Assembly: GCF_024970185.1 (NCBI RefSeq)
Contig: NZ_CP103965.1
Location: forward strand, 3,964,001-4,028,000
Reading direction: 5' to 3'
DNA length: 64,000 nt
DNA from: Pseudomonas sp. N3-W
GTDB lineage: Bacteria > Pseudomonadota > Gammaproteobacteria > Pseudomonadales > Pseudomonadaceae
The stretch's first letter is position 1. Every line of letters begins with the position of its first letter. The notes under the pieces are model-generated. The model had not been told where the DNA came from. It did not search any database and saw nothing but the letters and a program-made list of their open reading frames with translations. Positions 1 through 64,000 of this stretch are shown here, one piece after another. The translations under genes were made by a program, and so were the position numbers.

Positions 1-1103
1 TGGACGCTGGTTGGGACCGGGTCGCCTCGAACATGCCGGTGCCGAGCCCCGCCGACATGTTGAAGGCTGCGCAAACCGCCGTGCGCTACAACAACAGCCT
101 CGGCATCACCGCCTGGATGGACCCGGCCGCCAACGCCGCGCCGGGCGAGCCGGTGTTCGCCCTCAAGCCCACGGAGAACACCGTCGGCGTATTGCCCGTT
201 TACAAAGCCCTGTCGCAAACCGGTGGCATGAGCGCCCACGTCGCCGCCCTGCTGGTGGCCAACCCGAAAAGCATTCCGGCCGATCTCGACACCCTGGACA
301 AGGTCCGTCGGCAATTTCAGGGCATCCCCAACCTGACCCTGCCCGGCATCAAGATCTTCGCCGACGGCGTGATCGAATACCCGGCCCAGAGCGCGGCGAT
401 GATCGATCCGTACAACAACTCGCACAAACAAGGTGAGTTGCTGATTGATCCGCAGCATTTCGGCGAACTGGTCAGCGCCATTGACCAACGCGGCTGGCTG
501 GTGCACATCCACGCCATCGGCGACCGGGCGGTGCGTGAATCCCTGAACGGCATCGCGCAGGCGCGCAAAGACCGGCAGAGCGGTGTGACGCACTCCATCA
601 CCCACCTGCAAATGGTCAACCCGAAGGAGTTTGCCCGGTTCAAGCCGCTGAACGTCATCGCTTCGATGCAGTTGCTGTGGGCCACCGCCGATGACTACAC
701 CACGGGCATGATCAAGCCCTATGTCAGCGCCCTGGCGTTCCGTTATCAGTACCCGGCGCACTCGCTGCTCAAACAGGGCGCGACCATTGCCGGCGCCAGC
801 GACTGGCCGGTGTCTTCGCCAAACCCATTCAATGCCATGGCCCAGGCGATCACCCGAATCGGCCCGCTGGGCGTACTCAACGCCGATGAACGCATCGACC
901 GCGAAACGATGTTCTACGCCTACACCGTCAACGCCGCCCGCACCATCGGCCTGGAGCAGCAGATCGGCTCGTTGAGTGCCGGGAAACAGGCCGACTTCAT
1001 CGTGCTGGATCGCGATGTTTTCAGCGTTGACGACAAAGCCCTGCACGACACTCAGGTGCTGCAGACGTGGTTTGCCGGGCGTCAGGTCTACAATCGCCTG
1101 TAA
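1..1103 (+). CDS. Amidohydrolase (YtcJ-like metal-dependent hydrolase), 3' part
   Basis: The reading frame is open from the first base, so the gene begins upstream of the window; about 367 C-terminal codons are present. The visible part carries the amidohydrolase core: HIHAIGDRAV, with metal-binding histidines, about 170 codons in, and later GASDWPVSSPNPF, where the Asp is the usual catalytic/metal residue. It ends with the small beta-sandwich typical of imidazolonepropionase-like enzymes (GKQADFIVLDRDVF). YtcJ-type proteins are usually 550-620 residues, so roughly 200 N-terminal residues, including the HxH metal motif, are missing. The substrate cannot be read from sequence. The gene runs towards a convergent oxidoreductase gene. 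Confidence 0.85.
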   Translation, partial: DAGWDRVASNMPVPSPADMLKAAQTAVRYNNSLGITAWMDPAANAAPGEPVFALKPTENTVGVLPVYKALSQTGGMSAHVAALLVANPKSIPADLDTLDKVRRQFQGIPNLTLPGIKIFADGVIEYPAQSAAMIDPYNNSHKQGELLIDPQHFGELVSAIDQRGWLVHIHAIGDRAVRESLNGIAQARKDRQSGVTHSITHLQMVNPKEFARFKPLNVIASMQLLWATADDYTTGMIKPYVSALAFRYQYPAHSLLKQGATIAGASDWPVSSPNPFNAMAQAITRIGPLGVLNADERIDRETMFYAYTVNAARTIGLEQQIGSLSAGKQADFIVLDRDVFSVDDKALHDTQVLQTWFAGRQVYNRL

Positions 1104-1154
1104 CCACCGCATCCCCATAGACGCTGGCGAAGCCTGCTCCAGGGGGGGCTTGTG

Positions 1155-2120
1155 TCAGCGCTTGAGGATCTGGTCCATCACCCAGTCGGTTTTCAACGCC
1201 TCTTCAGCCAGCGCCGGATACCGGGACTCGCCACGAATGTGCGCATTCATGCCCAGTACGTGGTGCCACTGGATGTGCTCGGGATGCTCGATGTGCAGGC
1301 TGAGTTGTTCGTCGGCATCCAGTTGCACCGGGTGTGCGTCGAACACTGAAAAAGTGATCCGCCCCTGGCTGCCGATCAACTCGACGCGGTCTTCGCGACG
1401 GTCCGCGACGAAGTTCCAGCAGCCCGTGCCCAAGGCTCCCGAAGCGAAACGCCAGGTGGCGCTGACGGCATCTTCGGCGGCATACAAGCCGGCCTGGCGT
1501 GCGGTGAAACCGGCCACCTCGGTGATGTCGCCGAGCAGGTACTGGAACAGATCCAGGCCATGGCTGGCGAGGTCGGCGAAATAGCCGCCACCGGCAATCG
1601 CCGGGTCGGTGCGCCAGTTGTCACTGCCCTCGACGTCGCCTGCGGACGGGGTTTTGGTCAGGGTCCAGCTCAGGTGCCGGACCTCGCCGATGCGCCCGTC
1701 CGCCAGCCATTGCCGCACTTGCTGAAAGCGCGGCAACGAGCGTCGGTAGTAGGACACGAACAGGTGCAGCCCGACGTCGGCGAACACCTGTTGCATCTCG
1801 CGGCTCTGCCCGGCATTCAGCGACATCGGTTTTTCGACACAGCAATGTTTGCCGGCGGCGGCCACTTTCAGGGCATAGGCGTGGTGACTGTCCGGTGGCG
1901 TGGCGATGTACACCGCGTCCACCTCGGGGTCGTTGATCAGTGCATCGACATCGGTGTAGAACCGGGCAATGCCGTGGCGCGCGGCGTAGTCGCTCACCGC
2001 CTCCAGACGCCGCCCCATCACCGCCACCAGTGCCGAGCCCGGCGCCTTGTAGAAGGCCGGCCCGCTCTTGCGTTCGGTGACATCGCCACAACCAATCATG
2101 CCCCAGCGCACCACGTTCAT
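1155..2120 (-). CDS. Gfo/Idh/MocA-family oxidoreductase
   Basis: A 321-residue NAD(P)-dependent oxidoreductase. The N-terminal Rossmann fold is marked by GMIGCGDVT in the first 15 residues, and the family motif EKP (CCVEKPMSLN) follows near residue 95. The C-terminal half is the alpha/beta substrate domain. The ATG at 2120 was chosen because AGGAGT sits 4 bases upstream; an in-frame extension to 2195 has no such support. It lies 20 bases behind the DyP peroxidase gene on the same strand, so the two are probably co-transcribed. Members act on sugars, inositols or bile pigments; the substrate here is not known. Confidence 0.88.
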   Translation of the reverse strand: MNVVRWGMIGCGDVTERKSGPAFYKAPGSALVAVMGRRLEAVSDYAARHGIARFYTDVDALINDPEVDAVYIATPPDSHHAYALKVAAAGKHCCVEKPMSLNAGQSREMQQVFADVGLHLFVSYYRRSLPRFQQVRQWLADGRIGEVRHLSWTLTKTPSAGDVEGSDNWRTDPAIAGGGYFADLASHGLDLFQYLLGDITEVAGFTARQAGLYAAEDAVSATWRFASGALGTGCWNFVADRREDRVELIGSQGRITFSVFDAHPVQLDADEQLSLHIEHPEHIQWHHVLGMNAHIRGESRYPALAEEALKTDWVMDQILKR

Positions 2121-2140
2121 AATCACTCCTTGATGTTTGC

Positions 2141-3028
2141 TTAATCGATGCGCAAAGCGCGCAGGTCCAGGTGACCGTCCTTGAGCGGCGGGCACCAGTA
2201 GTAGCCGCCGGTGATTGGCCGGCTCATGCGATACAGGCCGTCGGTGATGCCGTCTTCCAGACCGCTCATGCGTCGCAGCTGGGCTTCGAAGGCGTCGAGG
2301 GAAAAACCGAAGGCGAGGAACATCAGGCCGGCGCGATCACCTTCGATCCACGGCATCGAACGGCGCACCACGAAGGCTTCGGGGGTGAAACTTTCCTGGG
2401 CGGTGCGTTTGACGTGGGCGTAGATCGGCGCGTCGTCGAGCTCTTCGTTGTCGCTCAGGCGGCGGCCCATGATGTCGTCCTTTTCATGGGACGCCATGGC
2501 GTTGAAGCCCTTGAGGTCGTGCTGCCATTGCTGGATCGCGGCGAAGCTGCCACCGACCATGCCGTCTGCGCCTTCGCGAGTCAGGGCGGCAGCCACGGCG
2601 GCTTCGTCGTGGGGGTTTTCGGTGCCGTCTTCGTAGCCGGTCAGGTCGTGGCCGGTGAGGTGGCGGAACGTCTCGTTCATTTGCACCAGGCGAAACGCCG
2701 GGGCCAGCGCCGCTTCGATGGCGTGGCTGCGATTGAGCAACTCACCGCGATCCACACCATGCAGCCAGCACCAGAGCGCGTGCTGGGTCGACGGGTTGTC
2801 GACGCCAACCCCGGTCAACGCCGGGAAGGCACGCAGGCCTTCAATCTGGCCATGCATGGCTTGCACCAGGGATTTGCCGAAACCGACCACCGCCGATTTG
2901 CCGTCTACCAGGGTTTGCAGGCTTTGCAGGGCCGCCGGCAATGCGTCGACAGATTCGAGGGCGAAGAACATATGACGGGCGTGAGGCGGAACTGGGGTGG
3001 CGAGAATGCCCGGCTGGTAATAACTCAT
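2141..3028 (-). CDS. Dyp-type (YfeX-like) haem peroxidase
   Basis: A 295-residue dye-decolourising peroxidase. It shows the distal GXXDG signature (GYEDGTENP, about residue 145) with the catalytic Asp. A later DAPIYAHVKRTAQ segment contains the proximal haem-ligand histidine (about residue 215). The length fits the YfeX-like group, which is cytoplasmic or encapsulin-loaded; no signal peptide is visible. The start at 3028 follows AAGGAG with good spacing. It is first in a two-gene unit with the Gfo/Idh oxidoreductase and has a LysR gene upstream in the same direction. Its physiological reductant is unknown. Confidence 0.92.
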   Translation of the reverse strand: MSYYQPGILATPVPPHARHMFFALESVDALPAALQSLQTLVDGKSAVVGFGKSLVQAMHGQIEGLRAFPALTGVGVDNPSTQHALWCWLHGVDRGELLNRSHAIEAALAPAFRLVQMNETFRHLTGHDLTGYEDGTENPHDEAAVAAALTREGADGMVGGSFAAIQQWQHDLKGFNAMASHEKDDIMGRRLSDNEELDDAPIYAHVKRTAQESFTPEAFVVRRSMPWIEGDRAGLMFLAFGFSLDAFEAQLRRMSGLEDGITDGLYRMSRPITGGYYWCPPLKDGHLDLRALRID

Positions 3029-3090
3029 ATGAACTCCTTGAAAAGAGGCAGAGTTTAACCGGGGCAGCGCAAATTGTGTGTTTTCAAGGC

Positions 3091-3131
3091 AAAAGATCGC
3101 AAAGGCCCGCGCCACAGGCGGACGATCTTTT
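3091..3131 (-). terminator. Perfect 9-bp stem hairpin after the LysR gene
   Basis: AAAAGATCG (3091-3099) and CGATCTTTT (3123-3131) form a stem with its own A/T ends, 11 bases past the stop of the LysR gene and upstream of the peroxidase gene. It could terminate transcription in either direction. The half-sites also resemble the AAAGATCGCAG-type REP seen at 21.16-21.23 kb, so it may be a decayed REP. Confidence 0.4.
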
Positions 3132-3141
3132 GACGTTCACA

Positions 3142-3996
3142 TCACGACAAACACCGCGCAAAGAGTTGCTGAATCGGCTGCGCTCGCTGGCTGTATCGCT
3201 GCAACAACACAATCTCGCGATAGAACGTCAACTCGCCGAGCTGGATGACCCTGACGTTCGCACCCTGTTCGACCCACAATCCCGCCTCAGGCAGCAACGA
3301 CACACCGAGCCCGCACTCGACCATTTTCACGATCGCCTCCAGCTCATCCAGTTCCAGGGCGACATGTACATCAATCTGCTGCTCACGCAGAAAGCGCGTC
3401 ACCAGTCGGCCACCGAAAGAATTGCGGTCGTAGCGCACGTGCGGATGTTCGGCCAACAGCTGCAATGGATCATCGCCCTCAAGCTGCGCCGGCACGATCA
3501 ACACGAACGGTTCCAGGCGTATGACCTGCGCGGTCAGCTCCTTGGGCAGCTCGAACGGTGGCTTGATCAGGATCGCCAGATCCACTTCCCCGGTGTCCAC
3601 CTGGCTCAACAGATTCAGCGACACCCCGGGCACCAGTTTCGCCTCCAGCAGCGGTGCCTGTTGCCTTAGACGCACCAGCGCCTGCGGCAGCAAGCCGGTC
3701 TGCACGGTGGCCACCGCGCCAATCTTCAGCTCGCCGCGATACTCACTGACGTCCTCGCTGACCGCCATGCGCGCGAACGTTTCCAGGATCTCCCGAGCCA
3801 TCGGCAATGCGCGTTGCCCCGCCGCATTGAGCAGCGCCTGGCGCCCAGTGCGATCAAACAGACGAATGCCCAGCGCCTGTTCCAGATTGCGGATCTGTGC
3901 GCTGACGGCCGACTGCGTCAGGCCGATGTGCATGCCGGCCGCCGCGAAGGTGCCGTAGCGAGTCACGGCAATAAAGGTTTTCAGTTCCCGCAGCAT
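3142..3996 (-). CDS. LysR-family transcriptional regulator
   Basis: A 284-residue LysR-type regulator. The winged helix-turn-helix occupies residues 1-60 (FAAAGMHIGLTQSAVSAQI, then LEQALGIRLFDRTGR). A periplasmic-binding-like effector domain makes up the rest. It is transcribed divergently from the VOC-amidase pair across a 110-base gap, the usual arrangement for a LysR protein controlling its neighbour. The effector is not predictable. Confidence 0.92.
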   Translation of the reverse strand: MLRELKTFIAVTRYGTFAAAGMHIGLTQSAVSAQIRNLEQALGIRLFDRTGRQALLNAAGQRALPMAREILETFARMAVSEDVSEYRGELKIGAVATVQTGLLPQALVRLRQQAPLLEAKLVPGVSLNLLSQVDTGEVDLAILIKPPFELPKELTAQVIRLEPFVLIVPAQLEGDDPLQLLAEHPHVRYDRNSFGGRLVTRFLREQQIDVHVALELDELEAIVKMVECGLGVSLLPEAGLWVEQGANVRVIQLGELTFYREIVLLQRYSQRAQPIQQLFARCLS

Positions 3997-4106
3997 AGGG
4001 CTCCCGACTGATCGAAATAATTTGAGCTCGACGCAAAAACTATCGTCTTTTCATCGAAAATCACAGGGCTAAACTCGTCTCAACGCCAGACAATCGAGAT
4101 CACCCC

Positions 4107-4532
4107 ATGCAACTGTGCCCATTTCACTTGGCCATCCCGGTTTACGACCTGAACGCCGCACGCACTTTTTACCGTGATGTGTTCGGCCTGCAAGAGGGTC
4201 GCTCCAGCGATCATTGGGTGGATTTCAACTTTTTCGGCCATCAACTGGTGATTCATCTGGCACCGAAAAATGCCGCTCAGGAAGCCGCCCACACCAATGC
4301 GGTCGATGGCCATGACGTACCCGTGCCGCACTTCGGCGTGGTGCTGGGCATGACCCAGTGGGAAGCCCTGGCCGAGCGCCTGAAAGCCCTGAACACACGC
4401 TTCGTGATCGAACCCGGGATTCGCTTTCAGGGGCTGGTGGGCGAGCAGGCGACGATGTTTCTCTTCGACCCGTGTGGCAACGCCCTGGAGTTCAAGGCGT
4501 TCAAGGACATCAGCCAGTTGTTTGCCAAATGA
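4107..4532 (+). CDS. VOC-family (glyoxalase/bleomycin resistance-like) protein
   Basis: A 141-residue single-unit vicinal oxygen chelate protein. [20 protein letters not shown] at the start is the first beta-alpha-beta-beta-beta module, with its metal-ligand His. [14 protein letters not shown] near the end supplies the C-terminal Glu ligand. It overlaps the following amidase start by 4 bases (ATGA), implying translational coupling, and is divergent from the LysR regulator. The size suits a dioxygenase- or lyase-like enzyme, but the substrate is unknown. Confidence 0.88.
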
Positions 4533-5794
4533 TCCGGCCAGCTCCGGATGCCACCGCCCTCAGTGAAGCGGTGGTCAATGGCCAGACACGTGTCGCTGCA
4601 ATCGCCGAGGACTTTCTTGAATGTATACAGGCACTGGAACCGCAAATTCAGGCCTTCGTCTCGTTCGACCCGCAGCAGGTTCGTGATCAAGCCGCACAGC
4701 ACGATGGCCGAGGGCTGCTGGCCGGTGTGCCGGTGGGCGTCAAGGACATCTTCGACAGCGCCGACCATCCCACGCAATTTTTCTCGCCGATCTATGCTGG
4801 CAACCAACCGTCCCGCGATGCGCATGTGGTGACCCTGCTGCGACAGGCCGGCGCGCTGATCATGGGCAAGACCCACACCACCGAATTCGCCTACATGCAC
4901 ACCGGGCCGACGCGTAACCCGCACGACCTCAACCGCACACCGGGCAGTTCCAGCGCCGGTTCGGCGGCCGGCATGGCGGCAGGTTTCTTTGCCGTGGCGC
5001 TGGGCACGCAGACAGCCGGTTCGTTGCTCAAACCGGCGTCCTATTGCGGCCTCTTCGCCTACAAACCGTCGTTGGGGCTGGTGTCGCTGGAAGGCGTCAA
5101 ACCGCTGGCCCCAAGCTTCGATACGGTGGGTTGGTACGGGCGCTCCGTGCGGGATTTGCGCTTGGTGGCGCGGGTGTTGATTGCTGGCTTTCCCTCCAAC
5201 GAGATTGCGCCACGCCCGCTGAATCTGGGCTTTTGCCGCACCTCGCGCTGGGCGGATGTAGAGCCGCAAGTGGCTCAGGCCCTGGAACAGGCCGTCGAAC
5301 AGTTGCGCCGTGCCGGACATCGGGTCAACGAGGTGATATTGCCGGACGCGTTCGCCGGGGTGTTCGATGATCATCAACTGATCAACGACTGCGAGGGCGC
5401 ACGTTCGCTGGCCAAGGAGTTTGAGCAACACCGCGAACGGTTGAGTCCCTCAATACTGGCGATGTTCGACCGCGCAACGGCGACCGGCTGGGAGCAGGAA
5501 TCGGCAGCCAAGGCGCGCCTTGCGGCCCTGGCACCGCGCCTTGCCGAACTATGCCTGCCCTTCGATGCGATGCTCGGCGCCACGTGCGGGATGGTCGCAC
5601 CTGAAGGCCTGGACAGCACCGGACCATCGGATTTCATCAAGTTCTGGGGCGCGTTCGGCTGGCCGCAGGTAAACCTGCCGTTGCCTCGCGAAGAAGGATT
5701 ATTGCCGGTGGGGTTACAGGTGATCGGGCGTTTCAGGGCTGACGGACCGCTGTTGGCAGTGGCTGAGCAGCTGGCTGGCACATTGAAAACTTAA
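4529..5794 (+). CDS. Amidase (amidase-signature family)
   Basis: A 421-residue amidase-signature hydrolase with the Ser-cisSer-Lys triad visible. The Lys is in [10 protein letters not shown] (about residue 70). The Ser-rich loop [14 protein letters not shown] and [15 protein letters not shown] follow near residues 135-165. The start codon overlaps the stop of the VOC gene (ATGA). A longer in-frame extension upstream would run through the VOC gene and is rejected. Family members hydrolyse amides or ureido compounds; with the VOC partner and LysR control this looks like a small catabolic unit. Confidence 0.9.
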
Positions 5795-5814
5795 GCCCCA
5801 TCCCCGGAGCTTTT

Positions 5815-5945
5815 GTGGCGAGGGAGCTTGCTCCCGCTGGGCTGCGAAGCAGACCCAAAGCAGTCAGTGAGTTTTTTCCGATACACCGCGAATGCAGCAT
5901 TGGGGTCGCTTCGCGACCCGACGGGAGCGAGCTCCCTTGCCACAA
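5815..5945. repeat. REPIN of the GTGGCGAGGGAGC type
   Basis: Two inverted REP palindromes (GTGGCGAGGGAGCTTGCTCC near 5815 and its reverse complement ending near 5945) enclose a short spacer that holds an extra GGGTCGCTTCGCGACCC hairpin. It lies between the convergent amidase and diguanylate cyclase genes. The same repeat type recurs at 57732-57835. Confidence 0.8.
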
Positions 5946-5974
5946 AAGTCCTCTACAGCCATGGAATTACGAGC

Positions 5975-6943
5975 CTACCCACGCCGCAACAACTGCTTGT
6001 GCGCATACATCGCGCCGTCCGCATCGGCCAACAACCGATCGACATTGTCGTGGCGTTTGGCGTCGTACTCAATCTGGCCGACGCTGAACCGAATGTCGTA
6101 CCCGCGCTGCAAAGTGGCGTTGCGCTCGTCGAGAATCTCTTTGAGCCGCGCCATCACCGACGTGGTTTCCAGATGCGTCGACCCGGTCAGCAACACCACG
6201 AACTCATCGCCGCCAAGCCGCCCGACCACATCGCTTTCACGAAAGGCAATGCGCAACACATCGGCAAAGGTTTTCAACGCGCTGTCGCCTTCGGCATGAC
6301 CGTAAAGATCGTTGATCTGCTTGAAGTCATTGAGGTCGAAAAACAGCAGTGTTGCAGGCTTGCCCAGCCGGTTGCAGGCGTCCAGGCCATGTTGCGCCAG
6401 GGCCTTGAAACCGCGACGGTTGGACAGCAACGTCAACTCGTCCATGGTCGCCATCTGCACCGCCATCAGCTCTTGCTCGGCCATGCGTGCCAGATCGCAC
6501 AGCAATTGCCGTTCTTCATCATCCAGATGCCGGGGCCGGGTATCGATCAGGCACAAGGTGCCCAGTTTGCTGCCATTGCCCACGGTCAACGGGCAGCCCG
6601 CGTAAAAACGAATATTCGGATCGCCCACCACCAGTGGATTGTCGTGGAAGCGCTCATCCAGCGCCGCATCGTTGACCATCAGGATCTGGTCGCCGAGGAT
6701 CGCATGACCGCAGAACGACACATCGCGCCCGGTTTCACTCGCGGCCAATCCAACGCAGGACTTGAACCACTGCCGCTCGGCATCCACCAGGCTGACCAGC
6801 GCAATCGGCACGTCAAACAGGCGCCGGGCCAGACGGGTCAGCCTGTCAAAACGTTCTTCCGGGGCGCTGTCGAGCACATTCAGCGAGCGCAGGGTCTCGA
6901 CTCGGGCGTGCTCATTCACCGATTTGCTTGGGGCCAGCATCAC
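5975..6943 (-). CDS. Diguanylate cyclase with N-terminal GAF domain
   Basis: A 322-residue cytoplasmic signalling enzyme. Residues about 20-155 form a GAF sensor domain (LFDVPIALVSLVDAERQWF, then FCGHAIL). Residues about 160-320 form a GGDEF domain. The active-site motif is intact (RLGGDEFVVLL), and an RESD inhibitory I-site lies exactly five residues before GGDEF, so product inhibition by c-di-GMP is expected. No membrane segment or EAL domain is seen. The gene stands alone, so its input signal is unknown. Confidence 0.92.
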   Translation of the reverse strand: MMLAPSKSVNEHARVETLRSLNVLDSAPEERFDRLTRLARRLFDVPIALVSLVDAERQWFKSCVGLAASETGRDVSFCGHAILGDQILMVNDAALDERFHDNPLVVGDPNIRFYAGCPLTVGNGSKLGTLCLIDTRPRHLDDEERQLLCDLARMAEQELMAVQMATMDELTLLSNRRGFKALAQHGLDACNRLGKPATLLFFDLNDFKQINDLYGHAEGDSALKTFADVLRIAFRESDVVGRLGGDEFVVLLTGSTHLETTSVMARLKEILDERNATLQRGYDIRFSVGQIEYDAKRHDNVDRLLADADGAMYAHKQLLRRG

Positions 6944-6999
6944 TCACTCCATTGAAAGGTGTGCTGTTAAGCGTAGACCACCCTGACCTTCAGGGCCGA

Positions 7000-7581
7000 T
7001 CAGCTACCGACCACGGGGCACGGCCCGCCCGCGTCCGCCCAGAGCTTGAACTGGGTGACGAAGATGTCGTGCGGCACCGGCACCGGCGCGCGATTGCCCC
7101 CGGGATTCCAGCCCCAGAGCACCAGTTTGTCGTCGCTGACGTGTTTGATCAGCGCGGCGAAATCCCGGTCACCATTGCTGGAGCGGTCCTTGATCAGCGC
7201 GCACAACTTGTCCGCGGGCAGGCCGATCCAGGCCATTTTGTGCGCCTCTGGCGGCAGGCCCCAGTGCGGCGCACCCGGTGGCGCGTGGGGGCCGTAGCTG
7301 GCCGGTGGATTGCTCTCGGCGTGGCAGGTGGCGCAGGGCAAGCCGGCCGCGCCCTTGCCGTCCATGCCGCGCACCACGTTCATGGCGTGAGGAATGCCGG
7401 CATCGAATTGCAGCGGCGAGTTGCCGGGGATATGGCAGTTCTGGCAGCGCGGGCTCTGAAAGACTTTCTGCACCGTGCCGAATGCCGCCAACGCGGCGGC
7501 CTGATCGTCGGCGAACAAGTCCGAGGCGTAACCGCCCAAACCCACCAGTAATACGGCGCCCAGCATCGCATGTCGTTTCAT
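7000..7581 (-). CDS. Di-haem c-type cytochrome of the iorAB-like operon
   Basis: A 193-residue exported cytochrome. A signal peptide (about 24 residues, MKRHAMLGAVLLVGLGGYA) precedes two CXXCH haem sites, CQNCH and CATCH. It starts 1 base after the stop of the molybdenum-binding subunit gene, so it is the last gene of the operon and probably takes electrons from the enzyme. The start at 7581 was preferred over a longer frame because the extension would overlap the upstream gene and bury the signal peptide. Confidence 0.85.
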   Translation of the reverse strand: MKRHAMLGAVLLVGLGGYASDLFADDQAAALAAFGTVQKVFQSPRCQNCHIPGNSPLQFDAGIPHAMNVVRGMDGKGAAGLPCATCHAESNPPASYGPHAPPGAPHWGLPPEAHKMAWIGLPADKLCALIKDRSSNGDRDFAALIKHVSDDKLVLWGWNPGGNRAPVPVPHDIFVTQFKLWADAGGPCPVVGS

Positions 7582-7582
7582 C

Positions 7583-9751
7583 TCACACCCCCGCCAGTTG
7601 CAGTGGCAGTTCCCGCAGACGCTGGCCAGTGAGGGCATACAGCGCGTTGGCCACTGCGGGTGCCACAGGCGGCACGCCGGCCTCGCCGATGCCACCGGGT
7701 TTGTCGCTGCTGGGCACGATGTGCACTTCCACCACCGGCATTTCGTTGAGCCGCAGCACCTGATAGTCGTGGTAATTGGACTGCACCACCCGACCGTCCT
7801 TGAGCGTCAGTTTGCTGTGCAACGCAAAACTGAGACCGAAGGTGACGCACGACTCCATTTGCGCGGCGATGCTGCGCGGGTTGACTGCAATTCCGCAATC
7901 CACGGCGCACACCACGCGATGCACGCGGATCTTCAGGTTGTCCTGGGACACCTCGGCCACATGGGCCACGAAACTGCCGAATGACTCGTGCACCGCCACG
8001 CCGAGCGCATGGCCCTCGGGCAACGGTGCGTTCCAGTTGGCTTTCTCCACCGCCAGGTTCAGCACGCCCAGATGCCGTGGATGGTCCTTGAGCAGGGTTC
8101 GCCGGTATTCCACCGGGTCCTTGCCGGCCGCGACGGCCAGCTCATCGATCAGCGATTCCATGACGAAACCGGTATGGCTGTGCCCGACCGAACGCAGCCA
8201 CAGCACATTGATCCCGGTTTTCGGTGAGTGCAGATCGACCTGATGATCCGCCAGCCCTTCGATATAAGGGCTGTCCGCCACGCCTTCGACCGAGGTCTTG
8301 TCGATGCCGTCCTTGACCATCTTGGCTTCCATCATGGTGCCGGCCATGATCGACTGACCGACCATCACATGTTTCCAGGCCACCGGCAGGCCGCCGCCAT
8401 CAAGGCCGATCTGCGCGTGGTGCAGGAACATCGAGCGGTAATAGCCGCCACGGATATCGTCTTCACGCGACCACACGGTTTTCACCGGCACACCCGCCGC
8501 CTTGGCGACCTGCACCGCTTCGCTGACGAAGTCCGAGGTCGGATTGGCCCGGCGTCCGAAACCGCCGCCGAGAAACTCGGTATGAATCTGCACCTGCTCG
8601 GGTTTGAGTCCGGTGATCTTGCCGGCGACCATCTGATCCAGGGTCTGGAACTGAGTGCCGGTCCAGATTTCGCATGTGTCGGCAGTGATTTTCACCGTGC
8701 AGTTCAGCGGCTCCATCGGCGCATGGGCCAGGTACGGCACGCTGTATTCGACGTCGATGGTTTTCGCCGCCTTGCCCAGCGCGGCGGACGCATCACCGGC
8801 CTGACTGGCCGGGGTGCCGGGGGTCGTCGCGAGCTGGCGAAAACTCTCCAGCAGTTTCAAGCTGTCAAGCCCGGTGTTCGGGCCAAGGTCCCAATCAACT
8901 TTCAGTGCATCACGCCCCAGCTTCGCCGCCCAGTAATGATCGGCAATCACCGCCACACCCGTCGGCACCTGCACCACTTTGTGTACGCCGGGCACCGCCA
9001 GCGCCTCGGCGCCTTCGAAGGATTTGACGCTGGCGCCAAACACAGGTGCGCGAGCGACCATCGCGGTCATCAGGCCATCGAACTGCACGTCCATGCCGAA
9101 CTTGGCGCGGCCAGTGATTTTCTCCGGGGTGTCCAGGCGTTGGGTCGGCTTACCGATGATTGTCCAGTCCTTGGCCTCCTTCAAGGTGATCGACGCCGGG
9201 TCCGGCACCGGCAACGTACCGGCGTCATCGGCGAGTTCGCCGTAGGTGGCACGCTGGTCGCCGGCAATCACTACGCCCGGCTCGGTGCGAATGGTCGAAG
9301 GCGCGACGTTGAAGCGCTTGGCAGCCGCCTCGATCAGCATCAAGCGCGCCGCGGCGCCGGCCTGGCGGTAGCGGTCGAACTCCATCCAGGTCGAGGTCGA
9401 ACCACCGGTAATCTGCATGCCGCCAAACCCGGCCAACCCATAATCCCTGGCCGAGGCCGGGGAATGTTCGACGCGGATTTTCGACCAGTCGGCGTCCAGT
9501 TCTTCGGCGATCAACATGGTCAGGCCAGTCCAGATGCCCTGGCCCATTTCCGAATGACCGAGCAGGATGGTGACGCTCTCGTCATTGGCGATGCGTAAAA
9601 AGGCATTGGGGGCGAACACCTTGCCCGAGGCCTCGGCGCCCATGGCAAAGCGATGCGCGCCGGGGATGACAAATGCCACCACCAGCCCGCCGCCGAGCAT
9701 CGCGCTGCCCTTGAGAAAACCACGACGTGATACAGGATTGAAGCTGTTCAT
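7583..9751 (-). CDS. Isoquinoline 1-oxidoreductase-type molybdopterin-binding subunit
   Basis: A 722-residue xanthine-oxidase-family large subunit of the IorB/aldehyde dehydrogenase type. The N-terminus has a twin-arginine signal (SRRGFLKGS), indicating export of the folded cofactor-bound enzyme. Characteristic segments include GHSEMGQGIWTGL, EFLGGGFGRR and the C-terminal KPGGIGEAGVPPVAPA with the catalytic Glu region. The ATG at 9751 is preceded by GGGGAG; the longer in-frame extension would overlap the iron-sulfur gene. It forms a unit with the [2Fe-2S] subunit upstream and the cytochrome downstream. The substrate, an N-heterocycle or aldehyde, is not determined. Confidence 0.92.
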   Translation of the reverse strand: MNSFNPVSRRGFLKGSAMLGGGLVVAFVIPGAHRFAMGAEASGKVFAPNAFLRIANDESVTILLGHSEMGQGIWTGLTMLIAEELDADWSKIRVEHSPASARDYGLAGFGGMQITGGSTSTWMEFDRYRQAGAAARLMLIEAAAKRFNVAPSTIRTEPGVVIAGDQRATYGELADDAGTLPVPDPASITLKEAKDWTIIGKPTQRLDTPEKITGRAKFGMDVQFDGLMTAMVARAPVFGASVKSFEGAEALAVPGVHKVVQVPTGVAVIADHYWAAKLGRDALKVDWDLGPNTGLDSLKLLESFRQLATTPGTPASQAGDASAALGKAAKTIDVEYSVPYLAHAPMEPLNCTVKITADTCEIWTGTQFQTLDQMVAGKITGLKPEQVQIHTEFLGGGFGRRANPTSDFVSEAVQVAKAAGVPVKTVWSREDDIRGGYYRSMFLHHAQIGLDGGGLPVAWKHVMVGQSIMAGTMMEAKMVKDGIDKTSVEGVADSPYIEGLADHQVDLHSPKTGINVLWLRSVGHSHTGFVMESLIDELAVAAGKDPVEYRRTLLKDHPRHLGVLNLAVEKANWNAPLPEGHALGVAVHESFGSFVAHVAEVSQDNLKIRVHRVVCAVDCGIAVNPRSIAAQMESCVTFGLSFALHSKLTLKDGRVVQSNYHDYQVLRLNEMPVVEVHIVPSSDKPGGIGEAGVPPVAPAVANALYALTGQRLRELPLQLAGV

Positions 9752-9777
9752 TGCACAAGGCTCCCCGCTAGTTGGCA

Positions 9778-10233
9778 TCAACCGATCTCGGCGGCGCGTT
9801 TGACCGCAGCGCGAATCCTCGGGTACGTGCCACAGCGGCAGATGTTGCCGGACAGTGCCTGATCGATATCGCTGTCGGTGGGTTTGGGGATCTTGGCGAG
9901 CAACGCCGCTGCCGACATGATCTGCCCCGACTGGCAGTAGCCGCACTGCACCACGTCCAGCTCGGCCCAGGCCTGCTGCACCGGGTGCGAGCCATCGGTG
10001 GACAGGCCTTCGATGGTGAGAATTTTTTGCCCGTTGGCCACGGCGGTGACAGGCGTGATGCAGGAGCGCAACGGCGCACCATCGACATGCACCGTGCAGG
10101 CGCCGCACTGGGCCATGCCGCAGCCGAATTTGGTCCCGGTCAGGTGCGCGACATCGCGCAGCACCCAGAGCAGCGGCATGTCCGCAGGGACATCCAGCGT
10201 CTGGTCCTTGCCATTGATGTTCAGGGTCAGCAT
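9778..10233 (-). CDS. [2Fe-2S] subunit of the iorAB-type molybdenum hydroxylase
   Basis: A 151-residue iron-sulfur subunit. The plant-type cluster motif ([16 protein letters not shown], about residues 37-52) lies in the first domain. The second cluster ([10 protein letters not shown] and [13 protein letters not shown]) lies in the C-terminal helical domain. It is the first gene of the three-gene operon. The ATG at 10233 follows a GAGGA Shine-Dalgarno; an in-frame ATG seven codons earlier is possible. It relays electrons from the molybdenum centre to the cytochrome. Confidence 0.93.
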
Positions 10234-10446
10234 TGCGATTTTCCTCAGGCTCACGGTGCGCTGAAGGGGGCGTCGCTGAGGCCGGAAAATGCCTGTGCGC
10301 GCCTCGGGTTATCCATACAGCTAAGCGCAATTTGCCAGGGAGGGCAGTTTCAGCGACCACCGGTAGTCGATCTACGGTCCTGTCGAACGACCAACAACTG
10401 ACTACGCTGATAGCCCAGCGTGATTAACCCGAAGAGGAGAACCGCC

Positions 10447-10944
10447 ATGACGCGCATTCAAAAACTCACCCCCTGCCTCTGGTTCGACAATCAGGCCGAA
10501 GCCGCCGCAACGTTTTACTGCTCGGTCTTCGAAAACTCGAAAATCACCGCCATCACCCACTATGGCAAGGCCGGTTTCGAGTTCCACGGCCGCCCGGATG
10601 GCTCGGTGATGACGGTCAGCTTCGAACTCGATGGCCAGAGTGTTACCGGACTCAACGGTGGCCCGGTATTTACCTTCAGCGAAGCGATTTCGTTGCAGGT
10701 CAACTGCCTGGACCAGGCAGAAGTCGATCATTTCTGGAACGCCCTGTCCGCCCATCCGCAGAATGAACAGTGTGGCTGGGTAAAGGACAAGTTCGGCCTG
10801 TCCTGGCAGATCATTCCGGTATTGTTGATGGACATGCTCAAAGACCCCGATCCCGCCAAATCCCAACGCGCCATGCAAGCCATGTTGCAGATGAAAAAGA
10901 TCGACATCGCCACACTGCAACGAGCCTTTGCCGGCCAGAGCTAA
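10447..10944 (+). CDS. PhnB-like VOC-family protein
   Basis: A 165-residue protein of the PhnB/3-demethylubiquinone methyltransferase-like VOC group. TPCLWFDNQAEAAATFYCS opens the fold. NALSAHPQNEQCGWVKDKFG and SWQIIPVLL are the typical C-terminal signature. The start at 10447 follows GAAGAGGAGA. No enzymatic activity can be assigned. It precedes an AraC regulator by 35 bases in the same direction. Confidence 0.9.
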   Translation: MTRIQKLTPCLWFDNQAEAAATFYCSVFENSKITAITHYGKAGFEFHGRPDGSVMTVSFELDGQSVTGLNGGPVFTFSEAISLQVNCLDQAEVDHFWNALSAHPQNEQCGWVKDKFGLSWQIIPVLLMDMLKDPDPAKSQRAMQAMLQMKKIDIATLQRAFAGQS

Positions 10945-10979
10945 TACACTCCAACGCTGACCTGCCAGGGATGCCGACG

Positions 10980-11813
10980 ATGACGCACGCCGTTGCCAAA
11001 GATGCCGACAAAGCCCCGCGCTTCTGGCGCGACGACGCCCTGCCCTTCATTGAGGCGCGGGCAATCGCCGATGGGCGCGAGGTCTGTTACGCCCGCCACT
11101 CCCACGAGCACTTTTCCATCGGCGCCATCACCGCCGGGTGCAGTACTTATATTCACGAGCAGTCGCGGTTTCAGGTCAGCGCCGGCACGGTGGTGCTGAT
11201 GAACCCGGGCGATGTGCACGCCTGCAACCCGATCGACGATCAGCCCTGGTCGTACCTGATGCTGTACGTCGAGACGCCTTGGCTGACCGATTTGCAGCAT
11301 CAACTGGGCTTCGCGCAGGACCTGGCCTTTCGGCGTTTTTCCACCAGCCATGTGCGCGACAGCAGCCTGTTCGCCGGCTTGCAGGATGTGTACAGGGTAC
11401 TGGTCGACGAGCGGCAAGACGTGCTGTGCAAACACAGTGCTGCCGTGGAGTTTTTCACCGAGGTGCAGCAACGGCTCAACCCTGGCGAGCAAGCCCTGCG
11501 CGAACCCAATTTCAAACTGGAACGCGCCGCCGACTACATCCGCGACAACTGCACGCAACTGCTCAAGCTCGAAGACATCTGCGAAGCCGCTCAGCTGTCG
11601 CCGTCCTACCTGATCCGAGCCTTCAAGCAGCATTACGGCATGACGCCTCATGCGTTTCTGGTCAACCGGCGAATCCAGTTCGCCCGGGATCGTCTGCGTA
11701 ACGGCGGGTTGATTGCCGATGTCGCGCTGCAGGCGGGATTTGCCGATCAGGCGCACTTTCAGCGGGCGTTCAAACAGCATCTGGCGGCGACACCGGGGCA
11801 GTATCGCGGCTAG
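10980..11813 (+). CDS. AraC-family transcriptional regulator
   Basis: A 277-residue regulator. An N-terminal cupin-like sensing domain (HSHEHFSIGAITAG, GTVVLMNPGDVHACNP) is followed by a C-terminal double helix-turn-helix (LEDICEAAQLSPSYLIRAFK and IADVALQAGFADQAHFQRAF). The ATG at 10980 was preferred to the one at 10971 because CAGGG lies immediately before 10971 but 9 bases before 10980. It is convergent with a LysE exporter gene, a common pairing in Pseudomonas in which the AraC protein controls amino-acid export. Confidence 0.92.
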   Translation: MTHAVAKDADKAPRFWRDDALPFIEARAIADGREVCYARHSHEHFSIGAITAGCSTYIHEQSRFQVSAGTVVLMNPGDVHACNPIDDQPWSYLMLYVETPWLTDLQHQLGFAQDLAFRRFSTSHVRDSSLFAGLQDVYRVLVDERQDVLCKHSAAVEFFTEVQQRLNPGEQALREPNFKLERAADYIRDNCTQLLKLEDICEAAQLSPSYLIRAFKQHYGMTPHAFLVNRRIQFARDRLRNGGLIADVALQAGFADQAHFQRAFKQHLAATPGQYRG

Positions 11814-11832
11814 CGGCCGTGGAGCCGGCCAC

Positions 11833-12420
11833 TTATGACCACAGCAGATACCCGGCACTCATTGCCAGCAGCAATGCCATGGCGCGGTTGAACCAGCGCA
11901 GGCCTCGGGCATTGCTCAAATAGCCGCGCAGGTACGTCCCGGCATACGCCCAACAGGCCACCGACGCATAACAGACCACCAGATAGATCGCCGCAAACTG
12001 CCACACCAGCCGCGCCTCGCCATCGGCGACAAACGCGCCCATCCCCGCGACGCACGCCAGCCAGGCCTTGGGATTGAGCCACTGCATCAACGCGCCGTAA
12101 AACATCGACGGCGCCTTGCCGTGCTTGCCCGCCCCCAACTGTCCATCGTCCATTGCCAGTTTCCAGGCCATGAACAGCAGAAACGCCACACCGGCCAACC
12201 GCACGACCTGCGTCAACCCCGGCCACAACCGCAACAGCTCGTGCAGCCCCAGGCCCATCAACACCAGCAACAGCACAAAACCCAGGGTGGCGCCGGCGAC
12301 ATGCCGCTGGCTGGCGCGAAAGCCGAACTGCGCGCCAGAACTCAGCGCCACGATATTCACCGGGCCCGGGGTGATCGACGCCACCCATGCAAACGCCGCC
12401 ATGGAAATCAACACACTCAT
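11833..12420 (-). CDS. LysE/RhtB-family amino-acid exporter
   Basis: A 195-residue inner-membrane protein with about six hydrophobic segments. It has the family N-terminal signature ASITPGPVNIVALSSGAQFG and the middle LNPKAWLACVAG. It is convergent with the AraC regulator, with 19 bases between the stops. The substrate is probably a neutral amino acid or homoserine-type compound, but cannot be fixed from sequence. Confidence 0.9.
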   Translation of the reverse strand: MSVLISMAAFAWVASITPGPVNIVALSSGAQFGFRASQRHVAGATLGFVLLLVLMGLGLHELLRLWPGLTQVVRLAGVAFLLFMAWKLAMDDGQLGAGKHGKAPSMFYGALMQWLNPKAWLACVAGMGAFVADGEARLVWQFAAIYLVVCYASVACWAYAGTYLRGYLSNARGLRWFNRAMALLLAMSAGYLLWS

Positions 12421-12517
12421 TATTGACCCTCATCCTGATTGAACCAGTCTGCAAGGTAAGCGACAGCTGGATGGCTGTATTGAACAAAACACCCCTCCTG
12501 CGCACGCCACAAAATAC

Positions 12518-12608
12518 TGTGGGAGCGAGCCTGCGCGCGAAGGCGGCGTGTCAGTCGACATCTTTGTTGACTGAGAAAAGGTCTTCGCGAGCAGGCTCGC
12601 TCCCACAG
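12518..12608. repeat. REPIN (TGTGGGAGCGAGC type)
   Basis: Two inverted REP palindromes flank a spacer containing CAGTCGACATCTTTGTTGACTG. The element sits between two divergent LysE genes and fills most of the 12421-12712 gap. Confidence 0.8.
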
Positions 12609-12712
12609 AGATTGCTGCGCCAGGTGTACCGTCAGCGCAGCACGCCACTGTACGGGTCAATCCGCCCCACTCCTGTGCTAAAAATGCCGCTCTCGTTACC
12701 GGAGCGCTCGCC

Positions 12713-13333
12713 ATGGACCTCGCCACCCTCACCCTGTTTCTGCCCGCCTGTTTTGCCCTGAACATGGCGCCCGGCCCGAACAATCTGCTGTCCGTCAGCA
12801 ACTCCACCCGCTATGGCTATCGTCGCGCCTGTGTCGCCGGGGTCGGGCGATTGCTGGCGTTTGCCGGGATGATTGCCCTCGCTGCTGCGGGCTTGTCGGT
12901 GGTGCTGCATACATCCGAATGGCTGTTCGATGCGATCAAGATCGTCGGCGCCGCGTACTTGTTGTACATGGCCTGGAAGCTGTGGCACGCCAACACCGAG
13001 GCCGAGCAACAGGTGAACACGCCGACAGTCGGCATCGTGGCGCTGGCGCGGCAGGAGTTCCTCGTCGCGGCGGGCAATCCGAAAGCGATCCTCCTGTTCA
13101 CCGCGTTTCTGCCGCAATTCGTCGACCCGGCCCGGCCCGTAGCGCCGCAATTCGCCGTGCTGGGCGTGCTGTTTCTGCTGCTGGAATGGGTAGCCATCAG
13201 CGCCTACGCCTACATGGGCCTGCACATGCGCCGCTGGTTCGCCGAGCCTCGGGGCAAGCGGATATTCAACCGCTGCTGCGCGGGGTTGTTGTCGGCGGCG
13301 GCATCGGTGCTGTTGATGGCGCGTCGGGCTTGA
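12713..13333 (+). CDS. LysE-family translocator
   Basis: A 206-residue membrane exporter with the family signature near the N-terminus (CFALNMAPGPNNLLSVSNST) and AAGNPKAILLFTAFLPQFVD in the middle. It is a distant paralogue of the exporter at 11.8 kb, separated by a REPIN. The start follows GGAGCGCTCGCC. The substrate is unknown. Confidence 0.9.
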   Translation: MDLATLTLFLPACFALNMAPGPNNLLSVSNSTRYGYRRACVAGVGRLLAFAGMIALAAAGLSVVLHTSEWLFDAIKIVGAAYLLYMAWKLWHANTEAEQQVNTPTVGIVALARQEFLVAAGNPKAILLFTAFLPQFVDPARPVAPQFAVLGVLFLLLEWVAISAYAYMGLHMRRWFAEPRGKRIFNRCCAGLLSAAASVLLMARRA

Positions 13334-13554
13334 TAGTGGCAGCGCCCACACTGGCTGGTGGCGCACTTTCAAGCTGAGTTATTTTGCCGGCCAGTTGACC
13401 ACGCTCAACGTGCCATTGCAGAGGTGCGGACGGCTCGCTGACCGGCTATGGTGGCGCAAGGCGTTTTTGCTCAGGCTGGAACACGCCGTGTTGCAGATCA
13501 CGCAACAACTCGCATTCTGACCAACCGAAGTTTTTTCAAAGGAAAGGAAAATCG

Positions 13555-14355
13555 ATGGAAGCGCTCGACCAACAGTTTCACACCCTGCACCAGGATGGCC
13601 TGCTGATCCTGACCAACGTTGCCGATGCGGCCGGAGCAAAATTGGTACAGCAACTGGGCAGCAAAGCCGTGGCCACCAGCAGCGCGGCGGTGGCCTGGGT
13701 GCACGGTTATCAGGACGGCAATTCCCTGCCCCTTGAACGCCTGGTTTCCACGGTCGAATCCATCGCCCGGGTAATCAGCGTGCCGCTGACCGTGGACATC
13801 GAGGCGGGTTATTCCGATGACCTGGTGCGGGTGGCCGCCGTCATTGATGCGGTGATTGCCGCCGGTGCGGTCGGGATCAATATCGAGGATGGTTTTTCGG
13901 CGCCGGATTTGCTGGCACGCAAGATCGAAATCGCCCGTCAGGTGGCTGAGCGCCGTAACGTCAAGCTGTTCATCAATGCCCGCACCGATGTCTATCTAAA
14001 GAGCCTGGTGAGCGCTGAAGATCGCGTCGCCGAGACGCTCAAGCGCGCCACGTTGTACCAGGCCGCCGGGGCCGATGGCCTGTTCGCCGCTGGCGTCACT
14101 GCCGAGTATGAAATCGCCGCGATCTGCCGTGGTACGCCGCTGCCGGTCAACGTGCTTGGCTTCCCGTGCCTGCCCTCTCCCGAAACGCTGCAAGGCCTTG
14201 GCGTGCGCCGGTTGAGCGCCGGCTCCAGCATCGCCGAGTTCCTGTATGGCGCCATGGGTTCGCTGGCCAAAAGCTTTCTGGAAACCGGCAAACTCGACAG
14301 CCACGACCTCAAGGCTTTCACCTATGGTCAGGTGAACGGCCTGTTGGCACCCTGA
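13555..14355 (+). CDS. Isocitrate lyase/PEP mutase-superfamily protein
   Basis: A 266-residue TIM-barrel protein of the ICL/PEPM group. Diagnostic segments are VDIEAGYSDD (metal-binding Asp/Glu), GINIEDG and INARTDVYL. The size and lack of the lyase active-site Cys loop fit the oxaloacetate decarboxylase/phosphonopyruvate-like subgroup rather than AceA. It follows a GGAAAGG Shine-Dalgarno. The next gene, a DNA glycosylase, starts inside its stop codon (TGATG), so the two are translationally coupled. Confidence 0.88.
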   Translation: MEALDQQFHTLHQDGLLILTNVADAAGAKLVQQLGSKAVATSSAAVAWVHGYQDGNSLPLERLVSTVESIARVISVPLTVDIEAGYSDDLVRVAAVIDAVIAAGAVGINIEDGFSAPDLLARKIEIARQVAERRNVKLFINARTDVYLKSLVSAEDRVAETLKRATLYQAAGADGLFAAGVTAEYEIAAICRGTPLPVNVLGFPCLPSPETLQGLGVRRLSAGSSIAEFLYGAMGSLAKSFLETGKLDSHDLKAFTYGQVNGLLAP

Positions 14356-14972
14356 TGCCCGACCGCTACCGGGCCGCCAGCCAGTTCCTGGCGGCCCTTG
14401 ATGACGACTGGCGCCGCCACATCGCGGCGACCGGTCCGTGCCTGCATCAACCGCATCCGGCGCGCGATCCCTATGAATCGCTGGTGCGGGCGATTGCCTA
14501 TCAGCAACTGCACGCAAAAGCCGGCGATGCGATTCTCGGCCGGTTGCTGGCGCTATTCCCTGCTTCTGGCTTTCCCCGGCCCGAGCAGATCCTGGCAACC
14601 GAATTCGATCAACTGCGCAGCTGCGGCTTTTCCGCCAGCAAAATCGCCACGATCCAGGGCATCGCCCAAGCCACGCTGGATGGCGTGGTGCCGGACTACG
14701 CCACGGCGCTGGCGATGGACGACGAGGGGCTGATTGAGCGCCTGGTGAGTTTGCGCGGGGTCGGTCGCTGGACCGTGGAGATGCTGCTGATCTACAGCCT
14801 GCAACGCCCGGATGTCTTGCCGGCAGATGACTTTGGCGTACGCGAGGGTTATCGACGATTGAAGGGGCTGGAGGTACAGCCGAATCGGCGGCAGATGATT
14901 GAGATTGGGTTGGCGTGGAGTCCGTATCGGACGGTGGCGGCCTGGTATTTGTGGCGGGTGGGCGGCAGGTAG
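14355..14972 (+). CDS. DNA-3-methyladenine glycosylase 2 family (AlkA-type)
   Basis: A 205-residue HhH-GPD base-excision repair glycosylase that removes alkylated purines. The helix-hairpin-helix is LVSLRGVGRWTVEMLL (about residues 131-146). The catalytic Asp follows in VLPADDFGVREG. It lacks the N-terminal AlkA domain, as in the short bacterial forms. The start at 14355 overlaps the preceding stop by one base; the longer in-frame extension into the upstream gene is rejected. Confidence 0.9.
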   Translation: MPDRYRAASQFLAALDDDWRRHIAATGPCLHQPHPARDPYESLVRAIAYQQLHAKAGDAILGRLLALFPASGFPRPEQILATEFDQLRSCGFSASKIATIQGIAQATLDGVVPDYATALAMDDEGLIERLVSLRGVGRWTVEMLLIYSLQRPDVLPADDFGVREGYRRLKGLEVQPNRRQMIEIGLAWSPYRTVAAWYLWRVGGR

Positions 14973-14986
14973 ACCGCGTTATCGTT

Positions 14987-15083
14987 CTTCGCGAGCAGGC
15001 TCGGCCCCCACATTGGATCTTCAGTGGACACAATTTTTGTGTACGGCACAGATCAAGTGTGGGAGTCGGGCTTGCCCGCGAAG
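14987..15083. repeat. Pair of REP sequences in opposed orientation
   Basis: One REP half (CGCGAGCAGGCTCGG then CCCCCACA, 14987-15013) and another (TGTGGGAGTCGGGCTTGCCC, 15057-15083) lie between the convergent glycosylase and mntP genes. Their orientation is opposite to that of the standard REPINs in this window. Confidence 0.65.
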
Positions 15084-15099
15084 CAGGCGGCTCGGTCTA

Positions 15100-15669
15100 T
15101 CAGGCCGACAGGTGCTCATAAAGAATCGTCGCACCGACGATGATCAGTACCACACCGCCGAGCATCTCCGCACGCTTGCCCATCACGCTGCCAATGACCC
15201 GGCCGAGCATCACGCCGATAGTGACCATGGTCATGGTCGCCAGGCCGATCAGGCCGGCTGCCAGCCAGATGTTGACGTTGACGAAGGCCAGGCCCACGCC
15301 CACTGCCAGCGCATCAATGCTGGTGGCGAAACCGGTGACGGCCAATAACCAGAAACCATGTTGTTGCGGTTTTTCCGTCTGCTCGTCGGCGTCTTCAGGT
15401 TTGACCCCGTTATAGATCATGTGCAGGCCGAGGAGCAGCAGCAGGGTGAAGGCGATCCAGTGGTCCCAGCTGGCGACGAACTGCGAGGCGGCCTGGCCGA
15501 TGAACCAGCCGACAATCGGGGTGATGGCTTCGATTACGCCGAAGATAACGCCGACGCGCAGGGCTTGCAGCAGTTTGGGTTTGTGCAGGCTGGAGCCTTT
15601 GCCGATGGCGGCCGCGAAGGCGTCGGTGGACATGGCGAAGGCAAGGAATACAAGAGAGGCTAGGTTCAC
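15100..15669 (-). CDS. mntP: Manganese efflux pump MntP
   Basis: A 189-residue, six-helix inner-membrane Mn2+ exporter. The two internally repeated Asp motifs are both present: [15 protein letters not shown] in helix 1 and [17 protein letters not shown] in helix 4. The start is taken as GTG at 15669, which gives the usual MntP length and N-terminus ([11 protein letters not shown]); an upstream in-frame ATG would add 10 residues. A yybP-ykoY-type riboswitch precedes it on the same strand, so expression should rise with Mn2+. Confidence 0.95.
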
Positions 15670-15681
15670 GCTGAAACATCC

Positions 15682-15845
15682 GGTCGGGCTTGAGTCCACG
15701 ACATAACCGCACGCCCGACTTCAGCGCAGATATGTCGATGGTCTCACCAACCAGAAGGTGCCCGCACCACGGCATGTTGCCGAGAATGTTGATACGGGCG
15801 CTTGCGACGAATCGCAAACAGGCTACTCCCCAAAGAGGCGCGCAG
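15682..15845 (-). promoter_or_regulatory. yybP-ykoY Mn2+ riboswitch upstream of mntP
   Basis: Read on the minus strand, the leader contains the hallmark blocks in the right order: GGGGAGTAGCC (15821-15831), ATCAACATTCTCGG, ATGCCGTGGTGC, and GGTTGGTGAGACC (about 15739-15751). These are the conserved loops that form the metal site of the yybP-ykoY class, known to sense Mn2+ and to control mntP/alx genes. A following TCGGGC/GCCCGA helix (15713-15719 with 15683-15690), just before the start codon, is a plausible expression platform. Confidence 0.9.
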
Positions 15846-15904
15846 CTTAACTGGGCGGATGTGAAAAATCCATCTGTTTGGGTTTGACAGGTTGACTGGA
15901 TTGC

Positions 15905-15987
15905 AGGAGAGAGCGTGCTCCGGGCGGTGCTCCGACCATCAAGGTCGGCTGATACACCGCCATCGCGAGCAAGCTCGGCTCCCACAA
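15905..15987. repeat. Degenerate REPIN
   Basis: An imperfect REP (GAGCGTGCTCCGGGCGG) and a better inverted copy (CGCGAGCAAGCTCGGCTCCCACA) lie between the mntP riboswitch and the end of hcnC. The left copy is mutated relative to others in the window. Confidence 0.6.
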
Positions 15988-16015
15988 GTACAGGCACCGG
16001 TTCAGCTACGGGTTG

Positions 16016-17275
16016 TCAGGCCAGCTCCAGTTCCTTGACCTCGACCGACGGCTTCGCCTCGAAGCGGTCCGCCAGAAACGGTGTGATGTCGAGCGGCAGC
16101 GCTTCATCGTTCACCAGTTTATCGAGCAGCACCCCGGTGATTGCCGACGTCAGAATGCCGGTACGGAAGTGCCCGCAGGCATTGAGGTAACCGCCCACCC
16201 CTTTCATCGGCCCGAGGATCGGTAGCTCGTCCGGCGACCCTGGACGCAACCCGGCCCAGGTACGCTTGAGGTTGACGTCCGCCAGTTCCGGAATGCAGCG
16301 TACTGCGCCCTGCACCAGCCCGGCGATTTCCGGGTAGGTGGTGGTCACGTCAAAACCCTTGTCCTCGGTGGTGCTGCCAATCAGGATCTCGCCGTTGTCC
16401 TTTTGCGCCACGTAGCAGTCGCTGGTGGTCAGGCAACCGCGCAGGATTTTCGGCATGCGCTCGGTGAGCAGGATTTGCCCCTTCACCGGGTTCACCGGAA
16501 TCCGGATGCCGGTGGCCATCTCGCTCAGGTCCGCCGCCCACGCCCCCGCCGCGTTGATCAAGGTGGCGCAATGGAACACCCCGGCTTCGGCGGTTTGCAC
16601 GCCGGTGACCCGCGATCCGTGGTGCAGCACCCCGGTGACGTTGGTGTTGAAGTACATGTCCACGCCATTCTGCCGGGCACCCTCGGTGTAGGCATCGCAC
16701 AGGCGGAACGGGCTGACCTGGTGATCGCAAAGGAACTCCAGCGCCCCTCGCGCCTCATGGCTGACGCTCGGTTCGGCCTCGCGCAGGGCTGCCTGATCGA
16801 GCCAGCGGACCTGGTCGGCGAGGTGCGGAATGCAGGCGACGATGTGCTCGGCGTAGAGTCGGTCTTCTTCGTCATAGATGACAAATTTCAAACCGGTCTT
16901 CTCGAACTTGAAATCCATCCCGTGGTTGTCCCGCAACTCGCGGTGCAGAGCGGGGTACAGGGCGTTGGACTGCAAGGCGAAATCGAAGAACGACTGCGGC
17001 AGGATGTGCGGCGTGCTGGCGTCCACCGCCACCGCCGAGCCCTGGGCTTCGCGCTTGCGATTGGCCGACATCATGCGAAAGAAAATCACCCCGCAGCCCA
17101 GGCCGACCGACTCGCCGATGGCCCACAAACCGCCCGCTGAAGCACGGGTCGCGTTGCCGGGACGCTTGGCGTCGATCATGGCGATGCGCAGGTCTTTGCG
17201 CTTGGACAACTGATAGGCGCAGGACGCGCCAATCACACCGCCGCCAGCGATGACCACGTCGTAGAACTTACTCAT
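16016..17275 (-). CDS. hcnC: Hydrogen cyanide synthase subunit HcnC
   Basis: A 419-residue FAD-dependent glycine-oxidising flavoprotein. The dinucleotide-binding motif VVIAGGGVIGASCAYQLSK opens the protein. The family stretch ASAGGLWAIGESVGLGCG follows, and GYLNACGHFRTGILTSAITG lies near the C-terminus. The length and sequence match the known HcnC of Pseudomonas. With HcnA and HcnB it forms a membrane-associated complex that oxidises glycine to HCN and CO2. It overlaps the end of hcnB by 8 bases and is the last gene of the operon. Confidence 0.96.
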   Translation of the reverse strand: MSKFYDVVIAGGGVIGASCAYQLSKRKDLRIAMIDAKRPGNATRASAGGLWAIGESVGLGCGVIFFRMMSANRKREAQGSAVAVDASTPHILPQSFFDFALQSNALYPALHRELRDNHGMDFKFEKTGLKFVIYDEEDRLYAEHIVACIPHLADQVRWLDQAALREAEPSVSHEARGALEFLCDHQVSPFRLCDAYTEGARQNGVDMYFNTNVTGVLHHGSRVTGVQTAEAGVFHCATLINAAGAWAADLSEMATGIRIPVNPVKGQILLTERMPKILRGCLTTSDCYVAQKDNGEILIGSTTEDKGFDVTTTYPEIAGLVQGAVRCIPELADVNLKRTWAGLRPGSPDELPILGPMKGVGGYLNACGHFRTGILTSAITGVLLDKLVNDEALPLDITPFLADRFEAKPSVEVKELELA

Positions 17276-18677
17276 GGGAATGGGCCTCCGTGGCCGCGTT
17301 GTGGAAAGCCGAAAACGGTACCGGATCGATCGGGAAACGCGGACGCAGCCAACCGACGTCTGAACGTCCAGTGGCTTCGCGCAGACGGTCGCTGCAATAG
17401 CCGACGCACATCCGCCCCTGGCAGTCGCCCATGCTCACACGCGTGCGCATTTTCAGGCTGGCCATGTCTTGCACGCCTTGCGCCAGCGCCAGGTCGATGT
17501 CGGCGCGGGTCGCGTGTTCGCAGCGGCAGATCACCGTGTCGGCAGCCGGTAATGCGGTTTGCCCGGCGCCGCGTTCGGTGTAGCGATCAACGGCGGCACG
17601 GAAGCGCACGATGGCCTTGAGTTTCGACAGATAGCGGTCACGACGCACGCGAGCCAACTCGGCTTCGAGGACGCCCCGTTGCAACAGGATCGACACCGCC
17701 GCGATCTTGCCGGCGAGCATGGCCGCTTCGCCCCCGCGAATGCCGCCCATGTCACCGGCCAGGTGCACACGCGGTTCGCTGCTTTGCTGCCAGCTACTGG
17801 CCGTGGCGCGCAAATAGCCGTCGTCGCTGAAACCATGATCCAGGCCCATCTGCTGGCTGAGTTGCGTGCGTGGAATAAAGCCGTAGCCGACCGCCAGGGT
17901 CTGGGCATTGATCCGCTCGGCGCGGTTCAGGTCCGGCACCCAGGTGGCAGAATACGGCGCCACGGTCACCGAATTCAGTTCACCCTCGCCTTGGGCTTCG
18001 ACCACACCCCAGCCGTAGTACATGGGAATGCCGTGCAATTTCAGGAACGCCAGCATGCTCAAGCCGTCGAGGAACAGCTGCGGCTTGTTCAGCAGCGCCA
18101 GGCTTTCCCGAGCGATCTTGCCGAAGGCGCAAGCCTCGTAGACGCCAGCCACGGTAACGCCTGATGCGTGCAACTGACAGGCCACCAGCGGCAGCAGCGG
18201 CCCGGTGCCGGCAATCACCACCGGTCCCTGCGGCTTGACCACGCCACTCTTGATTTGCAGCTGCAAACCGCCCAACAGAATCACACCCGGCAAGGTCCAG
18301 CCAGGGAACGGCACGCTGCGTTCATGGCAACCGGCGGCCAACAGCAGTTGCGGGCACTCGATCTCCTGCAAGTGTTCGTCGGCATCCAGCACCACCAGCG
18401 CGCGAGTGCCTTCGGCGCCGACCACGCGATGGTTCAAACGCACATCGATCAGGCCCGCCTGCTCCTGAAAGTCGCCGTGCAGTTTGGCCAGCGCTTCCGA
18501 GTAACGTGGCCCCAGATAGTCGAGCTGAACACCATCACGCAACGGCCCGCGATAGACCACGCCGCCGAGGCGCGAGGCCTCTTCCAACAGGATGCTGCGC
18601 ACGCCATGGCGCGCCAGTTCAATGGCCGCAGCCATGCCCGCCGGCCCGCCGCCGACAATCACCGGATGCTGGTTCAT
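17268..18677 (-). CDS. hcnB: Hydrogen cyanide synthase subunit HcnB
   Basis: A 469-residue FAD/NAD(P)-binding subunit. The N-terminal motif is VIVGGGPAGMAAAIELARHG; a second nucleotide site, GPVVIAGTGPLLPLVACQL, lies near residue 155. The C-terminus carries a BFD-like [2Fe-2S] region with cysteines in VICRCEHAT and GDCQGRMCVGYC. The length is as in known Pseudomonas HcnB. The start codon overlaps the hcnA stop (ATGA), so the two are translationally coupled. A longer frame to 19046 runs through hcnA and is rejected. Confidence 0.96.
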   Translation of the reverse strand: MNQHPVIVGGGPAGMAAAIELARHGVRSILLEEASRLGGVVYRGPLRDGVQLDYLGPRYSEALAKLHGDFQEQAGLIDVRLNHRVVGAEGTRALVVLDADEHLQEIECPQLLLAAGCHERSVPFPGWTLPGVILLGGLQLQIKSGVVKPQGPVVIAGTGPLLPLVACQLHASGVTVAGVYEACAFGKIARESLALLNKPQLFLDGLSMLAFLKLHGIPMYYGWGVVEAQGEGELNSVTVAPYSATWVPDLNRAERINAQTLAVGYGFIPRTQLSQQMGLDHGFSDDGYLRATASSWQQSSEPRVHLAGDMGGIRGGEAAMLAGKIAAVSILLQRGVLEAELARVRRDRYLSKLKAIVRFRAAVDRYTERGAGQTALPAADTVICRCEHATRADIDLALAQGVQDMASLKMRTRVSMGDCQGRMCVGYCSDRLREATGRSDVGWLRPRFPIDPVPFSAFHNAATEAHSHE

Positions 18678-18988
18678 ACGGACTCCTGCTCGGCGATGCG
18701 ATTGACCTGGGTGTCGATCACCATGCCATCGCGCACGATAGTCTGGCAGGCGCGGCGCTTGTGTCGGCCATCGATTTTCACCAGGCAGCACTGGCACACG
18801 CCCATGCCGCAATAGGCACCGCTGATTTGATCGTGATCGTTGCGCGCCACCTGGCGCAGGCCAAGGGACTGAATGACGGTAAGGACGGTTTCGCCGATAG
18901 CGGCACTGACCGCTTGGCCATTGATGTGCAAAGTCATGTCCGCATGCACCAGCGGCTGGATATCGAACGTTCTGTCTTGGCGTTGCAT
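18674..18988 (-). CDS. hcnA: Hydrogen cyanide synthase subunit HcnA
   Basis: A 104-residue [2Fe-2S] protein and first gene of hcnABC. The cluster motif is AYCGMGVCQCCLVKIDG with a later Cys in KRRACQTIVR. The DIQPL...ADMT N-terminus closely resembles known Pseudomonas HcnA. The start codon lies 11 bases after CACGGA, an Rsm-type binding site that overlaps the ribosome-binding site, so translation should be repressed by RsmA/RsmE and released by GacA-controlled small RNAs. Confidence 0.96.
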   Translation of the reverse strand: MQRQDRTFDIQPLVHADMTLHINGQAVSAAIGETVLTVIQSLGLRQVARNDHDQISGAYCGMGVCQCCLVKIDGRHKRRACQTIVRDGMVIDTQVNRIAEQESV

Positions 18989-19085
18989 TTGCGATGTTCT
19001 TCCGTGAAAGGTTCAGGGGTGAAAGGTTGTCAGCTTCCTGCTGCATTCACCGTGCAGGCCACCGGAAAAACCGGGGGCCTGCACG
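18989..19085 (-). promoter_or_regulatory. hcnA 5' leader with Rsm-type sites and a strong hairpin
   Basis: On the minus strand the leader contains two GGA motifs presented in small stem-loops. One is TTCACGGAAGAA, over the ribosome-binding site (CACGGAA at 19000-19006). The other is CAGCAGGAAGCTG (19031-19043), whose CAGC/GCTG arms hold AGGAA in the loop. Upstream is a long hairpin: a 10-bp outer stem (19051-19060 with 19076-19085) and a CCGG inner stem. It has no U-run, so it is not an ordinary terminator. Confidence 0.75.
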
Positions 19086-19111
19086 GGTACCTCGGCGACG
19101 CAACAGGTGCG

Positions 19112-19160
19112 CGCCACATAAGGTAGTCGATGCCGCAGAAAAGGCCTTGATCATTTACGG
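19112..19160 (-). promoter_or_regulatory. Predicted ANR-dependent hcn promoter
   Basis: On the minus strand, CCGTA-AATG-ATCAA (19147-19160) matches one perfect half of the FNR/ANR box TTGAT-N4-ATCAA and a poor other half. Its centre (19153.5) is 31 bases from the centre of a TACCTT -10-like hexamer (19120-19125). That is the spacing expected for an activator at -41.5. No -35 is needed in such promoters. hcn genes of other pseudomonads are known to need ANR and low oxygen. Confidence 0.6.
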
Positions 19161-19226
19161 TAAGGGATATCCCTGAGCGAAATATTGATCCAGGCCAGTG
19201 AAAACCACTGTGGCTCGACCCACCGG

Positions 19227-19766
19227 TCAGTTGGAGAATACGTACTGCCCCTTGACCTTCTTCGAACCGAGGAAGCCCAGGTCCGGGAACAGCAGGTTTT
19301 TCAGCCACGCGACGTAAAACACCACGGCCAGGGTAATTGCGACACCGATCAGGGTGCTGGTCGGATCTTCGGCGTAGCCCTTGAACAGACGCGGCATCTG
19401 GCTGATGGAAAGAATCACGTACACGGTGTAGGCCTGCGCCGCATTTTTGTAGAAGCCCCAGGCAAACAGCAGCGGCACTGCCCCCCCGATCAGCCCCAAC
19501 ACGACCGCCGCGACAGGCACCATCATCGCGCCGACAAACAGGCCGATCAAAAGACCCAACAACGCTTGAATACAAGTCAGCACGATGAGGATCTTGATCT
19601 TGCCGGCATGACGTTCAAGCAACGCCGGGTCCGCGTAGGCGCCAATCCAGTAAGCCAGCACTCGGTCCTTGATCGCCCCACCGGACAGCGCCTTGAAGGT
19701 CTCGGTCTTCGAACGACCGCCTTGAAGCATCGCCACCAGTTGCTGCTTGATTTCCTTTTTGTCCAA
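19227..19766 (-). CDS. Yip1-family integral membrane protein
   Basis: A 179-residue protein with a short charged N-terminus and about four or five hydrophobic helices after residue 50 (ILIVLTCIQALLGLLIGLFVG and others), fitting the Yip1 domain. I place the start at a TTG (19766) because AGGGAGAG lies 6 bases before it; an in-frame ATG at 19787 has no ribosome-binding site. The function is unknown. It precedes the hcn promoter on the same strand with no obvious terminator between. Confidence 0.75.
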   Translation of the reverse strand: MDKKEIKQQLVAMLQGGRSKTETFKALSGGAIKDRVLAYWIGAYADPALLERHAGKIKILIVLTCIQALLGLLIGLFVGAMMVPVAAVVLGLIGGAVPLLFAWGFYKNAAQAYTVYVILSISQMPRLFKGYAEDPTSTLIGVAITLAVVFYVAWLKNLLFPDLGFLGSKKVKGQYVFSN

Positions 19767-19798
19767 CGCTGCTCTCCCTAAATGCACACAAAAATAAA

Positions 19799-19826
19799 TG
19801 TGGGAGCGAGCCTGCTCGCTCCCACA
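19799..19826. repeat. Single REP palindrome
   Basis: A perfect TGTGGGAGCGAGC / GCTCGCTCCCACA hairpin between the Yip1 gene and the upstream terminator. It is a solitary REP without a partner. Confidence 0.8.
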
Positions 19827-19860
19827 AAGGCCATTCTCGCTGCATTAGGGGATAGATAGC

Positions 19861-19892
19861 AAAAAGCCGCTTCTACCAGAGGCAGAAGCGGC
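19861..19892 (-). terminator. Rho-independent terminator
   Basis: On the minus strand a 9-bp stem GCCGCTTCT / AGAAGCGGC is followed directly by TTTTT. It lies 24 bases after the stop of the 24-residue peptide gene and probably ends the two-gene transcript that starts at the 20.9 kb membrane-protein gene. Confidence 0.85.
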
Positions 19893-19916
19893 CGAGGCAA
19901 TTGCCCCAGAGGGATA

Positions 19917-19991
19917 TCAGTGCATGAACAGTGCAATCAGGATGATGATCGGGATTGGCACGCCGAGAAAAAACAACAGTAGTGAGCGCAT
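19917..19991 (-). CDS. Small hydrophobic 24-residue membrane peptide
   Basis: ATG at 19991 is preceded by AAGGAGAATCATC, an excellent ribosome-binding site. The 24 codons encode a peptide starting MRSLLLFFLGVPIPIII and ending FMH, essentially one transmembrane segment with a PIP kink. It lies 15 bases after the preceding membrane-protein gene and just before a terminator, so it is the last gene of that transcript. It is too short for routine gene calling. The function is unknown. Confidence 0.75.
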   Translation of the reverse strand: MRSLLLFFLGVPIPIIILIALFMH

Positions 19992-20006
19992 GATGATTCT
20001 CCTTGG

Positions 20007-20948
20007 TTAGCGAACAGGGGGCACTGGGGCAGTGGCCACATAGGCATCGGTGGTCAGGTACACCACCGCATCCCGGCGACGACCGCCGAAGGTAGCGGCA
20101 AGGCTGGCGAAGAACGCACCGGCCAGCAGCGCAACGAACATCCACAGCGCGGTCCAGGCAGCGACCTTGGCAGCGGTGTCAGCGGCTTGTTTGGCAGCCA
20201 GTTTGGCGTCGTCTACCGCTTTGTGGACCTTGGCGAACACTTCATCGACACGACGTTCAGCGTCGGCCTGGCTGAGGTTGGTGCGTTGGGCCACCAGTTG
20301 CGCCAGGTAAGTCCGGTCCTCGGCGGTCAGTTGGCCGTCGGTGCTGAGCGTGCGGACCATGATCCGGGTCACGGTGCCACGAGCGGCATCGTCAGTCACC
20401 GCAGCAGGACGATCATCACGGAACAGGCTGTCGACGAAATAACCGTACTGCTCGCCGTTAGCGTTACTGGCCGCCGAACCGGCTGCCTGAGTCATGGCAC
20501 TGGCGGCACCGCCGGCGACATTCGCCCCGGCTTCAACGCCACCACCGATTACACTGCTGACCGAGCTGACCACCAGCACCGCCGTCACCAGCGTTGCCAC
20601 GCACCAGGCCAGGAAACCATGGGCGGTGTCACGGAAATAGACTTCGTCACCGTGCATGTTCGCCCACTTCACCCGCAGGCGCCCGGCGATATAACCGCCA
20701 AGGCCGGACGCAATAATCTGCGTCACTGCCAGCCAGATAATCGTCGAGATACCCAGGCCCTTGGCGCTGACACCTTCGTTAGCCCAAGGTGAAACGGCAG
20801 AAAAACCCAAACCAAAACCGAGCAGCACCAGGATCATCGACAATGCGGCCGCCGCAGCGGCACCGGCGAAAATGGCGCCCCAGGACACACCCGAGAGTGT
20901 GCTGGACTCTTCGTTGGCAGGGTAAAAACCATCAGAGGATCTATTCAT
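20007..20948 (-). CDS. Hypothetical integral membrane protein
   Basis: A 313-residue protein. The N-terminal third has about three transmembrane helices rich in Ala/Gly (GAIFAGAAAAAALSMILVLLG; ISTIIWLAVTQIIASGLGGY; FLAWCVATLVTAVLVVSS). A soluble Ala/Asp-rich middle follows (about 140-260), including a heptad-like stretch around VDEVFAKVHKAVDDAKLAAK. A last helix lies near residue 275. No enzyme motif is seen. It forms a transcript with the 24-residue peptide gene and is divergent from a two-component system. It resembles membrane proteins thought to be envelope-stress related, but that is inference. Confidence 0.75.
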   Translation of the reverse strand: MNRSSDGFYPANEESSTLSGVSWGAIFAGAAAAAALSMILVLLGFGLGFSAVSPWANEGVSAKGLGISTIIWLAVTQIIASGLGGYIAGRLRVKWANMHGDEVYFRDTAHGFLAWCVATLVTAVLVVSSVSSVIGGGVEAGANVAGGAASAMTQAAGSAASNANGEQYGYFVDSLFRDDRPAAVTDDAARGTVTRIMVRTLSTDGQLTAEDRTYLAQLVAQRTNLSQADAERRVDEVFAKVHKAVDDAKLAAKQAADTAAKVAAWTALWMFVALLAGAFFASLAATFGGRRRDAVVYLTTDAYVATAPVPPVR

Positions 20949-21336
20949 TGTTGTTCTGCTCCCGGCAGGAAAAATGATGTTACAACTCGTCGGGAGAGGA
21001 ATTGCAGCGACCGTGCCAGTCAGCAGAATTTAATAAATCGTTTTATTTCAATCAGTTATGAATTTCAGAATTCTCAGGACCATGCAATTTGCAAGAGATG
21101 CTTAATATCAGCGGGTTTTATGCATTGATCAGTTTTGCTGCTTTTGAGCAGCCAAAGCAAAAGACTGCAGCCTGCGGCAGCTCCACACTGACCGCGTTCA
21201 CGTAAGCGCTGCCGAAGGCTGCGATCTTTGCTTTTTGCAACCCACATCGGGTTATATGAACTTTTATTTAGAAAGCGGCCTGACATTTATAGGCAAAATG
21301 CCACGCAACGCTGTGAATCCCGGAAAAGGCTGCCCT
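20949..21336. other. Divergent intergenic region with a second-type REPIN
   Basis: 388 bases separate the membrane-protein gene from the response regulator. The left 150 bases are AT-rich and probably hold both promoters; no clear consensus hexamers could be fixed. At 21156-21232 lies an inverted pair, GCAAAAGACTGCAGCCTGCG and GCCGAAGGCTGCGATCTTTGC. This is a REP type different from the TGTGGGAGC family. No gene was found. Confidence 0.6.
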
Positions 21337-22020
21337 ATGACCCGCATCTTGACCATCGAAGACGACGCCGTGACCGCCCGCGAGATTGTTGCCGAATTGA
21401 GCAGCCACGGCCTGGACGTGGATTGGGTCGATAACGGCCGCGAGGGTCTGGCGCGTGCCGTCAGCGGTGACTATGACCTGATCACCCTTGATCGCATGCT
21501 GCCCGAGCTCGACGGTCTGGCGATTGTCACCACCCTGCGCACCATGGGCGTGGCCACGCCTATTCTGATGATCAGCGCCCTTTCCGATGTCGATGAACGT
21601 GTGCGGGGGCTGCGTGCCGGCGGCGATGACTACCTGACCAAACCCTTCGCCACCGATGAAATGGCGGCCCGCGTCGAAGTGCTGCTGCGCCGCCAGAACA
21701 CGGTCAGCGCCCAGGCCACCACGTTGCGGGTCGCGGACCTTGAGCTGAACCTGATCAGCCACGAAGCCAGCCGCAATGGTGAGCTGCTGACCTTGCTGCC
21801 CACCGAGTACAAGCTGCTGGAATTCCTGATGCGCAACACCGGACAGATTCTCTCGCGGATGATGATTTTCGAAGAGGTATGGGGCTATCACTTCGACCCC
21901 GGCACCAACCTGATCGACGTCCACATTGGCCGCCTGCGCAAGAAAATCGACCCGCCCGGCAACGTCCCACTGATTCGGACCGTGCGAGGCTCGGGGTATG
22001 TCATTGCTGAACCCCTCTAA
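21337..22020 (+). CDS. OmpR/PhoB-family response regulator
   Basis: A 227-residue regulator. The receiver domain shows the acidic pocket (TIEDDAV), the phospho-acceptor Asp in LITLDRMLPELDG (about residue 52) and the Lys in DYLTKPF (about 102). The C-terminal winged helix is normal (LLPTEYKLLEFLMRNTGQIL, then HIGRLRKKID and RTVRGSGYVI). The ATG at 21337 follows GGAAAAGG. The sensor kinase gene begins 23 bases before its end. The signal is unknown. Confidence 0.94.
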   Translation: MTRILTIEDDAVTAREIVAELSSHGLDVDWVDNGREGLARAVSGDYDLITLDRMLPELDGLAIVTTLRTMGVATPILMISALSDVDERVRGLRAGGDDYLTKPFATDEMAARVEVLLRRQNTVSAQATTLRVADLELNLISHEASRNGELLTLLPTEYKLLEFLMRNTGQILSRMMIFEEVWGYHFDPGTNLIDVHIGRLRKKIDPPGNVPLIRTVRGSGYVIAEPL

Positions 22021-23392
22021 AGGCTGGCGTTCTTCCAGCAGCCGCTTGCTGGCGCTGTACAGTTCGCTGTTCGTGGCTTGGAGCGGGATCCTCATGGGGG
22101 TCATGTATTACGAGGTGTCCGCTTACCTGGACAACCTCGCCAAGCACTCGCTGATGCAACGCCAGCATCTGTTTGCGCGCTTCCAGGGCGAGCAACTGGT
22201 GGATGCCCTCGCCGCCAGCATGACCTTCGACATTCGCGGCATCGATGCCTATGGCCTGTTCGACGCCAATCGCAATTACCTCAGCGGCGCCCTGCGGGAA
22301 ATCCCCGATATCTTGCCACTGGACGGCAAGATCCATGTGCTCGAAGACTGTGCTGAACCTGACGATCCGACCCTGCCGTCCAATAGCTGCGACGCGGTAG
22401 CCACGCGCACGGCGGATGGCCGCTGGCTGGTGCTGGTACGGGACAACGGTTCGTTGTTTGCGGTAAACCGGATTATCTTGCATGCGCTGTTCTGGGGAGT
22501 TTCGCTGACCATCCTGCCGGGGATCGCCGGCTGGCATCTGTTGCGGCGCCGACCGTTGCGGCGCATCCGCGCAATTCAGGCCAGCGCCGAGGCCATCGTC
22601 GCCGGCGACCTGACCCGCCGCCTGCCGCTGTCCAATCGCCGCGACGAACTGGACATGCTCGCCGCCATCGTCAACGCCATGCTCGCGCGCATCGAACGCC
22701 TGATGCATGAGGTCAAGGGCGTCTGTGACAACATCGCCCACGACTTGCGCACACCACTGACTCGATTGCGAGCGCAGTTGTACCGGATCCAGCAGCAGGC
22801 TGGCGACGCCTCGCCATTGTCGGTACAGCTGGATTCCGTACTCGCCGAGGCCGATACATTGATGGCACGGTTTCGCGGGTTGTTGCGGATTTCAGAGCTG
22901 GAAGATCGCCAACGGCGATCGGGGTTCATACAACTGGACCCGGTGCCGCTGCTGCACGAACTGCATGACTTTTATCTGCCACTGGCCGAAGAAGGCGAGC
23001 TGACTTTCCAACTGCAAATCCCGGTCGCACTGCCCGCCCTCAACGGCGACCGCGCCTTGCTGTTCGAGGCACTGGCCAACCTGCTGAGCAACTCGATCAA
23101 ATTCACCCCGCCCGGTGGCGTGGTGATTTTGCGCGGAATCAATGACGGTGGCAGCACGCGGATCGAAGTCCTCGACTCCGGCCCGGGGATTCCATTGGCG
23201 GAACGCGAAGCGGTGTTCCAGCGCTTCTATCGGGCCGAGGGTGGCAACCAGCAAAGTGGTTTCGGGCTCGGGCTGTCCATCGTCGCGGCGATTGTCAACC
23301 TGCACGGCTTCACCCTGGAAGTCGGCAGCAGCGAGAGCGGCGGCGCGCGATTGGCGATGGATTGTCGGCAGAGTCTGATTGCGCCGACATGA
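21998..23392 (+). CDS. Sensor histidine kinase (two-component system)
   Basis: A 464-residue inner-membrane kinase. The first transmembrane helix is about residues 16-37 and the second about 158-180, enclosing a periplasmic sensor region with three Cys (DCAEPDDP, SNSCDAV). HAMP (about 181-233) follows, then the H-box IAHDLRTPLTRLR with the phospho-His near residue 248. The ATP domain has NLLSNSIKFTPPGG, DSGPGIP and GFGLGLSIV. It overlaps the response-regulator gene, so the two are co-translated. The ligand is unknown. Confidence 0.94.
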   Translation: MSLLNPSKGWRSSSSRLLALYSSLFVAWSGILMGVMYYEVSAYLDNLAKHSLMQRQHLFARFQGEQLVDALAASMTFDIRGIDAYGLFDANRNYLSGALREIPDILPLDGKIHVLEDCAEPDDPTLPSNSCDAVATRTADGRWLVLVRDNGSLFAVNRIILHALFWGVSLTILPGIAGWHLLRRRPLRRIRAIQASAEAIVAGDLTRRLPLSNRRDELDMLAAIVNAMLARIERLMHEVKGVCDNIAHDLRTPLTRLRAQLYRIQQQAGDASPLSVQLDSVLAEADTLMARFRGLLRISELEDRQRRSGFIQLDPVPLLHELHDFYLPLAEEGELTFQLQIPVALPALNGDRALLFEALANLLSNSIKFTPPGGVVILRGINDGGSTRIEVLDSGPGIPLAEREAVFQRFYRAEGGNQQSGFGLGLSIVAAIVNLHGFTLEVGSSESGGARLAMDCRQSLIAPT

Positions 23393-23409
23393 ACAATATT
23401 CCTGACTGA

Positions 23410-24113
23410 ACACACACCCGCTCCCACAGGGTTTTGTTGTCAGACCAAAATTTGGCGTACAACCCCGCTCCCACAGGGTTTCATTGTCAGGCCAGAAATG
23501 GGTGTACGCCCCCCGATCAACTGTGGGAGTGGGCTTGCCCGCGAAGGGGTCAGCACATTCGACATCTTTGCTGACTGACACACCGCCTTCGCGAGCAAGC
23601 TCGCTCCCACAGGGTTTTGTTATCAGAACAAAATTTGGGGCACAACCCCGCTCCCACAGGGTTTTGTTGTCTGGCCAAAATTTGGCGTACAACCCCGCTC
23701 CCACAGGGTTTCATTGTCTGGCCAAAAATGGGTGTACGACCCCCGATCTACTGTGGGAGCGGGCTTGCCCGCGAAGGGGTTAGCACATTCGACATCTTTG
23801 CTGACTGACACACCGTCTTCGCGGGCAAGCTCGCTCCCACAGGGTTTTGTTGTCAGACCAAAATTTGGCGTACAACCCCGATCAACTGTGGGAGCGGGCT
23901 TGCCCGCGAAGGGGTCAGCACATTCGACATCTTTGCTGACTGACACACCGTCTTCGCGAGCAAGCCCGCTCCCACAGGGTTTTGTTGTCAGAACAAAATT
24001 TGGCGTACAACCCCGATCAACTGTGGGAGCGGGCTTGCCCGCGAAGACGGTATGACATTCAGCATCAGTGTTAGCTGACACACCGCCTTCGCGAGCAAGC
24101 TCGCTCCCACGGG
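23410..24113. repeat. Tandem array of REPINs
   Basis: About 700 bases consist of four full REPINs (starting near 23521, 23751, 23886 and 24021) and several half units (near 23419, 23467, 23650 and 23698). Each REPIN is about 92 bases: TGTGGGAGCGGGCTTGCCCG, a spacer with GACATCTTTGCTGACTGACA, then the inverted REP. Copies are joined by a conserved 43-47-base linker starting GGTTTTGTTGTCAGA and containing TTTGGCGTACAACCCCG. The last intervals are exactly 135 bases. The array follows the sensor kinase and precedes the end of a convergent gene. Confidence 0.92.
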
Positions 24114-24138
24114 GATCTTCATCGCTTTGGGGATTGGA

Positions 24139-24549
24139 TCAGGCCGGGTAGTTGCCTCGTAGCGCTTCCAGCCCACCCTGATAGATGCCTGCAAACAACG
24201 CTTGCACTTCCTCGTCGCTCACACCCACAGCGGTAAAACGTCCGGACCAGGTCACTCGTGCGCCCTGCCCTTGTGCTTCCACGCGCAACGTCGCCAGATA
24301 ATCAGTCGCCGGAAACGGCGACTGCACGAACGAGTAGCTGTAGGTTCTGGCCGCGTTGTCGAACGTCTCCAGGCGCTCAATCACCACGGTGCCATCGGAC
24401 GTTTGCAGCGTGCGCACGCGTCCGCCTTCGCTCAGTTCGCTCTTGGAAATGAACGGCAGCCAGTCCGGCAGCGCGTTGAAGCCGCCGACCAATTGCCAGA
24501 CCTGATCGGCCGAGGCCGGGATATCGATGAATGCTGATGCAGTTGCCAT
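24139..24549 (-). CDS. SRPBCC-family protein (polyketide cyclase/dehydrase-like)
   Basis: A 136-residue START-like fold protein. The N-terminus (ASAFIDIPASADQVWQLVGG) and the later VTWSGRF strand are characteristic of the MxaD/polyketide-cyclase-2 type of ligand-binding protein. It is the last gene of a three-gene unit with a short-chain dehydrogenase and an aldo/keto reductase. The ligand is unknown. Confidence 0.88.
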   Translation of the reverse strand: MATASAFIDIPASADQVWQLVGGFNALPDWLPFISKSELSEGGRVRTLQTSDGTVVIERLETFDNAARTYSYSFVQSPFPATDYLATLRVEAQGQGARVTWSGRFTAVGVSDEEVQALFAGIYQGGLEALRGNYPA

Positions 24550-24576
24550 GTGAAATGCTCTCTCGATGAATTCGGT

Positions 24577-25374
24577 TCAGATTGCCATGCTGTCGACGAC
24601 ACCGCCATCGACCCGCAATGCCGCGCCGGTGGTGGCCGAGGACAGCGGCGAAGCGATGTAGGCCACCAGGTTGGCGACTTCCTCGACATCGGCCACGCGC
24701 TGGATGATCGAACTCGGCCGGGCCTTACGCACGAAGGCGTCGGCTTCTTCCCGGGCGCTGCGGCCGGATTCGGCGGTGGCGTCCTTGAGCATCTGCTCCA
24801 GGCCGTCGGTGAAGGTCGGGCCGGGCAGGATCGCGTTGACCGTCACCCCAGTGCCTGCCAGCCGCTTGGCCAGACCATGGGACACCGCCAGGTTCGCGCT
24901 TTTGGTCACGCCATAGTTGATCATGTCGGCCGGAATGGCCACGCCGGATTCAGACGACAAGAAGATCACCCGCCCCCAGCCCTGACTGACCATGGCCGGT
25001 GTGTAATGCCGGGCCAGACGCACGCCGCAGATCACATTGACCTCATAGAAGCGCGTCCATTCGCTGTCCGCTGCGTCGAAGAAATCCACGTTGTCGAAAA
25101 TCCCGAGGTTGTTCACCAGAATGTCCGCACGCGGTTCTGCGGCGAATAACTGCGCGGCGCCTTCAGCGGTGCCGAGGTCGGCGGTCAGGCCACGCAACTG
25201 CGCCCCCGGAACGCGTTGACGAATGCTCGCCAGCGCTTGCTCGACCTTGGCTGCGTCACGCCCGATTACCACCACCGTCGCGCCGCACTCGGCCAGCGCC
25301 TTGCTGATCCCCAGGCCGATACCGGCAGTGCTGCCACTGACGATCGCCAGTTTTCCATTCAGATCGATGTTCAT
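24577..25374 (-). CDS. Short-chain dehydrogenase/reductase
   Basis: A 265-residue SDR. The nucleotide-binding TGxxxGxG motif appears as SGSTAGIGLGIS (about residues 14-25). The structural NNLG is ILVNNLGIF. The active site has Ser in FLSSESG and YxxxK in INYGVTKSAN. The start at 25374 is the ATG two bases after the stop of the aldo/keto reductase gene. It lies 27 bases before the SRPBCC gene. The substrate is unknown. Confidence 0.93.
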   Translation of the reverse strand: MNIDLNGKLAIVSGSTAGIGLGISKALAECGATVVVIGRDAAKVEQALASIRQRVPGAQLRGLTADLGTAEGAAQLFAAEPRADILVNNLGIFDNVDFFDAADSEWTRFYEVNVICGVRLARHYTPAMVSQGWGRVIFLSSESGVAIPADMINYGVTKSANLAVSHGLAKRLAGTGVTVNAILPGPTFTDGLEQMLKDATAESGRSAREEADAFVRKARPSSIIQRVADVEEVANLVAYIASPLSSATTGAALRVDGGVVDSMAI

Positions 25375-25376
25375 GC

Positions 25377-26393
25377 TCAAGCTCCAATGACCGGCAACGG
25401 CGCACGCTCGCAAATCAATTTCGCCTCTCGCATCGCCTGCCAGAATGCTGCAGGAATCACCGCCGACAGCGCCGCCACATCTTCAGCAATCCGCTCAGGA
25501 CGGCTGGAGCCCGGAATCACCGCCGCCACTGCCGGATTCGCCAGCGAGAACTGCAACGCCGCCGCTTTGATAGCCACGCCATACGTAGCAGCAATGCGCT
25601 TGATCTGCTCGACCTTGCTGATGATCGCCGGGCTCGCCTTCTGGTATTCGAAGTGTGCACCACCGGCGAGAATCCCCGAGCTGTAAGGACCGCCGACCAC
25701 GATCTCGACGTTCTGCGCCAACGCCGCGTCCATCAACCGCTGCAAGGCACGGTCATGGTCCAGCAGCGTGTAGCGACCGGCCAGCAGAAAACCGTCCGGC
25801 TGCGCTTCGCTCAGATCGAGGGTCAGCTCGCACGGCTCGACTTTGTTGACGCCCAAACCCCAGCCCTTGATCACGCCTTCTTCGCGCAAACGGGTCAGCA
25901 CTTTGAATGCACCGGTTCGGGCCTGGTTGAAGTATTCCAGCCACTGATCGCCATAGAAGTCCTGGGCGATATCGTGCACCCAGACGATGTCCAGGCGGTC
26001 GGTTTGCAGACGCTTGAGGCTGTCTTCGATAGAGCGCATCGTTGCATCGGCGCTGTAGTCGTTGACGATCTTGTTCGCCCGGCCATGCTCGAATACCCCG
26101 CTCTTCTCGCCCAGGTCACGGGCAGCGGCGTCTTCGACTTCATCGAGAATCACCCGACCGACCTTGGTGCTCAGCACATAGTCGTCGCGGTTGTACTGAG
26201 CCAGTGCGGCACCCAGGCGAATTTCCGACAGGCCCGAACCGTAGAACGGCGCAGTGTCGAAGTAACGCACGCCGGCCTCCCAGGCGGCGTGCACAGTGGC
26301 TTCGGCTTCGGCTTCGGGGATGGCGCGGAACATGTTGCCCAATGGCGCGGTGCCGAAACCCAGCTGACCTGGCAGTTTGTCTTTCAAGCTCAT
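25377..26393 (-). CDS. Aldo/keto reductase
   Basis: A 338-residue (alpha/beta)8 NAD(P)-dependent oxidoreductase. YFDTAPFYGSGLSE carries the catalytic Asp and Tyr. Lys is in VLSTKVGR and His in IVWVHDI. The sequence is nearest the D-threo-aldose/L-fucose dehydrogenase group (LGFGTAPLGN start). It leads the AKR-SDR-SRPBCC operon and is divergent from a LysR gene across 112 bases. The physiological substrate is unknown. Confidence 0.92.
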   Translation of the reverse strand: MSLKDKLPGQLGFGTAPLGNMFRAIPEAEAEATVHAAWEAGVRYFDTAPFYGSGLSEIRLGAALAQYNRDDYVLSTKVGRVILDEVEDAAARDLGEKSGVFEHGRANKIVNDYSADATMRSIEDSLKRLQTDRLDIVWVHDIAQDFYGDQWLEYFNQARTGAFKVLTRLREEGVIKGWGLGVNKVEPCELTLDLSEAQPDGFLLAGRYTLLDHDRALQRLMDAALAQNVEIVVGGPYSSGILAGGAHFEYQKASPAIISKVEQIKRIAATYGVAIKAAALQFSLANPAVAAVIPGSSRPERIAEDVAALSAVIPAAFWQAMREAKLICERAPLPVIGA

Positions 26394-26505
26394 GGTGGTT
26401 TCCTCTGAGTGATTGAGGTCTGTTGACCGTTGAGACGATGCTAGATTGCAAGAGTCGGACCGTCCAAGACATAATATGCAGCACTTGAGTCCCTACAGGT
26501 CTGAC

Positions 26506-27399
26506 ATGATCGACATCCGCCAATTGCGTTACTTCGTCGCCGTCGCCGAAGAAGAACACGTCGGTCGCGCCGCCGAACGCCTGCACATCTCCCAGTCGCC
26601 GTTGAGCCGGCAGATCGCCCAGCTCGAAGAACGCCTGGGCCTGACCCTGTTCGAACGCAGCCAGCAACGTATTCGCCTGACTCGCGACGGTCAGACGTTC
26701 CTCGCCGAAACCCGCGCCCTGCTGACCCACGCCAATCGCCTGGAATCGCTGGGCAAGCGCCTCGGTCGCGGCGAAGAAGGCGGGCTGTGCATCGGCTACA
26801 TCGAAAACGCCATGCACGCGGGTGTCCTGCCCAACGCCTTGCGGGTGCTGCGGGTGGACCGACCGAACGTGCACGTCGCGCTGTACAACCTGAGTTCCGC
26901 CGAACAGCTCGAAGGCTTGCGTCAGCGTAGTCTCGATATCGCCCTGGTCAGCGAACCACCCGCCCTTGATGATCCGGACCTGCTGGGTTTTCAGGTGCTG
27001 GACGACCCCATGTTGCTGGCCTTGCCCGAGCATCATCCATTGGCTCATCAAACAGAACTGACCCCGGCGGACCTGGCCAGCCAGCAATGGATCGGGGTGC
27101 AACCGCGTCAGGACGCCGCCAGCCGCGACGACTTCGTCAGCGCCTGCATCCGCGCAGGTTTCACCCCGGACATCCGCATGGAAGCCACCGAACCGTTCAC
27201 CGCGCTGGGGCTGGTGGCATCGGGGCTGGGGATTGCGATGATTCAAAAAGGCTTGAGCCGTAATGCACCGCCGGGGGTGGTACTGCGCGAAGTACCGTGG
27301 ATTTGCTTTACCACGCCATTGTGGGCGGCGTGGCACCGGATCAACTTGCGGCCGCTGGTGGAGACGTTCCGAAAAGTGCTGACAGAACCGAATCAATAA
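26506..27399 (+). CDS. LysR-family transcriptional regulator
   Basis: A 297-residue LysR-type protein. The helix-turn-helix is at residues about 15-50 (VAEEEHVGRAAERLHISQSP, then LEERLGLTLFER). The effector domain has IGYIENAMHAGVLP in place of the usual IG motif. I take the start at the M of MIDIRQLRYF (26506); an in-frame ATG 20 codons upstream adds a non-homologous tail. It is divergent from the aldo/keto reductase operon and is its likely regulator. Confidence 0.92.
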   Translation: MIDIRQLRYFVAVAEEEHVGRAAERLHISQSPLSRQIAQLEERLGLTLFERSQQRIRLTRDGQTFLAETRALLTHANRLESLGKRLGRGEEGGLCIGYIENAMHAGVLPNALRVLRVDRPNVHVALYNLSSAEQLEGLRQRSLDIALVSEPPALDDPDLLGFQVLDDPMLLALPEHHPLAHQTELTPADLASQQWIGVQPRQDAASRDDFVSACIRAGFTPDIRMEATEPFTALGLVASGLGIAMIQKGLSRNAPPGVVLREVPWICFTTPLWAAWHRINLRPLVETFRKVLTEPNQ

Positions 27400-27400
27400 A

Positions 27401-27425
27401 TGTGGGAGCAGACTCACTCCCACAC
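27401..27425. repeat. REP-like palindrome just after the LysR gene
   Basis: TGTGGGAG-cagactca-CTCCCACA, a shortened REP palindrome beginning 2 bases after the stop codon. It may act as a terminator stem. Confidence 0.6.
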
Positions 27426-27797
27426 ATGGGGACTTTCATACACTCGATATATATCGGTGAGAGTTCATGTAATGATATCTAACTGTCATTTCCCTGAACC
27501 ACTTCCCGACTCACTTAGCGGATCCGGTTCTTTCTGCCCGAAACAGCAATCAACCGGACATTTGAGGTTGACTTCACATACCTGCCTGAGTACATTGCCC
27601 GGGCCGGTTACACAGGCCTTTTTTCAACTCACAAAAGAAGCCAATGGACACAGTATCTAGACGCTGTCGGATTGCTGCTCAAACGCAGAATCTGGCACAC
27701 AACCCAGAACAACACGGGACTCGACTTTTCGGTCGGGTAAGCTGCGCTAGAGCTTGATGCTCCACCGTAACTTGCCTCGCCGGCCTCAGTCCGGTGC
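27426..27797. other. Intergenic stretch without a recognisable gene
   Basis: About 370 bases with no supported coding frame on either strand. The left part has lower GC than its surroundings (TCGATATATATCGGTGAG near 27443). The right end (27725-27797) becomes GC-rich with small stems such as GAGC-TTGAT-GCTC and looks like the 5' untranslated leader of the following small ORF. No terminator or known riboswitch could be identified. Confidence 0.4.
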
Positions 27798-27808
27798 AGA
27801 GGTATGTT

Positions 27809-28105
27809 ATGAACTTCACAACCACAGTAATGCCAGGCGTACGCGCCTTCGCCTCGACCATGCGGGTCAAGCTCTGCCGTGAGCGTCTCGTGTCGGCCCG
27901 GGCCTGCGCGCCATTTTCCAGCCCTTCCTCCCCTGCCAAGGCACAACCCCGTGCCAACTGGCGCGTCTGCCCGGTGACGGGTCAACTCCAGCAACGCTGG
28001 AGCGTGGACGACAGTCAGGACCCGCAGAGTCGGAGCAGCGCTCGCCTGTTTCAGCAGGCGAGCCTGATGCTTGGCCTGCCCCTTGGGGCGCGCTCGTTCA
28101 ATTGA
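27809..28105 (+). CDS. Small basic protein/leader ORF upstream of mgtA
   Basis: A 98-residue ORF with AGAGG 6 bases before its ATG. The product is rich in Arg, Ser and Ala, has no transmembrane segment, and carries a distinctive central motif ANWRVCPVTGQLQQRWS. It is the first of two short ORFs between a structured leader and mgtA. Its position suggests a Mg2+-responsive leader or a co-regulated small protein. I do not recognise its family with certainty. Confidence 0.6.
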   Translation: MNFTTTVMPGVRAFASTMRVKLCRERLVSARACAPFSSPSSPAKAQPRANWRVCPVTGQLQQRWSVDDSQDPQSRSSARLFQQASLMLGLPLGARSFN

Positions 28106-28204
28106 TCTGAAGGCACTCTGAACGTCCTTCTTCCACGGTTTCCTTATATAGGAACTCGGCAACTTTCTATTGCCTGTTAATTAATAGATTTATTGGAATT
28201 ACCT

Positions 28205-28345
28205 ATGGACGAAGCCAGTAGACGGTTCGCTGCCTGCAACTTTCCCGTGGGCGGGCAGCGAACGTTAAAACATAGAAAACGCAACTATCAGAATCGATCG
28301 CTTATTTGCGGCTCGACATACGTGCGCTCGTCTTTGAATAGCTGA
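28205..28345 (+). CDS. Candidate 46-residue leader ORF before mgtA
   Basis: ATG at 28205 follows TTGGAATTACCT. The 46-codon frame encodes a basic peptide beginning MDEASRRFAACNFPVGGQ. It contains the TTCGCTGCC...GGGCAGCGAA stem-loop (about 28226-28262). The frame stops 45 bases before mgtA. It could be a translated leader coupling Mg2+ or proline/arginine supply to mgtA, but the weak ribosome-binding site leaves it uncertain. Confidence 0.35.
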   Translation: MDEASRRFAACNFPVGGQRTLKHRKRNYQNRSLICGSTYVRSSLNS

Positions 28346-28389
28346 GTGGCCTGTGTGTCGTGCCGCAAGCCTGCGGCAGGAGCACAGCA

Positions 28390-31110
28390 ATGACCCTTGC
28401 AAACACCGCAAAAAAAACCACTCAGGGCGCCACCCGCGACGACGCGAAACTGTCGATGCGCGCCGCCCGGGAAGCGCAGAACGGCCTGGCCGTTACCCTG
28501 ACCAACCTCAATGCCACCACCGACGGCCTGACCCAACTCGAAGCCGAAGGCCGCCTGGCCCGCAACGGCCACAACGAAGTGGCCCACGACAAGCCGCCTC
28601 ATGCGCTCTTCCAGCTGCTCAAATCCCTGCACAACCCCTTCATCTATGTGCTGCTGACCCTGGCCGGTATCAGCTTCTTTACCGACTACTGGTTGCCAAT
28701 CAGCAAAGGTGAAGCCGACGACGCCGACCTGACCAAAGTCATCATTATCATGACCATGGTCAGCCTGAGCAGCCTGCTGCGGTTCTGGCAGGAATACCGC
28801 TCGGCCAAATCCGCCGAAGCGCTCAAGGCGATGGTGCGCACCACCGCTACCGTGCTGCGCCGCGAGCATCAGGACGGTAAATCCGTATTGCGTGAAGTGC
28901 CGATGCGCGACCTGGTGGTCGGCGACATCGTTCAGCTCAGCGCTGGCGACATGATCCCGGCGGATATCCGCCTGATCGAATCTCGTGACCTGTTCATCAG
29001 TCAGGCAGTGCTGACCGGTGAAGCGTTGCCGGTGGAAAAGTACGACACCCTGGGCAACGTGGCACAGAAGTCGGCGACCGCAAAGGCGGCCGATCAGTCG
29101 GACCTGCTGGACCTGCCGAACATCTGCTTCATGGGCACCAACGTCGTCAGCGGCACCGCCAAAGCAGTGGTGGTGGCGACCGGTGCGCGAACCTACTTCG
29201 GTTCTCTGGCCAAAGCCATCGTCGGCTCACGAGTGCAAACCGCATTCGACCGTGGCGTGAACAGCGTCAGCTGGCTGCTGATCCGTTTCATGCTGGTGAT
29301 GGTGCCGATTGTGTTCCTGCTCAACGGCTTCTCCAAGGGTGACTGGGGCGACGCATTCCTCTTTGCACTGGCGGTGGCGGTCGGCCTGACTCCGGAAATG
29401 CTGCCGATGATCGTCAGCGCCAACCTGGCCAAAGGCGCCATGGCCATGGCCAAGCGCAAAGTGGTGGTCAAGCGCCTCAACGCGATCCAGAACTTTGGTT
29501 CGATGGACGTGCTGTGCACCGACAAGACCGGCACCCTGACCCAGGACAAGATCATTCTTGAGCACCACGTTGACGCCAACGGTCGGCGCGACGACTCGAT
29601 CCTCGAACTGGCGTGGCTCAACAGCCATCACCAGAGCGGCCTGAAAAACCTGATGGACCAGGCGGTCGTGCAGTTCGCCGACCGCAACCCGAAGTTCCGT
29701 GTGCCGTTCGCCTACAGCAAGGTCGATGAACTGCCGTTCGATTTCGTGCGTCGGCGCCTGTCGATCATCGTCAAGGACAGCCGCGACGATCACCTGATGG
29801 TGTGCAAAGGCGCGGTGGAGGAAATGCTCGCCATCGCCAGCCACATCAATGAAAACGGCAGCGTCGTGGCACTGGATGAACAACGCCGCAAAGACCTGCT
29901 GGCCCTGGCCAACGAGTACAACGAAGACGGCTTCCGCGTGTTGCTGGTCGCCACCCGCGAGATCCCGAAAGCCCAGAGCAAGAACCAGTACAAGACCTGC
30001 GATGAGCGCGAGCTGGTTATCCGCGGCTTCCTGACCTTCCTCGATCCACCGAAGGAAACCGCCGGCCCGGCCATCGCTGCGCTGCGTGACATGGGCGTGA
30101 CCGTCAAGGTACTGACTGGCGACAACGCTGTGGTCACTTGCAAGATCTGCCGCGAAGTCGGACTGGACCCGGGCACCCCGCTGCTCGGCCAGGACATCGA
30201 GCACATGGACGACACCACCCTCAAGTTGCGGGTCGAAGAGCGCACGGTGTTTGCCAAGCTGACACCGCTGCAAAAGTCCCGGGTGCTCAAGGCGCTGCAA
30301 GCCAACGGCCACACCGTGGGTTTCCTCGGCGACGGCATCAACGATGCTCCAGCCCTGCGCGATGCCGACGTCGGTATTTCGGTGGACAGCGGCACTGACA
30401 TTGCCAAGGAATCGGCCGACATCATCCTCCTGGAAAAGAGCCTGATGGTGCTCGAAGAAGGCGTGCTCAAGGGCCGCGAAACCTTCGGCAATATCATGAA
30501 GTACCTGAACATGACCGCCAGTTCCAACTTCGGCAACGTGTTCTCGGTGCTGGTGGCCAGTGCGTTCATTCCGTTCCTGCCGATGCTGTCGATCCACCTG
30601 CTGTTGCAAAACCTGATGTACGACATCTCTCAGCTGGCGCTGCCATGGGACAAGATGGACAAGGAATACCTGAGCAAACCACGCAAGTGGGACGCGAAGA
30701 ACATTGGCCGTTTCATGCTGTGGATCGGGCCGACCTCGTCGGTCTTCGATATGACCACCTTCGCCCTGATGTGGTACGTGTTCGCCGCCAACAGCGTGGA
30801 AATGCAGAGCCTGTTCCAGTCTGGCTGGTTCATTGAAGGGTTGCTGTCTCAAACCCTGGTGGTGCATATGCTGCGTACCCGCAAGATCCCGTTCTTCCAG
30901 AGCACTGCCGCACTGCCTGTGATCCTGATGACCATGGTGGTGATCTGCCTGGGCATCTACCTGCCGTTCTCGCCGCTGGGCACGATGGTCGGCCTGGTGC
31001 CGTTGCCATGGGAATACTTCCCTTGGCTGGTGGGCACCCTGCTGAGCTACTGCGTGTTCGCGCAAGTCATGAAAACCATCTACATCCGCCGCTTCAAGCA
31101 GTGGTACTGA
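28390..31110 (+). CDS. mgtA: Mg2+-importing P-type ATPase MgtA
   Basis: A 906-residue P3B-type ATPase that imports Mg2+ across the inner membrane. The actuator loop is TGEALPVEK (about residue 215). The phosphorylation site is CTDKTGTLTQDK with Asp near residue 378. The hinge is GDGINDAPALRDADVG (about 648), followed by VDSGTDIAKESADIILLEK. About ten transmembrane helices are visible. The ATG at 28390 follows AGGAG. Two short ORFs and a stem-loop lie upstream, suggesting leader-mediated control. Confidence 0.96.
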   Translation: MTLANTAKKTTQGATRDDAKLSMRAAREAQNGLAVTLTNLNATTDGLTQLEAEGRLARNGHNEVAHDKPPHALFQLLKSLHNPFIYVLLTLAGISFFTDYWLPISKGEADDADLTKVIIIMTMVSLSSLLRFWQEYRSAKSAEALKAMVRTTATVLRREHQDGKSVLREVPMRDLVVGDIVQLSAGDMIPADIRLIESRDLFISQAVLTGEALPVEKYDTLGNVAQKSATAKAADQSDLLDLPNICFMGTNVVSGTAKAVVVATGARTYFGSLAKAIVGSRVQTAFDRGVNSVSWLLIRFMLVMVPIVFLLNGFSKGDWGDAFLFALAVAVGLTPEMLPMIVSANLAKGAMAMAKRKVVVKRLNAIQNFGSMDVLCTDKTGTLTQDKIILEHHVDANGRRDDSILELAWLNSHHQSGLKNLMDQAVVQFADRNPKFRVPFAYSKVDELPFDFVRRRLSIIVKDSRDDHLMVCKGAVEEMLAIASHINENGSVVALDEQRRKDLLALANEYNEDGFRVLLVATREIPKAQSKNQYKTCDERELVIRGFLTFLDPPKETAGPAIAALRDMGVTVKVLTGDNAVVTCKICREVGLDPGTPLLGQDIEHMDDTTLKLRVEERTVFAKLTPLQKSRVLKALQANGHTVGFLGDGINDAPALRDADVGISVDSGTDIAKESADIILLEKSLMVLEEGVLKGRETFGNIMKYLNMTASSNFGNVFSVLVASAFIPFLPMLSIHLLLQNLMYDISQLALPWDKMDKEYLSKPRKWDAKNIGRFMLWIGPTSSVFDMTTFALMWYVFAANSVEMQSLFQSGWFIEGLLSQTLVVHMLRTRKIPFFQSTAALPVILMTMVVICLGIYLPFSPLGTMVGLVPLPWEYFPWLVGTLLSYCVFAQVMKTIYIRRFKQWY

Positions 31111-31146
31111 TAGCGACCCGTTAAGGAGCTGAACACCGCAGCCCAT

Positions 31147-31236
31147 TGTGGGAGCGAGCCTGCTCGCGAAGGCATCGGGTCATTCAACATTGATGCTGAA
31201 TGTGATGGCCTCTTCGCGAGCAGGCTCGCTCCCACA
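31147..31236. repeat. REPIN between mgtA and the Na/Pi symporter gene
   Basis: Inverted TGTGGGAGCGAGCCTGCTCG palindromes flank a spacer with CATTCAACATTGATGCTGAATG. It is read through by a spurious upstream extension of the following frame. Confidence 0.85.
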
Positions 31237-31315
31237 GATTCCATGTTCATCGCAACACCACGATCCGGCCCATGGGCCGTCAATCAATGTCACACCGAAA
31301 TTAAGGAGAGTTCTC

Positions 31316-32971
31316 ATGTCGGGAACGACTCTACTGATCAACCTCGCCGGTGCCATCGCACTTCTGCTGTGGGGCACGCACATGATTTCTTCTGCCCTGC
31401 TGCGCGGCTTCGGAACGCCCTTGCGCCAATGGCTGGGGCATAACCTCAACAACCGCTGGCTGGCTTTGCTCTCGGGCATCGGCATCACCGGCATCCTGCA
31501 AAGCAGCACCGCCGTCAGCATGATGGCGACCTCCTTCACCGCCGCCGGCACCCTGGGCCTGGCCCCGGCGCTGGCCGTCATGCTGGGCGCCAATATCGGT
31601 TCGACGCTGGTGGTGCAACTGCTCAGCATTGATGTGTCGATCCTCACGCCCATCGTGTTGCTGACCGGCGTGATCATCTTCCGTCTGCGCGACGACTCGC
31701 GCTTTGAAAGCATCGGCTGCGCGCTGATCGGCCTGGGGCTGATGCTGCTGGCCCTGCACATGCTCGGCGCGACACTGTCGAATGTCGAAAGCACGCCGGT
31801 GTTCCGGCTGATCATGCAGAGCCTGGACGGCGACCTGTTGATTGCCCTGCTGGTAGCGCTGATCCTGACGTGGCTGTGTCATTCCAGCGTCGCGGTGGTG
31901 CTGTTGATCGTCTCGCTCGCCGCCACCGGCTTGCTGTCGTCGACCACGATTGTGGCGCTGGTACTCGGCGCGAACATCGGCGGTGCGTTGCCGTCGGTGC
32001 TCAACGCCGGTTCCAGTGTTGGCCGGCGCCTGCCGCTGGGCAACCTGCTGATTCGTGCGTTCGGCTCCGCGCTGGTGTTGCCGTGTGCCGGCTGGCTGGC
32101 GCACGTTGCGGTCGCCCCGGCAGCGCTGGTGGTGTACCTGCACACTGGCTTCAACCTGCTGCTGGCGTTGGCCTTCATCGGCCTGACCGAACCCATGGCG
32201 CAATTGCTCACTCGCTGGCTGCCGGCGCCGGTGCGGGATGTCGATCCCGGTATGCCGCAGTACCTGGACGAAGCCGGGTTGGAGGTGGCCAATATCGGCC
32301 TGTCCAATGCTGCCCGCGAAGCTTTGCGCATGGCCGATATGTTCTCGGCGATGCTGGAGCGGATGCTGCAACTGTTCGACACCTCGCTGCCCCGGCATGT
32401 CGATGAAGTACGCAGTATCGACCAGTCGCTGGACCTGCTCAGCGCCGCTATCCGCGCTTATCTGGCGGACATCGGCCAGGAAGGCATCAGCGACAGCGAT
32501 GCCGATCGCTCGCAGGAAATCCTCGCCTTCGTGATCAACCTCGAACACGCGGCGGACATTCTGTCCAGCAGCCTGGCGCAACTGGCCATGCGCCGCTTGC
32601 GTCGTGGCGAGCACTTCTCGACGTTCGAGTTGCGCAACATCGCGCCGCTGCACGAGGCGCTGCTGGAGAGTCTGAGCCTGGCGATCACTGTGTTCCTGCG
32701 CGAAGACATTGGCACCGCGCACCACCTGGTGCACCGCAAGGAGTTCGTCAGAAGGCTCGAAGCAACGGCCAGCCGTGAGCACTTTCGCAAGTTGCAGGAG
32801 GACAAGAATACCTGGGCCGAGTCCGGCGACATTTTCCAGCGCGTGCTGCGCGACTATCGCCGCGTGCATCACCACATCGCCGCCCTCGCCTACCCGCTGC
32901 TCGAGCGTGCCGGTGAACGGACCCTCGAGAGCAACGAGCTGATTCGGGACGTGCCGCCATGCGCCTCCTGA
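31316..32971 (+). CDS. Na/Pi-cotransporter (NptA/YjbB-like) with PhoU-like tail
   Basis: A 551-residue membrane protein. Residues 1-320 hold two inverted Na/Pi-symporter repeats. The first carries the QSSTA signature (GILQSSTAVSMMATSFT, MLGANIGSTL). The second has a CHSSVAVVLL variant and LVLGANIGGALPS. Residues about 350-550 form a soluble helical PhoU-like domain. The ATG at 31316 follows AAGGAGAG; the longer frame through the REPIN is rejected. The next gene overlaps its end by 13 bases. It is likely a phosphate transporter or exporter. Confidence 0.9.
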   Translation: MSGTTLLINLAGAIALLLWGTHMISSALLRGFGTPLRQWLGHNLNNRWLALLSGIGITGILQSSTAVSMMATSFTAAGTLGLAPALAVMLGANIGSTLVVQLLSIDVSILTPIVLLTGVIIFRLRDDSRFESIGCALIGLGLMLLALHMLGATLSNVESTPVFRLIMQSLDGDLLIALLVALILTWLCHSSVAVVLLIVSLAATGLLSSTTIVALVLGANIGGALPSVLNAGSSVGRRLPLGNLLIRAFGSALVLPCAGWLAHVAVAPAALVVYLHTGFNLLLALAFIGLTEPMAQLLTRWLPAPVRDVDPGMPQYLDEAGLEVANIGLSNAAREALRMADMFSAMLERMLQLFDTSLPRHVDEVRSIDQSLDLLSAAIRAYLADIGQEGISDSDADRSQEILAFVINLEHAADILSSSLAQLAMRRLRRGEHFSTFELRNIAPLHEALLESLSLAITVFLREDIGTAHHLVHRKEFVRRLEATASREHFRKLQEDKNTWAESGDIFQRVLRDYRRVHHHIAALAYPLLERAGERTLESNELIRDVPPCAS

Positions 32972-33312
32972 TTTGCGCCGGGCGCTATTACGCCGACCAG
33001 CGCCAGTGCCGGCGCGTGCTCGACGCCTTCCAGCGCCTGCACCCGGTGCAAGTGCTGATCCATGGCGGCAATCAGTTCCTGGGTGCCGACATCGAGGAAT
33101 GGGCCCGCGAACACGGCGCCGACATCGTGCGTTACCCGCCGAACTGGCAGCGCCACGGCAAGTTGGCCGAACGCCTGCGCAACCACTTCATGTTGCGCGA
33201 CAGCCGCCCGGACGTGGTGATCGCCCTGCCCGGTGGCGAAGACACCGAAGAACTGCTCGCCCAGGCCCGCAACAGCGGCCTGCAAACCCTATCGGTCGAG
33301 GACCGCGGCTGA
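32959..33312 (+). CDS. DUF2493/YspA-type SLOG-domain protein
   Basis: A 117-residue protein with a Rossmann-like SLOG fold. LLICAGRYYADQRQC opens the first strand, IHGGNQFLGADIEEWARE supplies the glycine-rich nucleotide-binding loop, and VVIALPGGEDTEELL the later strand. Family members bind nucleotide-derived ligands and are of unknown role. It overlaps the Na/Pi transporter gene by 13 bases, so it is translationally coupled to it. Confidence 0.88.
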   Translation: MRLLICAGRYYADQRQCRRVLDAFQRLHPVQVLIHGGNQFLGADIEEWAREHGADIVRYPPNWQRHGKLAERLRNHFMLRDSRPDVVIALPGGEDTEELLAQARNSGLQTLSVEDRG

Positions 33313-33347
33313 CCCGCCGTCCTCCACATTATTTCGAGGTATCGCTT

Positions 33348-34118
33348 ATGCCAAAAGCCAATCGCCTACTCCCCTCCTTCGTCCGCCATTTGCCGCCCGC
33401 TCAAGGGCGGACGCTGCGGCGCAACCTGCTGTTTGTCAGCATTACCCTGAGCATGATCGGGTTACTCAGTCTGATGTCCGACGCCTTTGCTGCCGGTGGC
33501 GCCTATGTGGTGGACGACGCCGGCATCAACGCTCCCGGCGAATGCAACGTCGACGTCTGGTATCAGGACGCCCGGCATTCGCCAAACAGCAGTTCGGTGG
33601 TGTCCCCGGCCTGCACGTTCAAGGAGCTGCCCACCGTGCAACTCGGCGCGGCGATACAGCGCAATCGTGCGGATGGTCAGGGCGAAACCCAGCTCAGCCC
33701 GCAATTCAAGGCACAGCTGTTTTCCCGTGAAGACCTGGGCCTGCAACTGGCACTGGCCGGTTCAACCCACTTTGCCTTTGATCGCGCCCATTCCTTCGAC
33801 GGTGCCGACCTGAACCTGCCGATCACCTGGCAACCGCTTGAAGCGCTGCGCCTGAACCTCAACACCGGCTGGACCCACGCCTACGACGACGGCGAGCAGA
33901 ATCATCGCTGGACCTGGGGCACCGGGGTGGAATACGACCTGGCCCCCTCCCTGACGTTAATCGCCGAACGCTATGGCCAGCGCGGTGGCGAACAGGCGTG
34001 GCAGGCCGGGCCGCGATTGCATATTGGCGAGCGGATCGATGTCGACCTGATCGTCGGGCGCAGCCTGATCGGCGAGCGCGATCAATGGCTGACCACCGGG
34101 GCAACGTTGCGGTTCTGA
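33348..34118 (+). CDS. Hypothetical exported, beta-rich protein
   Basis: A 256-residue protein. A long basic N-terminus precedes a hydrophobic signal (LLFVSITLSMIGLLSLMSDAFA). The mature part begins AGGAYVVDDAGINAPGEC, has two Cys in the first 45 residues, and alternates hydrophobic strands to a C-terminal TTGATLRF with a terminal Phe. That pattern fits an outer-membrane beta-barrel. The start at 33348 follows TCGAGGTATCGCTT. Function unknown; it follows the SLOG gene by 35 bases. Confidence 0.75.
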   Translation: MPKANRLLPSFVRHLPPAQGRTLRRNLLFVSITLSMIGLLSLMSDAFAAGGAYVVDDAGINAPGECNVDVWYQDARHSPNSSSVVSPACTFKELPTVQLGAAIQRNRADGQGETQLSPQFKAQLFSREDLGLQLALAGSTHFAFDRAHSFDGADLNLPITWQPLEALRLNLNTGWTHAYDDGEQNHRWTWGTGVEYDLAPSLTLIAERYGQRGGEQAWQAGPRLHIGERIDVDLIVGRSLIGERDQWLTTGATLRF

Positions 34119-34206
34119 CGGCGCCAATGACTCGCCCCACAGCTCCTACAATGTATGAAGGTATGACCGTAAGGCCGTACGAACTCAAGCGGTTGTGGAG
34201 GTGGTC

Positions 34207-34866
34207 ATGAAAATTTCAGCCCGGCTGGCCGTTCTCGCCGTCGTCAGCTCCCTCGCCTACCTCGGCCTGGCCGTTTGGGGGCTGGGCGGGTTTGCGGCGT
34301 TTTTCTCCCATGGCGCACTGGTAGTAACAGCACTGGCCACGCTGGCGATGACCGTGGCGTCGCTGTTCACCGAGGTCAATCTGAGCAGCGGTGAACGGGA
34401 GGACCGCGACAACCGCTGGGTGATTCCGGCTTTCGGGATCATCGGCGTGGTCAGCGGTTACTTGCCGGCCTACACCGACCGTATCGATTTCTGGACCTTC
34501 GGCGGCGAAGGCGTGCGCTGGCTCGGCGCCGTGCTGTTCATCATCGGCGGCGCCCTGCGGCTGTGGCCGGTGTTTGTGTTGGGCAAGCGGTTTAGTGGGC
34601 TGGTGGCGATTCAGCCGGGGCACCAGTTGGTCACTGAGGGCATTTATCACCGCCTGCGCAACCCCAGTTACCTGGGCGTGTTGGTACTTGCCGTGGGTTG
34701 GGCGCTGGTGTTTCGCTCGGGCGTGGGGCTGGTGCTGGCGGCACTGACACTGATCCCGCTGATTGCACGGATTCACTCGGAAGAGGCGCTGCTGCGAGGG
34801 CAATTTGGCGCGCAGTACGAGGCTTATTGCGCGCGCAGCTGGCGGTTGATTCCTGGGGTTTATTGA
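34207..34866 (+). CDS. Isoprenylcysteine carboxyl methyltransferase-family membrane protein
   Basis: A 219-residue inner-membrane protein with about five helices. The C-terminal half has the ICMT/phospholipid-methyltransferase signature: LVTEGIYHRLRNPSYLGVL, then a conserved EEALLRGQFGAQYEAYCAR and a terminal WRLIPGVY. The start at 34207 follows GGAGGTGGTC. Bacterial members methylate lipids or unknown substrates with SAM; no specific role can be given. Confidence 0.88.
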   Translation: MKISARLAVLAVVSSLAYLGLAVWGLGGFAAFFSHGALVVTALATLAMTVASLFTEVNLSSGEREDRDNRWVIPAFGIIGVVSGYLPAYTDRIDFWTFGGEGVRWLGAVLFIIGGALRLWPVFVLGKRFSGLVAIQPGHQLVTEGIYHRLRNPSYLGVLVLAVGWALVFRSGVGLVLAALTLIPLIARIHSEEALLRGQFGAQYEAYCARSWRLIPGVY

Positions 34867-34899
34867 CGACCACAGAATCCTGGCACGACATCAATCTAC

Positions 34900-34927
34900 T
34901 GTGGGAGCGAGCAAGCTCGCTCCCACA
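34900..34927. repeat. Single REP palindrome
   Basis: TGTGGGAGCGAGC-AA-GCTCGCTCCCACA, a perfect hairpin between the convergent methyltransferase and HAD phosphatase genes, where it could end transcription from both sides. Confidence 0.8.
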
Positions 34928-34945
34928 GGGGGGGCTGTGTCGGAC

Positions 34946-35614
34946 TCAAGTTATTTGCAGGCGCATCAACCCCTCAGCATCCCGATGCGCCTCAACCGCC
35001 TGATAATCAACCAACGTGCTATGCGCAGTCTGAATCGGGTAATCGTGCGTCGAGGTGATAATTACCAGGGCCGCTCCCGACGCTTCGGCCGCCTGAATCC
35101 CCACGCTGGCGTCTTCAAAGATCAGACAATCCGTCACCTCAACCCCCAACCGCTGCGCCGCCAACCGAAAACCGGCCGGATCAGGCTTGCCAGCCTTGAC
35201 GTCCTCGGCAGTGACCAGCGTTGCCGGCTCCGGAATCCCCGCCGCCGCCATCCGCCGCAACGCCAGCACACGCGGTGCCGAGGTCACTATCGCCCATTGC
35301 CCAGCTGGCAGCGACTTCAGAAAGGCCGCCGCCCCCGCCACCTCGACAATGCCTTCGACGTCATCAGTTTCCGCCTGGGTAATGAACGCCGCCTCGGCCT
35401 CGGCATCGATACCGGGCAAGTGCTGACGGTTCACCGTATCAATCGCGCGAGCGCCGTGGATGGTTGGCAGGAACGTCGCGACATCCAGCCCGTGGCGCAC
35501 GGCCCAGGCGGTCCAGATGCGCTCGGCGGCGGCGATGGAATTGAGCACGGTGCCGTCCATGTCGAACAGAAAGGCACGGTAAGGGGTATCGAAAATGGAT
35601 TCGGGTGCAGACAA
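34946..35614 (-). CDS. HAD-family sugar-phosphatase-like hydrolase
   Basis: A 222-residue haloacid dehalogenase hydrolase. Motif I is FLFDMDGTVLNS with the nucleophile Asp near residue 13. Motif II is WAIVTSAPRV. The Lys (motif III) is in AGKPDPAGF, and motif IV is CLIFEDASVGIQAA. It has the C1 helical cap of beta-phosphoglucomutase/GPP-like phosphatases. The start is uncertain: a TTG at 35614 lies 9 bases after AAAGGAA, and another TTG at 35656 is unsupported. Confidence 0.88.
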   Translation of the reverse strand: MSAPESIFDTPYRAFLFDMDGTVLNSIAAAERIWTAWAVRHGLDVATFLPTIHGARAIDTVNRQHLPGIDAEAEAAFITQAETDDVEGIVEVAGAAAFLKSLPAGQWAIVTSAPRVLALRRMAAAGIPEPATLVTAEDVKAGKPDPAGFRLAAQRLGVEVTDCLIFEDASVGIQAAEASGAALVIITSTHDYPIQTAHSTLVDYQAVEAHRDAEGLMRLQIT

Positions 35615-35690
35615 GGGAACACTTCCTTTCACTGGGGCCTTACGAATGCCGGGCAATGTAACATCGCCAATCCCGGTTGACCCTCCGGGA

Positions 35691-36098
35691 TCAGTTGACC
35701 GGGTGCGACTTCAACGCGCCATCCACACAATCAAGCAACTGCCCGATCGCCCAGGGCTTCTTGATGAATGCCACCGAATGCTTGACCCCCGACGTCTCCG
35801 GCGTCTCGTAGCCGGACATGATCATGATCGGCTTGTCGGGCCAGCGATCACCGAACAGATTGGCCAGATCCGCGCCATTGAGCCGGCCCGGCATGGTGAT
35901 GTCCGTGAGCAGCAGCCTGACCTCGTCCGCATGCTGCTCCAGGTATTTGTCTGCCGCGTCGGCGCTGGTCTGCGGCTCGACGGCAAAGCCTTCATCCTGA
36001 AGAATCTCGCACAGAAACTCCAGAATCAGCGGGTCATCCTCGACCACCAGAATCACGCCTCCAGGTTGCTGCCCGCTGCCCGTCGATACTGGATTCAT
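35691..36098 (-). CDS. Stand-alone response-regulator receiver protein
   Basis: A 135-residue CheY-like receiver without an output domain. The acidic pocket is VVEDDPL, the phospho-Asp is in LLLTDITMPGRLNG (about residue 64), and Lys is in AFIKKPWAI. Such single-domain receivers often pair with hybrid kinases encoded elsewhere. I use the ATG at 36098; a TTG ten codons upstream is possible. No kinase gene is adjacent. Confidence 0.88.
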   Translation of the reverse strand: MNPVSTGSGQQPGGVILVVEDDPLILEFLCEILQDEGFAVEPQTSADAADKYLEQHADEVRLLLTDITMPGRLNGADLANLFGDRWPDKPIMIMSGYETPETSGVKHSVAFIKKPWAIGQLLDCVDGALKSHPVN

Positions 36099-36529
36099 GA
36101 CCTTGCCACTCCCTGAAAACCTGAACAAATTCGCGGATCAAATCCGCCGCCTAAAAGGTATGAGCGGCGCACTTCGCGGAAATTCATTTTTGATACAGTT
36201 GGGCGACGAAATCAATGCGAAGGCCACCATTCAGGTCGCTACAGATCGCGGCCTTGTTCGCCTGCAACGTTATAGTTTGATCGGATATTCGGCTGCGCAA
36301 AGAGCCTGACTCGACAGGCATACGCCTGCCCCGGCTCGTAGTGCGACGGTTGTGATCTGCTGGAGGTGTTTCGTCGGCGGTTGAAGGCGCGGGCTACGGA
36401 CGGAATGAAAACGGGCGACCTTTTTGGGGTCGCCCGCTTCACATTGTGAACAGTGGAGGCATTTATTGAGATCGAAGATAAATGGATTATTGTCTCGCCC
36501 TAACCAAATAAGTCCGTCCACTTCTTGCC
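36099..36529. other. Intergenic stretch without a supported gene
   Basis: 431 bases between the receiver gene start and the lipoprotein gene end. It contains one rho-independent terminator (36407-36436). A 70-codon plus-strand frame (36097-36309) starts two bases inside the receiver gene, has no ribosome-binding site and is not accepted. The receiver promoter must lie here, but no clear hexamers were found. Confidence 0.5.
36407..36436 (-). terminator. Rho-independent terminator
   Basis: On the minus strand the 8-bp stem GGGCGACC/GGTCGCCC with a CCAAAAA loop is followed by GTTTTC. It lies about 95 bases after the lipoprotein stop and before the receiver gene, in the direction of both. Confidence 0.7.
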
Positions 36530-37090
36530 TTATGCGGCAGGCTGGCTCACCACCGGAATACGTTGCTGCGGCTGCGTCACATCGTAGACATGCTGCTGGC
36601 AGGAGTCGCCCACGAACTCAAACTCCACCTGATAGACCTTGCCTTTCTCTGGTGTGAAGGTGCTCTCCAATGGACCGCAAATATAGGTGTTCTCATGAGG
36701 CCCGGCGCCTGCATAACCGGATACCAGAAATACCTGACCGGCATCGGCCAGTGTCTCTAATTGCGGAAAGCGTTTAAGCGCAGCACTGTTGGCTGTTTCA
36801 TTCAGCTTGGCAATCCAGCCAAACACCTTGCCCCGACCAGAATTCACCACAACCCCAAGTTTCTCCATGCGCTGGTCCGGGTCAGCGGCGCGCCTGATCG
36901 AAAACTCTACCGCACGCGTATTGCCTGTTGCTTTCATGATGACTTTGGCGTGCTCGGGATCGACGGTCACCGTGTTCTGGTGGAGCTGGACGCCGTCCTT
37001 CAACAGACTGGGAGAAGAGTCCCTGACGTTGGAGTGGCAGCCTGGCAATATGAGGAACAGGGACAGTGTTAGCAGTATGTTTTTCTTCAC
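36530..37090 (-). CDS. Hypothetical lipoprotein
   Basis: A 186-residue protein with a lipoprotein signal (VKKNILLTLSLFLILPGC, Cys at about 18), read from a GTG at 37090 with AAGGAAT 6 bases before it. The mature part is soluble with no recognised domain. It has two further Cys (YICGPL, GDSCQQHVYD) that could pair, and a Pro/Gln-rich C-terminus. It lies at the left edge of the AT-rich toxin/immunity trail but has normal base composition. Function unknown. Confidence 0.75.
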   Translation of the reverse strand: MKKNILLTLSLFLILPGCHSNVRDSSPSLLKDGVQLHQNTVTVDPEHAKVIMKATGNTRAVEFSIRRAADPDQRMEKLGVVVNSGRGKVFGWIAKLNETANSAALKRFPQLETLADAGQVFLVSGYAGAGPHENTYICGPLESTFTPEKGKVYQVEFEFVGDSCQQHVYDVTQPQQRIPVVSQPAA

Positions 37091-37140
37091 GGGGTATTCC
37101 TTGTTAGCGTAGATTAATTTCAATATTGAAAGGTATCGAC

Positions 37141-37300
37141 TTACTTTGGTTCTTTGTTTTCCACCATGGTCGTGACGGCAATTTGCTCGCGCCGACCGCT
37201 CTCCGATTTACCATCGTCATAAATATCGGAAAGACTGCCGCATCTCCAATTTTTCCCTCTGCGGTGACAACCGGCGAAATACCTTTTGGACCTTATTGCA
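37141..37300 (-). pseudogene. Decayed coding fragment at the edge of the toxin island
   Basis: Two minus-strand frames join into one natural-looking tail if a single frameshift near 37225 is allowed: ISPVVTAEGKIGDAAVFP in one frame, then DIYDDGKSESGRREQIAV and TTMVENKEPK to a TAA at 37141 in another. There is no start codon or ribosome-binding site. It lies directly downstream of the SMI1-type immunity gene. It may be the end of another displaced toxin or immunity gene; the family is not recognised. Confidence 0.3.
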
Positions 37301-37324
37301 TTCGAAGTAACACCTTGAACCGCG

Positions 37325-37786
37325 TTAATTTAAGTCCGACCATTGTAAAAAATGGTTTCCTATTGATGCAACTAAGAAGCTTGAAAAGCTATCCCAAGTT
37401 TTAGTTATCGAACTCTGACCTTCAAAAAACTGAAATACTGGCGGATCGTCAGAGACCGGTAGAAAATAATTAATTTCATATCCTTGATGCATGCAGAATA
37501 CCTTAGCATCCGTAGGCAGAAAATCAGAGAGACCTAACTCATCAAGCAACTCATCCGCCTCAAACTTTAGGCTAAGTAATCTCGGATAAAATATATCAAC
37601 ACCACAAAAAATCTTACCAGCCGAACGCCCCGCAATCGTCAAAAACTCACGATATGCCAAAGGAACTTTACAACCAAAATGTTGCTCGATTGATGCAATC
37701 TCCACTTCGGAGCAACCAACAAGAGCAGAATCTAAAATTACTCCCCGCAGCACTAACTCATGAAAAATATCCCGAACGTTTTTCAT
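37325..37786 (-). CDS. SMI1/KNR4-family immunity protein
   Basis: A 153-residue protein of the SUKH/SMI1-KNR4 fold, the commonest immunity family of bacterial polymorphic toxins. The typical pattern is CSEVEIASIEQHFGCKVPLA followed by YREFLTIAGRSAGKIF, then a C-terminal WDSFSSFLVASI. Its start overlaps the stop of the deaminase module (ATGA). Base composition is AT-rich compared with the flanking genome. It most likely neutralises the deaminase encoded immediately upstream. Confidence 0.88.
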   Translation of the reverse strand: MKNVRDIFHELVLRGVILDSALVGCSEVEIASIEQHFGCKVPLAYREFLTIAGRSAGKIFCGVDIFYPRLLSLKFEADELLDELGLSDFLPTDAKVFCMHQGYEINYFLPVSDDPPVFQFFEGQSSITKTWDSFSSFLVASIGNHFLQWSDLN

Positions 37787-38229
37787 CTTAGCTTTCCTGT
37801 TTCTACGTTAACAATCACACCGGGGATCCTTTGTTGAAACTGACTTATAACTCCGCTGCATGAAACGCAAACTGGGAGCTCTGAGTAAATATTCACGACC
37901 CCTTGTGACGAGGGGGTTAGCTTATCTGCCAAACTCGACAATATTTTATACTCTGAGTCCATCGTCCTTGGATTGTTACCAGTTTGTATTGTGTCGGAGA
38001 CCTGTTTTTCAGGGACATCGACCGTTCCAGGGCGCTTCGCTAGCCCGCTTACCCCTACAAGCTCAGCGCTTTGTCCATCAATTGAATACTCAGCAACAGC
38101 AATATTCCTACCGCTACCAATATTTAGCTCCGAGCAAACTTGCACCGCCCGTTCAAATAATCTTGCTAATTCATTGGCGGCGGCAGCCTCTTTTGCACCG
38201 ACAACTACCCGACAAAAAAGTACTGCCCA
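37783..38229 (-). pseudogene. Orphan CdiA-CT-like deaminase toxin module (no proper start)
   Basis: An open frame of 148 codons encodes a nucleotide-deaminase fold. The catalytic-type Glu is in RTMDSEYKILSSLADKL, and the zinc-binding pair is in ELPVCVSCSGVISQFQQR, followed by PGVIVNVETG. There is no ATG with a ribosome-binding site and no secretion domain; the frame simply opens inside the end of the upstream immunity gene. The nearest usable start is GTG at 38145. It looks like a displaced C-terminal toxin tip that could be recombined onto the large exoprotein. It is coupled to the SMI1 gene. Confidence 0.65.
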
Positions 38230-38588
38230 CTACCGAGATCAATCAAATGACCTTCCAAGCACATTTCTATTAGTAACGATGAAACTTTTCTCCTATCTAC
38301 ACATTTCCCACACGACTCTAGAAACTTGATTAGCCGCCATTCATCGATTCTTTTTGGCTCACCAAAAAACTTATGTACGTCCACAACCCAATGCGGCTCG
38401 CATGACGTTTTCTCAAAACGCAATCCTGCACCATGCTTAACAAATCGCCACTGAGCACCATCAACTATCATTTCTCCACTCTGAGGAAAATCGATAAGCC
38501 ATTTCAAATCCTTTACGTTGGGATGTAGCTCTGCGAACGCAAACACCAATTGGCACTGAAGCTCTACGAAAAGAAATACATCATTCAT
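38205..38588 (-). CDS. Candidate immunity protein (DUF6896-like)
   Basis: A 127-residue cytosolic protein with a GAGG ribosome-binding site 8 bases before ATG 38588. The middle HWVVDVHKFFGEPKRIDEWR and the end LIEMCLEGHLIDLGSGQYFF fit what I recall of the DUF6896 family found beside polymorphic toxins, though I cannot confirm this. It follows the broken ParB-like toxin fragment by 16 bases and is probably its cognate immunity gene, still intact while the toxin has decayed. Confidence 0.6.
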   Translation of the reverse strand: MNDVFLFVELQCQLVFAFAELHPNVKDLKWLIDFPQSGEMIVDGAQWRFVKHGAGLRFEKTSCEPHWVVDVHKFFGEPKRIDEWRLIKFLESCGKCVDRRKVSSLLIEMCLEGHLIDLGSGQYFFVG

Positions 38589-38604
38589 ACTAATTGCCTC
38601 ATAA

Positions 38605-39035
38605 CTAGTATCTCACCCGAGCTTCAGCAGCCTCTCGCATAAGTTGGTCTGCCTCTTCCTTAGTCACGCTATGCACATTGACTGGCACGTCTTTGATCCC
38701 AGCTTTTGAAGCAGCCTCCGCGCGATGGTGGCCATCAAGGATAATCAACTTTCCACTTGCTCAATATGTGTACGCTCTCTAATCCACTGCTTCCGTTCAG
38801 CCTTCGATAAACCCTGCGGGGGCTGCGGCGGCTTTCCAGTAGTAGGATCAACAGGTCCGCCATTAGCGTTCTCGAATGATGCGCTGGGGACTTCGACCAT
38901 CCGCCTGCATCACCCGAACTCGCGAACCATCAGGCAAGATGTATTGAGTTTCGACCACATTTCCGCTGGTCGGAGAAACTACTGGTTTTGTTGGGTACCC
39001 TGCTGCTTAAAATCAGCAATTCACTCCAGAGATAT
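38605..39035 (-). pseudogene. Frameshifted ParB-like nuclease toxin remnant
   Basis: Read on the minus strand in three frames, the fragment gives KPVVSPTSGNVVETQYILPD, then ANGGPVDPTTGKPPQPPQGL and SKAERKQWIRERTHIEQ, then SGKLIILDGHHRAEAASKAG ending in a TAG at 38605. The DGHHRAEAA block is the ParB/Srx-like nuclease signature. The PTTGKPPQPPQGLSKAER linker is typical of toxin C-termini. At least two frameshifts (near 38868 and 38760), and probably a third near 38985, break it. No start codon exists. It is a degenerated orphan toxin tip. Confidence 0.7.
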
Positions 39036-39068
39036 GACTAATTGATCCCACATTTGCTTTTGCACCAT

Positions 39069-39416
39069 TTATACGTTACGCAATGTCCACCATCGACAAC
39101 TGACATCAGGTTCAAATATCACTCTAGCCTCCGAAATCGATTCACGAATTTCAAATACAACATGAACTCCAGCCCCCGAACCATCCCGCACCAACTCAAT
39201 AGACTTGACGTTTTCCGACGAAATAACTGCCAACTCTTGCATTGAAAGTCTCAGCACGACTTGGAACGATTTCATCACAGCACTAAAAGAAATATCAACC
39301 TCGAGTTCATTATATTTTGACTTCTTAGTATAGCGACATAGAGCCAAGGTTGGATCAACCTCAACAGGCTCGATACCAAACTCCTCCAAAAAGTCACTTG
39401 TGCTTGGAAATTCCAT
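39069..39416 (-). CDS. Candidate immunity protein next to the haemagglutinin toxin
   Basis: A 115-residue cytosolic protein starting 10 bases after the stop of the giant exoprotein gene, with GAGGAGGT before ATG 39416. The sequence (MEFPSTSDFLEEFGIEPVEV, ending SCRWWTLRNV) has no family I recognise. Position, size, AT-rich composition and co-direction are those of a cdiI-type immunity gene. It would then protect against the C-terminal toxin of the exoprotein. Confidence 0.7.
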   Translation of the reverse strand: MEFPSTSDFLEEFGIEPVEVDPTLALCRYTKKSKYNELEVDISFSAVMKSFQVVLRLSMQELAVISSENVKSIELVRDGSGAGVHVVFEIRESISEARVIFEPDVSCRWWTLRNV

Positions 39417-39426
39417 TACGACCTCC

Positions 39427-39740
39427 TCAGTGAAGCGGTATGACTGTGCTGAGTTTACGAGTTCCGTCATCAAGAACCTGGAATGTGCTCTGGAAATTAG
39501 CAGCCTTACCCGATGGTCCCACAAACAAGGACTCTCTGACCTCAAATTTTCCGTACTGATTGGAGAAGGTGTTCATCACATTGCCGTCAGTTTTGGCAGA
39601 AAGGGTCAAGTGATCAGTCAGCATCTGACGACCAGCGGCATTGTCTGGAACACCAAGTCTCTTCATTTCGAGCGCAAGCTGATTTGAACGAGCGGCATTA
39701 TGGGAGTTACTAGCGACACGGCCGAACAGATAATCGAACT
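39427..39740 (-). other. C-terminal toxin-like region of the exoprotein
   Basis: The last about 103 residues (from KFDYLFGRVASNSHNAARSN to the STVIPLH end) follow a Gly/Pro-rich linker and differ in style from the repeats before. They have a conserved-looking core (HLTLSAKTDGNV, FEVRESLFVGPSGKAANF). This is where polymorphic toxin tips sit in CdiA-like proteins. I cannot name the activity. The pretoxin-like VEMFNRKLHKE motif, the equivalent of VENN, is about 420 residues from the end (40667-40693). Confidence 0.55.
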
Positions 39741-42700
39741 TACCTGGCGCAATTTCTAATCCTTTTGCACCAGCAATACCCTTTTCAGCCTCAACCAATC
39801 CCGCAAGATTACCCCCCGCCTTCGGCCTCAGTCCATTGCTGGTCTCAAAATAGAGATTTCCATCCGAACCAAGAACTTCAGTGTTGCCCGTTTTAGTATT
39901 AATAACCCGGCGATAACCATCAGGCAACCCTCCAGTTTCATTGAAAGCAGCACCTGCAGAACTGCCTTCGCGATAACCCGCCGGGAGCGCTGTTTTTTCT
40001 GTGCTGACCACTCCTTTTACAGCATCCGCTGCCGCTTCCCTCGCAGCTTGCCTTTTCGCCATAACCTCCAGGACCGCATCGATAACAACCTTACCGCTTC
40101 GAACGCCAGTCATCGAAAGAAGCGCGTCATCGATAATGCTAACAGACAGTACACCCTTGCCAGCCAACGCTGACAAGCGTTCTGCGGCATCTGCCACCTC
40201 AGACACGGAGGTGGATATGCTCGGGAGCTCATTCCCATGCTGAGTTGTCTGGTCTTGGCCGTATTGCCTCCACTGCTGATAGACAGCACCCGGACCATAA
40301 TTCCCAGCGGCGTCGAACAACGTTGAATCGTTGAATTGTCCTTTTGTCGAGTTGAATGCGTATACCGGCGCACCATTGGCCAAGATTTGTGAACCATCGC
40401 TCCAGGTCAAAGGAATTTTCTGAGCTGCCAACTTCGCGACTACGTCATATGCAACGCCCATGTCCTGAGCAAAAGACTCAGACTCCGGATCATTCCCAGT
40501 GGCTAGCTTCATCAGTTTTGTCAAACGCGTCAGGTCGACAGCGTCAACTTCAGCGCCGCTGGCCATGAGCAGAAGGTCTTCCCATCGAGCGCTCGACCGT
40601 GGTTTCCCCCGCGTAGCTTCAAGCTCTTCGGCCTTTTTCTTCAGCAGTGGAGTTTCCTGCTCCTTGTGCAACTTGCGGTTAAACATTTCAACACCGACCG
40701 CACTATTCCCCCCGGTAATTGCACCTGATGCACCACCACTGGCACCCGCTGCAACACCCAGCCCAGCCGCAATCAACGTACTAAAGCTACTTTGCTCGCG
40801 CTCCGTCAGTCCGCTTTTGCCCAAAACATCACCAATAGCGGGCATCAGAGCAGCCGAAGCACCGGCTCCCAAAGCACCACTTGCAGCGCTCCCGCTCGAC
40901 AACCCCATCGCGGCGCCAACCAACGCGTGCAGCAACACGCGTGCAGCTCCGCCTTCGGCCCATGCTGCTTGAGTTGCGGTGTCAGTGGCGTTGCGTTTTT
41001 GCTCGTTGGCGAAATCACCCACTTTTTTGAACGCGTCATTTGAAGTGGTGTTGGCGACGATGCCGATTGCGGTAGATCCACCAACGCCCCCAAGACTCGC
41101 TGCAATAAATCCAGCCGCCACGTCGGCCATGATTCGTTTATTGCCGCCCACGTTCCAACTGTCGTAATCAGCACGCGCAGCCGCTTTCTCCTCATCAGTC
41201 GTCGCTGCCTTGCCCCTCTCAGCAGCCGCCTGTTGCTGGGAATTGGCAACGGTGTCGATCACGGATTTGGACAGCGCCACCGTGCTCTGAATCAGGTCAA
41301 TGCGTTCCTGCATGGCCTTTTCATCAGGCTTGTCCAGCTTCTGGTTGGCGTTTTTGGTGTCTCGGTTCAGCCCGACCAGATCATTCGCGCCGTCGGCATT
41401 GCGTACGACGATGGTGCCATCGCTGACCGCGCTGCGGGTGCTGCTGTGGTCTGAGTCGCTGAGTGCCAGCGGAACGCTGCCACCCAGGGATGAGCCGGTG
41501 TTGCTGCCGTAGGACACCGAAATACCGGCGGACTTGCTGCTGATCTCGCTGGTGTTCTTGATGTCGCTGACGAGCAGGCGATCGGTGCTGAGCAGGTTTT
41601 TGTCTGCCGACGCTTCGCTGGCAATTACCGCGCCTTGCAGGGTGGTGTTTTTGCCGACGTCGAGGTCGTAGCCGCCCTTGCCGGCGAACAGACCGCTCTG
41701 GTCGGTGACCGCTTTGTACTCGCTGTTCATGTTGCCAGCGGACAGGCTGGCGGTAACTGCTACCGGCGCGCCGTAGCAGAACGGCGGCACGCAGATGCTG
41801 CCACCGAAACCGGCAGTGCCCTGTTTGCTTTTCTGGATTTCGCTGTCCTGGCGCGACGTGATGTTGAGGTTGCCGTCAATCAACGCCTTGATGCTGTCCG
41901 CCCGAACCTGCGCACCTGCCAGGGTCGTGTCCTTGCCACTGTGCAAGGACAAGGAACCGGTATCCAGCGTGGTGTTGACTTGGGTAACGGAACTGCCGGT
42001 GCCCATGCTCTTGGCGATGGACGCGCCCAGATCGAGGGTGAAGCCATTTTGTTGGCCAAGGTTGAAGCTGGCACCAATCGCGGTTTTGTTGTGCGTGCTG
42101 TCGTTGGCCCATTTCGCCGTGTTCTGCGCGCTTTCCAGAGTGATGTTGTCTTTGGCCAGCAGTACGGTGTCGGCGGCTTTCAGTGTGCTGCCTACAACGT
42201 GTATATCGCCAGCCGTTCCCGGTACGCCGCCATCGGCGACAATCAGCAGGTTTTTGCCCGCATTAAGCGAACTTTGCTTGGCGGTCTGGCTGGTGTAGTC
42301 GCTGGTGCTCTTGCTGTGGGTGTTGGCCAGTTCTGTACCGATCTTGATCAGCGAACCACTGCCGCCCGAGCCTTGTTTGTTTCCATAGTCCGAACTCGCG
42401 CCTGCTACACCGCCGGCCATGCCCCCCAGGTCATTGAACGCCATGGCCGCCTGAGCCAGTTTCACCGCTTTGAGGCGCGGATCGTCTGCGCTGTTTGCGG
42501 CTTTGACTGAACTGCGGATCGTGTTGACCGTATCGACAATCGAGCCACCGACCACCCGGCCCACGGCCAGGCTGTTGCTCTTGTCGGTGCTGCTCTGGTT
42601 CGAAGTTTCCATGCCGGCGGCGATGGTCACTTTGGAACCGATCAGGCTCATGTTTTTGGTGCTGACGAGGTCGCTGGCGATCACGTTCAGTTCACGGCCA

Positions 42701-45700
42701 CTGGTGAGGCTGACGTTGCCTTCGCTGGAGCCGATGGTGCTGCCGGTCAAGGTGGTCTGCGAGGATTTGCCGGTGTGGTTCTGCCCGCTGACCGACAGGT
42801 GCTGGTTGCCGGTGATGTCATCAAGACCCAGCTTGTTGGCGGTCAGTATGCCGCTCAGATCGCGGTTCTTTTCCTTGTGGAATTCGTCACGGCTGAATGT
42901 GTTTTCAGCAGCATTGATGGTCAGGTCGCGACCGGCTTGTACGGTCAGGTCCTCGGTACTGACCAGGGATGAACCGGTGATTGTCGCGTCACGCTTGGCC
43001 GTCACGTTCACGGTATTGCCCGAGATGACACTGCCGACCGCTTTGGTTTGTGTCTCAGCCAGCTGATCCTGAACCTTGCTCGATTTCAAACCGCCCCAGC
43101 TGCTTTTGCTGGAGCTGCTGTCATGGCGAGCGCTGTTGGATTCGGTGGCCGCGACGATCTGCACATCATTGCCGGCGACAAGTTGCACGTTGCCTTTATC
43201 GGCGGCGATTTCACTGCCTTTGATCAGCATGTCTTTGCCGGCCAGCAGGGTGCTGTCGCCGCCAGAGGTCACGACACTGGCAACGCTGGTGGTACTGGCC
43301 ACCTCATCGAGTCGAGTCTTCTTGCCTGAAGAACTTTTCTTGGTCTTGTTGTAGAGGCTGTAATCACTGTCCTGCGCCGCCAGAAGATCAAGCTTGTCCC
43401 CTGCCACTAGATACGCTTCATCCCCCGCCGTAATGCGGCTGGCGATGGCGGTGAGGCTTTGGCCGGCGCTCAGTTTTACGTTGCTGCCTGCCGACAGTTC
43501 GGTCATGACCTGGCTGACGTGGTCTTCCTGGGCGGTGAGTTTTTTGACTTTGAGCAGCGAGTGTTGCTCGTCTGCCGCAGAGCTCAGGTTCAGGTTTTCC
43601 GTGGCGGACAGCGACAGGTCGCGTTTGGCGTCGATCTGGCTGGCGATGGCGGCGATGTCGCGGCCGGCCACGACCGACAGGTCCTGGCCAGCGCTGATGC
43701 GGGCGCCCAGTTGGGTGATGTTGCTGTTGCTGTGCTGGCTGTCGTTGACGGTGCTGTTGCTGACCTGGGCGGCCGCGATGTTGACGTCTCGGCCGGCGTT
43801 CAGCTGCATGTCGGTGCCGCTTTCTACCTGGCCGCCGGTGATGTTGATGTCACGACCGGCCGACACGCTCAGGGCCTTGGCGGCTTCGATGCGTGCGGCG
43901 CTGTCGGTGAAGTCGCGGCGCTCGCTGGCCACGCCGTTGCTGCTGTCGTGGGTGGTGATCGTGCGTTCGTTGATCACGTCACCGCGCTGGGCGGTCATCG
44001 AGACATCGCGACCGGCGATGATGCCGCCGGCCTTGTTGACGATGTTGTTGCCCGCCAGCAGGTCGAGGCGGTTGCCCGCTTCGATCAGGCCGCTGTTGAC
44101 CAGGTCATTGCCGGCGGTGGCCGACAGGTTATTGGTGGCGCGCAAGGTGCCGGCGTTGGTCAGGTCTTTGCCGGCGATCAGCGAGACGTCGTTGCCGGCA
44201 ATCAGCGCGCCGGTCGGGGCCAGGCGGTTGTTGGCGTTGGCCAGGTACAGCACCGGCACCAGGACTGATTCACCGTTGACCGTGGCGTTTTCCATCCAGA
44301 CGATGTCGTGGGTCAGGGCCGCGACCTGCTCGGAAGTCAGGGTCACGCCAACGGACAGATTGAGTTGCTGTTTACTGGTGATGGCGTTGTCCATCAGGTA
44401 CTTGAACAGCTTCTCGTCCGAGGTCTGGCCGTCGATGAAACGCTGGCCCGTGCGGGCGACCACGGCTTGCTGGATCAGCTTCTGTTCGTAGAAACCGTCT
44501 CCCAGGCGTTTGGCGCTCTTGTCCGGGTCGTAGCCCAGGTTTGCCAGCAGGTAATCGGAGCTCATGAACTGCTTGAGGTCGGTGAGCACCGGGTTGGTTT
44601 CGATCAGGTATTTTTGCGGATTGGAGCGTGCCGAAGTGTCGGGCAGGCCCTGCACCCGCGCCACGCTCTGGCTGGCCACGGCGGTGCTGGCAGGCACGGC
44701 GGTCACGGCGCCGGGAACGGCCACCGGCGCGCTGATACTGGCGTTCACGACGGGAGCTACCGGCACCACAGGCGCGGTGACAGGTGAAGTGACAGTGACC
44801 ACCGGGTCCTGGCGTGCCGGCAGCGATGTCGGCAGGCTCAGGTCCGGACCGGTTGCAACCGTAGGCTGGGTGGACGCCTCGACATGCACGGCGCCCACCT
44901 GAGTGATGGCGGCGTCAGTGTGGTCATGGCCGGTCAGCTGAACATTGCCGGCATTGTCGACTGGCGCAGTGATGTTGATCGCGCTGCCCGTGACGTTGCT
45001 GGCAGCGGTCGGAGCGGTGATCTGAACCAGCTTGCGGTCGCTGGCGACCACCTGCGCGACATCAGCAATCTGCACGCTGCGCGCCTGAACAGTCGGCAGC
45101 TCTTGCTGACGCTGGGCAGTGCTGACGGTGGCACTGCTCATGCTCCAGCTTTGTGGTGCGGTGTTGACCTGGGTCGCCTGCTGGTTACCACCACCCTGCC
45201 CGCTCAAACGGAATAAACCGTTCTGGCCGGTAGGCAGGCTGAAACCTGGCAGTGCGAGCGGGTTGACCTGTTGCTGCGCAAGGTTGGGCGGCAACTGGGA
45301 GTTGACATAGATCGGCGTGGAATACGCGCTGCCCGAGCCCGTATCGGCTTTGTTGCGCCCGGCAGCGACGTAAGCGTAATACGGTCGGCGTACGCCGTTC
45401 TCGATGTTGTTGGTCGCGTTGAGGCTGACGTTGCCACCGGCCTGGATCACGGCGTCATACGACTGGCCATCGGTATTGGTGGTCTTCGTGGACCCTGAAG
45501 ACCTGCCGCCTTCCACAAAACCAGTGAATGCGCTCAGGTCAGCCTCGACGGTCGCCGAAGGTGTCGGGCTGTTTTTCGCGTTGAAATCCTTGGCCATCTG
45601 CCTGGCCGCGAAGATCTGTTTGACGTAGCTGACGTAAAAGTTGGTGGTCGTGATCTCCTGAGCCTGCACGCCCTGGTTAACGATGTTGGTGGCATTGGCC

Positions 45701-48700
45701 GTCACGCTTCCTGAGGCGGCGATGGTGCTGCTCATGTTGTTGAGGGTCTGAGCATTGATCAGGATATTCGCGCCACTGGAAAGGCCCGAGGCGGCACTGC
45801 TTCTGCTGACGGTCAAGCGGTCGACTTCATCGATCTGCCAATAGCCGTTCTGTTTCCCGCCATGGCGGAAGTCGCAGCCAAACATCGGGACCAGGTTGCA
45901 GTCACGTTCGGTGATGCTCACAGAACTTTTTTCATGCGCCGTGTAGTCCAGAACATCCCGGACGTTGTTGACGGTCATGGCGCTGATGGTCAGGTTTTGC
46001 GCGCTCTCGATGTTGCCGGAGCGGTTGTCCAGCAGGTCGGCCTTGTTCTGGCTGGCGTCCCGGGCGATCAGTACATTGCCCAGGCCATAGACCTGCGCAT
46101 ACGCGTTGGTAAAGCTGGCGGCCAGCAGTTGCATGTCACCGCCGCTGGAAATCAAGCCATTGCTGTTGAGCAACACGCCGGTACGCAAGGTCAGGTTTTC
46201 ACCGGTGGCCAGGGTGCCGGTATTGCTCACACCGCCTGCGGTCAGGGTCATGTTATTGCTGGAGGTCAGGCGACCGGCGTTGGTCAGTTGACCACCGACG
46301 TTGATCGTGGTGTCGCCACCGCCAGCGATGCTGGTGCCGCTGTTGAGGTTCAGTTGCCCTGCGCTCAGGCCCAGGTTGCCGAGGCTGCTGGCGCGGCCAT
46401 TGCCGCCGTAGGTGCCCCACAGGTTGAGGCTCAGGCTGCCATCACTGGCAAGCAGACCATCGTTGTTCCAGTTGCCGCCCGTGCCGACGAAGCTGCTGGA
46501 CGCCAACAACTGGCCGCCCGCCGTTTGGCTGAAATTATTCACGTTGACCGTCAGGCGCCCGGCCTGGATCACGCTGCTGTTGGTCCAGGTGTCGGCGTTC
46601 AACGTCAGGCCGCCTCGAGTCACCAGGGTGCCGCCGGCATTGCTGACATTGGGCATGGAGATATCAAAGGTGCCCGTGCCGACGTGCAGCAGTTTGCCGC
46701 CGATGTTGGCGAAGCCGGCTGCGTTGAGCGTCAGGTCAGTGTTGGCGGTTTCGACGGTGCCGTTGCGGTTGTCGAACAGGCCACCGATCTGGAATTGGGT
46801 TTTGCCGCTGGTGCCCAAGGCCCGCAGCTGGCCGGTCTGGTTGTCCAGGCTGGCGGCGCGCACGCTCAGGGTGTTGTCGCTTTCAATAATGCCCAATCGG
46901 TTGTTCAGGGCGCCATCGAGGCTGAGGTCGATCTGGCTGCCGGCGATTTGGCCGTCGTTGTCACCGCTGTTGTCGAAGTTGTTGCCGTGGACCTTCACCA
47001 GCCCCTTGGCGTAGAGCCCGCCGTTGCGGTTGTCGAAGTTGCCGCTGGCCGTCTCGATGACGGCATCGCCGCCCTGGGCCGAAATGCGTCCGCCGTAGTT
47101 GTCGATCCCGCCCAGTGCGCTGAGGTTCAGACGCTGGGCCTGGGTGATGCCGCCCTGGCGGTTGTTGGTCAGGTCGTAGCCGTTTTTCAACACGCCTACC
47201 ACGTGGGCATCCAGCGCGCCTTTGATGCTGGCGAGCGTACCGCCCCGGTTGTCGATGTTGGCGGCGCTCAGGCCAAGGTCGCCGTTCTGGGCAATGATTC
47301 GGCCACTCTGGTTATCGATATCACCGCCCACGGTGACGCCCATGCTGCCCAGGCTTTGCAGTGCGCCCTTGGCGTTGCCGAGGCTGGCGGCTTGCAGTTG
47401 CAGGTTGGCGTTCTGGCTGTAGATCAGGCCGTCGTCACTGTTCTGTACCGCACCGGTGCTGGTGAGGGTCAGGTTGTCATTGGCGGCGACGGTGCCACGG
47501 TGGCGGTTATCGAGGCCGCCGGTGAGCAGGGTCAACAAGCCCTGGCTCATCAACTGACCGCCCTGGTTGTTGATCTGCGTGCTGCGGCTGATGACCATCG
47601 GCCCACCACTGACGAGCTTGCCGTTGGTGTTGGTCAGGACGCCGAGCAGGTCGATATTCACCGCGCCGTTGCCGGCCAGGCTGCCGTTGCTGTTGTCCAG
47701 AGTGGTGCCGGTGAAGTTCAGGGCTTGCTGCGCGCTGATCGTTGCGCCATTGCTCAAGGCCATGGCTTGCAGGGTCAGGCTTGCACCGCTGTCAATCGAA
47801 CCGCCCTGGGCGTTGTTCAGCAGGCCGCTGACGCTCAGGCGCTGATGGGCGCCGCTGGAAATAACCCCGGCGACGTTGTCGAGACTGGCGGCGCTGACGC
47901 TCAGGTCATTGTTGCTGACCAGGGCGCCGGCGCTGCCGTTGAGCAGCGCGCCGCTGACGCTGACGTCGAGGTTGCCGCTGCGACTGGACAGGGTGCCGGT
48001 GTTGCGGTTGTCGAGGCTCGCGCCGTTGACGCTCAGGCCCTGCCAGCCGGACATCAGGCCGCCCTGGTTGAGCAGGGTGTCGCCGGTCAGGCCCAGTACA
48101 TTGCTGCTGATGAGTTTGCCGCCGGTGTTGTCCAGCGTACGTGCAGTGACGTTGAAACTCTGGTTGCTGAAGAGCTCGCCGTTCTGGTTGCTCAGGTCGC
48201 GCAGACGGCTGATGCTCAGCGGGCCTTTGGCGGTCAACGTACCGTTGCGGTTGTCGAGGTCGCCGCCGATCAGGTCAAGATGCACAGCGCCGTCACCCAA
48301 CAGGCGACCGCCGTTTTGGCTCAGTGCGCCGACGCTCAGGTCGATATCGCCCTTGGCCGACACTTCGCCGCCATTGCCGGAGTCCAGGCTGGCGGCGGTC
48401 AGGGTCATGCCGCCCTGGCTGTTGATCAGGCCCTTGGCGCTGTTGTTCAGGGCCATGGCGTTGAGGGTCAAGGCGCTGCCACCCAGCAGCACACCGCCCT
48501 GATTGTTCAGATCGGCGCTGCCGAGGCTCAGACGTTGGGCTGCGTTGATCGAGCCGCCACTCTGGTTATTCACCACACCGGCAACGTTCAGGGTCAGGTC
48601 ACTGCCGCTGGAGATCGCCCCTTCGTTGTTATTCAGGCTGCCGGCACCGACATCCAGCGCCGCCGCCGCGATCTGGCCCTTGAGGTTGTTCAGCGCCTGA

Positions 48701-51700
48701 TTGACGCGCAAGGTCAGGGCTTGCTTGCTGAGCAGCTTGCCGTTGCTGTTGTCCAGACTTGTGGCCGCCAGGCTGAACGCCTGGGCGCTGGAGATTTCGC
48801 CGTTCTGGTTGTTGACGCCATCGAGGTTGTCGAGTTGCAGCAACGGCGCGTTGATCAGGCCGTTCTGGTTGTTCAACTGGCCGTGATTCAGATCGAGCGC
48901 AAGGCGGGTATTGCTGAAGAGTTTGCCGCCCTGTTGGTCCAGGCCACTGACAGTGGCCGTGAGTGCATTGATACTGCCAATGCTGCCACTGTCGCGGTTG
49001 GTCACTTGGCCTGCGGTCAGAGCCAGCGTGTCGTCACTGTCCAGGCGCCCGGCCTGGCTGTTGTCCAGCGCGCCGGTGCTGACCAGCATCGAGGTTTTGC
49101 TTTTCAGGCTGCCTTTGTGGCTGTTGTCGAGGCTGGCGCTGTGCAGGGTCAGGCTGTTGCCGGTAATCAACGTACCGCCCTGGTTATGCACATCACCACG
49201 GGCCGTCAGCGTCAGTGCATCGGCGCTGGAGAACTTGCCGCCGGTGTTGCCGAGGTGGGTCGCCGTGACGTCAAGGGCGCCTTCACTGGCGATCAGGCCC
49301 TGGCCGTTTTCCAGGTCGCCGCTGAGGGTCAGGCGCATTTTCTGCAAGCCATACAGGCTGCCGCCCAGGTTGTTGAGGACGGCGCCATCGAGGCTCAGCA
49401 CGCCCTTGCCGTTGAGCAGCCCGTTGACGTTTTGCACCTGATCCAGGCTCAGGTTCAGGTCTTGCCCGGCAATCACCTGGCCGCTGTCGCTGTTATCCAG
49501 TTGTTGACCGGCCAGCGTCACCCCGCCGCCGCTGGACAGTTCGCCGCCACGGTTGTCCATCTGCCCGACGCTGAGTTTCAGCGCTTTTGTAGCGGCTACC
49601 AGACCGCTCTTGCGGTTGTCGAGGGTGTTGCCCGTGAGGTCGAGGGACGTGCTGGCGATCAACTTGCCGTTCTGGTTGTCCAGCGCACCGACGTTGGCGA
49701 CGATGTCACGCTTGCCGGAAATCGAGCCGTCGCGGTTGTCCAGGCTGGCGCTGGCGAGCAGCAAGGAGCCGTCGGCGATCATCACGCCATTGTGGTTGTT
49801 CAAGGCCTGAGTGACGCCCAGGTCGAGCAGTCCCCGGCTGCTCATCGTGCCGTTGCTGTTGTCCAGGCTGTCGCTGCGGCTGTCGATGGCCGCGCCGGTT
49901 ATCACCCCGACACTGTTGTTCAGCGCCTGTGCAATGCGCAGGGTCAACGAGCCCTGGTCGCTCAGCAGTTTGCCGTGGCTGTTGTCGAGGCTTTGTGCCG
50001 TCAGGTCGAAGGCTTGTGTGCTGGAGATTTCGCCATTCTGGTTGGCGACACCGTTGAGATTTTTAAGCAGCAAACTGCCCGGTGCGTTGATGTAACCGCC
50101 CTGGTTGTTCAGTTGGCCGTGGTTCAGGTCCAGGCTCAGCGCGGTCTTGCTGAACAGCTCGCCGCCCTGCTGATCAAGGCCGGTGACACTGGCGGTCAGG
50201 GTTTTTTCGCTGCTGATCGCGCCGCCCGCGCCGTTGCTGACCTGGGTGGCGTTCAGGTCCAGGGTATCGCTGCTGGTCATGCTGCCGTTCTGACTGTTGT
50301 CCACGGCGCCCGTGGTCATGCGCACCGCGCCAAGGCTGGCCAGATTGCCGCTGTGGCTGTTGTCCAGGCTGGCGCTGAGCAGGGTCATGCCGCTCTTGGA
50401 GTACAGGGTTGCGCCACGGTTGATCAGCGCGCCTTTACTGTTGATCGTCAGCAGGCCCAGGCTGGTCATTGCGCCGTTGCTGTTATCGACACTGGCGACC
50501 TGCGCGTTGAAACCGGCCTGACTTGCGATCGAGCCGTTGCTGTTGAGCAAGGCGTCGTCGAGGCGGATGTCCAGCGCGCTGCCACTCTCGATCGCGCCGC
50601 CGAGGTTATCCAGACGCGAACCCGTCAAGTGAATGGCGTCGTCGGCATGGATCATGCCCTTGGTCTGGTTGATCAATTGCGCCACGGTCAACTCAAGGCC
50701 CGCGCCCGAGATGATTTTGCCGCCATTGCTGTTGTCCAGCTGTTGGCTGGTCAGCTTCACCCCGCCCGTGCTGATGTCGGCGCCCGTGCTCGACAGTTCG
50801 CCAGCGCGGTTATCGATCTGATCGACATTGATGCTCAGCGCTTTTGCGCTGCCGACGGCACCGCGGTTGCGGTTATCCAGGCTGTTGCCGGTGAGGCTCA
50901 GGTTGCCCGCAGCCACCAGGGCGCCGCCCTGCTGAGTGAGGGTGTCGATGTTGGCCGTCAGGTCGGCCTGACTGGCGATGCGCCCGCCAGCGTTGGCGAC
51001 TTCGCGACTCTTGAGGGTCAACGGGCCGACGGCGCTGAGCAGGCCGCCGGTGTTGTCCAGGCGCGTGCCTTCGTAGCCCATGCCGGCCTTGCCGATCAGG
51101 TTGCCCTTGTCGCGGTTATCCAGTTGCCCAACCAGCAAGGTCAACGCCTGGTCAGCCTGAATCAGCCCGCCACGGTTGTCCGCCGAGTCGCCGTGCAGGG
51201 TCAGATAGCCCTTGCCGGCCACACTGCCGCCGCGGTTATCGAGGCTGCCGGTGGTCAGGTCGATGCCGCCAGTGGCGCGTACTTTGCCCAGTTCACGGTT
51301 GTCGAAAGCACCGCTGATATGCCCGGTCAGCACGCCGTCGGCAGCGAGCAAGGTGCCGGCTGCGCGGTTATCGAAGCTGGCAGCGGTGAGGCTCAGGTCA
51401 CCGCCCGAACCCAGGGTCGCGCCCTGGTTGATCAGCGCACCACTGAGGTCGATGCTCAGCCCGAGGTCGCCGACCACCCGGCCGGCCGTGTTGTCCAGAC
51501 TCGCTGCCTTGAGCGTTGAATTACCCGCGCTGGTCAGCGCGCCGTTGCGGTTGATGACGGCGCCACTTACGGTCAGGGTCATCTGCCCGTCGCTGCCAAA
51601 CGTGCCGTCGCTGTTGTCCAGACTGCCGGCCTGCACGTTCAGGCCGTTGGCCGAGACCAGCCCTTTGGCCGTGTTCAACACCTGATCGACACGCAGCATC

Positions 51701-54700
51701 AGCGCCTGCTGGCTGATGATTTTACCGGCGCTGTTGTCCAGGCTTGCCGCCGTGAAGCCAAAGGCCTTGTCGCTGGATATCTCGCCCTTCTGGTTAGCCA
51801 CGCCCTTGAGGTTGTTGAGCAGCAATTGCCCGGGGGTGCTGATCAGACCGCCCTGGTTGTTGAGTTGGCCGTTGTTCAGATCAAGGCTCAAGCGGCTATT
51901 GCTGAACAGCTTGCCGCCCTGTTGATCAAGACCGCTGACACTGGCGCTCAGCGCGCCGGCACTGGAAATGTTGCCGCCGGCGCCGTTGTTGAGTTGGCCA
52001 CTGCTCAGGTCGAGGCTGTCGCCGCTGATCAGGCTGCCGCCCAGGTTGCTCACGGTGCCGAGGCTGGTCAGTTTCAGGCCCCGGACGCTGGACAACGTGC
52101 CGCCATCGTTATTCACGCCGGCGCTGCTGAGCACGATGGCGCCGTCGCCCTTGAGCGCGCCCTGGTTGTTGAGCAACTGCTGGCTCAACGTCAGGCCCAG
52201 ACGGCCTTTGGCGTACAGATTGCCGCCCAGGCTGTTGTCCAGTTGCGCTGCATTTACCTGGACCCCGGCCTGGCCGGACAGTTGACCGTTGCGTTGATTG
52301 TTGAGCTGGCCGAGGGTCAGCTTGAGGTTGCCATTGGCGAGCAACTGACCGCCGTTGCTGTTGTCCAGCGTCGTGCCGGTCAGGGTCAGGTCGCTTTGCC
52401 CGGACAGGGTCCCGCCCTGATTGTCGAGGCGCTGCACGCCCAGATCCATGGCCTGGACAGCATTCAGCGAACCGCCCTGGCGGTTGTCCACGCGGTCGGC
52501 ATTGAGGCTGAGGGCTCCGGTGGTGCCTAGGCTGCCAGTGCGGTTGTCCAGCAACCCGGTGACAGCCAGATTGAGCCCGGCTTTGCTGACGATGCGGCCC
52601 TTGAGCTGGTTGTCCAGACCGGCGCTGGTGAGGGTCAGCAAGCCGTCCGAGGACAGCAGGCCGGCCTGGTTCATCAGTTGCCCGGCGATATTTGCGGTCA
52701 GGGCGGCACTGCTCAGCAGCGTGCCCTGGGTGTTATCGAGGCTCGCGCCCTGCACCGACAACAACTGGCCGGCGGTCATCGAACCGCTGGCGTTGTTGAT
52801 GCCGTTGCGCGCCACCAGCGACAGACGGGTGTCGGCGGTCATCTGGCCGTGACGGTTGTCCAGGTCAGCGACTTGCACAGTCAGATCACGGGCGCCGAGT
52901 TTTCCGCCCTGATTGTTCAGGCCACCGGCGAGCAACAGGCTCAAACCGCTGCCGGCGTTCACGCTGCCGGACTGGTTGTTCAGGCTCTGAGCCTGCAGAT
53001 CAATGGCCGCCGCGGCAATCTGTGCGCGGGTATTGTCCAGCGCCTGTGCGATCCGCACGACCAGCGCTTGTTCGGACAGCAGTTTGCCGTCGGTGTTGTC
53101 GAGACTGTCAGCCGTCAGATTGAAACCCAGCGTGCTGGAAATCTCGCCCTGGCGGTTATTGACGAGGCCCAGGTTGCTCAACAGCAACTGGCCCGGCGCG
53201 TTGATCAGACCGCCCTGGTTGTTCAGCAGGCCGTGGTTCATGTCCAGGCTCAGGCGCGTGGCGCTGAACAGGTGACCGCCATCGTGCTGATCGAGCCCGG
53301 TGACGTGAGCGTTGAGTGCCTGGGTGCTGCTGATCTGCCCGGCCAGGCCGTTGTTCACTTGCGTGGCGCTGAGGTCAAGGGTCTGGTCGCTGGAAAGTTG
53401 TCCGCCCTGGTTCTGCAAGGCACCGGTAGCGATGCTCACTGCGCCTGCACCGTGAATCACGCCCCGCTGACTGTTATCGAGCGTGCCAGTGGTCAGGTTC
53501 AGCTGTGCCCCGCTGTTGATCCGCCCGCCCTGAGTTGTCAGCGCGCCGGTATTGTTGAGGCCCAAGCGCCCCAGGCCGGCAATGCTGCCGCCGCTGCTGT
53601 TGTCGAGATTGGCGGTGTTCAAGTCCAGCGTGGACTGGCTGGACAAGACACCGGTGGTGTTGATCAGGCTGTTGGCGTTGACCAGCAGTTGCTGGCTGGC
53701 CACCTGGCCTTTGAGATTGTTCAGGGTCTGGTTGATCAGCAGCGTCAGACTTGCATCACTGAGCACCTTGCCAGCCGTGTTGTCGAGGCTGTTGGCCGCC
53801 AACGTAAAGCCCGTATGGCTGGATATTTCGCCGTTCTGGTTGAGCACCGTATTGAGGTTGTTCAGCAGCAGCGCGCCGGGCGTGGTGATCAATGCGTTCT
53901 GGTTGTTGAGCAGGCCGTTGTTCAGGTCGAGGCTCAGGCCGGTGTTGCTGCTGAGCTGGCCCCGGTCATGTTGATCGAGCCCGGTGACGCTGGCCGTCAG
54001 GGCCATGGCGCTGGCGATGCGCCCGCCTTCGCTGTTGTTCACCTGGCCTGCGGTCAGGCTCAGCGTGTTACTGCTGACGAGTTGACCGCCCTGCTGGTTG
54101 CCGAAGGTGCCGGCGTTGATCACCGCCGCACCGCTGCTTTGAATGTTGCCGCGCTGGTGATTGTCCAGTGCACCCTTGGCGACGATGCCCAGCGTGCCCT
54201 GGCTGCTGATCGAGCCCTGGTTGCTGTTGTCCAGCGACGCCACCTTGAGCTGCAGATTTTGCGGGGCCACCAGGCGTCCGCCCTGATTGTTCAGGGCGCC
54301 GCTGGCGTTGATGTCCAGCGTGTTGCCCGCCATCACCAGGCCGGCGACGTTGTCCAGCGCAGCCACCCGCAGGTTGACGTTGCTCAGGCTCGACAGCTCG
54401 CCCGCGCGGTTATTCAGATAACCCACGGCAGCCGTGAGTTGACCGTTACTGGTCACCAGACCGGATTGGGCATTGAGCAGTTGATCGGCATTGAGGTTCA
54501 GCGTGCCGCTGCTCAGGAGTCGACCGTGGTTCTGGTTGTCCAGCGTCCCGGCAGCCACTTGCAGCTGTTGCTGCGCGCTCAGGGTGCCGCCCTGGTTGCT
54601 GGCGGTCTGTGCCGTGTTGACGGTGAGGTTGCGACTGGCGACAACGCTGTGCCCGTTGTTGTTGAGATTTTGCGCCGTGAGGCTGATATCGCCGCTGCTG

Positions 54701-55848
54701 TTGCGGCTGTTATCGCTGTTCACACCGGCTTCAATGACGCCGTTGTTGCTCAGTTGACCGCCCGCGTTCAGGGTGATGCTGTCCCGCGCGGCGAGGGTTT
54801 GCTGGCTGGCCAGGTCGCCCTGGGTCTGCACATTCAATGCGGTGCCGGCATAGACCGGTCCCTGGGCATTGAGGCCGGCGGCTTTGACATTGACCGCGCC
54901 GTTGGCGGCCGACGTCTCGGCCAGGCTCAGTTGACCGTTGGCGTCGAGTTGGATGTCGCCACCACTGGCGATCAATTTGCCGTCGAGTTTCACCCCGACA
55001 CCCGCCTCGGTACCCATCAGCCTGATCGCGCCGGCGTACATGCCGCCCAGCGAAGAGGAGTCGATGGCCAGTTGAGGTTTGGCGCTGCCGTCGTCGGCTC
55101 TTGCAGTGGCGTTGAGCGTCTGTGCGTTGACGTCGTTGCGACCGGCAATGATCGTCAGGTTTTTCGCCTGAATCTCGGCGTTGATTTTCGCGCTGCGGGT
55201 GATGATTTCGAAGCTGTCGACGTTGCTCGCATTCAGCCCCGCGCCGTCGATGGAGACGCTGCCCTGATCGACCTGATAATGGTCGACTCGGCCGCCGTCG
55301 AGTACCGGCTTACCGGTGGTGAGTGTGACGCGCGGGGTGTTGATGAAGCCGCAACCGTTGCAGGTGATGCCATACGGGTTGGCGACGATCACGCGGGCCG
55401 ACTGCCCCGCCACTTCGGTATAACCGCGCAACTGGCTCGGGTTGCCGCCGACCACTTCGTTGAGGATGGTTTGTGCCGCGACCCGGTTGGTCAGGTTCGG
55501 GTTGCCGACGATGATGCCGCCCAACTGCGTCGCGCCGGTTTGCCCCGCGACGTTGTTGAGGATCACGCCTTGGGTGCCGACGTTGTAATCGTGGAACTGG
55601 TTATGCGACAGCCCGGTGCCATTGGGCGTGGCGATGTTGATGATCGGCACGCCGTTGCCCGCCTGACCGAGGCTGGTGTTCGGATTGGCCACCACAATCC
55701 CGTCCGCCTGCGCCCACACCGGTTGCCAGAACATGACGTTCGCCAACAGGAACGCCAGCCCGCGCTTGGGCATACCCCAGAAGTGCTCACAGGGTTTTAC
55801 GGCAGCAGCAGGTTGGCCGGCCAGGAAGGTCAGGTGACGAATGTCCAT
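39427..55848 (-). CDS. Giant filamentous haemagglutinin/CdiA-type TpsA exoprotein
   Basis: 5473 residues. A long Sec signal peptide (MDIRHL... to QPVWAQA, about 47 residues) leads into the TPS secretion domain, with NPYGITCNGCGFINTPRV near residue 156, the hallmark recognised by the TpsB partner. Residues about 400-3100 are tandem FHA-type beta-helix repeats (LDNxxG patterns). A second repeat region with GRDLTINAAENTFS-type motifs follows (about 3900-4500). A pretoxin segment ends in VEMFNRKLH (about 5052), and the variable C-terminal toxin-like part comes last. The ATG at 55848 is used; a TTG seven codons earlier is possible. It lies 24 bases after the tpsB stop. It probably mediates adhesion and contact-dependent inhibition. 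Confidence 0.93.
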   Translation of the reverse strand: MDIRHLTFLAGQPAAAVKPCEHFWGMPKRGLAFLLANVMFWQPVWAQADGIVVANPNTSLGQAGNGVPIINIATPNGTGLSHNQFHDYNVGTQGVILNNVAGQTGATQLGGIIVGNPNLTNRVAAQTILNEVVGGNPSQLRGYTEVAGQSARVIVANPYGITCNGCGFINTPRVTLTTGKPVLDGGRVDHYQVDQGSVSIDGAGLNASNVDSFEIITRSAKINAEIQAKNLTIIAGRNDVNAQTLNATARADDGSAKPQLAIDSSSLGGMYAGAIRLMGTEAGVGVKLDGKLIASGGDIQLDANGQLSLAETSAANGAVNVKAAGLNAQGPVYAGTALNVQTQGDLASQQTLAARDSITLNAGGQLSNNGVIEAGVNSDNSRNSSGDISLTAQNLNNNGHSVVASRNLTVNTAQTASNQGGTLSAQQQLQVAAGTLDNQNHGRLLSSGTLNLNADQLLNAQSGLVTSNGQLTAAVGYLNNRAGELSSLSNVNLRVAALDNVAGLVMAGNTLDINASGALNNQGGRLVAPQNLQLKVASLDNSNQGSISSQGTLGIVAKGALDNHQRGNIQSSGAAVINAGTFGNQQGGQLVSSNTLSLTAGQVNNSEGGRIASAMALTASVTGLDQHDRGQLSSNTGLSLDLNNGLLNNQNALITTPGALLLNNLNTVLNQNGEISSHTGFTLAANSLDNTAGKVLSDASLTLLINQTLNNLKGQVASQQLLVNANSLINTTGVLSSQSTLDLNTANLDNSSGGSIAGLGRLGLNNTGALTTQGGRINSGAQLNLTTGTLDNSQRGVIHGAGAVSIATGALQNQGGQLSSDQTLDLSATQVNNGLAGQISSTQALNAHVTGLDQHDGGHLFSATRLSLDMNHGLLNNQGGLINAPGQLLLSNLGLVNNRQGEISSTLGFNLTADSLDNTDGKLLSEQALVVRIAQALDNTRAQIAAAAIDLQAQSLNNQSGSVNAGSGLSLLLAGGLNNQGGKLGARDLTVQVADLDNRHGQMTADTRLSLVARNGINNASGSMTAGQLLSVQGASLDNTQGTLLSSAALTANIAGQLMNQAGLLSSDGLLTLTSAGLDNQLKGRIVSKAGLNLAVTGLLDNRTGSLGTTGALSLNADRVDNRQGGSLNAVQAMDLGVQRLDNQGGTLSGQSDLTLTGTTLDNSNGGQLLANGNLKLTLGQLNNQRNGQLSGQAGVQVNAAQLDNSLGGNLYAKGRLGLTLSQQLLNNQGALKGDGAIVLSSAGVNNDGGTLSSVRGLKLTSLGTVSNLGGSLISGDSLDLSSGQLNNGAGGNISSAGALSASVSGLDQQGGKLFSNSRLSLDLNNGQLNNQGGLISTPGQLLLNNLKGVANQKGEISSDKAFGFTAASLDNSAGKIISQQALMLRVDQVLNTAKGLVSANGLNVQAGSLDNSDGTFGSDGQMTLTVSGAVINRNGALTSAGNSTLKAASLDNTAGRVVGDLGLSIDLSGALINQGATLGSGGDLSLTAASFDNRAAGTLLAADGVLTGHISGAFDNRELGKVRATGGIDLTTGSLDNRGGSVAGKGYLTLHGDSADNRGGLIQADQALTLLVGQLDNRDKGNLIGKAGMGYEGTRLDNTGGLLSAVGPLTLKSREVANAGGRIASQADLTANIDTLTQQGGALVAAGNLSLTGNSLDNRNRGAVGSAKALSINVDQIDNRAGELSSTGADISTGGVKLTSQQLDNSNGGKIISGAGLELTVAQLINQTKGMIHADDAIHLTGSRLDNLGGAIESGSALDIRLDDALLNSNGSIASQAGFNAQVASVDNSNGAMTSLGLLTINSKGALINRGATLYSKSGMTLLSASLDNSHSGNLASLGAVRMTTGAVDNSQNGSMTSSDTLDLNATQVSNGAGGAISSEKTLTASVTGLDQQGGELFSKTALSLDLNHGQLNNQGGYINAPGSLLLKNLNGVANQNGEISSTQAFDLTAQSLDNSHGKLLSDQGSLTLRIAQALNNSVGVITGAAIDSRSDSLDNSNGTMSSRGLLDLGVTQALNNHNGVMIADGSLLLASASLDNRDGSISGKRDIVANVGALDNQNGKLIASTSLDLTGNTLDNRKSGLVAATKALKLSVGQMDNRGGELSSGGGVTLAGQQLDNSDSGQVIAGQDLNLSLDQVQNVNGLLNGKGVLSLDGAVLNNLGGSLYGLQKMRLTLSGDLENGQGLIASEGALDVTATHLGNTGGKFSSADALTLTARGDVHNQGGTLITGNSLTLHSASLDNSHKGSLKSKTSMLVSTGALDNSQAGRLDSDDTLALTAGQVTNRDSGSIGSINALTATVSGLDQQGGKLFSNTRLALDLNHGQLNNQNGLINAPLLQLDNLDGVNNQNGEISSAQAFSLAATSLDNSNGKLLSKQALTLRVNQALNNLKGQIAAAALDVGAGSLNNNEGAISSGSDLTLNVAGVVNNQSGGSINAAQRLSLGSADLNNQGGVLLGGSALTLNAMALNNSAKGLINSQGGMTLTAASLDSGNGGEVSAKGDIDLSVGALSQNGGRLLGDGAVHLDLIGGDLDNRNGTLTAKGPLSISRLRDLSNQNGELFSNQSFNVTARTLDNTGGKLISSNVLGLTGDTLLNQGGLMSGWQGLSVNGASLDNRNTGTLSSRSGNLDVSVSGALLNGSAGALVSNNDLSVSAASLDNVAGVISSGAHQRLSVSGLLNNAQGGSIDSGASLTLQAMALSNGATISAQQALNFTGTTLDNSNGSLAGNGAVNIDLLGVLTNTNGKLVSGGPMVISRSTQINNQGGQLMSQGLLTLLTGGLDNRHRGTVAANDNLTLTSTGAVQNSDDGLIYSQNANLQLQAASLGNAKGALQSLGSMGVTVGGDIDNQSGRIIAQNGDLGLSAANIDNRGGTLASIKGALDAHVVGVLKNGYDLTNNRQGGITQAQRLNLSALGGIDNYGGRISAQGGDAVIETASGNFDNRNGGLYAKGLVKVHGNNFDNSGDNDGQIAGSQIDLSLDGALNNRLGIIESDNTLSVRAASLDNQTGQLRALGTSGKTQFQIGGLFDNRNGTVETANTDLTLNAAGFANIGGKLLHVGTGTFDISMPNVSNAGGTLVTRGGLTLNADTWTNSSVIQAGRLTVNVNNFSQTAGGQLLASSSFVGTGGNWNNDGLLASDGSLSLNLWGTYGGNGRASSLGNLGLSAGQLNLNSGTSIAGGGDTTINVGGQLTNAGRLTSSNNMTLTAGGVSNTGTLATGENLTLRTGVLLNSNGLISSGGDMQLLAASFTNAYAQVYGLGNVLIARDASQNKADLLDNRSGNIESAQNLTISAMTVNNVRDVLDYTAHEKSSVSITERDCNLVPMFGCDFRHGGKQNGYWQIDEVDRLTVSRSSAASGLSSGANILINAQTLNNMSSTIAASGSVTANATNIVNQGVQAQEITTTNFYVSYVKQIFAARQMAKDFNAKNSPTPSATVEADLSAFTGFVEGGRSSGSTKTTNTDGQSYDAVIQAGGNVSLNATNNIENGVRRPYYAYVAAGRNKADTGSGSAYSTPIYVNSQLPPNLAQQQVNPLALPGFSLPTGQNGLFRLSGQGGGNQQATQVNTAPQSWSMSSATVSTAQRQQELPTVQARSVQIADVAQVVASDRKLVQITAPTAASNVTGSAINITAPVDNAGNVQLTGHDHTDAAITQVGAVHVEASTQPTVATGPDLSLPTSLPARQDPVVTVTSPVTAPVVPVAPVVNASISAPVAVPGAVTAVPASTAVASQSVARVQGLPDTSARSNPQKYLIETNPVLTDLKQFMSSDYLLANLGYDPDKSAKRLGDGFYEQKLIQQAVVARTGQRFIDGQTSDEKLFKYLMDNAITSKQQLNLSVGVTLTSEQVAALTHDIVWMENATVNGESVLVPVLYLANANNRLAPTGALIAGNDVSLIAGKDLTNAGTLRATNNLSATAGNDLVNSGLIEAGNRLDLLAGNNIVNKAGGIIAGRDVSMTAQRGDVINERTITTHDSSNGVASERRDFTDSAARIEAAKALSVSAGRDINITGGQVESGTDMQLNAGRDVNIAAAQVSNSTVNDSQHSNSNITQLGARISAGQDLSVVAGRDIAAIASQIDAKRDLSLSATENLNLSSAADEQHSLLKVKKLTAQEDHVSQVMTELSAGSNVKLSAGQSLTAIASRITAGDEAYLVAGDKLDLLAAQDSDYSLYNKTKKSSSGKKTRLDEVASTTSVASVVTSGGDSTLLAGKDMLIKGSEIAADKGNVQLVAGNDVQIVAATESNSARHDSSSSKSSWGGLKSSKVQDQLAETQTKAVGSVISGNTVNVTAKRDATITGSSLVSTEDLTVQAGRDLTINAAENTFSRDEFHKEKNRDLSGILTANKLGLDDITGNQHLSVSGQNHTGKSSQTTLTGSTIGSSEGNVSLTSGRELNVIASDLVSTKNMSLIGSKVTIAAGMETSNQSSTDKSNSLAVGRVVGGSIVDTVNTIRSSVKAANSADDPRLKAVKLAQAAMAFNDLGGMAGGVAGASSDYGNKQGSGGSGSLIKIGTELANTHSKSTSDYTSQTAKQSSLNAGKNLLIVADGGVPGTAGDIHVVGSTLKAADTVLLAKDNITLESAQNTAKWANDSTHNKTAIGASFNLGQQNGFTLDLGASIAKSMGTGSSVTQVNTTLDTGSLSLHSGKDTTLAGAQVRADSIKALIDGNLNITSRQDSEIQKSKQGTAGFGGSICVPPFCYGAPVAVTASLSAGNMNSEYKAVTDQSGLFAGKGGYDLDVGKNTTLQGAVIASEASADKNLLSTDRLLVSDIKNTSEISSKSAGISVSYGSNTGSSLGGSVPLALSDSDHSSTRSAVSDGTIVVRNADGANDLVGLNRDTKNANQKLDKPDEKAMQERIDLIQSTVALSKSVIDTVANSQQQAAAERGKAATTDEEKAAARADYDSWNVGGNKRIMADVAAGFIAASLGGVGGSTAIGIVANTTSNDAFKKVGDFANEQKRNATDTATQAAWAEGGAARVLLHALVGAAMGLSSGSAASGALGAGASAALMPAIGDVLGKSGLTEREQSSFSTLIAAGLGVAAGASGGASGAITGGNSAVGVEMFNRKLHKEQETPLLKKKAEELEATRGKPRSSARWEDLLLMASGAEVDAVDLTRLTKLMKLATGNDPESESFAQDMGVAYDVVAKLAAQKIPLTWSDGSQILANGAPVYAFNSTKGQFNDSTLFDAAGNYGPGAVYQQWRQYGQDQTTQHGNELPSISTSVSEVADAAERLSALAGKGVLSVSIIDDALLSMTGVRSGKVVIDAVLEVMAKRQAAREAAADAVKGVVSTEKTALPAGYREGSSAGAAFNETGGLPDGYRRVINTKTGNTEVLGSDGNLYFETSNGLRPKAGGNLAGLVEAEKGIAGAKGLEIAPGKFDYLFGRVASNSHNAARSNQLALEMKRLGVPDNAAGRQMLTDHLTLSAKTDGNVMNTFSNQYGKFEVRESLFVGPSGKAANFQSTFQVLDDGTRKLSTVIPLH
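48720..53995 (-). repeat. Five long super-modules inside the exoprotein gene
   Basis: A block of about 75 residues, LDQxxGxLFS...LSLDLNxGxLNNQ followed by xPGxLLLxNL...NQxGEISS...SLDNxxGK, recurs five times. The LDQ codons lie at about 53968, 53284, 51919, 50167 and 48931. The first step is 684 bases and the second 1365, about twice that. A sixth, weaker copy lies near 48250. These sit on top of the basic FHA repeats and suggest growth by unequal duplication. Confidence 0.8.
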
Positions 55849-55872
55849 TTCAGAATCTCGGGCGGGCAAAAA

Positions 55873-57579
55873 TTAAAGGAAGAAATCCAGACGGAAATAG
55901 ATCGGCGCTTCACGCTCGGTCAGCGCGGCCGGTCGCTCCAGGGAATGGGCGAACGTCACGCTGGCAGCCAGGTGCTGGCCCTTGGCGAACAACTCCAGCG
56001 AATTGCTGGACATGCGCCCGTGTTGCTCGCCGTTGTAGCGATCATCACTGATCACGCCCTGGTCGTAGCCCAGGCTGGTGCCGTATTCGGCGAACACCGG
56101 GCGCAGCCATTCAACGTTGACCGGGCGGGTCCAGCGCAGGTCGTTGCGCCAGTAGCCGCCGCTGTCGCCGGACAGCGACTGGTCCTTGTAGCCACGAATC
56201 GACGACTGCCCGCCGAGGCTGGTGCGTTGCGGGCTGAACAGCACGTCTTCACTGTGTTGACCGGTCATCAGGCTGCTGAAACTGAACGACTCGCCCCACA
56301 GTTTGAACGGTTGCAGGTAGCTCGCCGTGGCGGTGTATTTGCGGTAACGCGCATCTGGATCAGAGGGACCGGGATGGCCGTTGCCCTGGGCATCGAACGC
56401 GCCGATGCCTTGCTGCATGCCCAGGTCCAGGTTGACGAACGCGCTGCCGATCCGGCGACCGTGGTTGATGCCGAACTGCGCTTCGCTGATGCGATTGCTG
56501 CTCTGCTTGAGCTTGCTCTCTTCGATGAAATTGTTGGTGCGCAGGTACGACAGACCGGTGCTGAGCGAGGTCTTGCTCATGGCGTCGCGGTAGATGACGC
56601 GCTCGGCACGCAACTGATGGTTTTCGCTGTCGCCGGTCTGCTTGAAGTTGTAGCCATTGGAGGCGATCTGCGAGCGGTAGTCGCTCTGGTTATAGGTGTA
56701 ATTGAAGGTCCACCAGCCCCACGGCAGGCTGTAGTTGAGCATCGCGTTGCTGGAGGTGTGCTGGTGATCGCTCATCGCATCGTGGCCACCGCGAAGATTC
56801 AACTGATCGGCCAGACCCAGTGGGCTGTCCCAGTCAAAGGTGGTGCCCCACTGCTGCTCACCGGTGCTGCGCTGGCCGTCGTTACTGCGCGACAACCCGG
56901 CTCGCCAGGGCGTCTGCGGGGTGTTCTTGACCAGCACTTCACTGCCACCGACGTTCTTGCCCGGCGACAACTCCATCTGCGCCTGATTCGACGGCAAACG
57001 GTTGAGCTGATCGACCATCTGCTCGATCTCGCGCAGGTTGACCAGCTCGCCGGCCTTGCCGGGAAACGCCATGGCCAGCTCGCGCTCCGACAGCTTGCTG
57101 CCATCGGCGCCCTTCAAGCCTTCGAGCCGGCCTTCGACCACCAGCACTTTCAGATGCCCGGCGGACAAATCCTGCTGCGGCAGGTAGGCACGGCTGGTGA
57201 CCAGGCCTTTCTCGATGTAGCGGTCGGTGATGACTTTCAGCAGTTCATTGAGCTGGGTGACGCCCAGGCACTGGCCGATATACGACTTGAGCAGGCGCTG
57301 CTGCTCAGCGGCGGACAGACTGTCGGCGCCGCTGAGTTCGATGTCTTTGATGGGAAAGCAACGGCTGTCGGCAGGGGCTGCCGGAGTCGTTGGTCTGGCT
57401 TCCTTGCCAGGCAGATCCTTGAGTTCTTCCAGACGACGGCTTTGCTCTTCGAGCAAGCGATTCTGACGGTCGCGGATAAGGTCGGTGTCGCCGGGGTTGG
57501 TGGCGGCGTAAGCAAGATTCAGTGGAGAAAGGCACAGCAAAGCCAGGCACAACCTCGCCACGAGGGCGGGTGGGTACAT
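55873..57579 (-). CDS. TpsB outer-membrane transporter (FhaC/ShlB/CdiB family)
   Basis: A 568-residue two-partner secretion pore. A signal peptide (about 25 residues, ending LAYA) is followed by an N-terminal helix region (LLEEQSRRLEELKDL). Two POTRA domains come next (FPIKDIELSGADSLS...; RAYLPQQDLSAGHLKVLVVEG). A 16-strand barrel follows, with the conserved QSSIRGYKDQSLSGDSGGYW loop near residue 450, and the protein ends with YFRLDFFL, its terminal aromatic-rich strand. The start follows GAGGGATCGAAC. It exports the giant TpsA encoded 24 bases downstream. Confidence 0.95.
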   Translation of the reverse strand: MYPPALVARLCLALLCLSPLNLAYAATNPGDTDLIRDRQNRLLEEQSRRLEELKDLPGKEARPTTPAAPADSRCFPIKDIELSGADSLSAAEQQRLLKSYIGQCLGVTQLNELLKVITDRYIEKGLVTSRAYLPQQDLSAGHLKVLVVEGRLEGLKGADGSKLSERELAMAFPGKAGELVNLREIEQMVDQLNRLPSNQAQMELSPGKNVGGSEVLVKNTPQTPWRAGLSRSNDGQRSTGEQQWGTTFDWDSPLGLADQLNLRGGHDAMSDHQHTSSNAMLNYSLPWGWWTFNYTYNQSDYRSQIASNGYNFKQTGDSENHQLRAERVIYRDAMSKTSLSTGLSYLRTNNFIEESKLKQSSNRISEAQFGINHGRRIGSAFVNLDLGMQQGIGAFDAQGNGHPGPSDPDARYRKYTATASYLQPFKLWGESFSFSSLMTGQHSEDVLFSPQRTSLGGQSSIRGYKDQSLSGDSGGYWRNDLRWTRPVNVEWLRPVFAEYGTSLGYDQGVISDDRYNGEQHGRMSSNSLELFAKGQHLAASVTFAHSLERPAALTEREAPIYFRLDFFL

Positions 57580-57610
57580 GTTCGATCCCTCGAATGGAGA
57601 CTGATAGCAA

Positions 57611-57651
57611 AATAGTGGCGCGATATTAGAGAGCCACTATTCTGGCGTCAA
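57611..57651 (-). promoter_or_regulatory. Sigma70 promoter of tpsBA with an overlapping dyad
   Basis: On the minus strand TTGACG (57646-57651) and TAATAT (57623-57628) are separated by exactly 17 bases, a near-consensus sigma70 promoter starting transcription about 37 bases before tpsB. A 9-bp inverted repeat, AATAGTGGC/GCCACTATT (57611-57619 and 57633-57641), brackets the -10 hexamer and is well placed to be a repressor operator. Confidence 0.75.
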
Positions 57652-57731
57652 ATTCTGTATCAATTCTGACAATATTGGCGACGAACGGTCGTACGACATC
57701 AGTCAAGAAATTGACTACGCCACAAAATAAC

Positions 57732-57835
57732 TGTGGCAAGGGAGCTTGCTCCCGCCAGGCTGTTGAGCAGTCCCCCTCTTTTCGAAAAGAGAGGGGCCGC
57801 TTCGCGCCCCAGCGGGAGCAAGCTCCCTCGCCACA
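57732..57835. repeat. REPIN of the TGTGGCAAGGGAGC type
   Basis: Inverted TGTGGCAAGGGAGCTTGCTC palindromes flank a spacer with a long CCCCTCTTTTCGAAAAGAGAGGGG hairpin-like palindrome (about 57773-57796). It is the same REP type as 5815-5945 and separates the TPS locus from the methionine-rich peptide operon. Confidence 0.8.
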
Positions 57836-57895
57836 GGTTTAACGTTCGATTGTTGAAGGGATCAGGACCTTTTTGCTGACTGCGACATGCTGTCC

Positions 57896-58192
57896 TTACT
57901 TCATGGAGCCTTCTGCCCCCATGCTGTCGTTGGACATATTGTCTTTCTTCATCGCGTCCTTGGACATTGCGTCTTTCTTCATCGCGTCCTTGCTCATGCT
58001 GTCTTTCTTCATGGTGTCCTTGCCCATGGAGTCCTTTTTCATTGTGTCTTTTTTCATACTGTCCTTGGACATGCTGTCTTTGGACATCGAGCCGTTGCTC
58101 ATGCTGTCGTTGCTCATGGTATCGGCGGCGTACACGCTGGCGACGCCCATGGCCAGGCACAGGGACAGTACGGTGGTGGCTAGCTTTTTCAT
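57896..58192 (-). CDS. Methionine-rich MXKDX-repeat periplasmic peptide
   Basis: 98 residues. A clear signal peptide (MKKLATTVLSLCLAMGVASV, cleavage after YA) is followed by a 76-residue mature part. That part is almost entirely pentapeptide repeats of the form M-[SKG]-[KN]-D-[STAN], with 15 methionines at strict five-residue spacing. It matches the MXKDX repeat family. It follows the YedY/MsrP-like gene by 75 bases on the same strand. A Met-rich, hydrophilic secreted peptide next to a methionine-sulfoxide-reductase-like enzyme suggests a recyclable oxidant sink. Confidence 0.88.
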   Translation of the reverse strand: MKKLATTVLSLCLAMGVASVYAADTMSNDSMSNGSMSKDSMSKDSMKKDTMKKDSMGKDTMKKDSMSKDAMKKDAMSKDAMKKDNMSNDSMGAEGSMK

Positions 58193-58267
58193 GGTGCAGT
58201 TCCTTTTGGAGATCAGGTTGCGAATGGACGCAGCGCGGGCTGCGCGGTGGTTATCGGGGTGCGTGCA

Positions 58268-59047
58268 TCAGCTGCCACCGAACCAGTTGTAGCCCTGGTC
58301 TTCCCAGTAGCCACCGCTGTAGATGTTGCTGACGAAAATCGCCTGAATGTGTTTAGGGTTCTTGTAGCCCAGCTTGGTGGGCATGCGCAGCTTCATCGGG
58401 AAACCGTACTGACGCGGCAGGACGGCGCCGTCGTAGGTCAGGGTCAACAGGGTTTGCGCATGCAGCGCGGTGGCCATGTCGATGCTGGTGTAGTAGTCGT
58501 CGGCGCATTTGAAGCCAACGTATTTGGCATCGGTGTCGGCACCCACGCGTCTGAGGAAATCACTGAAGCGCACCCCGCCCCAGCGGCCGATGGCGCTCCA
58601 GCCTTCGACGCAAATGTGGCGGGTGATCTGCTCGGTCTGGGCCATGGCGCGCAGGTCCGCCAGTGCCCAGCTGCGTTTGTCGGCGACCAGGCCGGTGACT
58701 TCCAGGCGATAGCTGTCTTGCGCGACGACGGGGGCTTCGTCAATGCCGTAAAAGGCATTGAAGGGAAATGGCCGGGTAATCATCGATTCGGGGTAGGTCG
58801 GCGCCATCGCGTTGGGATTGAACAGCCAGCCCTGCACCCGGTCGTTGAAGCGCGACATGGACGACAGCGCGGTTTCGACGCTGTCGTTGTCGCTGATATT
58901 GCAACCGGACAACATCGCCACGCCGCCGAGGGTCAGGCCCCGCAGCAGGAACGAACGCCGGGAGCGGTCTTCGATGCGCGGTGCCAGCACTTTTCTGGCA
59001 TCGGCCAGGATCGACGCTTCATCCAGTCCTTCAATGCGCTTTTTCAT
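58268..59047 (-). CDS. YedY/MsrP-like molybdopterin oxidoreductase (sulfite-oxidase fold)
   Basis: 259 residues. The N-terminus has a twin-arginine-type signal (RSRRSFLLRGLTLGGVAM) ending in a lipobox-like MLSGC. The sulfite-oxidase fold follows, with the molybdenum-ligand Cys in RHICVEGWSAIGRWGG (about residue 125) and FPMKLRMPTKLGYKNPKHIQ near the end. The start at 59047 overlaps the stop of the cytochrome gene. It lacks the cytochrome and dimer domains of true sulfite oxidases. The likely role is periplasmic reduction of methionine sulfoxide or a related S-oxide. Confidence 0.9.
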   Translation of the reverse strand: MKKRIEGLDEASILADARKVLAPRIEDRSRRSFLLRGLTLGGVAMLSGCNISDNDSVETALSSMSRFNDRVQGWLFNPNAMAPTYPESMITRPFPFNAFYGIDEAPVVAQDSYRLEVTGLVADKRSWALADLRAMAQTEQITRHICVEGWSAIGRWGGVRFSDFLRRVGADTDAKYVGFKCADDYYTSIDMATALHAQTLLTLTYDGAVLPRQYGFPMKLRMPTKLGYKNPKHIQAIFVSNIYSGGYWEDQGYNWFGGS

Positions 59048-59670
59048 ACCGACTCCTTGTGACCGACCAGCATCGCCCATAACGTTTTCGGCACCAGCAA
59101 CACCATCACCAAGTGCACCACGACAAACGCCATCAGCAGCGCCATCGCAATGAAGTGCACCTGCCGCGCCCCTTCATAACCGCCCAGCAATTCACGCAAC
59201 AACGGGAACTGCACCGACTTCCACAGCACCAGCCCGGACAGCACCATCATCGTGATGTCGAGCATGACAAACAGGTAGGCAAAGCGCTGGACCTGGTTGT
59301 AATGGCTGAGGTCGGCATGTCCCAGCCGCCCTCTTAGCGCTGCCCACAGGTCGTGCAGGACGCCTTTGGGTGAGACCGGCAGAAAGCGCCGGAACAGGCG
59401 ACCGCTGGCCAGATTGATGATCAGATAAATGAGGCCGTTGACGGCCAGGAACCACATCGCCGCGAAGTGCCATTGCAGCGCACCGCCGAGCCAGCCGCCG
59501 AGCGTGACCGATGACGGAAAACTGAAACCGTAGAGCGGCGAGGCGTTGTAGATACGCCAGCCGCTGGTGACCATCACCAACACCGCCAGGGCGTTGAGCC
59601 AGTGGGTCAGGCGCAGCCAGCGTGGATGGCTGTTTCGGGTAATGCCGGAAGAAGCAGGCGCCTGCGACAT
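59044..59670 (-). CDS. b-type cytochrome (cytochrome b561 family), electron donor
   Basis: A 208-residue inner-membrane protein with four or five helices and histidines placed for two b haems (RLTHWLNALAVLVMVTSGWR; LQWHFAAMWFL; VHFIAMALLMAFVVVHLVMV). The ATG at 59670 is preceded by TTGGAGCCGATC. It is the first gene of the operon, and its stop overlaps the start of the molybdoenzyme gene by 4 bases. It most likely passes quinol electrons to that enzyme, the role of YedZ/MsrQ-type partners, although this is the b561 rather than the ferric-reductase type. Confidence 0.9.
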   Translation of the reverse strand: MSQAPASSGITRNSHPRWLRLTHWLNALAVLVMVTSGWRIYNASPLYGFSFPSSVTLGGWLGGALQWHFAAMWFLAVNGLIYLIINLASGRLFRRFLPVSPKGVLHDLWAALRGRLGHADLSHYNQVQRFAYLFVMLDITMMVLSGLVLWKSVQFPLLRELLGGYEGARQVHFIAMALLMAFVVVHLVMVLLVPKTLWAMLVGHKESV

Positions 59671-59814
59671 GATCGGCTCCAATTGATTGTTGTTGGGTCC
59701 AAGTATAGGAACCGACTGATCGCCAAATCCTCACGTAAAGTTAAATTAAACGTGATAACTGCTCCCCACCGTTGGTTTGGGTTGGAACAGGATCATTTGA
59801 TCAATGCAGAACCC

Positions 59815-59838
59815 TGTGGGAGCAAGCTCGCTCCCACA
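59815..59838. repeat. Single short REP palindrome
   Basis: TGTGGGAGC-AAGCTC-GCTCCCACA between the divergent cytochrome and methyltransferase genes. Confidence 0.7.
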
Positions 59839-59913
59839 TTGGTTTTGGGTTGCCTGTGAGGAATGCATTTAGGGTTAAAATGCCGCCCCTTCTCTCACCA
59901 CCGACCCGACCCG

Positions 59914-60855
59914 ATGACCCCAGATGCCCTCGCCACCCTGCACGCTCACCTGCTGACCGCCCTGGCCGCCGCGCCGGCCGAAACCCGTCGCCTGTTCCAC
60001 GGGCGCGGGCGCTGCTGGCCAGGGCTGGAGCAGTTGACCGTCGACTGGTTGCAGGGCGTGGTGCTGGTGGCGCTGTTCAAGGAGCCGGAACCTGAGCAAC
60101 TGCAAGCACTGAAACAACTGTTGATGGACATCACCCGCTCGGCGCAGTGGCAACAATCGGGTGCACACACCCTGCTGCTGCAACACCGCTACCTGCTGCA
60201 AAGCACCACCGAGTGGCTGTTGGGCGAAGTCATCGAGGACATGAACATCACCGAGGGCGGCCTGCGCTATCGGGTGGATCTTGGGCGTAAACAGAACACC
60301 GGGCTGTTCCTCGACATGCGCTATGGCCGCGACTGGGTGCGAGCCAACGCCGAAGGCAAGCGCGTGTTGAACCTGTTTGCCTATACCTGCGGATTTTCCG
60401 TGGCGGCCATCGAAGGTGGCGCGACGCAGGTGGTCAATCTGGACATGTCCAGCCCGGCCCTCAACCGTGGCCGCGACAATCACCGGCTCAACGGCCATGA
60501 CTTGGGCAAGGTGAGTTTTCTCGGCCACGACCTGTTCAAATCCTGGGGCAAGGTGATCGGCAAAGGCCCGTATGACCTGGTGATCATCGACCCGCCATCG
60601 TTCCAGAAAGGCAGTTTCCTGCTGACCAAGGATTATCAGCGCGTGTTGCGCCGGTTGCCGGAATTGCTCACCGCCGACGGCACGGTGCTGGCCTGCATGA
60701 ACGACCCGGCATTCGGCCCGGCGTTCCTGATCGACGGCGTCACACGCGAGGCACCGAGCCTGCAATTTGTGCAGCGCCTGGATAACCCACCGGAGTTTCC
60801 CGATACCGACAGCGACTGCGGGTTGAAGGCGCTGGTGTTCAAACAGAACACCTGA
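59914..60855 (+). CDS. RlmI/RlmK-like class I SAM methyltransferase
   Basis: A 313-residue methyltransferase. A short N-terminal region is followed by the Rossmann core: RVLNLFAYTCGFSVAAIEGG (motif I, about residues 150-169), VVNLDMSSPALNRGRDN, and the catalytic-type DLVIIDPPSFQKGSF. It resembles the rRNA m5C methyltransferase RlmI group but lacks the N-terminal PUA domain, so the RNA target is uncertain. The ATG at 59914 is used; the preceding in-frame start has no ribosome-binding site. Confidence 0.88.
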   Translation: MTPDALATLHAHLLTALAAAPAETRRLFHGRGRCWPGLEQLTVDWLQGVVLVALFKEPEPEQLQALKQLLMDITRSAQWQQSGAHTLLLQHRYLLQSTTEWLLGEVIEDMNITEGGLRYRVDLGRKQNTGLFLDMRYGRDWVRANAEGKRVLNLFAYTCGFSVAAIEGGATQVVNLDMSSPALNRGRDNHRLNGHDLGKVSFLGHDLFKSWGKVIGKGPYDLVIIDPPSFQKGSFLLTKDYQRVLRRLPELLTADGTVLACMNDPAFGPAFLIDGVTREAPSLQFVQRLDNPPEFPDTDSDCGLKALVFKQNT

Positions 60856-60870
60856 AACACGGGCGATTCA

Positions 60871-60963
60871 ATGCGGGAACGGGCTTGCTCCGGGCGGCGT
60901 TCCGGGTCAGGCACATTGATACTGGATGTGCTGCCGTCTTCGCGAGCAGGCTCGCTCCCACAG
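60871..60963. repeat. REPIN with one degenerate arm
   Basis: A mutated REP (GCGGGAACGGGCTTGCTCCGGG) and an intact inverted REP (CGCGAGCAGGCTCGCTCCCA) flank a spacer with CACATTGATACTGGATGTGC. It separates the convergent methyltransferase and LuxR genes. Confidence 0.75.
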
Positions 60964-61021
60964 TTGATTGCGGTTGTGTTCACCTCAAGCCCCTTGTGGC
61001 AGCGACTGTGAATGAGGGATC

Positions 61022-61795
61022 TCAACGCGGCTTGAGCACCAACGCAAACAACTCCCCATGCCCGTTCACATTGAGCTTGTGATACAGATTGCGCCGATGC
61101 ACCTTCACCGTTTCCGGTGAAATCCCCAGTTGCTGCGCCATGGCCTTGCTGGAAAACCCCTGCAGGATCAGCCGCGCCGTTTCCACTTCCCGCGCCGTCA
61201 AACGCGCATCGAAACGATCCAGCAACGTCGCCAGATCACCGGCCACCGCCTCGATAACCGACTCTTTCGCCGGCACCAGTTGCAGGTGCCGCTTCATCGC
61301 CGCCAGCACCCAATCGCGCACGCAGAGCAAGCGGCCCTGCTCCGCCAGGTCAAAACGCGTCGCACGTCCCAGGGACAAACCGAGCACGGCGCCGTCCACG
61401 TTGATCATGAATTGCAATTCATCGCCGCCCACCACTGAGCGAAAATAACTCTGGTAGTACTCGCTCTGCTGAAACTGGTCAGGCGCCAGCGAATCGAGGC
61501 TGTGCAAGCCGTCGGCAATGCCTGCACAAGCGGCTTGATAGAACGGGTCGAGCAGGTACATGCCAGCGCTGTAGTGGGCCAGTTCCTCGTGTTCGTCAGG
61601 GCTACCCTTGGAGTCGAAATCGATCAGCAGGCGCGGCACCCGACCCGACCGCATCAGCGCCACCAGCGCGTTATCCAGCGGCACCAGCAGACGCAAGGTG
61701 TCTACCAGCGTCCGCCAGAAACTGTCCTGCCCCAACGCGCCAAACACCCGTGCCAGACTCTGGTGTATCGGTAATTCTTTCAGCAATGCGTCCAC
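61022..61795 (-). CDS. LuxR-type (GerE HTH) transcriptional regulator
   Basis: A 257-residue regulator. The C-terminal 60 residues form the GerE helix-turn-helix (LTAREVETARLILQGFSSKA, then QLGISPETVKVHRRNLYHKL). The N-terminal 190 residues are an unassigned sensor region without the autoinducer-binding signature. It is divergent from the binding-protein and peptidase genes across 109 bases and is a likely controller of them. Confidence 0.9.
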   Translation of the reverse strand: MDALLKELPIHQSLARVFGALGQDSFWRTLVDTLRLLVPLDNALVALMRSGRVPRLLIDFDSKGSPDEHEELAHYSAGMYLLDPFYQAACAGIADGLHSLDSLAPDQFQQSEYYQSYFRSVVGGDELQFMINVDGAVLGLSLGRATRFDLAEQGRLLCVRDWVLAAMKRHLQLVPAKESVIEAVAGDLATLLDRFDARLTAREVETARLILQGFSSKAMAQQLGISPETVKVHRRNLYHKLNVNGHGELFALVLKPR

Positions 61796-61904
61796 GCTCT
61801 ACCCCTTTCGAGTAACCCGTGACGGGAATGGGTAGTCCCCCATCCTGTCGATAGGCTGTGCACTCCTGACATCACCGGCCCGCAGAGGCCAGGAGTGCCG
61901 CATC

Positions 61905-63008
61905 ATGAGTCGTCATCGTTCGTATATCAATCTTGGCCTGGGTGCCCTGGTGTCGGTGTCGCTAGCGGCGGTGGCCGCCGATGCGCCCACCGTGCACGTC
62001 TACAACTGGTACGACTATATCGGCCCCACGACCCTGCACGACTTCAAGCGCGACACCGGCATCGTGCCGGTCTACGACACCTTCGACAGCGCCGAAGTAC
62101 TGGAAGGCAAACTGCTGACCAGCCGCAGCGGCTACGACGTGGTGGTGGCGAGCAATTTCAGCCTGCCGACCCTGATCAAGGCCGGCGCCCTGCAACCGCT
62201 TCCCCGCGCACAGATGCCGGGTTTCAAGAACATGGACGCCGACCTGCTGGCCAAACTGGCCAACAACGACCCCGGCAACCAATACGCCGTGCCGTACCTG
62301 TGGGGCACCAATGGCATTGGCTACAACGTCGACAAGGTCCGCGCCGCACTCGGTGACAAGGCGCCCGTGGATTCCTGGGATTTGATTTTCAAGGAAGAAA
62401 ACCTGGCCAAACTGGGCGACTGCGGCGTGGCGATGCTTGATTCGCCGTCGGAGATGTTGCCGGTGGCCCTCCATTATCTGGGCTTGCCGCCCAACAGCAC
62501 CAACGCCCAAGACTACAAAAAAGCCGAGGCGCTGTTACTCAAGTTGCGCCCGCACATCGCCTACTTCAACTCGTCCAAATTCATCAGCGATCTGGCCAAC
62601 GGCAATATCTGCGTCGCAGTGGGCTGGTCCGGGGCGATGCTGGAAGCCAAGACCAACGCGGAGCAGGCCGGCAATGGCGTGAAGATCGCCTACAGCTTGC
62701 CCAAGGAAGGCGCTCCGGTGTGGTTTGACACGCTGGTCATGCTCAAGGACGCGCCGAATCCGCAGCAGGGACTGGCCTTTATCGACTACCTGATGCGCCC
62801 CGAGGTCATCGCCCCGATCAGTGATCTTCTGAATTACCCCAACGGCAACCGCACCGCGACGCCGCTGGTGGCCGAAGCGACGCGCAACAACCCGGCGGTC
62901 TACCCCTCGGCCGAGGCCATGGCCACGCTGTTTACCCTGCAACCCCTGCCGCCGGCGACCGAGCGCGTACGCACGCGGGTATGGAGCAAGGTCAAAAACG
63001 GCCAGTAA
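61905..63008 (+). CDS. Periplasmic polyamine-binding protein (PotF/SpuD-like)
   Basis: A 367-residue extracytoplasmic solute-binding protein. A signal peptide of about 25 residues (ending AAVAA) is followed by VHVYNWYDYIGPTTLHDFKR, the classic start of the PotD/PotF family. Later signatures are YAVPYLWGTNGIGYNVDKV, CGVAMLDSPSEM and the acidic ligand region VAVGWSGAML. AGGAG precedes the ATG. No permease or ATPase genes are adjacent, so the transporter partner is elsewhere. The substrate is probably putrescine, spermidine or a related amine. Confidence 0.93.
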   Translation: MSRHRSYINLGLGALVSVSLAAVAADAPTVHVYNWYDYIGPTTLHDFKRDTGIVPVYDTFDSAEVLEGKLLTSRSGYDVVVASNFSLPTLIKAGALQPLPRAQMPGFKNMDADLLAKLANNDPGNQYAVPYLWGTNGIGYNVDKVRAALGDKAPVDSWDLIFKEENLAKLGDCGVAMLDSPSEMLPVALHYLGLPPNSTNAQDYKKAEALLLKLRPHIAYFNSSKFISDLANGNICVAVGWSGAMLEAKTNAEQAGNGVKIAYSLPKEGAPVWFDTLVMLKDAPNPQQGLAFIDYLMRPEVIAPISDLLNYPNGNRTATPLVAEATRNNPAVYPSAEAMATLFTLQPLPPATERVRTRVWSKVKNGQ

Positions 63009-63024
63009 CCACACCGCAATCCCC

Positions 63025-63112
63025 GTGGGAGCGGGCTTGCCCGCGATGGGGCCAGCACTTCCAACAGGGACCGTGACCGGCGCATCGCTATCGCGGGCAA
63101 GCCCGCTCCCAC
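63025..63112. repeat. REPIN between binding-protein and peptidase genes
   Basis: Inverted GTGGGAGCGGGCTTGCCCGCG palindromes flank a spacer with GCACTTCCAACAGGGACCGTGACC. It lies inside what would otherwise be a simple two-gene unit. Confidence 0.85.
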
Positions 63113-63161
63113 AGGGGCCTGTGCCCGTCTGTGAATACTTGAACTGAAGATGAGAACACCC

Positions 63162-64000
63162 ATGAAACCACGTGCCCGCGACCTCAATATCCGCTTCGGC
63201 CAATTGCAACCCGGCCCGCTCAATGCCATCACCGATGTGCCCGGCGTACGCGTCGGCCACAGCAACGTGCGCGGCCTCAGCGCCCTTGGCCGCGACATCC
63301 ATACCGGCGTCACGCTGATCGAGCCGCGTGCCGGTTCAACCAATCAACAGCCGTGTTTTGCCGGGGTCCATGTACTCAACGGCAATGGCGATGCGACCGG
63401 CCTGGAATGGATTCGCGAAGCCGGCCTGCTGACCAGCCCTATTGCCTTTACCAACACCCATAGCCTGGGCGTGGTGCGCGACGCGCTGATTGCCCTGGAC
63501 CGTGAACAGCAGCCGGATGACGGCCGCCTCTACTGGAACATGCCTGTCGTGCTGGAAACGTTCGACGGCTTGCTCAACGACATCAACGGTTTTCACGTAA
63601 AGCCCGAACACGTCACCCAGGCCCTGCACTCAGCGGTGGGTGGTGCGGTCGCCGAAGGCAATGTCGGCGGTGGCAGCGGCATGATCTGCCATGAATTCAA
63701 GGGCGGCATCGGCACCTCGTCCCGGCGTCTGAGCCAAGCCCAGGGCGGCTGGACCGTCGGCGCCATCGTCCAGGCCAACCACGGCATCCGTCACGAACTG
63801 CGGGTCGATGGCTACCCGGTCGGGCGTTACATGGAACAGGTCGATTCGCCATTCCTCAAGGCTTCGTTGCCACATCCGGGCATGGGCTCGATTGTGGTCT
63901 GCCTGGCCACCGATGCGCCGTTGTTGCCGCACCAGTGCACACGCCTGGCCCAGCGCGCCAGCCTCGGCCTGGCCCGTACCGGGGGCGGCAACGAAGACCA
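63162..64000 (+). CDS. P1-family (DmpA-like) aminopeptidase, 5' part
   Basis: About 279 codons are present; the 3' end lies beyond the window. The N-terminus (NAITDVPGVRVGHSNV) and TGVTLIEP are characteristic of the P1/DmpA N-terminal-nucleophile hydrolases. The autocleavage region GGIGTSSRRL (about residues 183-192) contains the conserved Gly-Thr-Ser-Ser-Arg with the nucleophile. SGMICHEFKGG precedes it. The ATG at 63162 is used; an in-frame ATG 12 bases earlier is possible. Members hydrolyse D- or L-aminoacyl amides and beta-peptides. Confidence 0.92.
   Translation, partial: MKPRARDLNIRFGQLQPGPLNAITDVPGVRVGHSNVRGLSALGRDIHTGVTLIEPRAGSTNQQPCFAGVHVLNGNGDATGLEWIREAGLLTSPIAFTNTHSLGVVRDALIALDREQQPDDGRLYWNMPVVLETFDGLLNDINGFHVKPEHVTQALHSAVGGAVAEGNVGGGSGMICHEFKGGIGTSSRRLSQAQGGWTVGAIVQANHGIRHELRVDGYPVGRYMEQVDSPFLKASLPHPGMGSIVVCLATDAPLLPHQCTRLAQRASLGLARTGGGNED

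Follow-up and report, generated by a model that had tools for sequence, protein, structure and literature searches.

In Azospira suillum, a SigF/NrsF system combined with YedYZ and the peptide MrpX was reportedly described by Melnyk in 2015. In the available parts of other sources, this system consists, like the locus considered here, of a methionine-rich peptide, an MsrP-like enzyme and the enzyme's partner (PMC4623255, PMC10746228). The bcrXQP genes of Brucella (with BcrS/AbcS) similarly encode an MxKDx peptide and a putative methionine sulfoxide reductase pair; they are induced by HOCl and contribute to resistance, as far as the accessible text goes (PMC8315932). In that account the pair is described as MsrQ/MsrP homologues under ECF sigma control, and the printed BcrS sites agree with the form GTAACC-N16-CGAA (PMC8315932).

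Escherichia coli utilises a different regulator. According to the passages available, the two-component system OrhK/OrhR activates c3566-c3568, which encode a cytochrome, an MsrP-like enzyme and a methionine-rich peptide; OrhR binds a c3566 promoter fragment, with a potential site TCACA-N15-TGTGA upstream of the -35 box, and c3566 and c3567 aid resistance to tert-butyl hydroperoxide (PMC8550376). Since OrhR activates c3566-c3568 there, two-component control of such a cassette is already known, and it was rejected as a novelty of the present case (PMC8550376).

The locus compared here belongs to Pseudomonas sp. N3-W and lies in a stretch of 64,000 nucleotides, the whole of which is called the window. 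It is a three-gene operon with every gene on the minus strand, and it has the following features:

59718..59760, minus strand: conserved operator AGTTATCACGTTTAATTTAACTTTACGTGAGGATTTGGCGATC; two sites in the genome at up to 3 mismatches, reversed control 0
59731..59755, minus strand: inverted repeat TCACG-N15-CGTGA within the operator; the sole such repeat in the 64-kb window
59702..59707, minus strand: tentative -10 element TATACT adjoining the operator, identified by eye; partly conserved among relatives
59044..59670, minus strand: b-type cytochrome gene (PF01292), the putative electron donor to the molybdoenzyme
58268..59047, minus strand: MsrP-like molybdoenzyme gene (PF00174); product Tat-exported, a probable lipoprotein
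58946..58960, minus strand: Tat twin-arginine motif RRSFL (within SRRSFL); R30, R31 and F33 invariant in 30/30
58901..58912, minus strand: lipobox LSGC (MLSGC) with Cys49, behind the Tat motif; C49 invariant in the 9/9 and 30/30 alignments
58610..58612, minus strand: Cys146, putative Mo ligand, within CVEGWS, the aligned counterpart of CVEAWS in E. coli YedY
57896..58192, minus strand: MxKDx methionine-rich peptide gene (TIGR02953), 98 aa
58127..58192, minus strand: putative signal of the peptide, 22 residues, cut after VYA, placed by eye

The cytochrome and molybdoenzyme genes overlap by 4 bases and a gap of 75 bases precedes the peptide gene; the molybdoenzyme start was placed by eye at 59047, behind AAGGAG. 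Gene coordinates and family matches bear out the co-directional trio, with this overlap and gap, that a first-pass annotation of the DNA had proposed. The b-type cytochrome of that annotation is confirmed as a PF01292 protein (82.3 bits, cut-off 30.1). His23, His68, His172 and His186 are identical in all 69 aligned cytochromes, the window's sequence included, and His118 in 99% of them. The MsrQ model (NF003831) gave no match to the cytochrome at E 0.1, and a PDB search with it returned a single match, unrelated, at E 0.022.

The molybdoenzyme matches PF00174 at 107 bits (cut-off 24), and its AlphaFold model, used for fold class only, has a sulfite-oxidase fold at medium confidence (mean pLDDT 77.1). 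In this fold and in its CVExWS active-site motif it resembles the enzyme of E. coli MsrPQ (YedYZ). It differs in scoring 74.4 bits on the MsrP equivalog model (NF003767), against a curated cut-off of 207, in being a probable lipoprotein, and in having a PF01292 cytochrome as its partner. The earlier label of YedY/MsrP-like therefore holds as far as MsrP-like goes, given CVEGWS and the fact that the nearest solved sequence in a PDB sequence search is E. coli YedY (1xdq, E 1.8e-17), while the score falls below that set for MsrP itself. A separate, canonical MsrPQ pair is encoded elsewhere in the genome; the operator is absent from the 5.5 kb around it, where the best match has 10/23 mismatches. 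A contig scan with the enzyme returned at least 595 stretches, at least 588 of them relatives; the best 80 were kept, so this set is biased to near kin. Because a lipobox lies behind the Tat motif and is present in 80/80 of these best 80 relatives (LTGC in 40, LSGC in 39, LVAC in 1), the molybdoenzyme is probably a membrane-anchored lipoprotein. A loose Tat pattern is found in 77 of the same best 80 of at least 588. Neither the lipobox nor the operator ahead of the cytochrome gene had been noted at first pass.

The peptide, rich in lysine and aspartate, is an MxKDx protein by TIGR02953 (113.4 bits, curated cut-off 41). Its mature part of 76 residues contains 15 Met, consecutive ones being 5 residues apart in thirteen gaps and 6 apart in the other, so that the spacing of every fifth residue noted at first pass is exact in 13/14 gaps. 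Fourteen of the 15 fall in one register, a number that 0/100,000 residue shuffles reached (best shuffle, 10). Viral contigs scanned with the peptide patterns gave zero matches. Since an exported methionine-rich peptide is encoded together with a b-type cytochrome and an enzyme of PF00174, the window holds a methionine-sink cassette, of the kind known as yedYZ-mrpX in Azospira, bcrXQP in Brucella and c3566-c3568 in E. coli. The proposal that this is the Pseudomonas version of the MrpX-type cassette is supported.

Co-occurrence was the homologue check suggested at first pass, and it came out in favour of the cassette both in Pseudomonas and beyond. An enzyme relative at 63% identity or more defines clade A, 29 of the 199 Pseudomonas genomes. 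The peptide scores over its cut-off in 28/29 of these and in 2/170 others (Fisher p about 1e-30, ignoring kinship). Counting against the association are one clade A genome that lacks a peptide (G019) and two other genomes in which a peptide occurs without the cassette. Clade A is not one clean clade, because its G121 and G079 members sit elsewhere on the enzyme tree. Among the best 80 of at least 588 relatives, which were chosen by enzyme alone, 76 have a peptide match in the locus with a model built from Pseudomonas peptides, in two cases (L179 and L196) not directly downstream. Within this best-80 set the genes stay next to each other in Pseudomonas as well as in beta- and enterobacteria. 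The cassette covers at least 80% of the query in 345/5426 E. coli genomes, and an enzyme relative covers at least 80% of its length in 223/72,556 plasmid records. From its presence on E. coli plasmids and chromosomes and on Rahnella plasmids, the cassette looks mobile.

A second set of enzyme relatives, set B (58-61% identity, 27 Pseudomonas genomes), has the enzyme and the cytochrome; no MxKDx peptide was found in the 20 set B loci examined. The cytochrome-molybdoenzyme pair of these loci (L063-L082) is paralogous, and close to it are another OmpR-family regulator and a sensor, with 33-36% and 27-32% identity, respectively, to the OrhR-like regulator and sensor described below. In several of the loci read in detail, a protein of roughly 200 residues that begins like a signal sequence is encoded ahead of the pair; a Pfam scan of one such protein returned no match. 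One Pseudomonas genome (G178) carries a second, decayed cassette (L105), in which the cytochrome gene is broken across two frames and the peptide gene is interrupted by a stop.

Lying ahead of the cytochrome gene, the inverted repeat of the window fits TCAC[AG]-N15-[TC]GTGA. E. coli 536, whose system we take to be the OrhK/OrhR c3566-c3568 system of the published work, has a repeat of exactly the TCACA-N15-TGTGA form, located between its regulator gene and its cytochrome gene. An automatic scan for promoters reported neither a sigma-70 site at the operon nor TATACT. An ECF promoter before the operon was rejected, since GTAACC-N16-CGAA is absent from 59651-59900. The 31-base operator core has exactly two sites in the 6.67-Mb genome at up to 3 mismatches (control 0). 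The first precedes the operon. The second is 1.4 Mb away, between msrB and the gene of an OrhR-like regulator at 5.44 Mb.

This regulator is the best match in the N3-W genome of the Pseudomonas regulators that flank cassettes (77% identity, next 41%). Compared with an E. coli plasmid copy it is 63% identical (next 39-40%; a one-way best match), and it is 59.7% identical over 233 residues to its counterpart in E. coli 536. The operator block separates the regulator and sensor genes from a divergently oriented set made up of msrB, a DsbD/thioredoxin-like gene and msrA. The MsrB protein has a Tat signal and scores 166.7 bits (cut-off 113); MsrA scores 175.7 bits (cut-off 108), with a signal sequence judged by eye; the membrane part of the thioredoxin-like protein, of DsbD type, lies just below its Pfam cut-off (23.3 vs 27.1). 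In the sensor a predicted periplasmic domain is bounded by two predicted membrane segments; Met76, the one Met of this domain that is identical in 26/26 sequences, is a possible oxidation sensor.

In gene order and repeat form N3-W is like the E. coli OrhK/OrhR-c3566-c3568 system, insofar as the published account extends. Unlike that system, its regulator is unlinked, its operator is common to MsrB, the DsbD/thioredoxin-like protein and MsrA, and no hemolysin link is seen in N3-W (PMC8550376, available passages). The regulator is thus not beside the cassette but 1.4 Mb from it, whereas the E. coli cassette adjoins its regulator; this distance counts against the explanation preferred below, as does the score of the molybdoenzyme under the MsrP cut-off.

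Response regulator and sensor genes diverge from the operator block at three clade A loci (L100, L101 and L106) and at L108, where the peptide occurs without the enzyme. The peptide gene adjoins msrA at L100, L106 and L108, and L101 has the order peptide-msrB-msrA. At L108 (genome G023) the MxKDx peptide gene lies behind the operator, next to the regulator pair and msrA, and no molybdoenzyme is present. The long operator pattern, at up to 3 mismatches, is found in 51/199 Pseudomonas genomes (reversed control 0); the 19 with two sites all belong to clade A. Thirty site loci were inspected, of which 5 precede a cassette and 25 adjoin the regulator gene, with msrB across from that gene at 23 of the 25 (one by short match only). 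A lone peptide gene in another genome (G156, L107), with neither enzyme nor regulator adjoining, also has the block (3/23 mismatches).

Upstream of the clade A cytochrome genes the conserved block is plain in 21/26 aligned sequences, L103 having been left out of the alignment. Several loci count against a uniform operator. The block of L102 has diverged (6/23 mismatches), and the operator is absent at clade A loci L097, L098, L099 and L103 and at the decayed copy L105, where the best matches have 8-9/23 mismatches. L097, L098, L099 and L105 share a different upstream block.

Outside Pseudomonas, control of the cassette appears to be of two kinds. Sixty non-Pseudomonas loci fall within the best 80 of at least 588 relatives. 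A regulator (68-79% identity) is divergent from the cytochrome gene in 30 of the 60, SigF with NrsF is present in 10 (a SigF match of 33% identity at L171 was left out of this count), and both classes occur together in 0/60. The remaining 20 have neither regulator; some of these loci are incomplete, so that absence there is weak.

The promoters differ accordingly. In the loci linked to the response regulator the operator core has 0-6/23 mismatches, in 30/30 cases below the locus's own minimum of 30 single-base shuffles; in the SigF-linked loci it has 9-11/23, which is chance level, in 10/10. The weakest response regulator-linked match (L162) is on the other strand and counts against the pattern. 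The exact inverted repeat occurs in 26/30 response regulator-linked loci, the four without it again counting against, vs 0/10 SigF-linked loci. GTAACC-N16-CGAA, sought on either strand of the regulator-cytochrome interval, is found in 0/30 and 10/10, respectively. The repeat is also present in 20/20 Pseudomonas loci of the best-80 set and in three Pandoraea loci without an adjacent regulator. The 80 loci together (938,715 bases) contain 53 copies, 49 of them at response regulator-linked, Pseudomonas or Pandoraea promoters. The loci seen thus pair one sink-and-repair cassette with either an ECF sigma factor or a two-component regulator, never with both, and either class can be recognised from the cassette promoter.

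On the enzyme tree (77 rows), 9 of the 10 SigF-linked rows cluster in a single supported group (96/95), which has 20 rows in all and zero that are response regulator-linked; the window enzyme groups with other Pseudomonas, outside it. Neither regulator class has one simple origin, since the labels need several changes on the tree (9 for the response regulator, 6 for SigF). The N3-W operon does not belong to the SigF/NrsF class and is in this respect unlike Azospira: a search for the anti-sigma factor NrsF (PF06532), with all candidates scored, found none in the genome, and the GTAACC-N16-CGAA promoter is missing before the operon. NrsF scores over cut-off in at least 33/199 Pseudomonas genomes and at least 5/29 of clade A, with part of the candidates scored. 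The first-pass expectation that regulation differs from the Azospira ECF system is therefore upheld, the genome-wide search having covered the anti-sigma factor, with an OrhR-type regulator and operator found instead.

The sequence itself shows which genes are present, their export signals, an operator common to both loci and, in relatives, the regulator linked to the cassette. On our reading the operon is, quite likely, an oxidant-induced periplasmic methionine sink with its repair pair, run by an unlinked OrhK/OrhR-type system that probably also drives MsrB and MsrA. From these observations we infer regulator binding, induction, electron flow and the chemistry on the peptide. An OrhK/OrhR-type sensor would detect oxidants through its predicted periplasmic domain, and the OmpR-family regulator would bind TCACG-N15-CGTGA beside the operon promoter. 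The Met side chains of the exported peptide would take up oxidant and become Met sulfoxide, which would be reduced back by electrons passing from quinol through the cytochrome to the membrane-anchored molybdoenzyme. Because the same regulator likely switches on MsrB, the DsbD/thioredoxin-like protein and MsrA, repair may run on two electron supplies. For periplasmic methionine protection in Pseudomonas, this provides a concrete regulator, operator and target list. Among the matches listed in a search of open-licence literature, there was no Pseudomonas form, unlinked regulator, operator shared with MsrAB or two-class promoter split.

The first-pass annotation had also called the molybdoenzyme a dedicated repair enzyme. 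The repair role is retained, but since the MsrA and MsrB genes share its operator, the molybdoenzyme is probably not the peptide's sole partner. It is tempting to extend this to a dispersed periplasmic methionine-redox regulon, run by one unlinked OrhR-type regulator, in which the peptide is a shared buffer recharged from both the quinone pool and cytoplasmic thiols and is not a dedicated molybdoenzyme substrate; we regard this as a real possibility, a little short of an even chance. If true, oxidant absorbed anywhere in the periplasm could be cleared by either the quinone or the thiol route. The Pseudomonas case makes it testable whether the peptide depends on one reductase or on quinol- and thiol-driven enzymes acting as a shared pool.

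An Azospira-like operon acting mainly as a hypochlorite-specific defence is rather unlikely. It would agree with the HOCl induction of Brucella bcrXQP (PMC8315932, as far as available), and a review, in its accessible part, cites NaClO induction of yedY in P. fluorescens biofilms, which yedY being unstated (PMC7464077). However, the N3-W regulator is of the OrhR class, which in the available text was tested with peroxide in E. coli, and not of the SigF/NrsF class (PMC8550376).

We consider it very unlikely that the peptide is a sponge for copper or another metal, with the redox pair protecting it or serving metal handling. Methionine-rich periplasmic proteins can bind Cu(I), and the methionine-rich stretch contains His in 39/77 peptides and Cys in 19/77, the window's peptide being counted; however, the mature peptide of the window itself has zero His and zero Cys. 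Moreover, two methionine sulfoxide reductases (A and B) share the operator, the regulator reaches 162.9 on the heavy-metal regulator model, whose cut-off is 279.2, and no metal transporter was found among the window neighbours scanned. In Caulobacter, dichromate and cadmium induce SigF-dependent genes, and a YedY-like gene is induced by dichromate, partly via SigF, which would favour a metal role, but loss of SigF left metal resistance not lowered, in the part of the source available (PMC3511200).

Least probable of all, and hardly credible, is that the molybdoenzyme acts as an oxidase, of sulfite or otherwise, with the peptide an unrelated neighbour: PF00174 includes sulfite oxidases, SorA and SoxC models match below their cut-offs and Foldseek puts sulfite dehydrogenase first by a small margin (YedY nearly tied), but the enzyme has CVEGWS as in YedY, its best PDB sequence match, and not the CAGNRR found at the Mo-ligand Cys of the plant and chicken sulfite oxidases compared, the adjacency to the peptide is kept in the best 80 of at least 588 relatives from Pseudomonas, beta- and enterobacteria, and E. 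coli c3567 mutants are peroxide-sensitive (PMC8550376, available passages).

Some observations concern the surroundings of the operon. No Rfam family reached its gathering score between 57500 and 60200. Behind the peptide gene (57731-57837) is a long imperfect inverted repeat, which by eye looks REP-like and is possibly a terminator. Just downstream of the operon is a two-partner secretion locus (39427-57579), which consists of a large ORF and a ShlB/FhaC-type transporter; the ORF, of 5480 residues, has by eye the look of a filamentous hemagglutinin.
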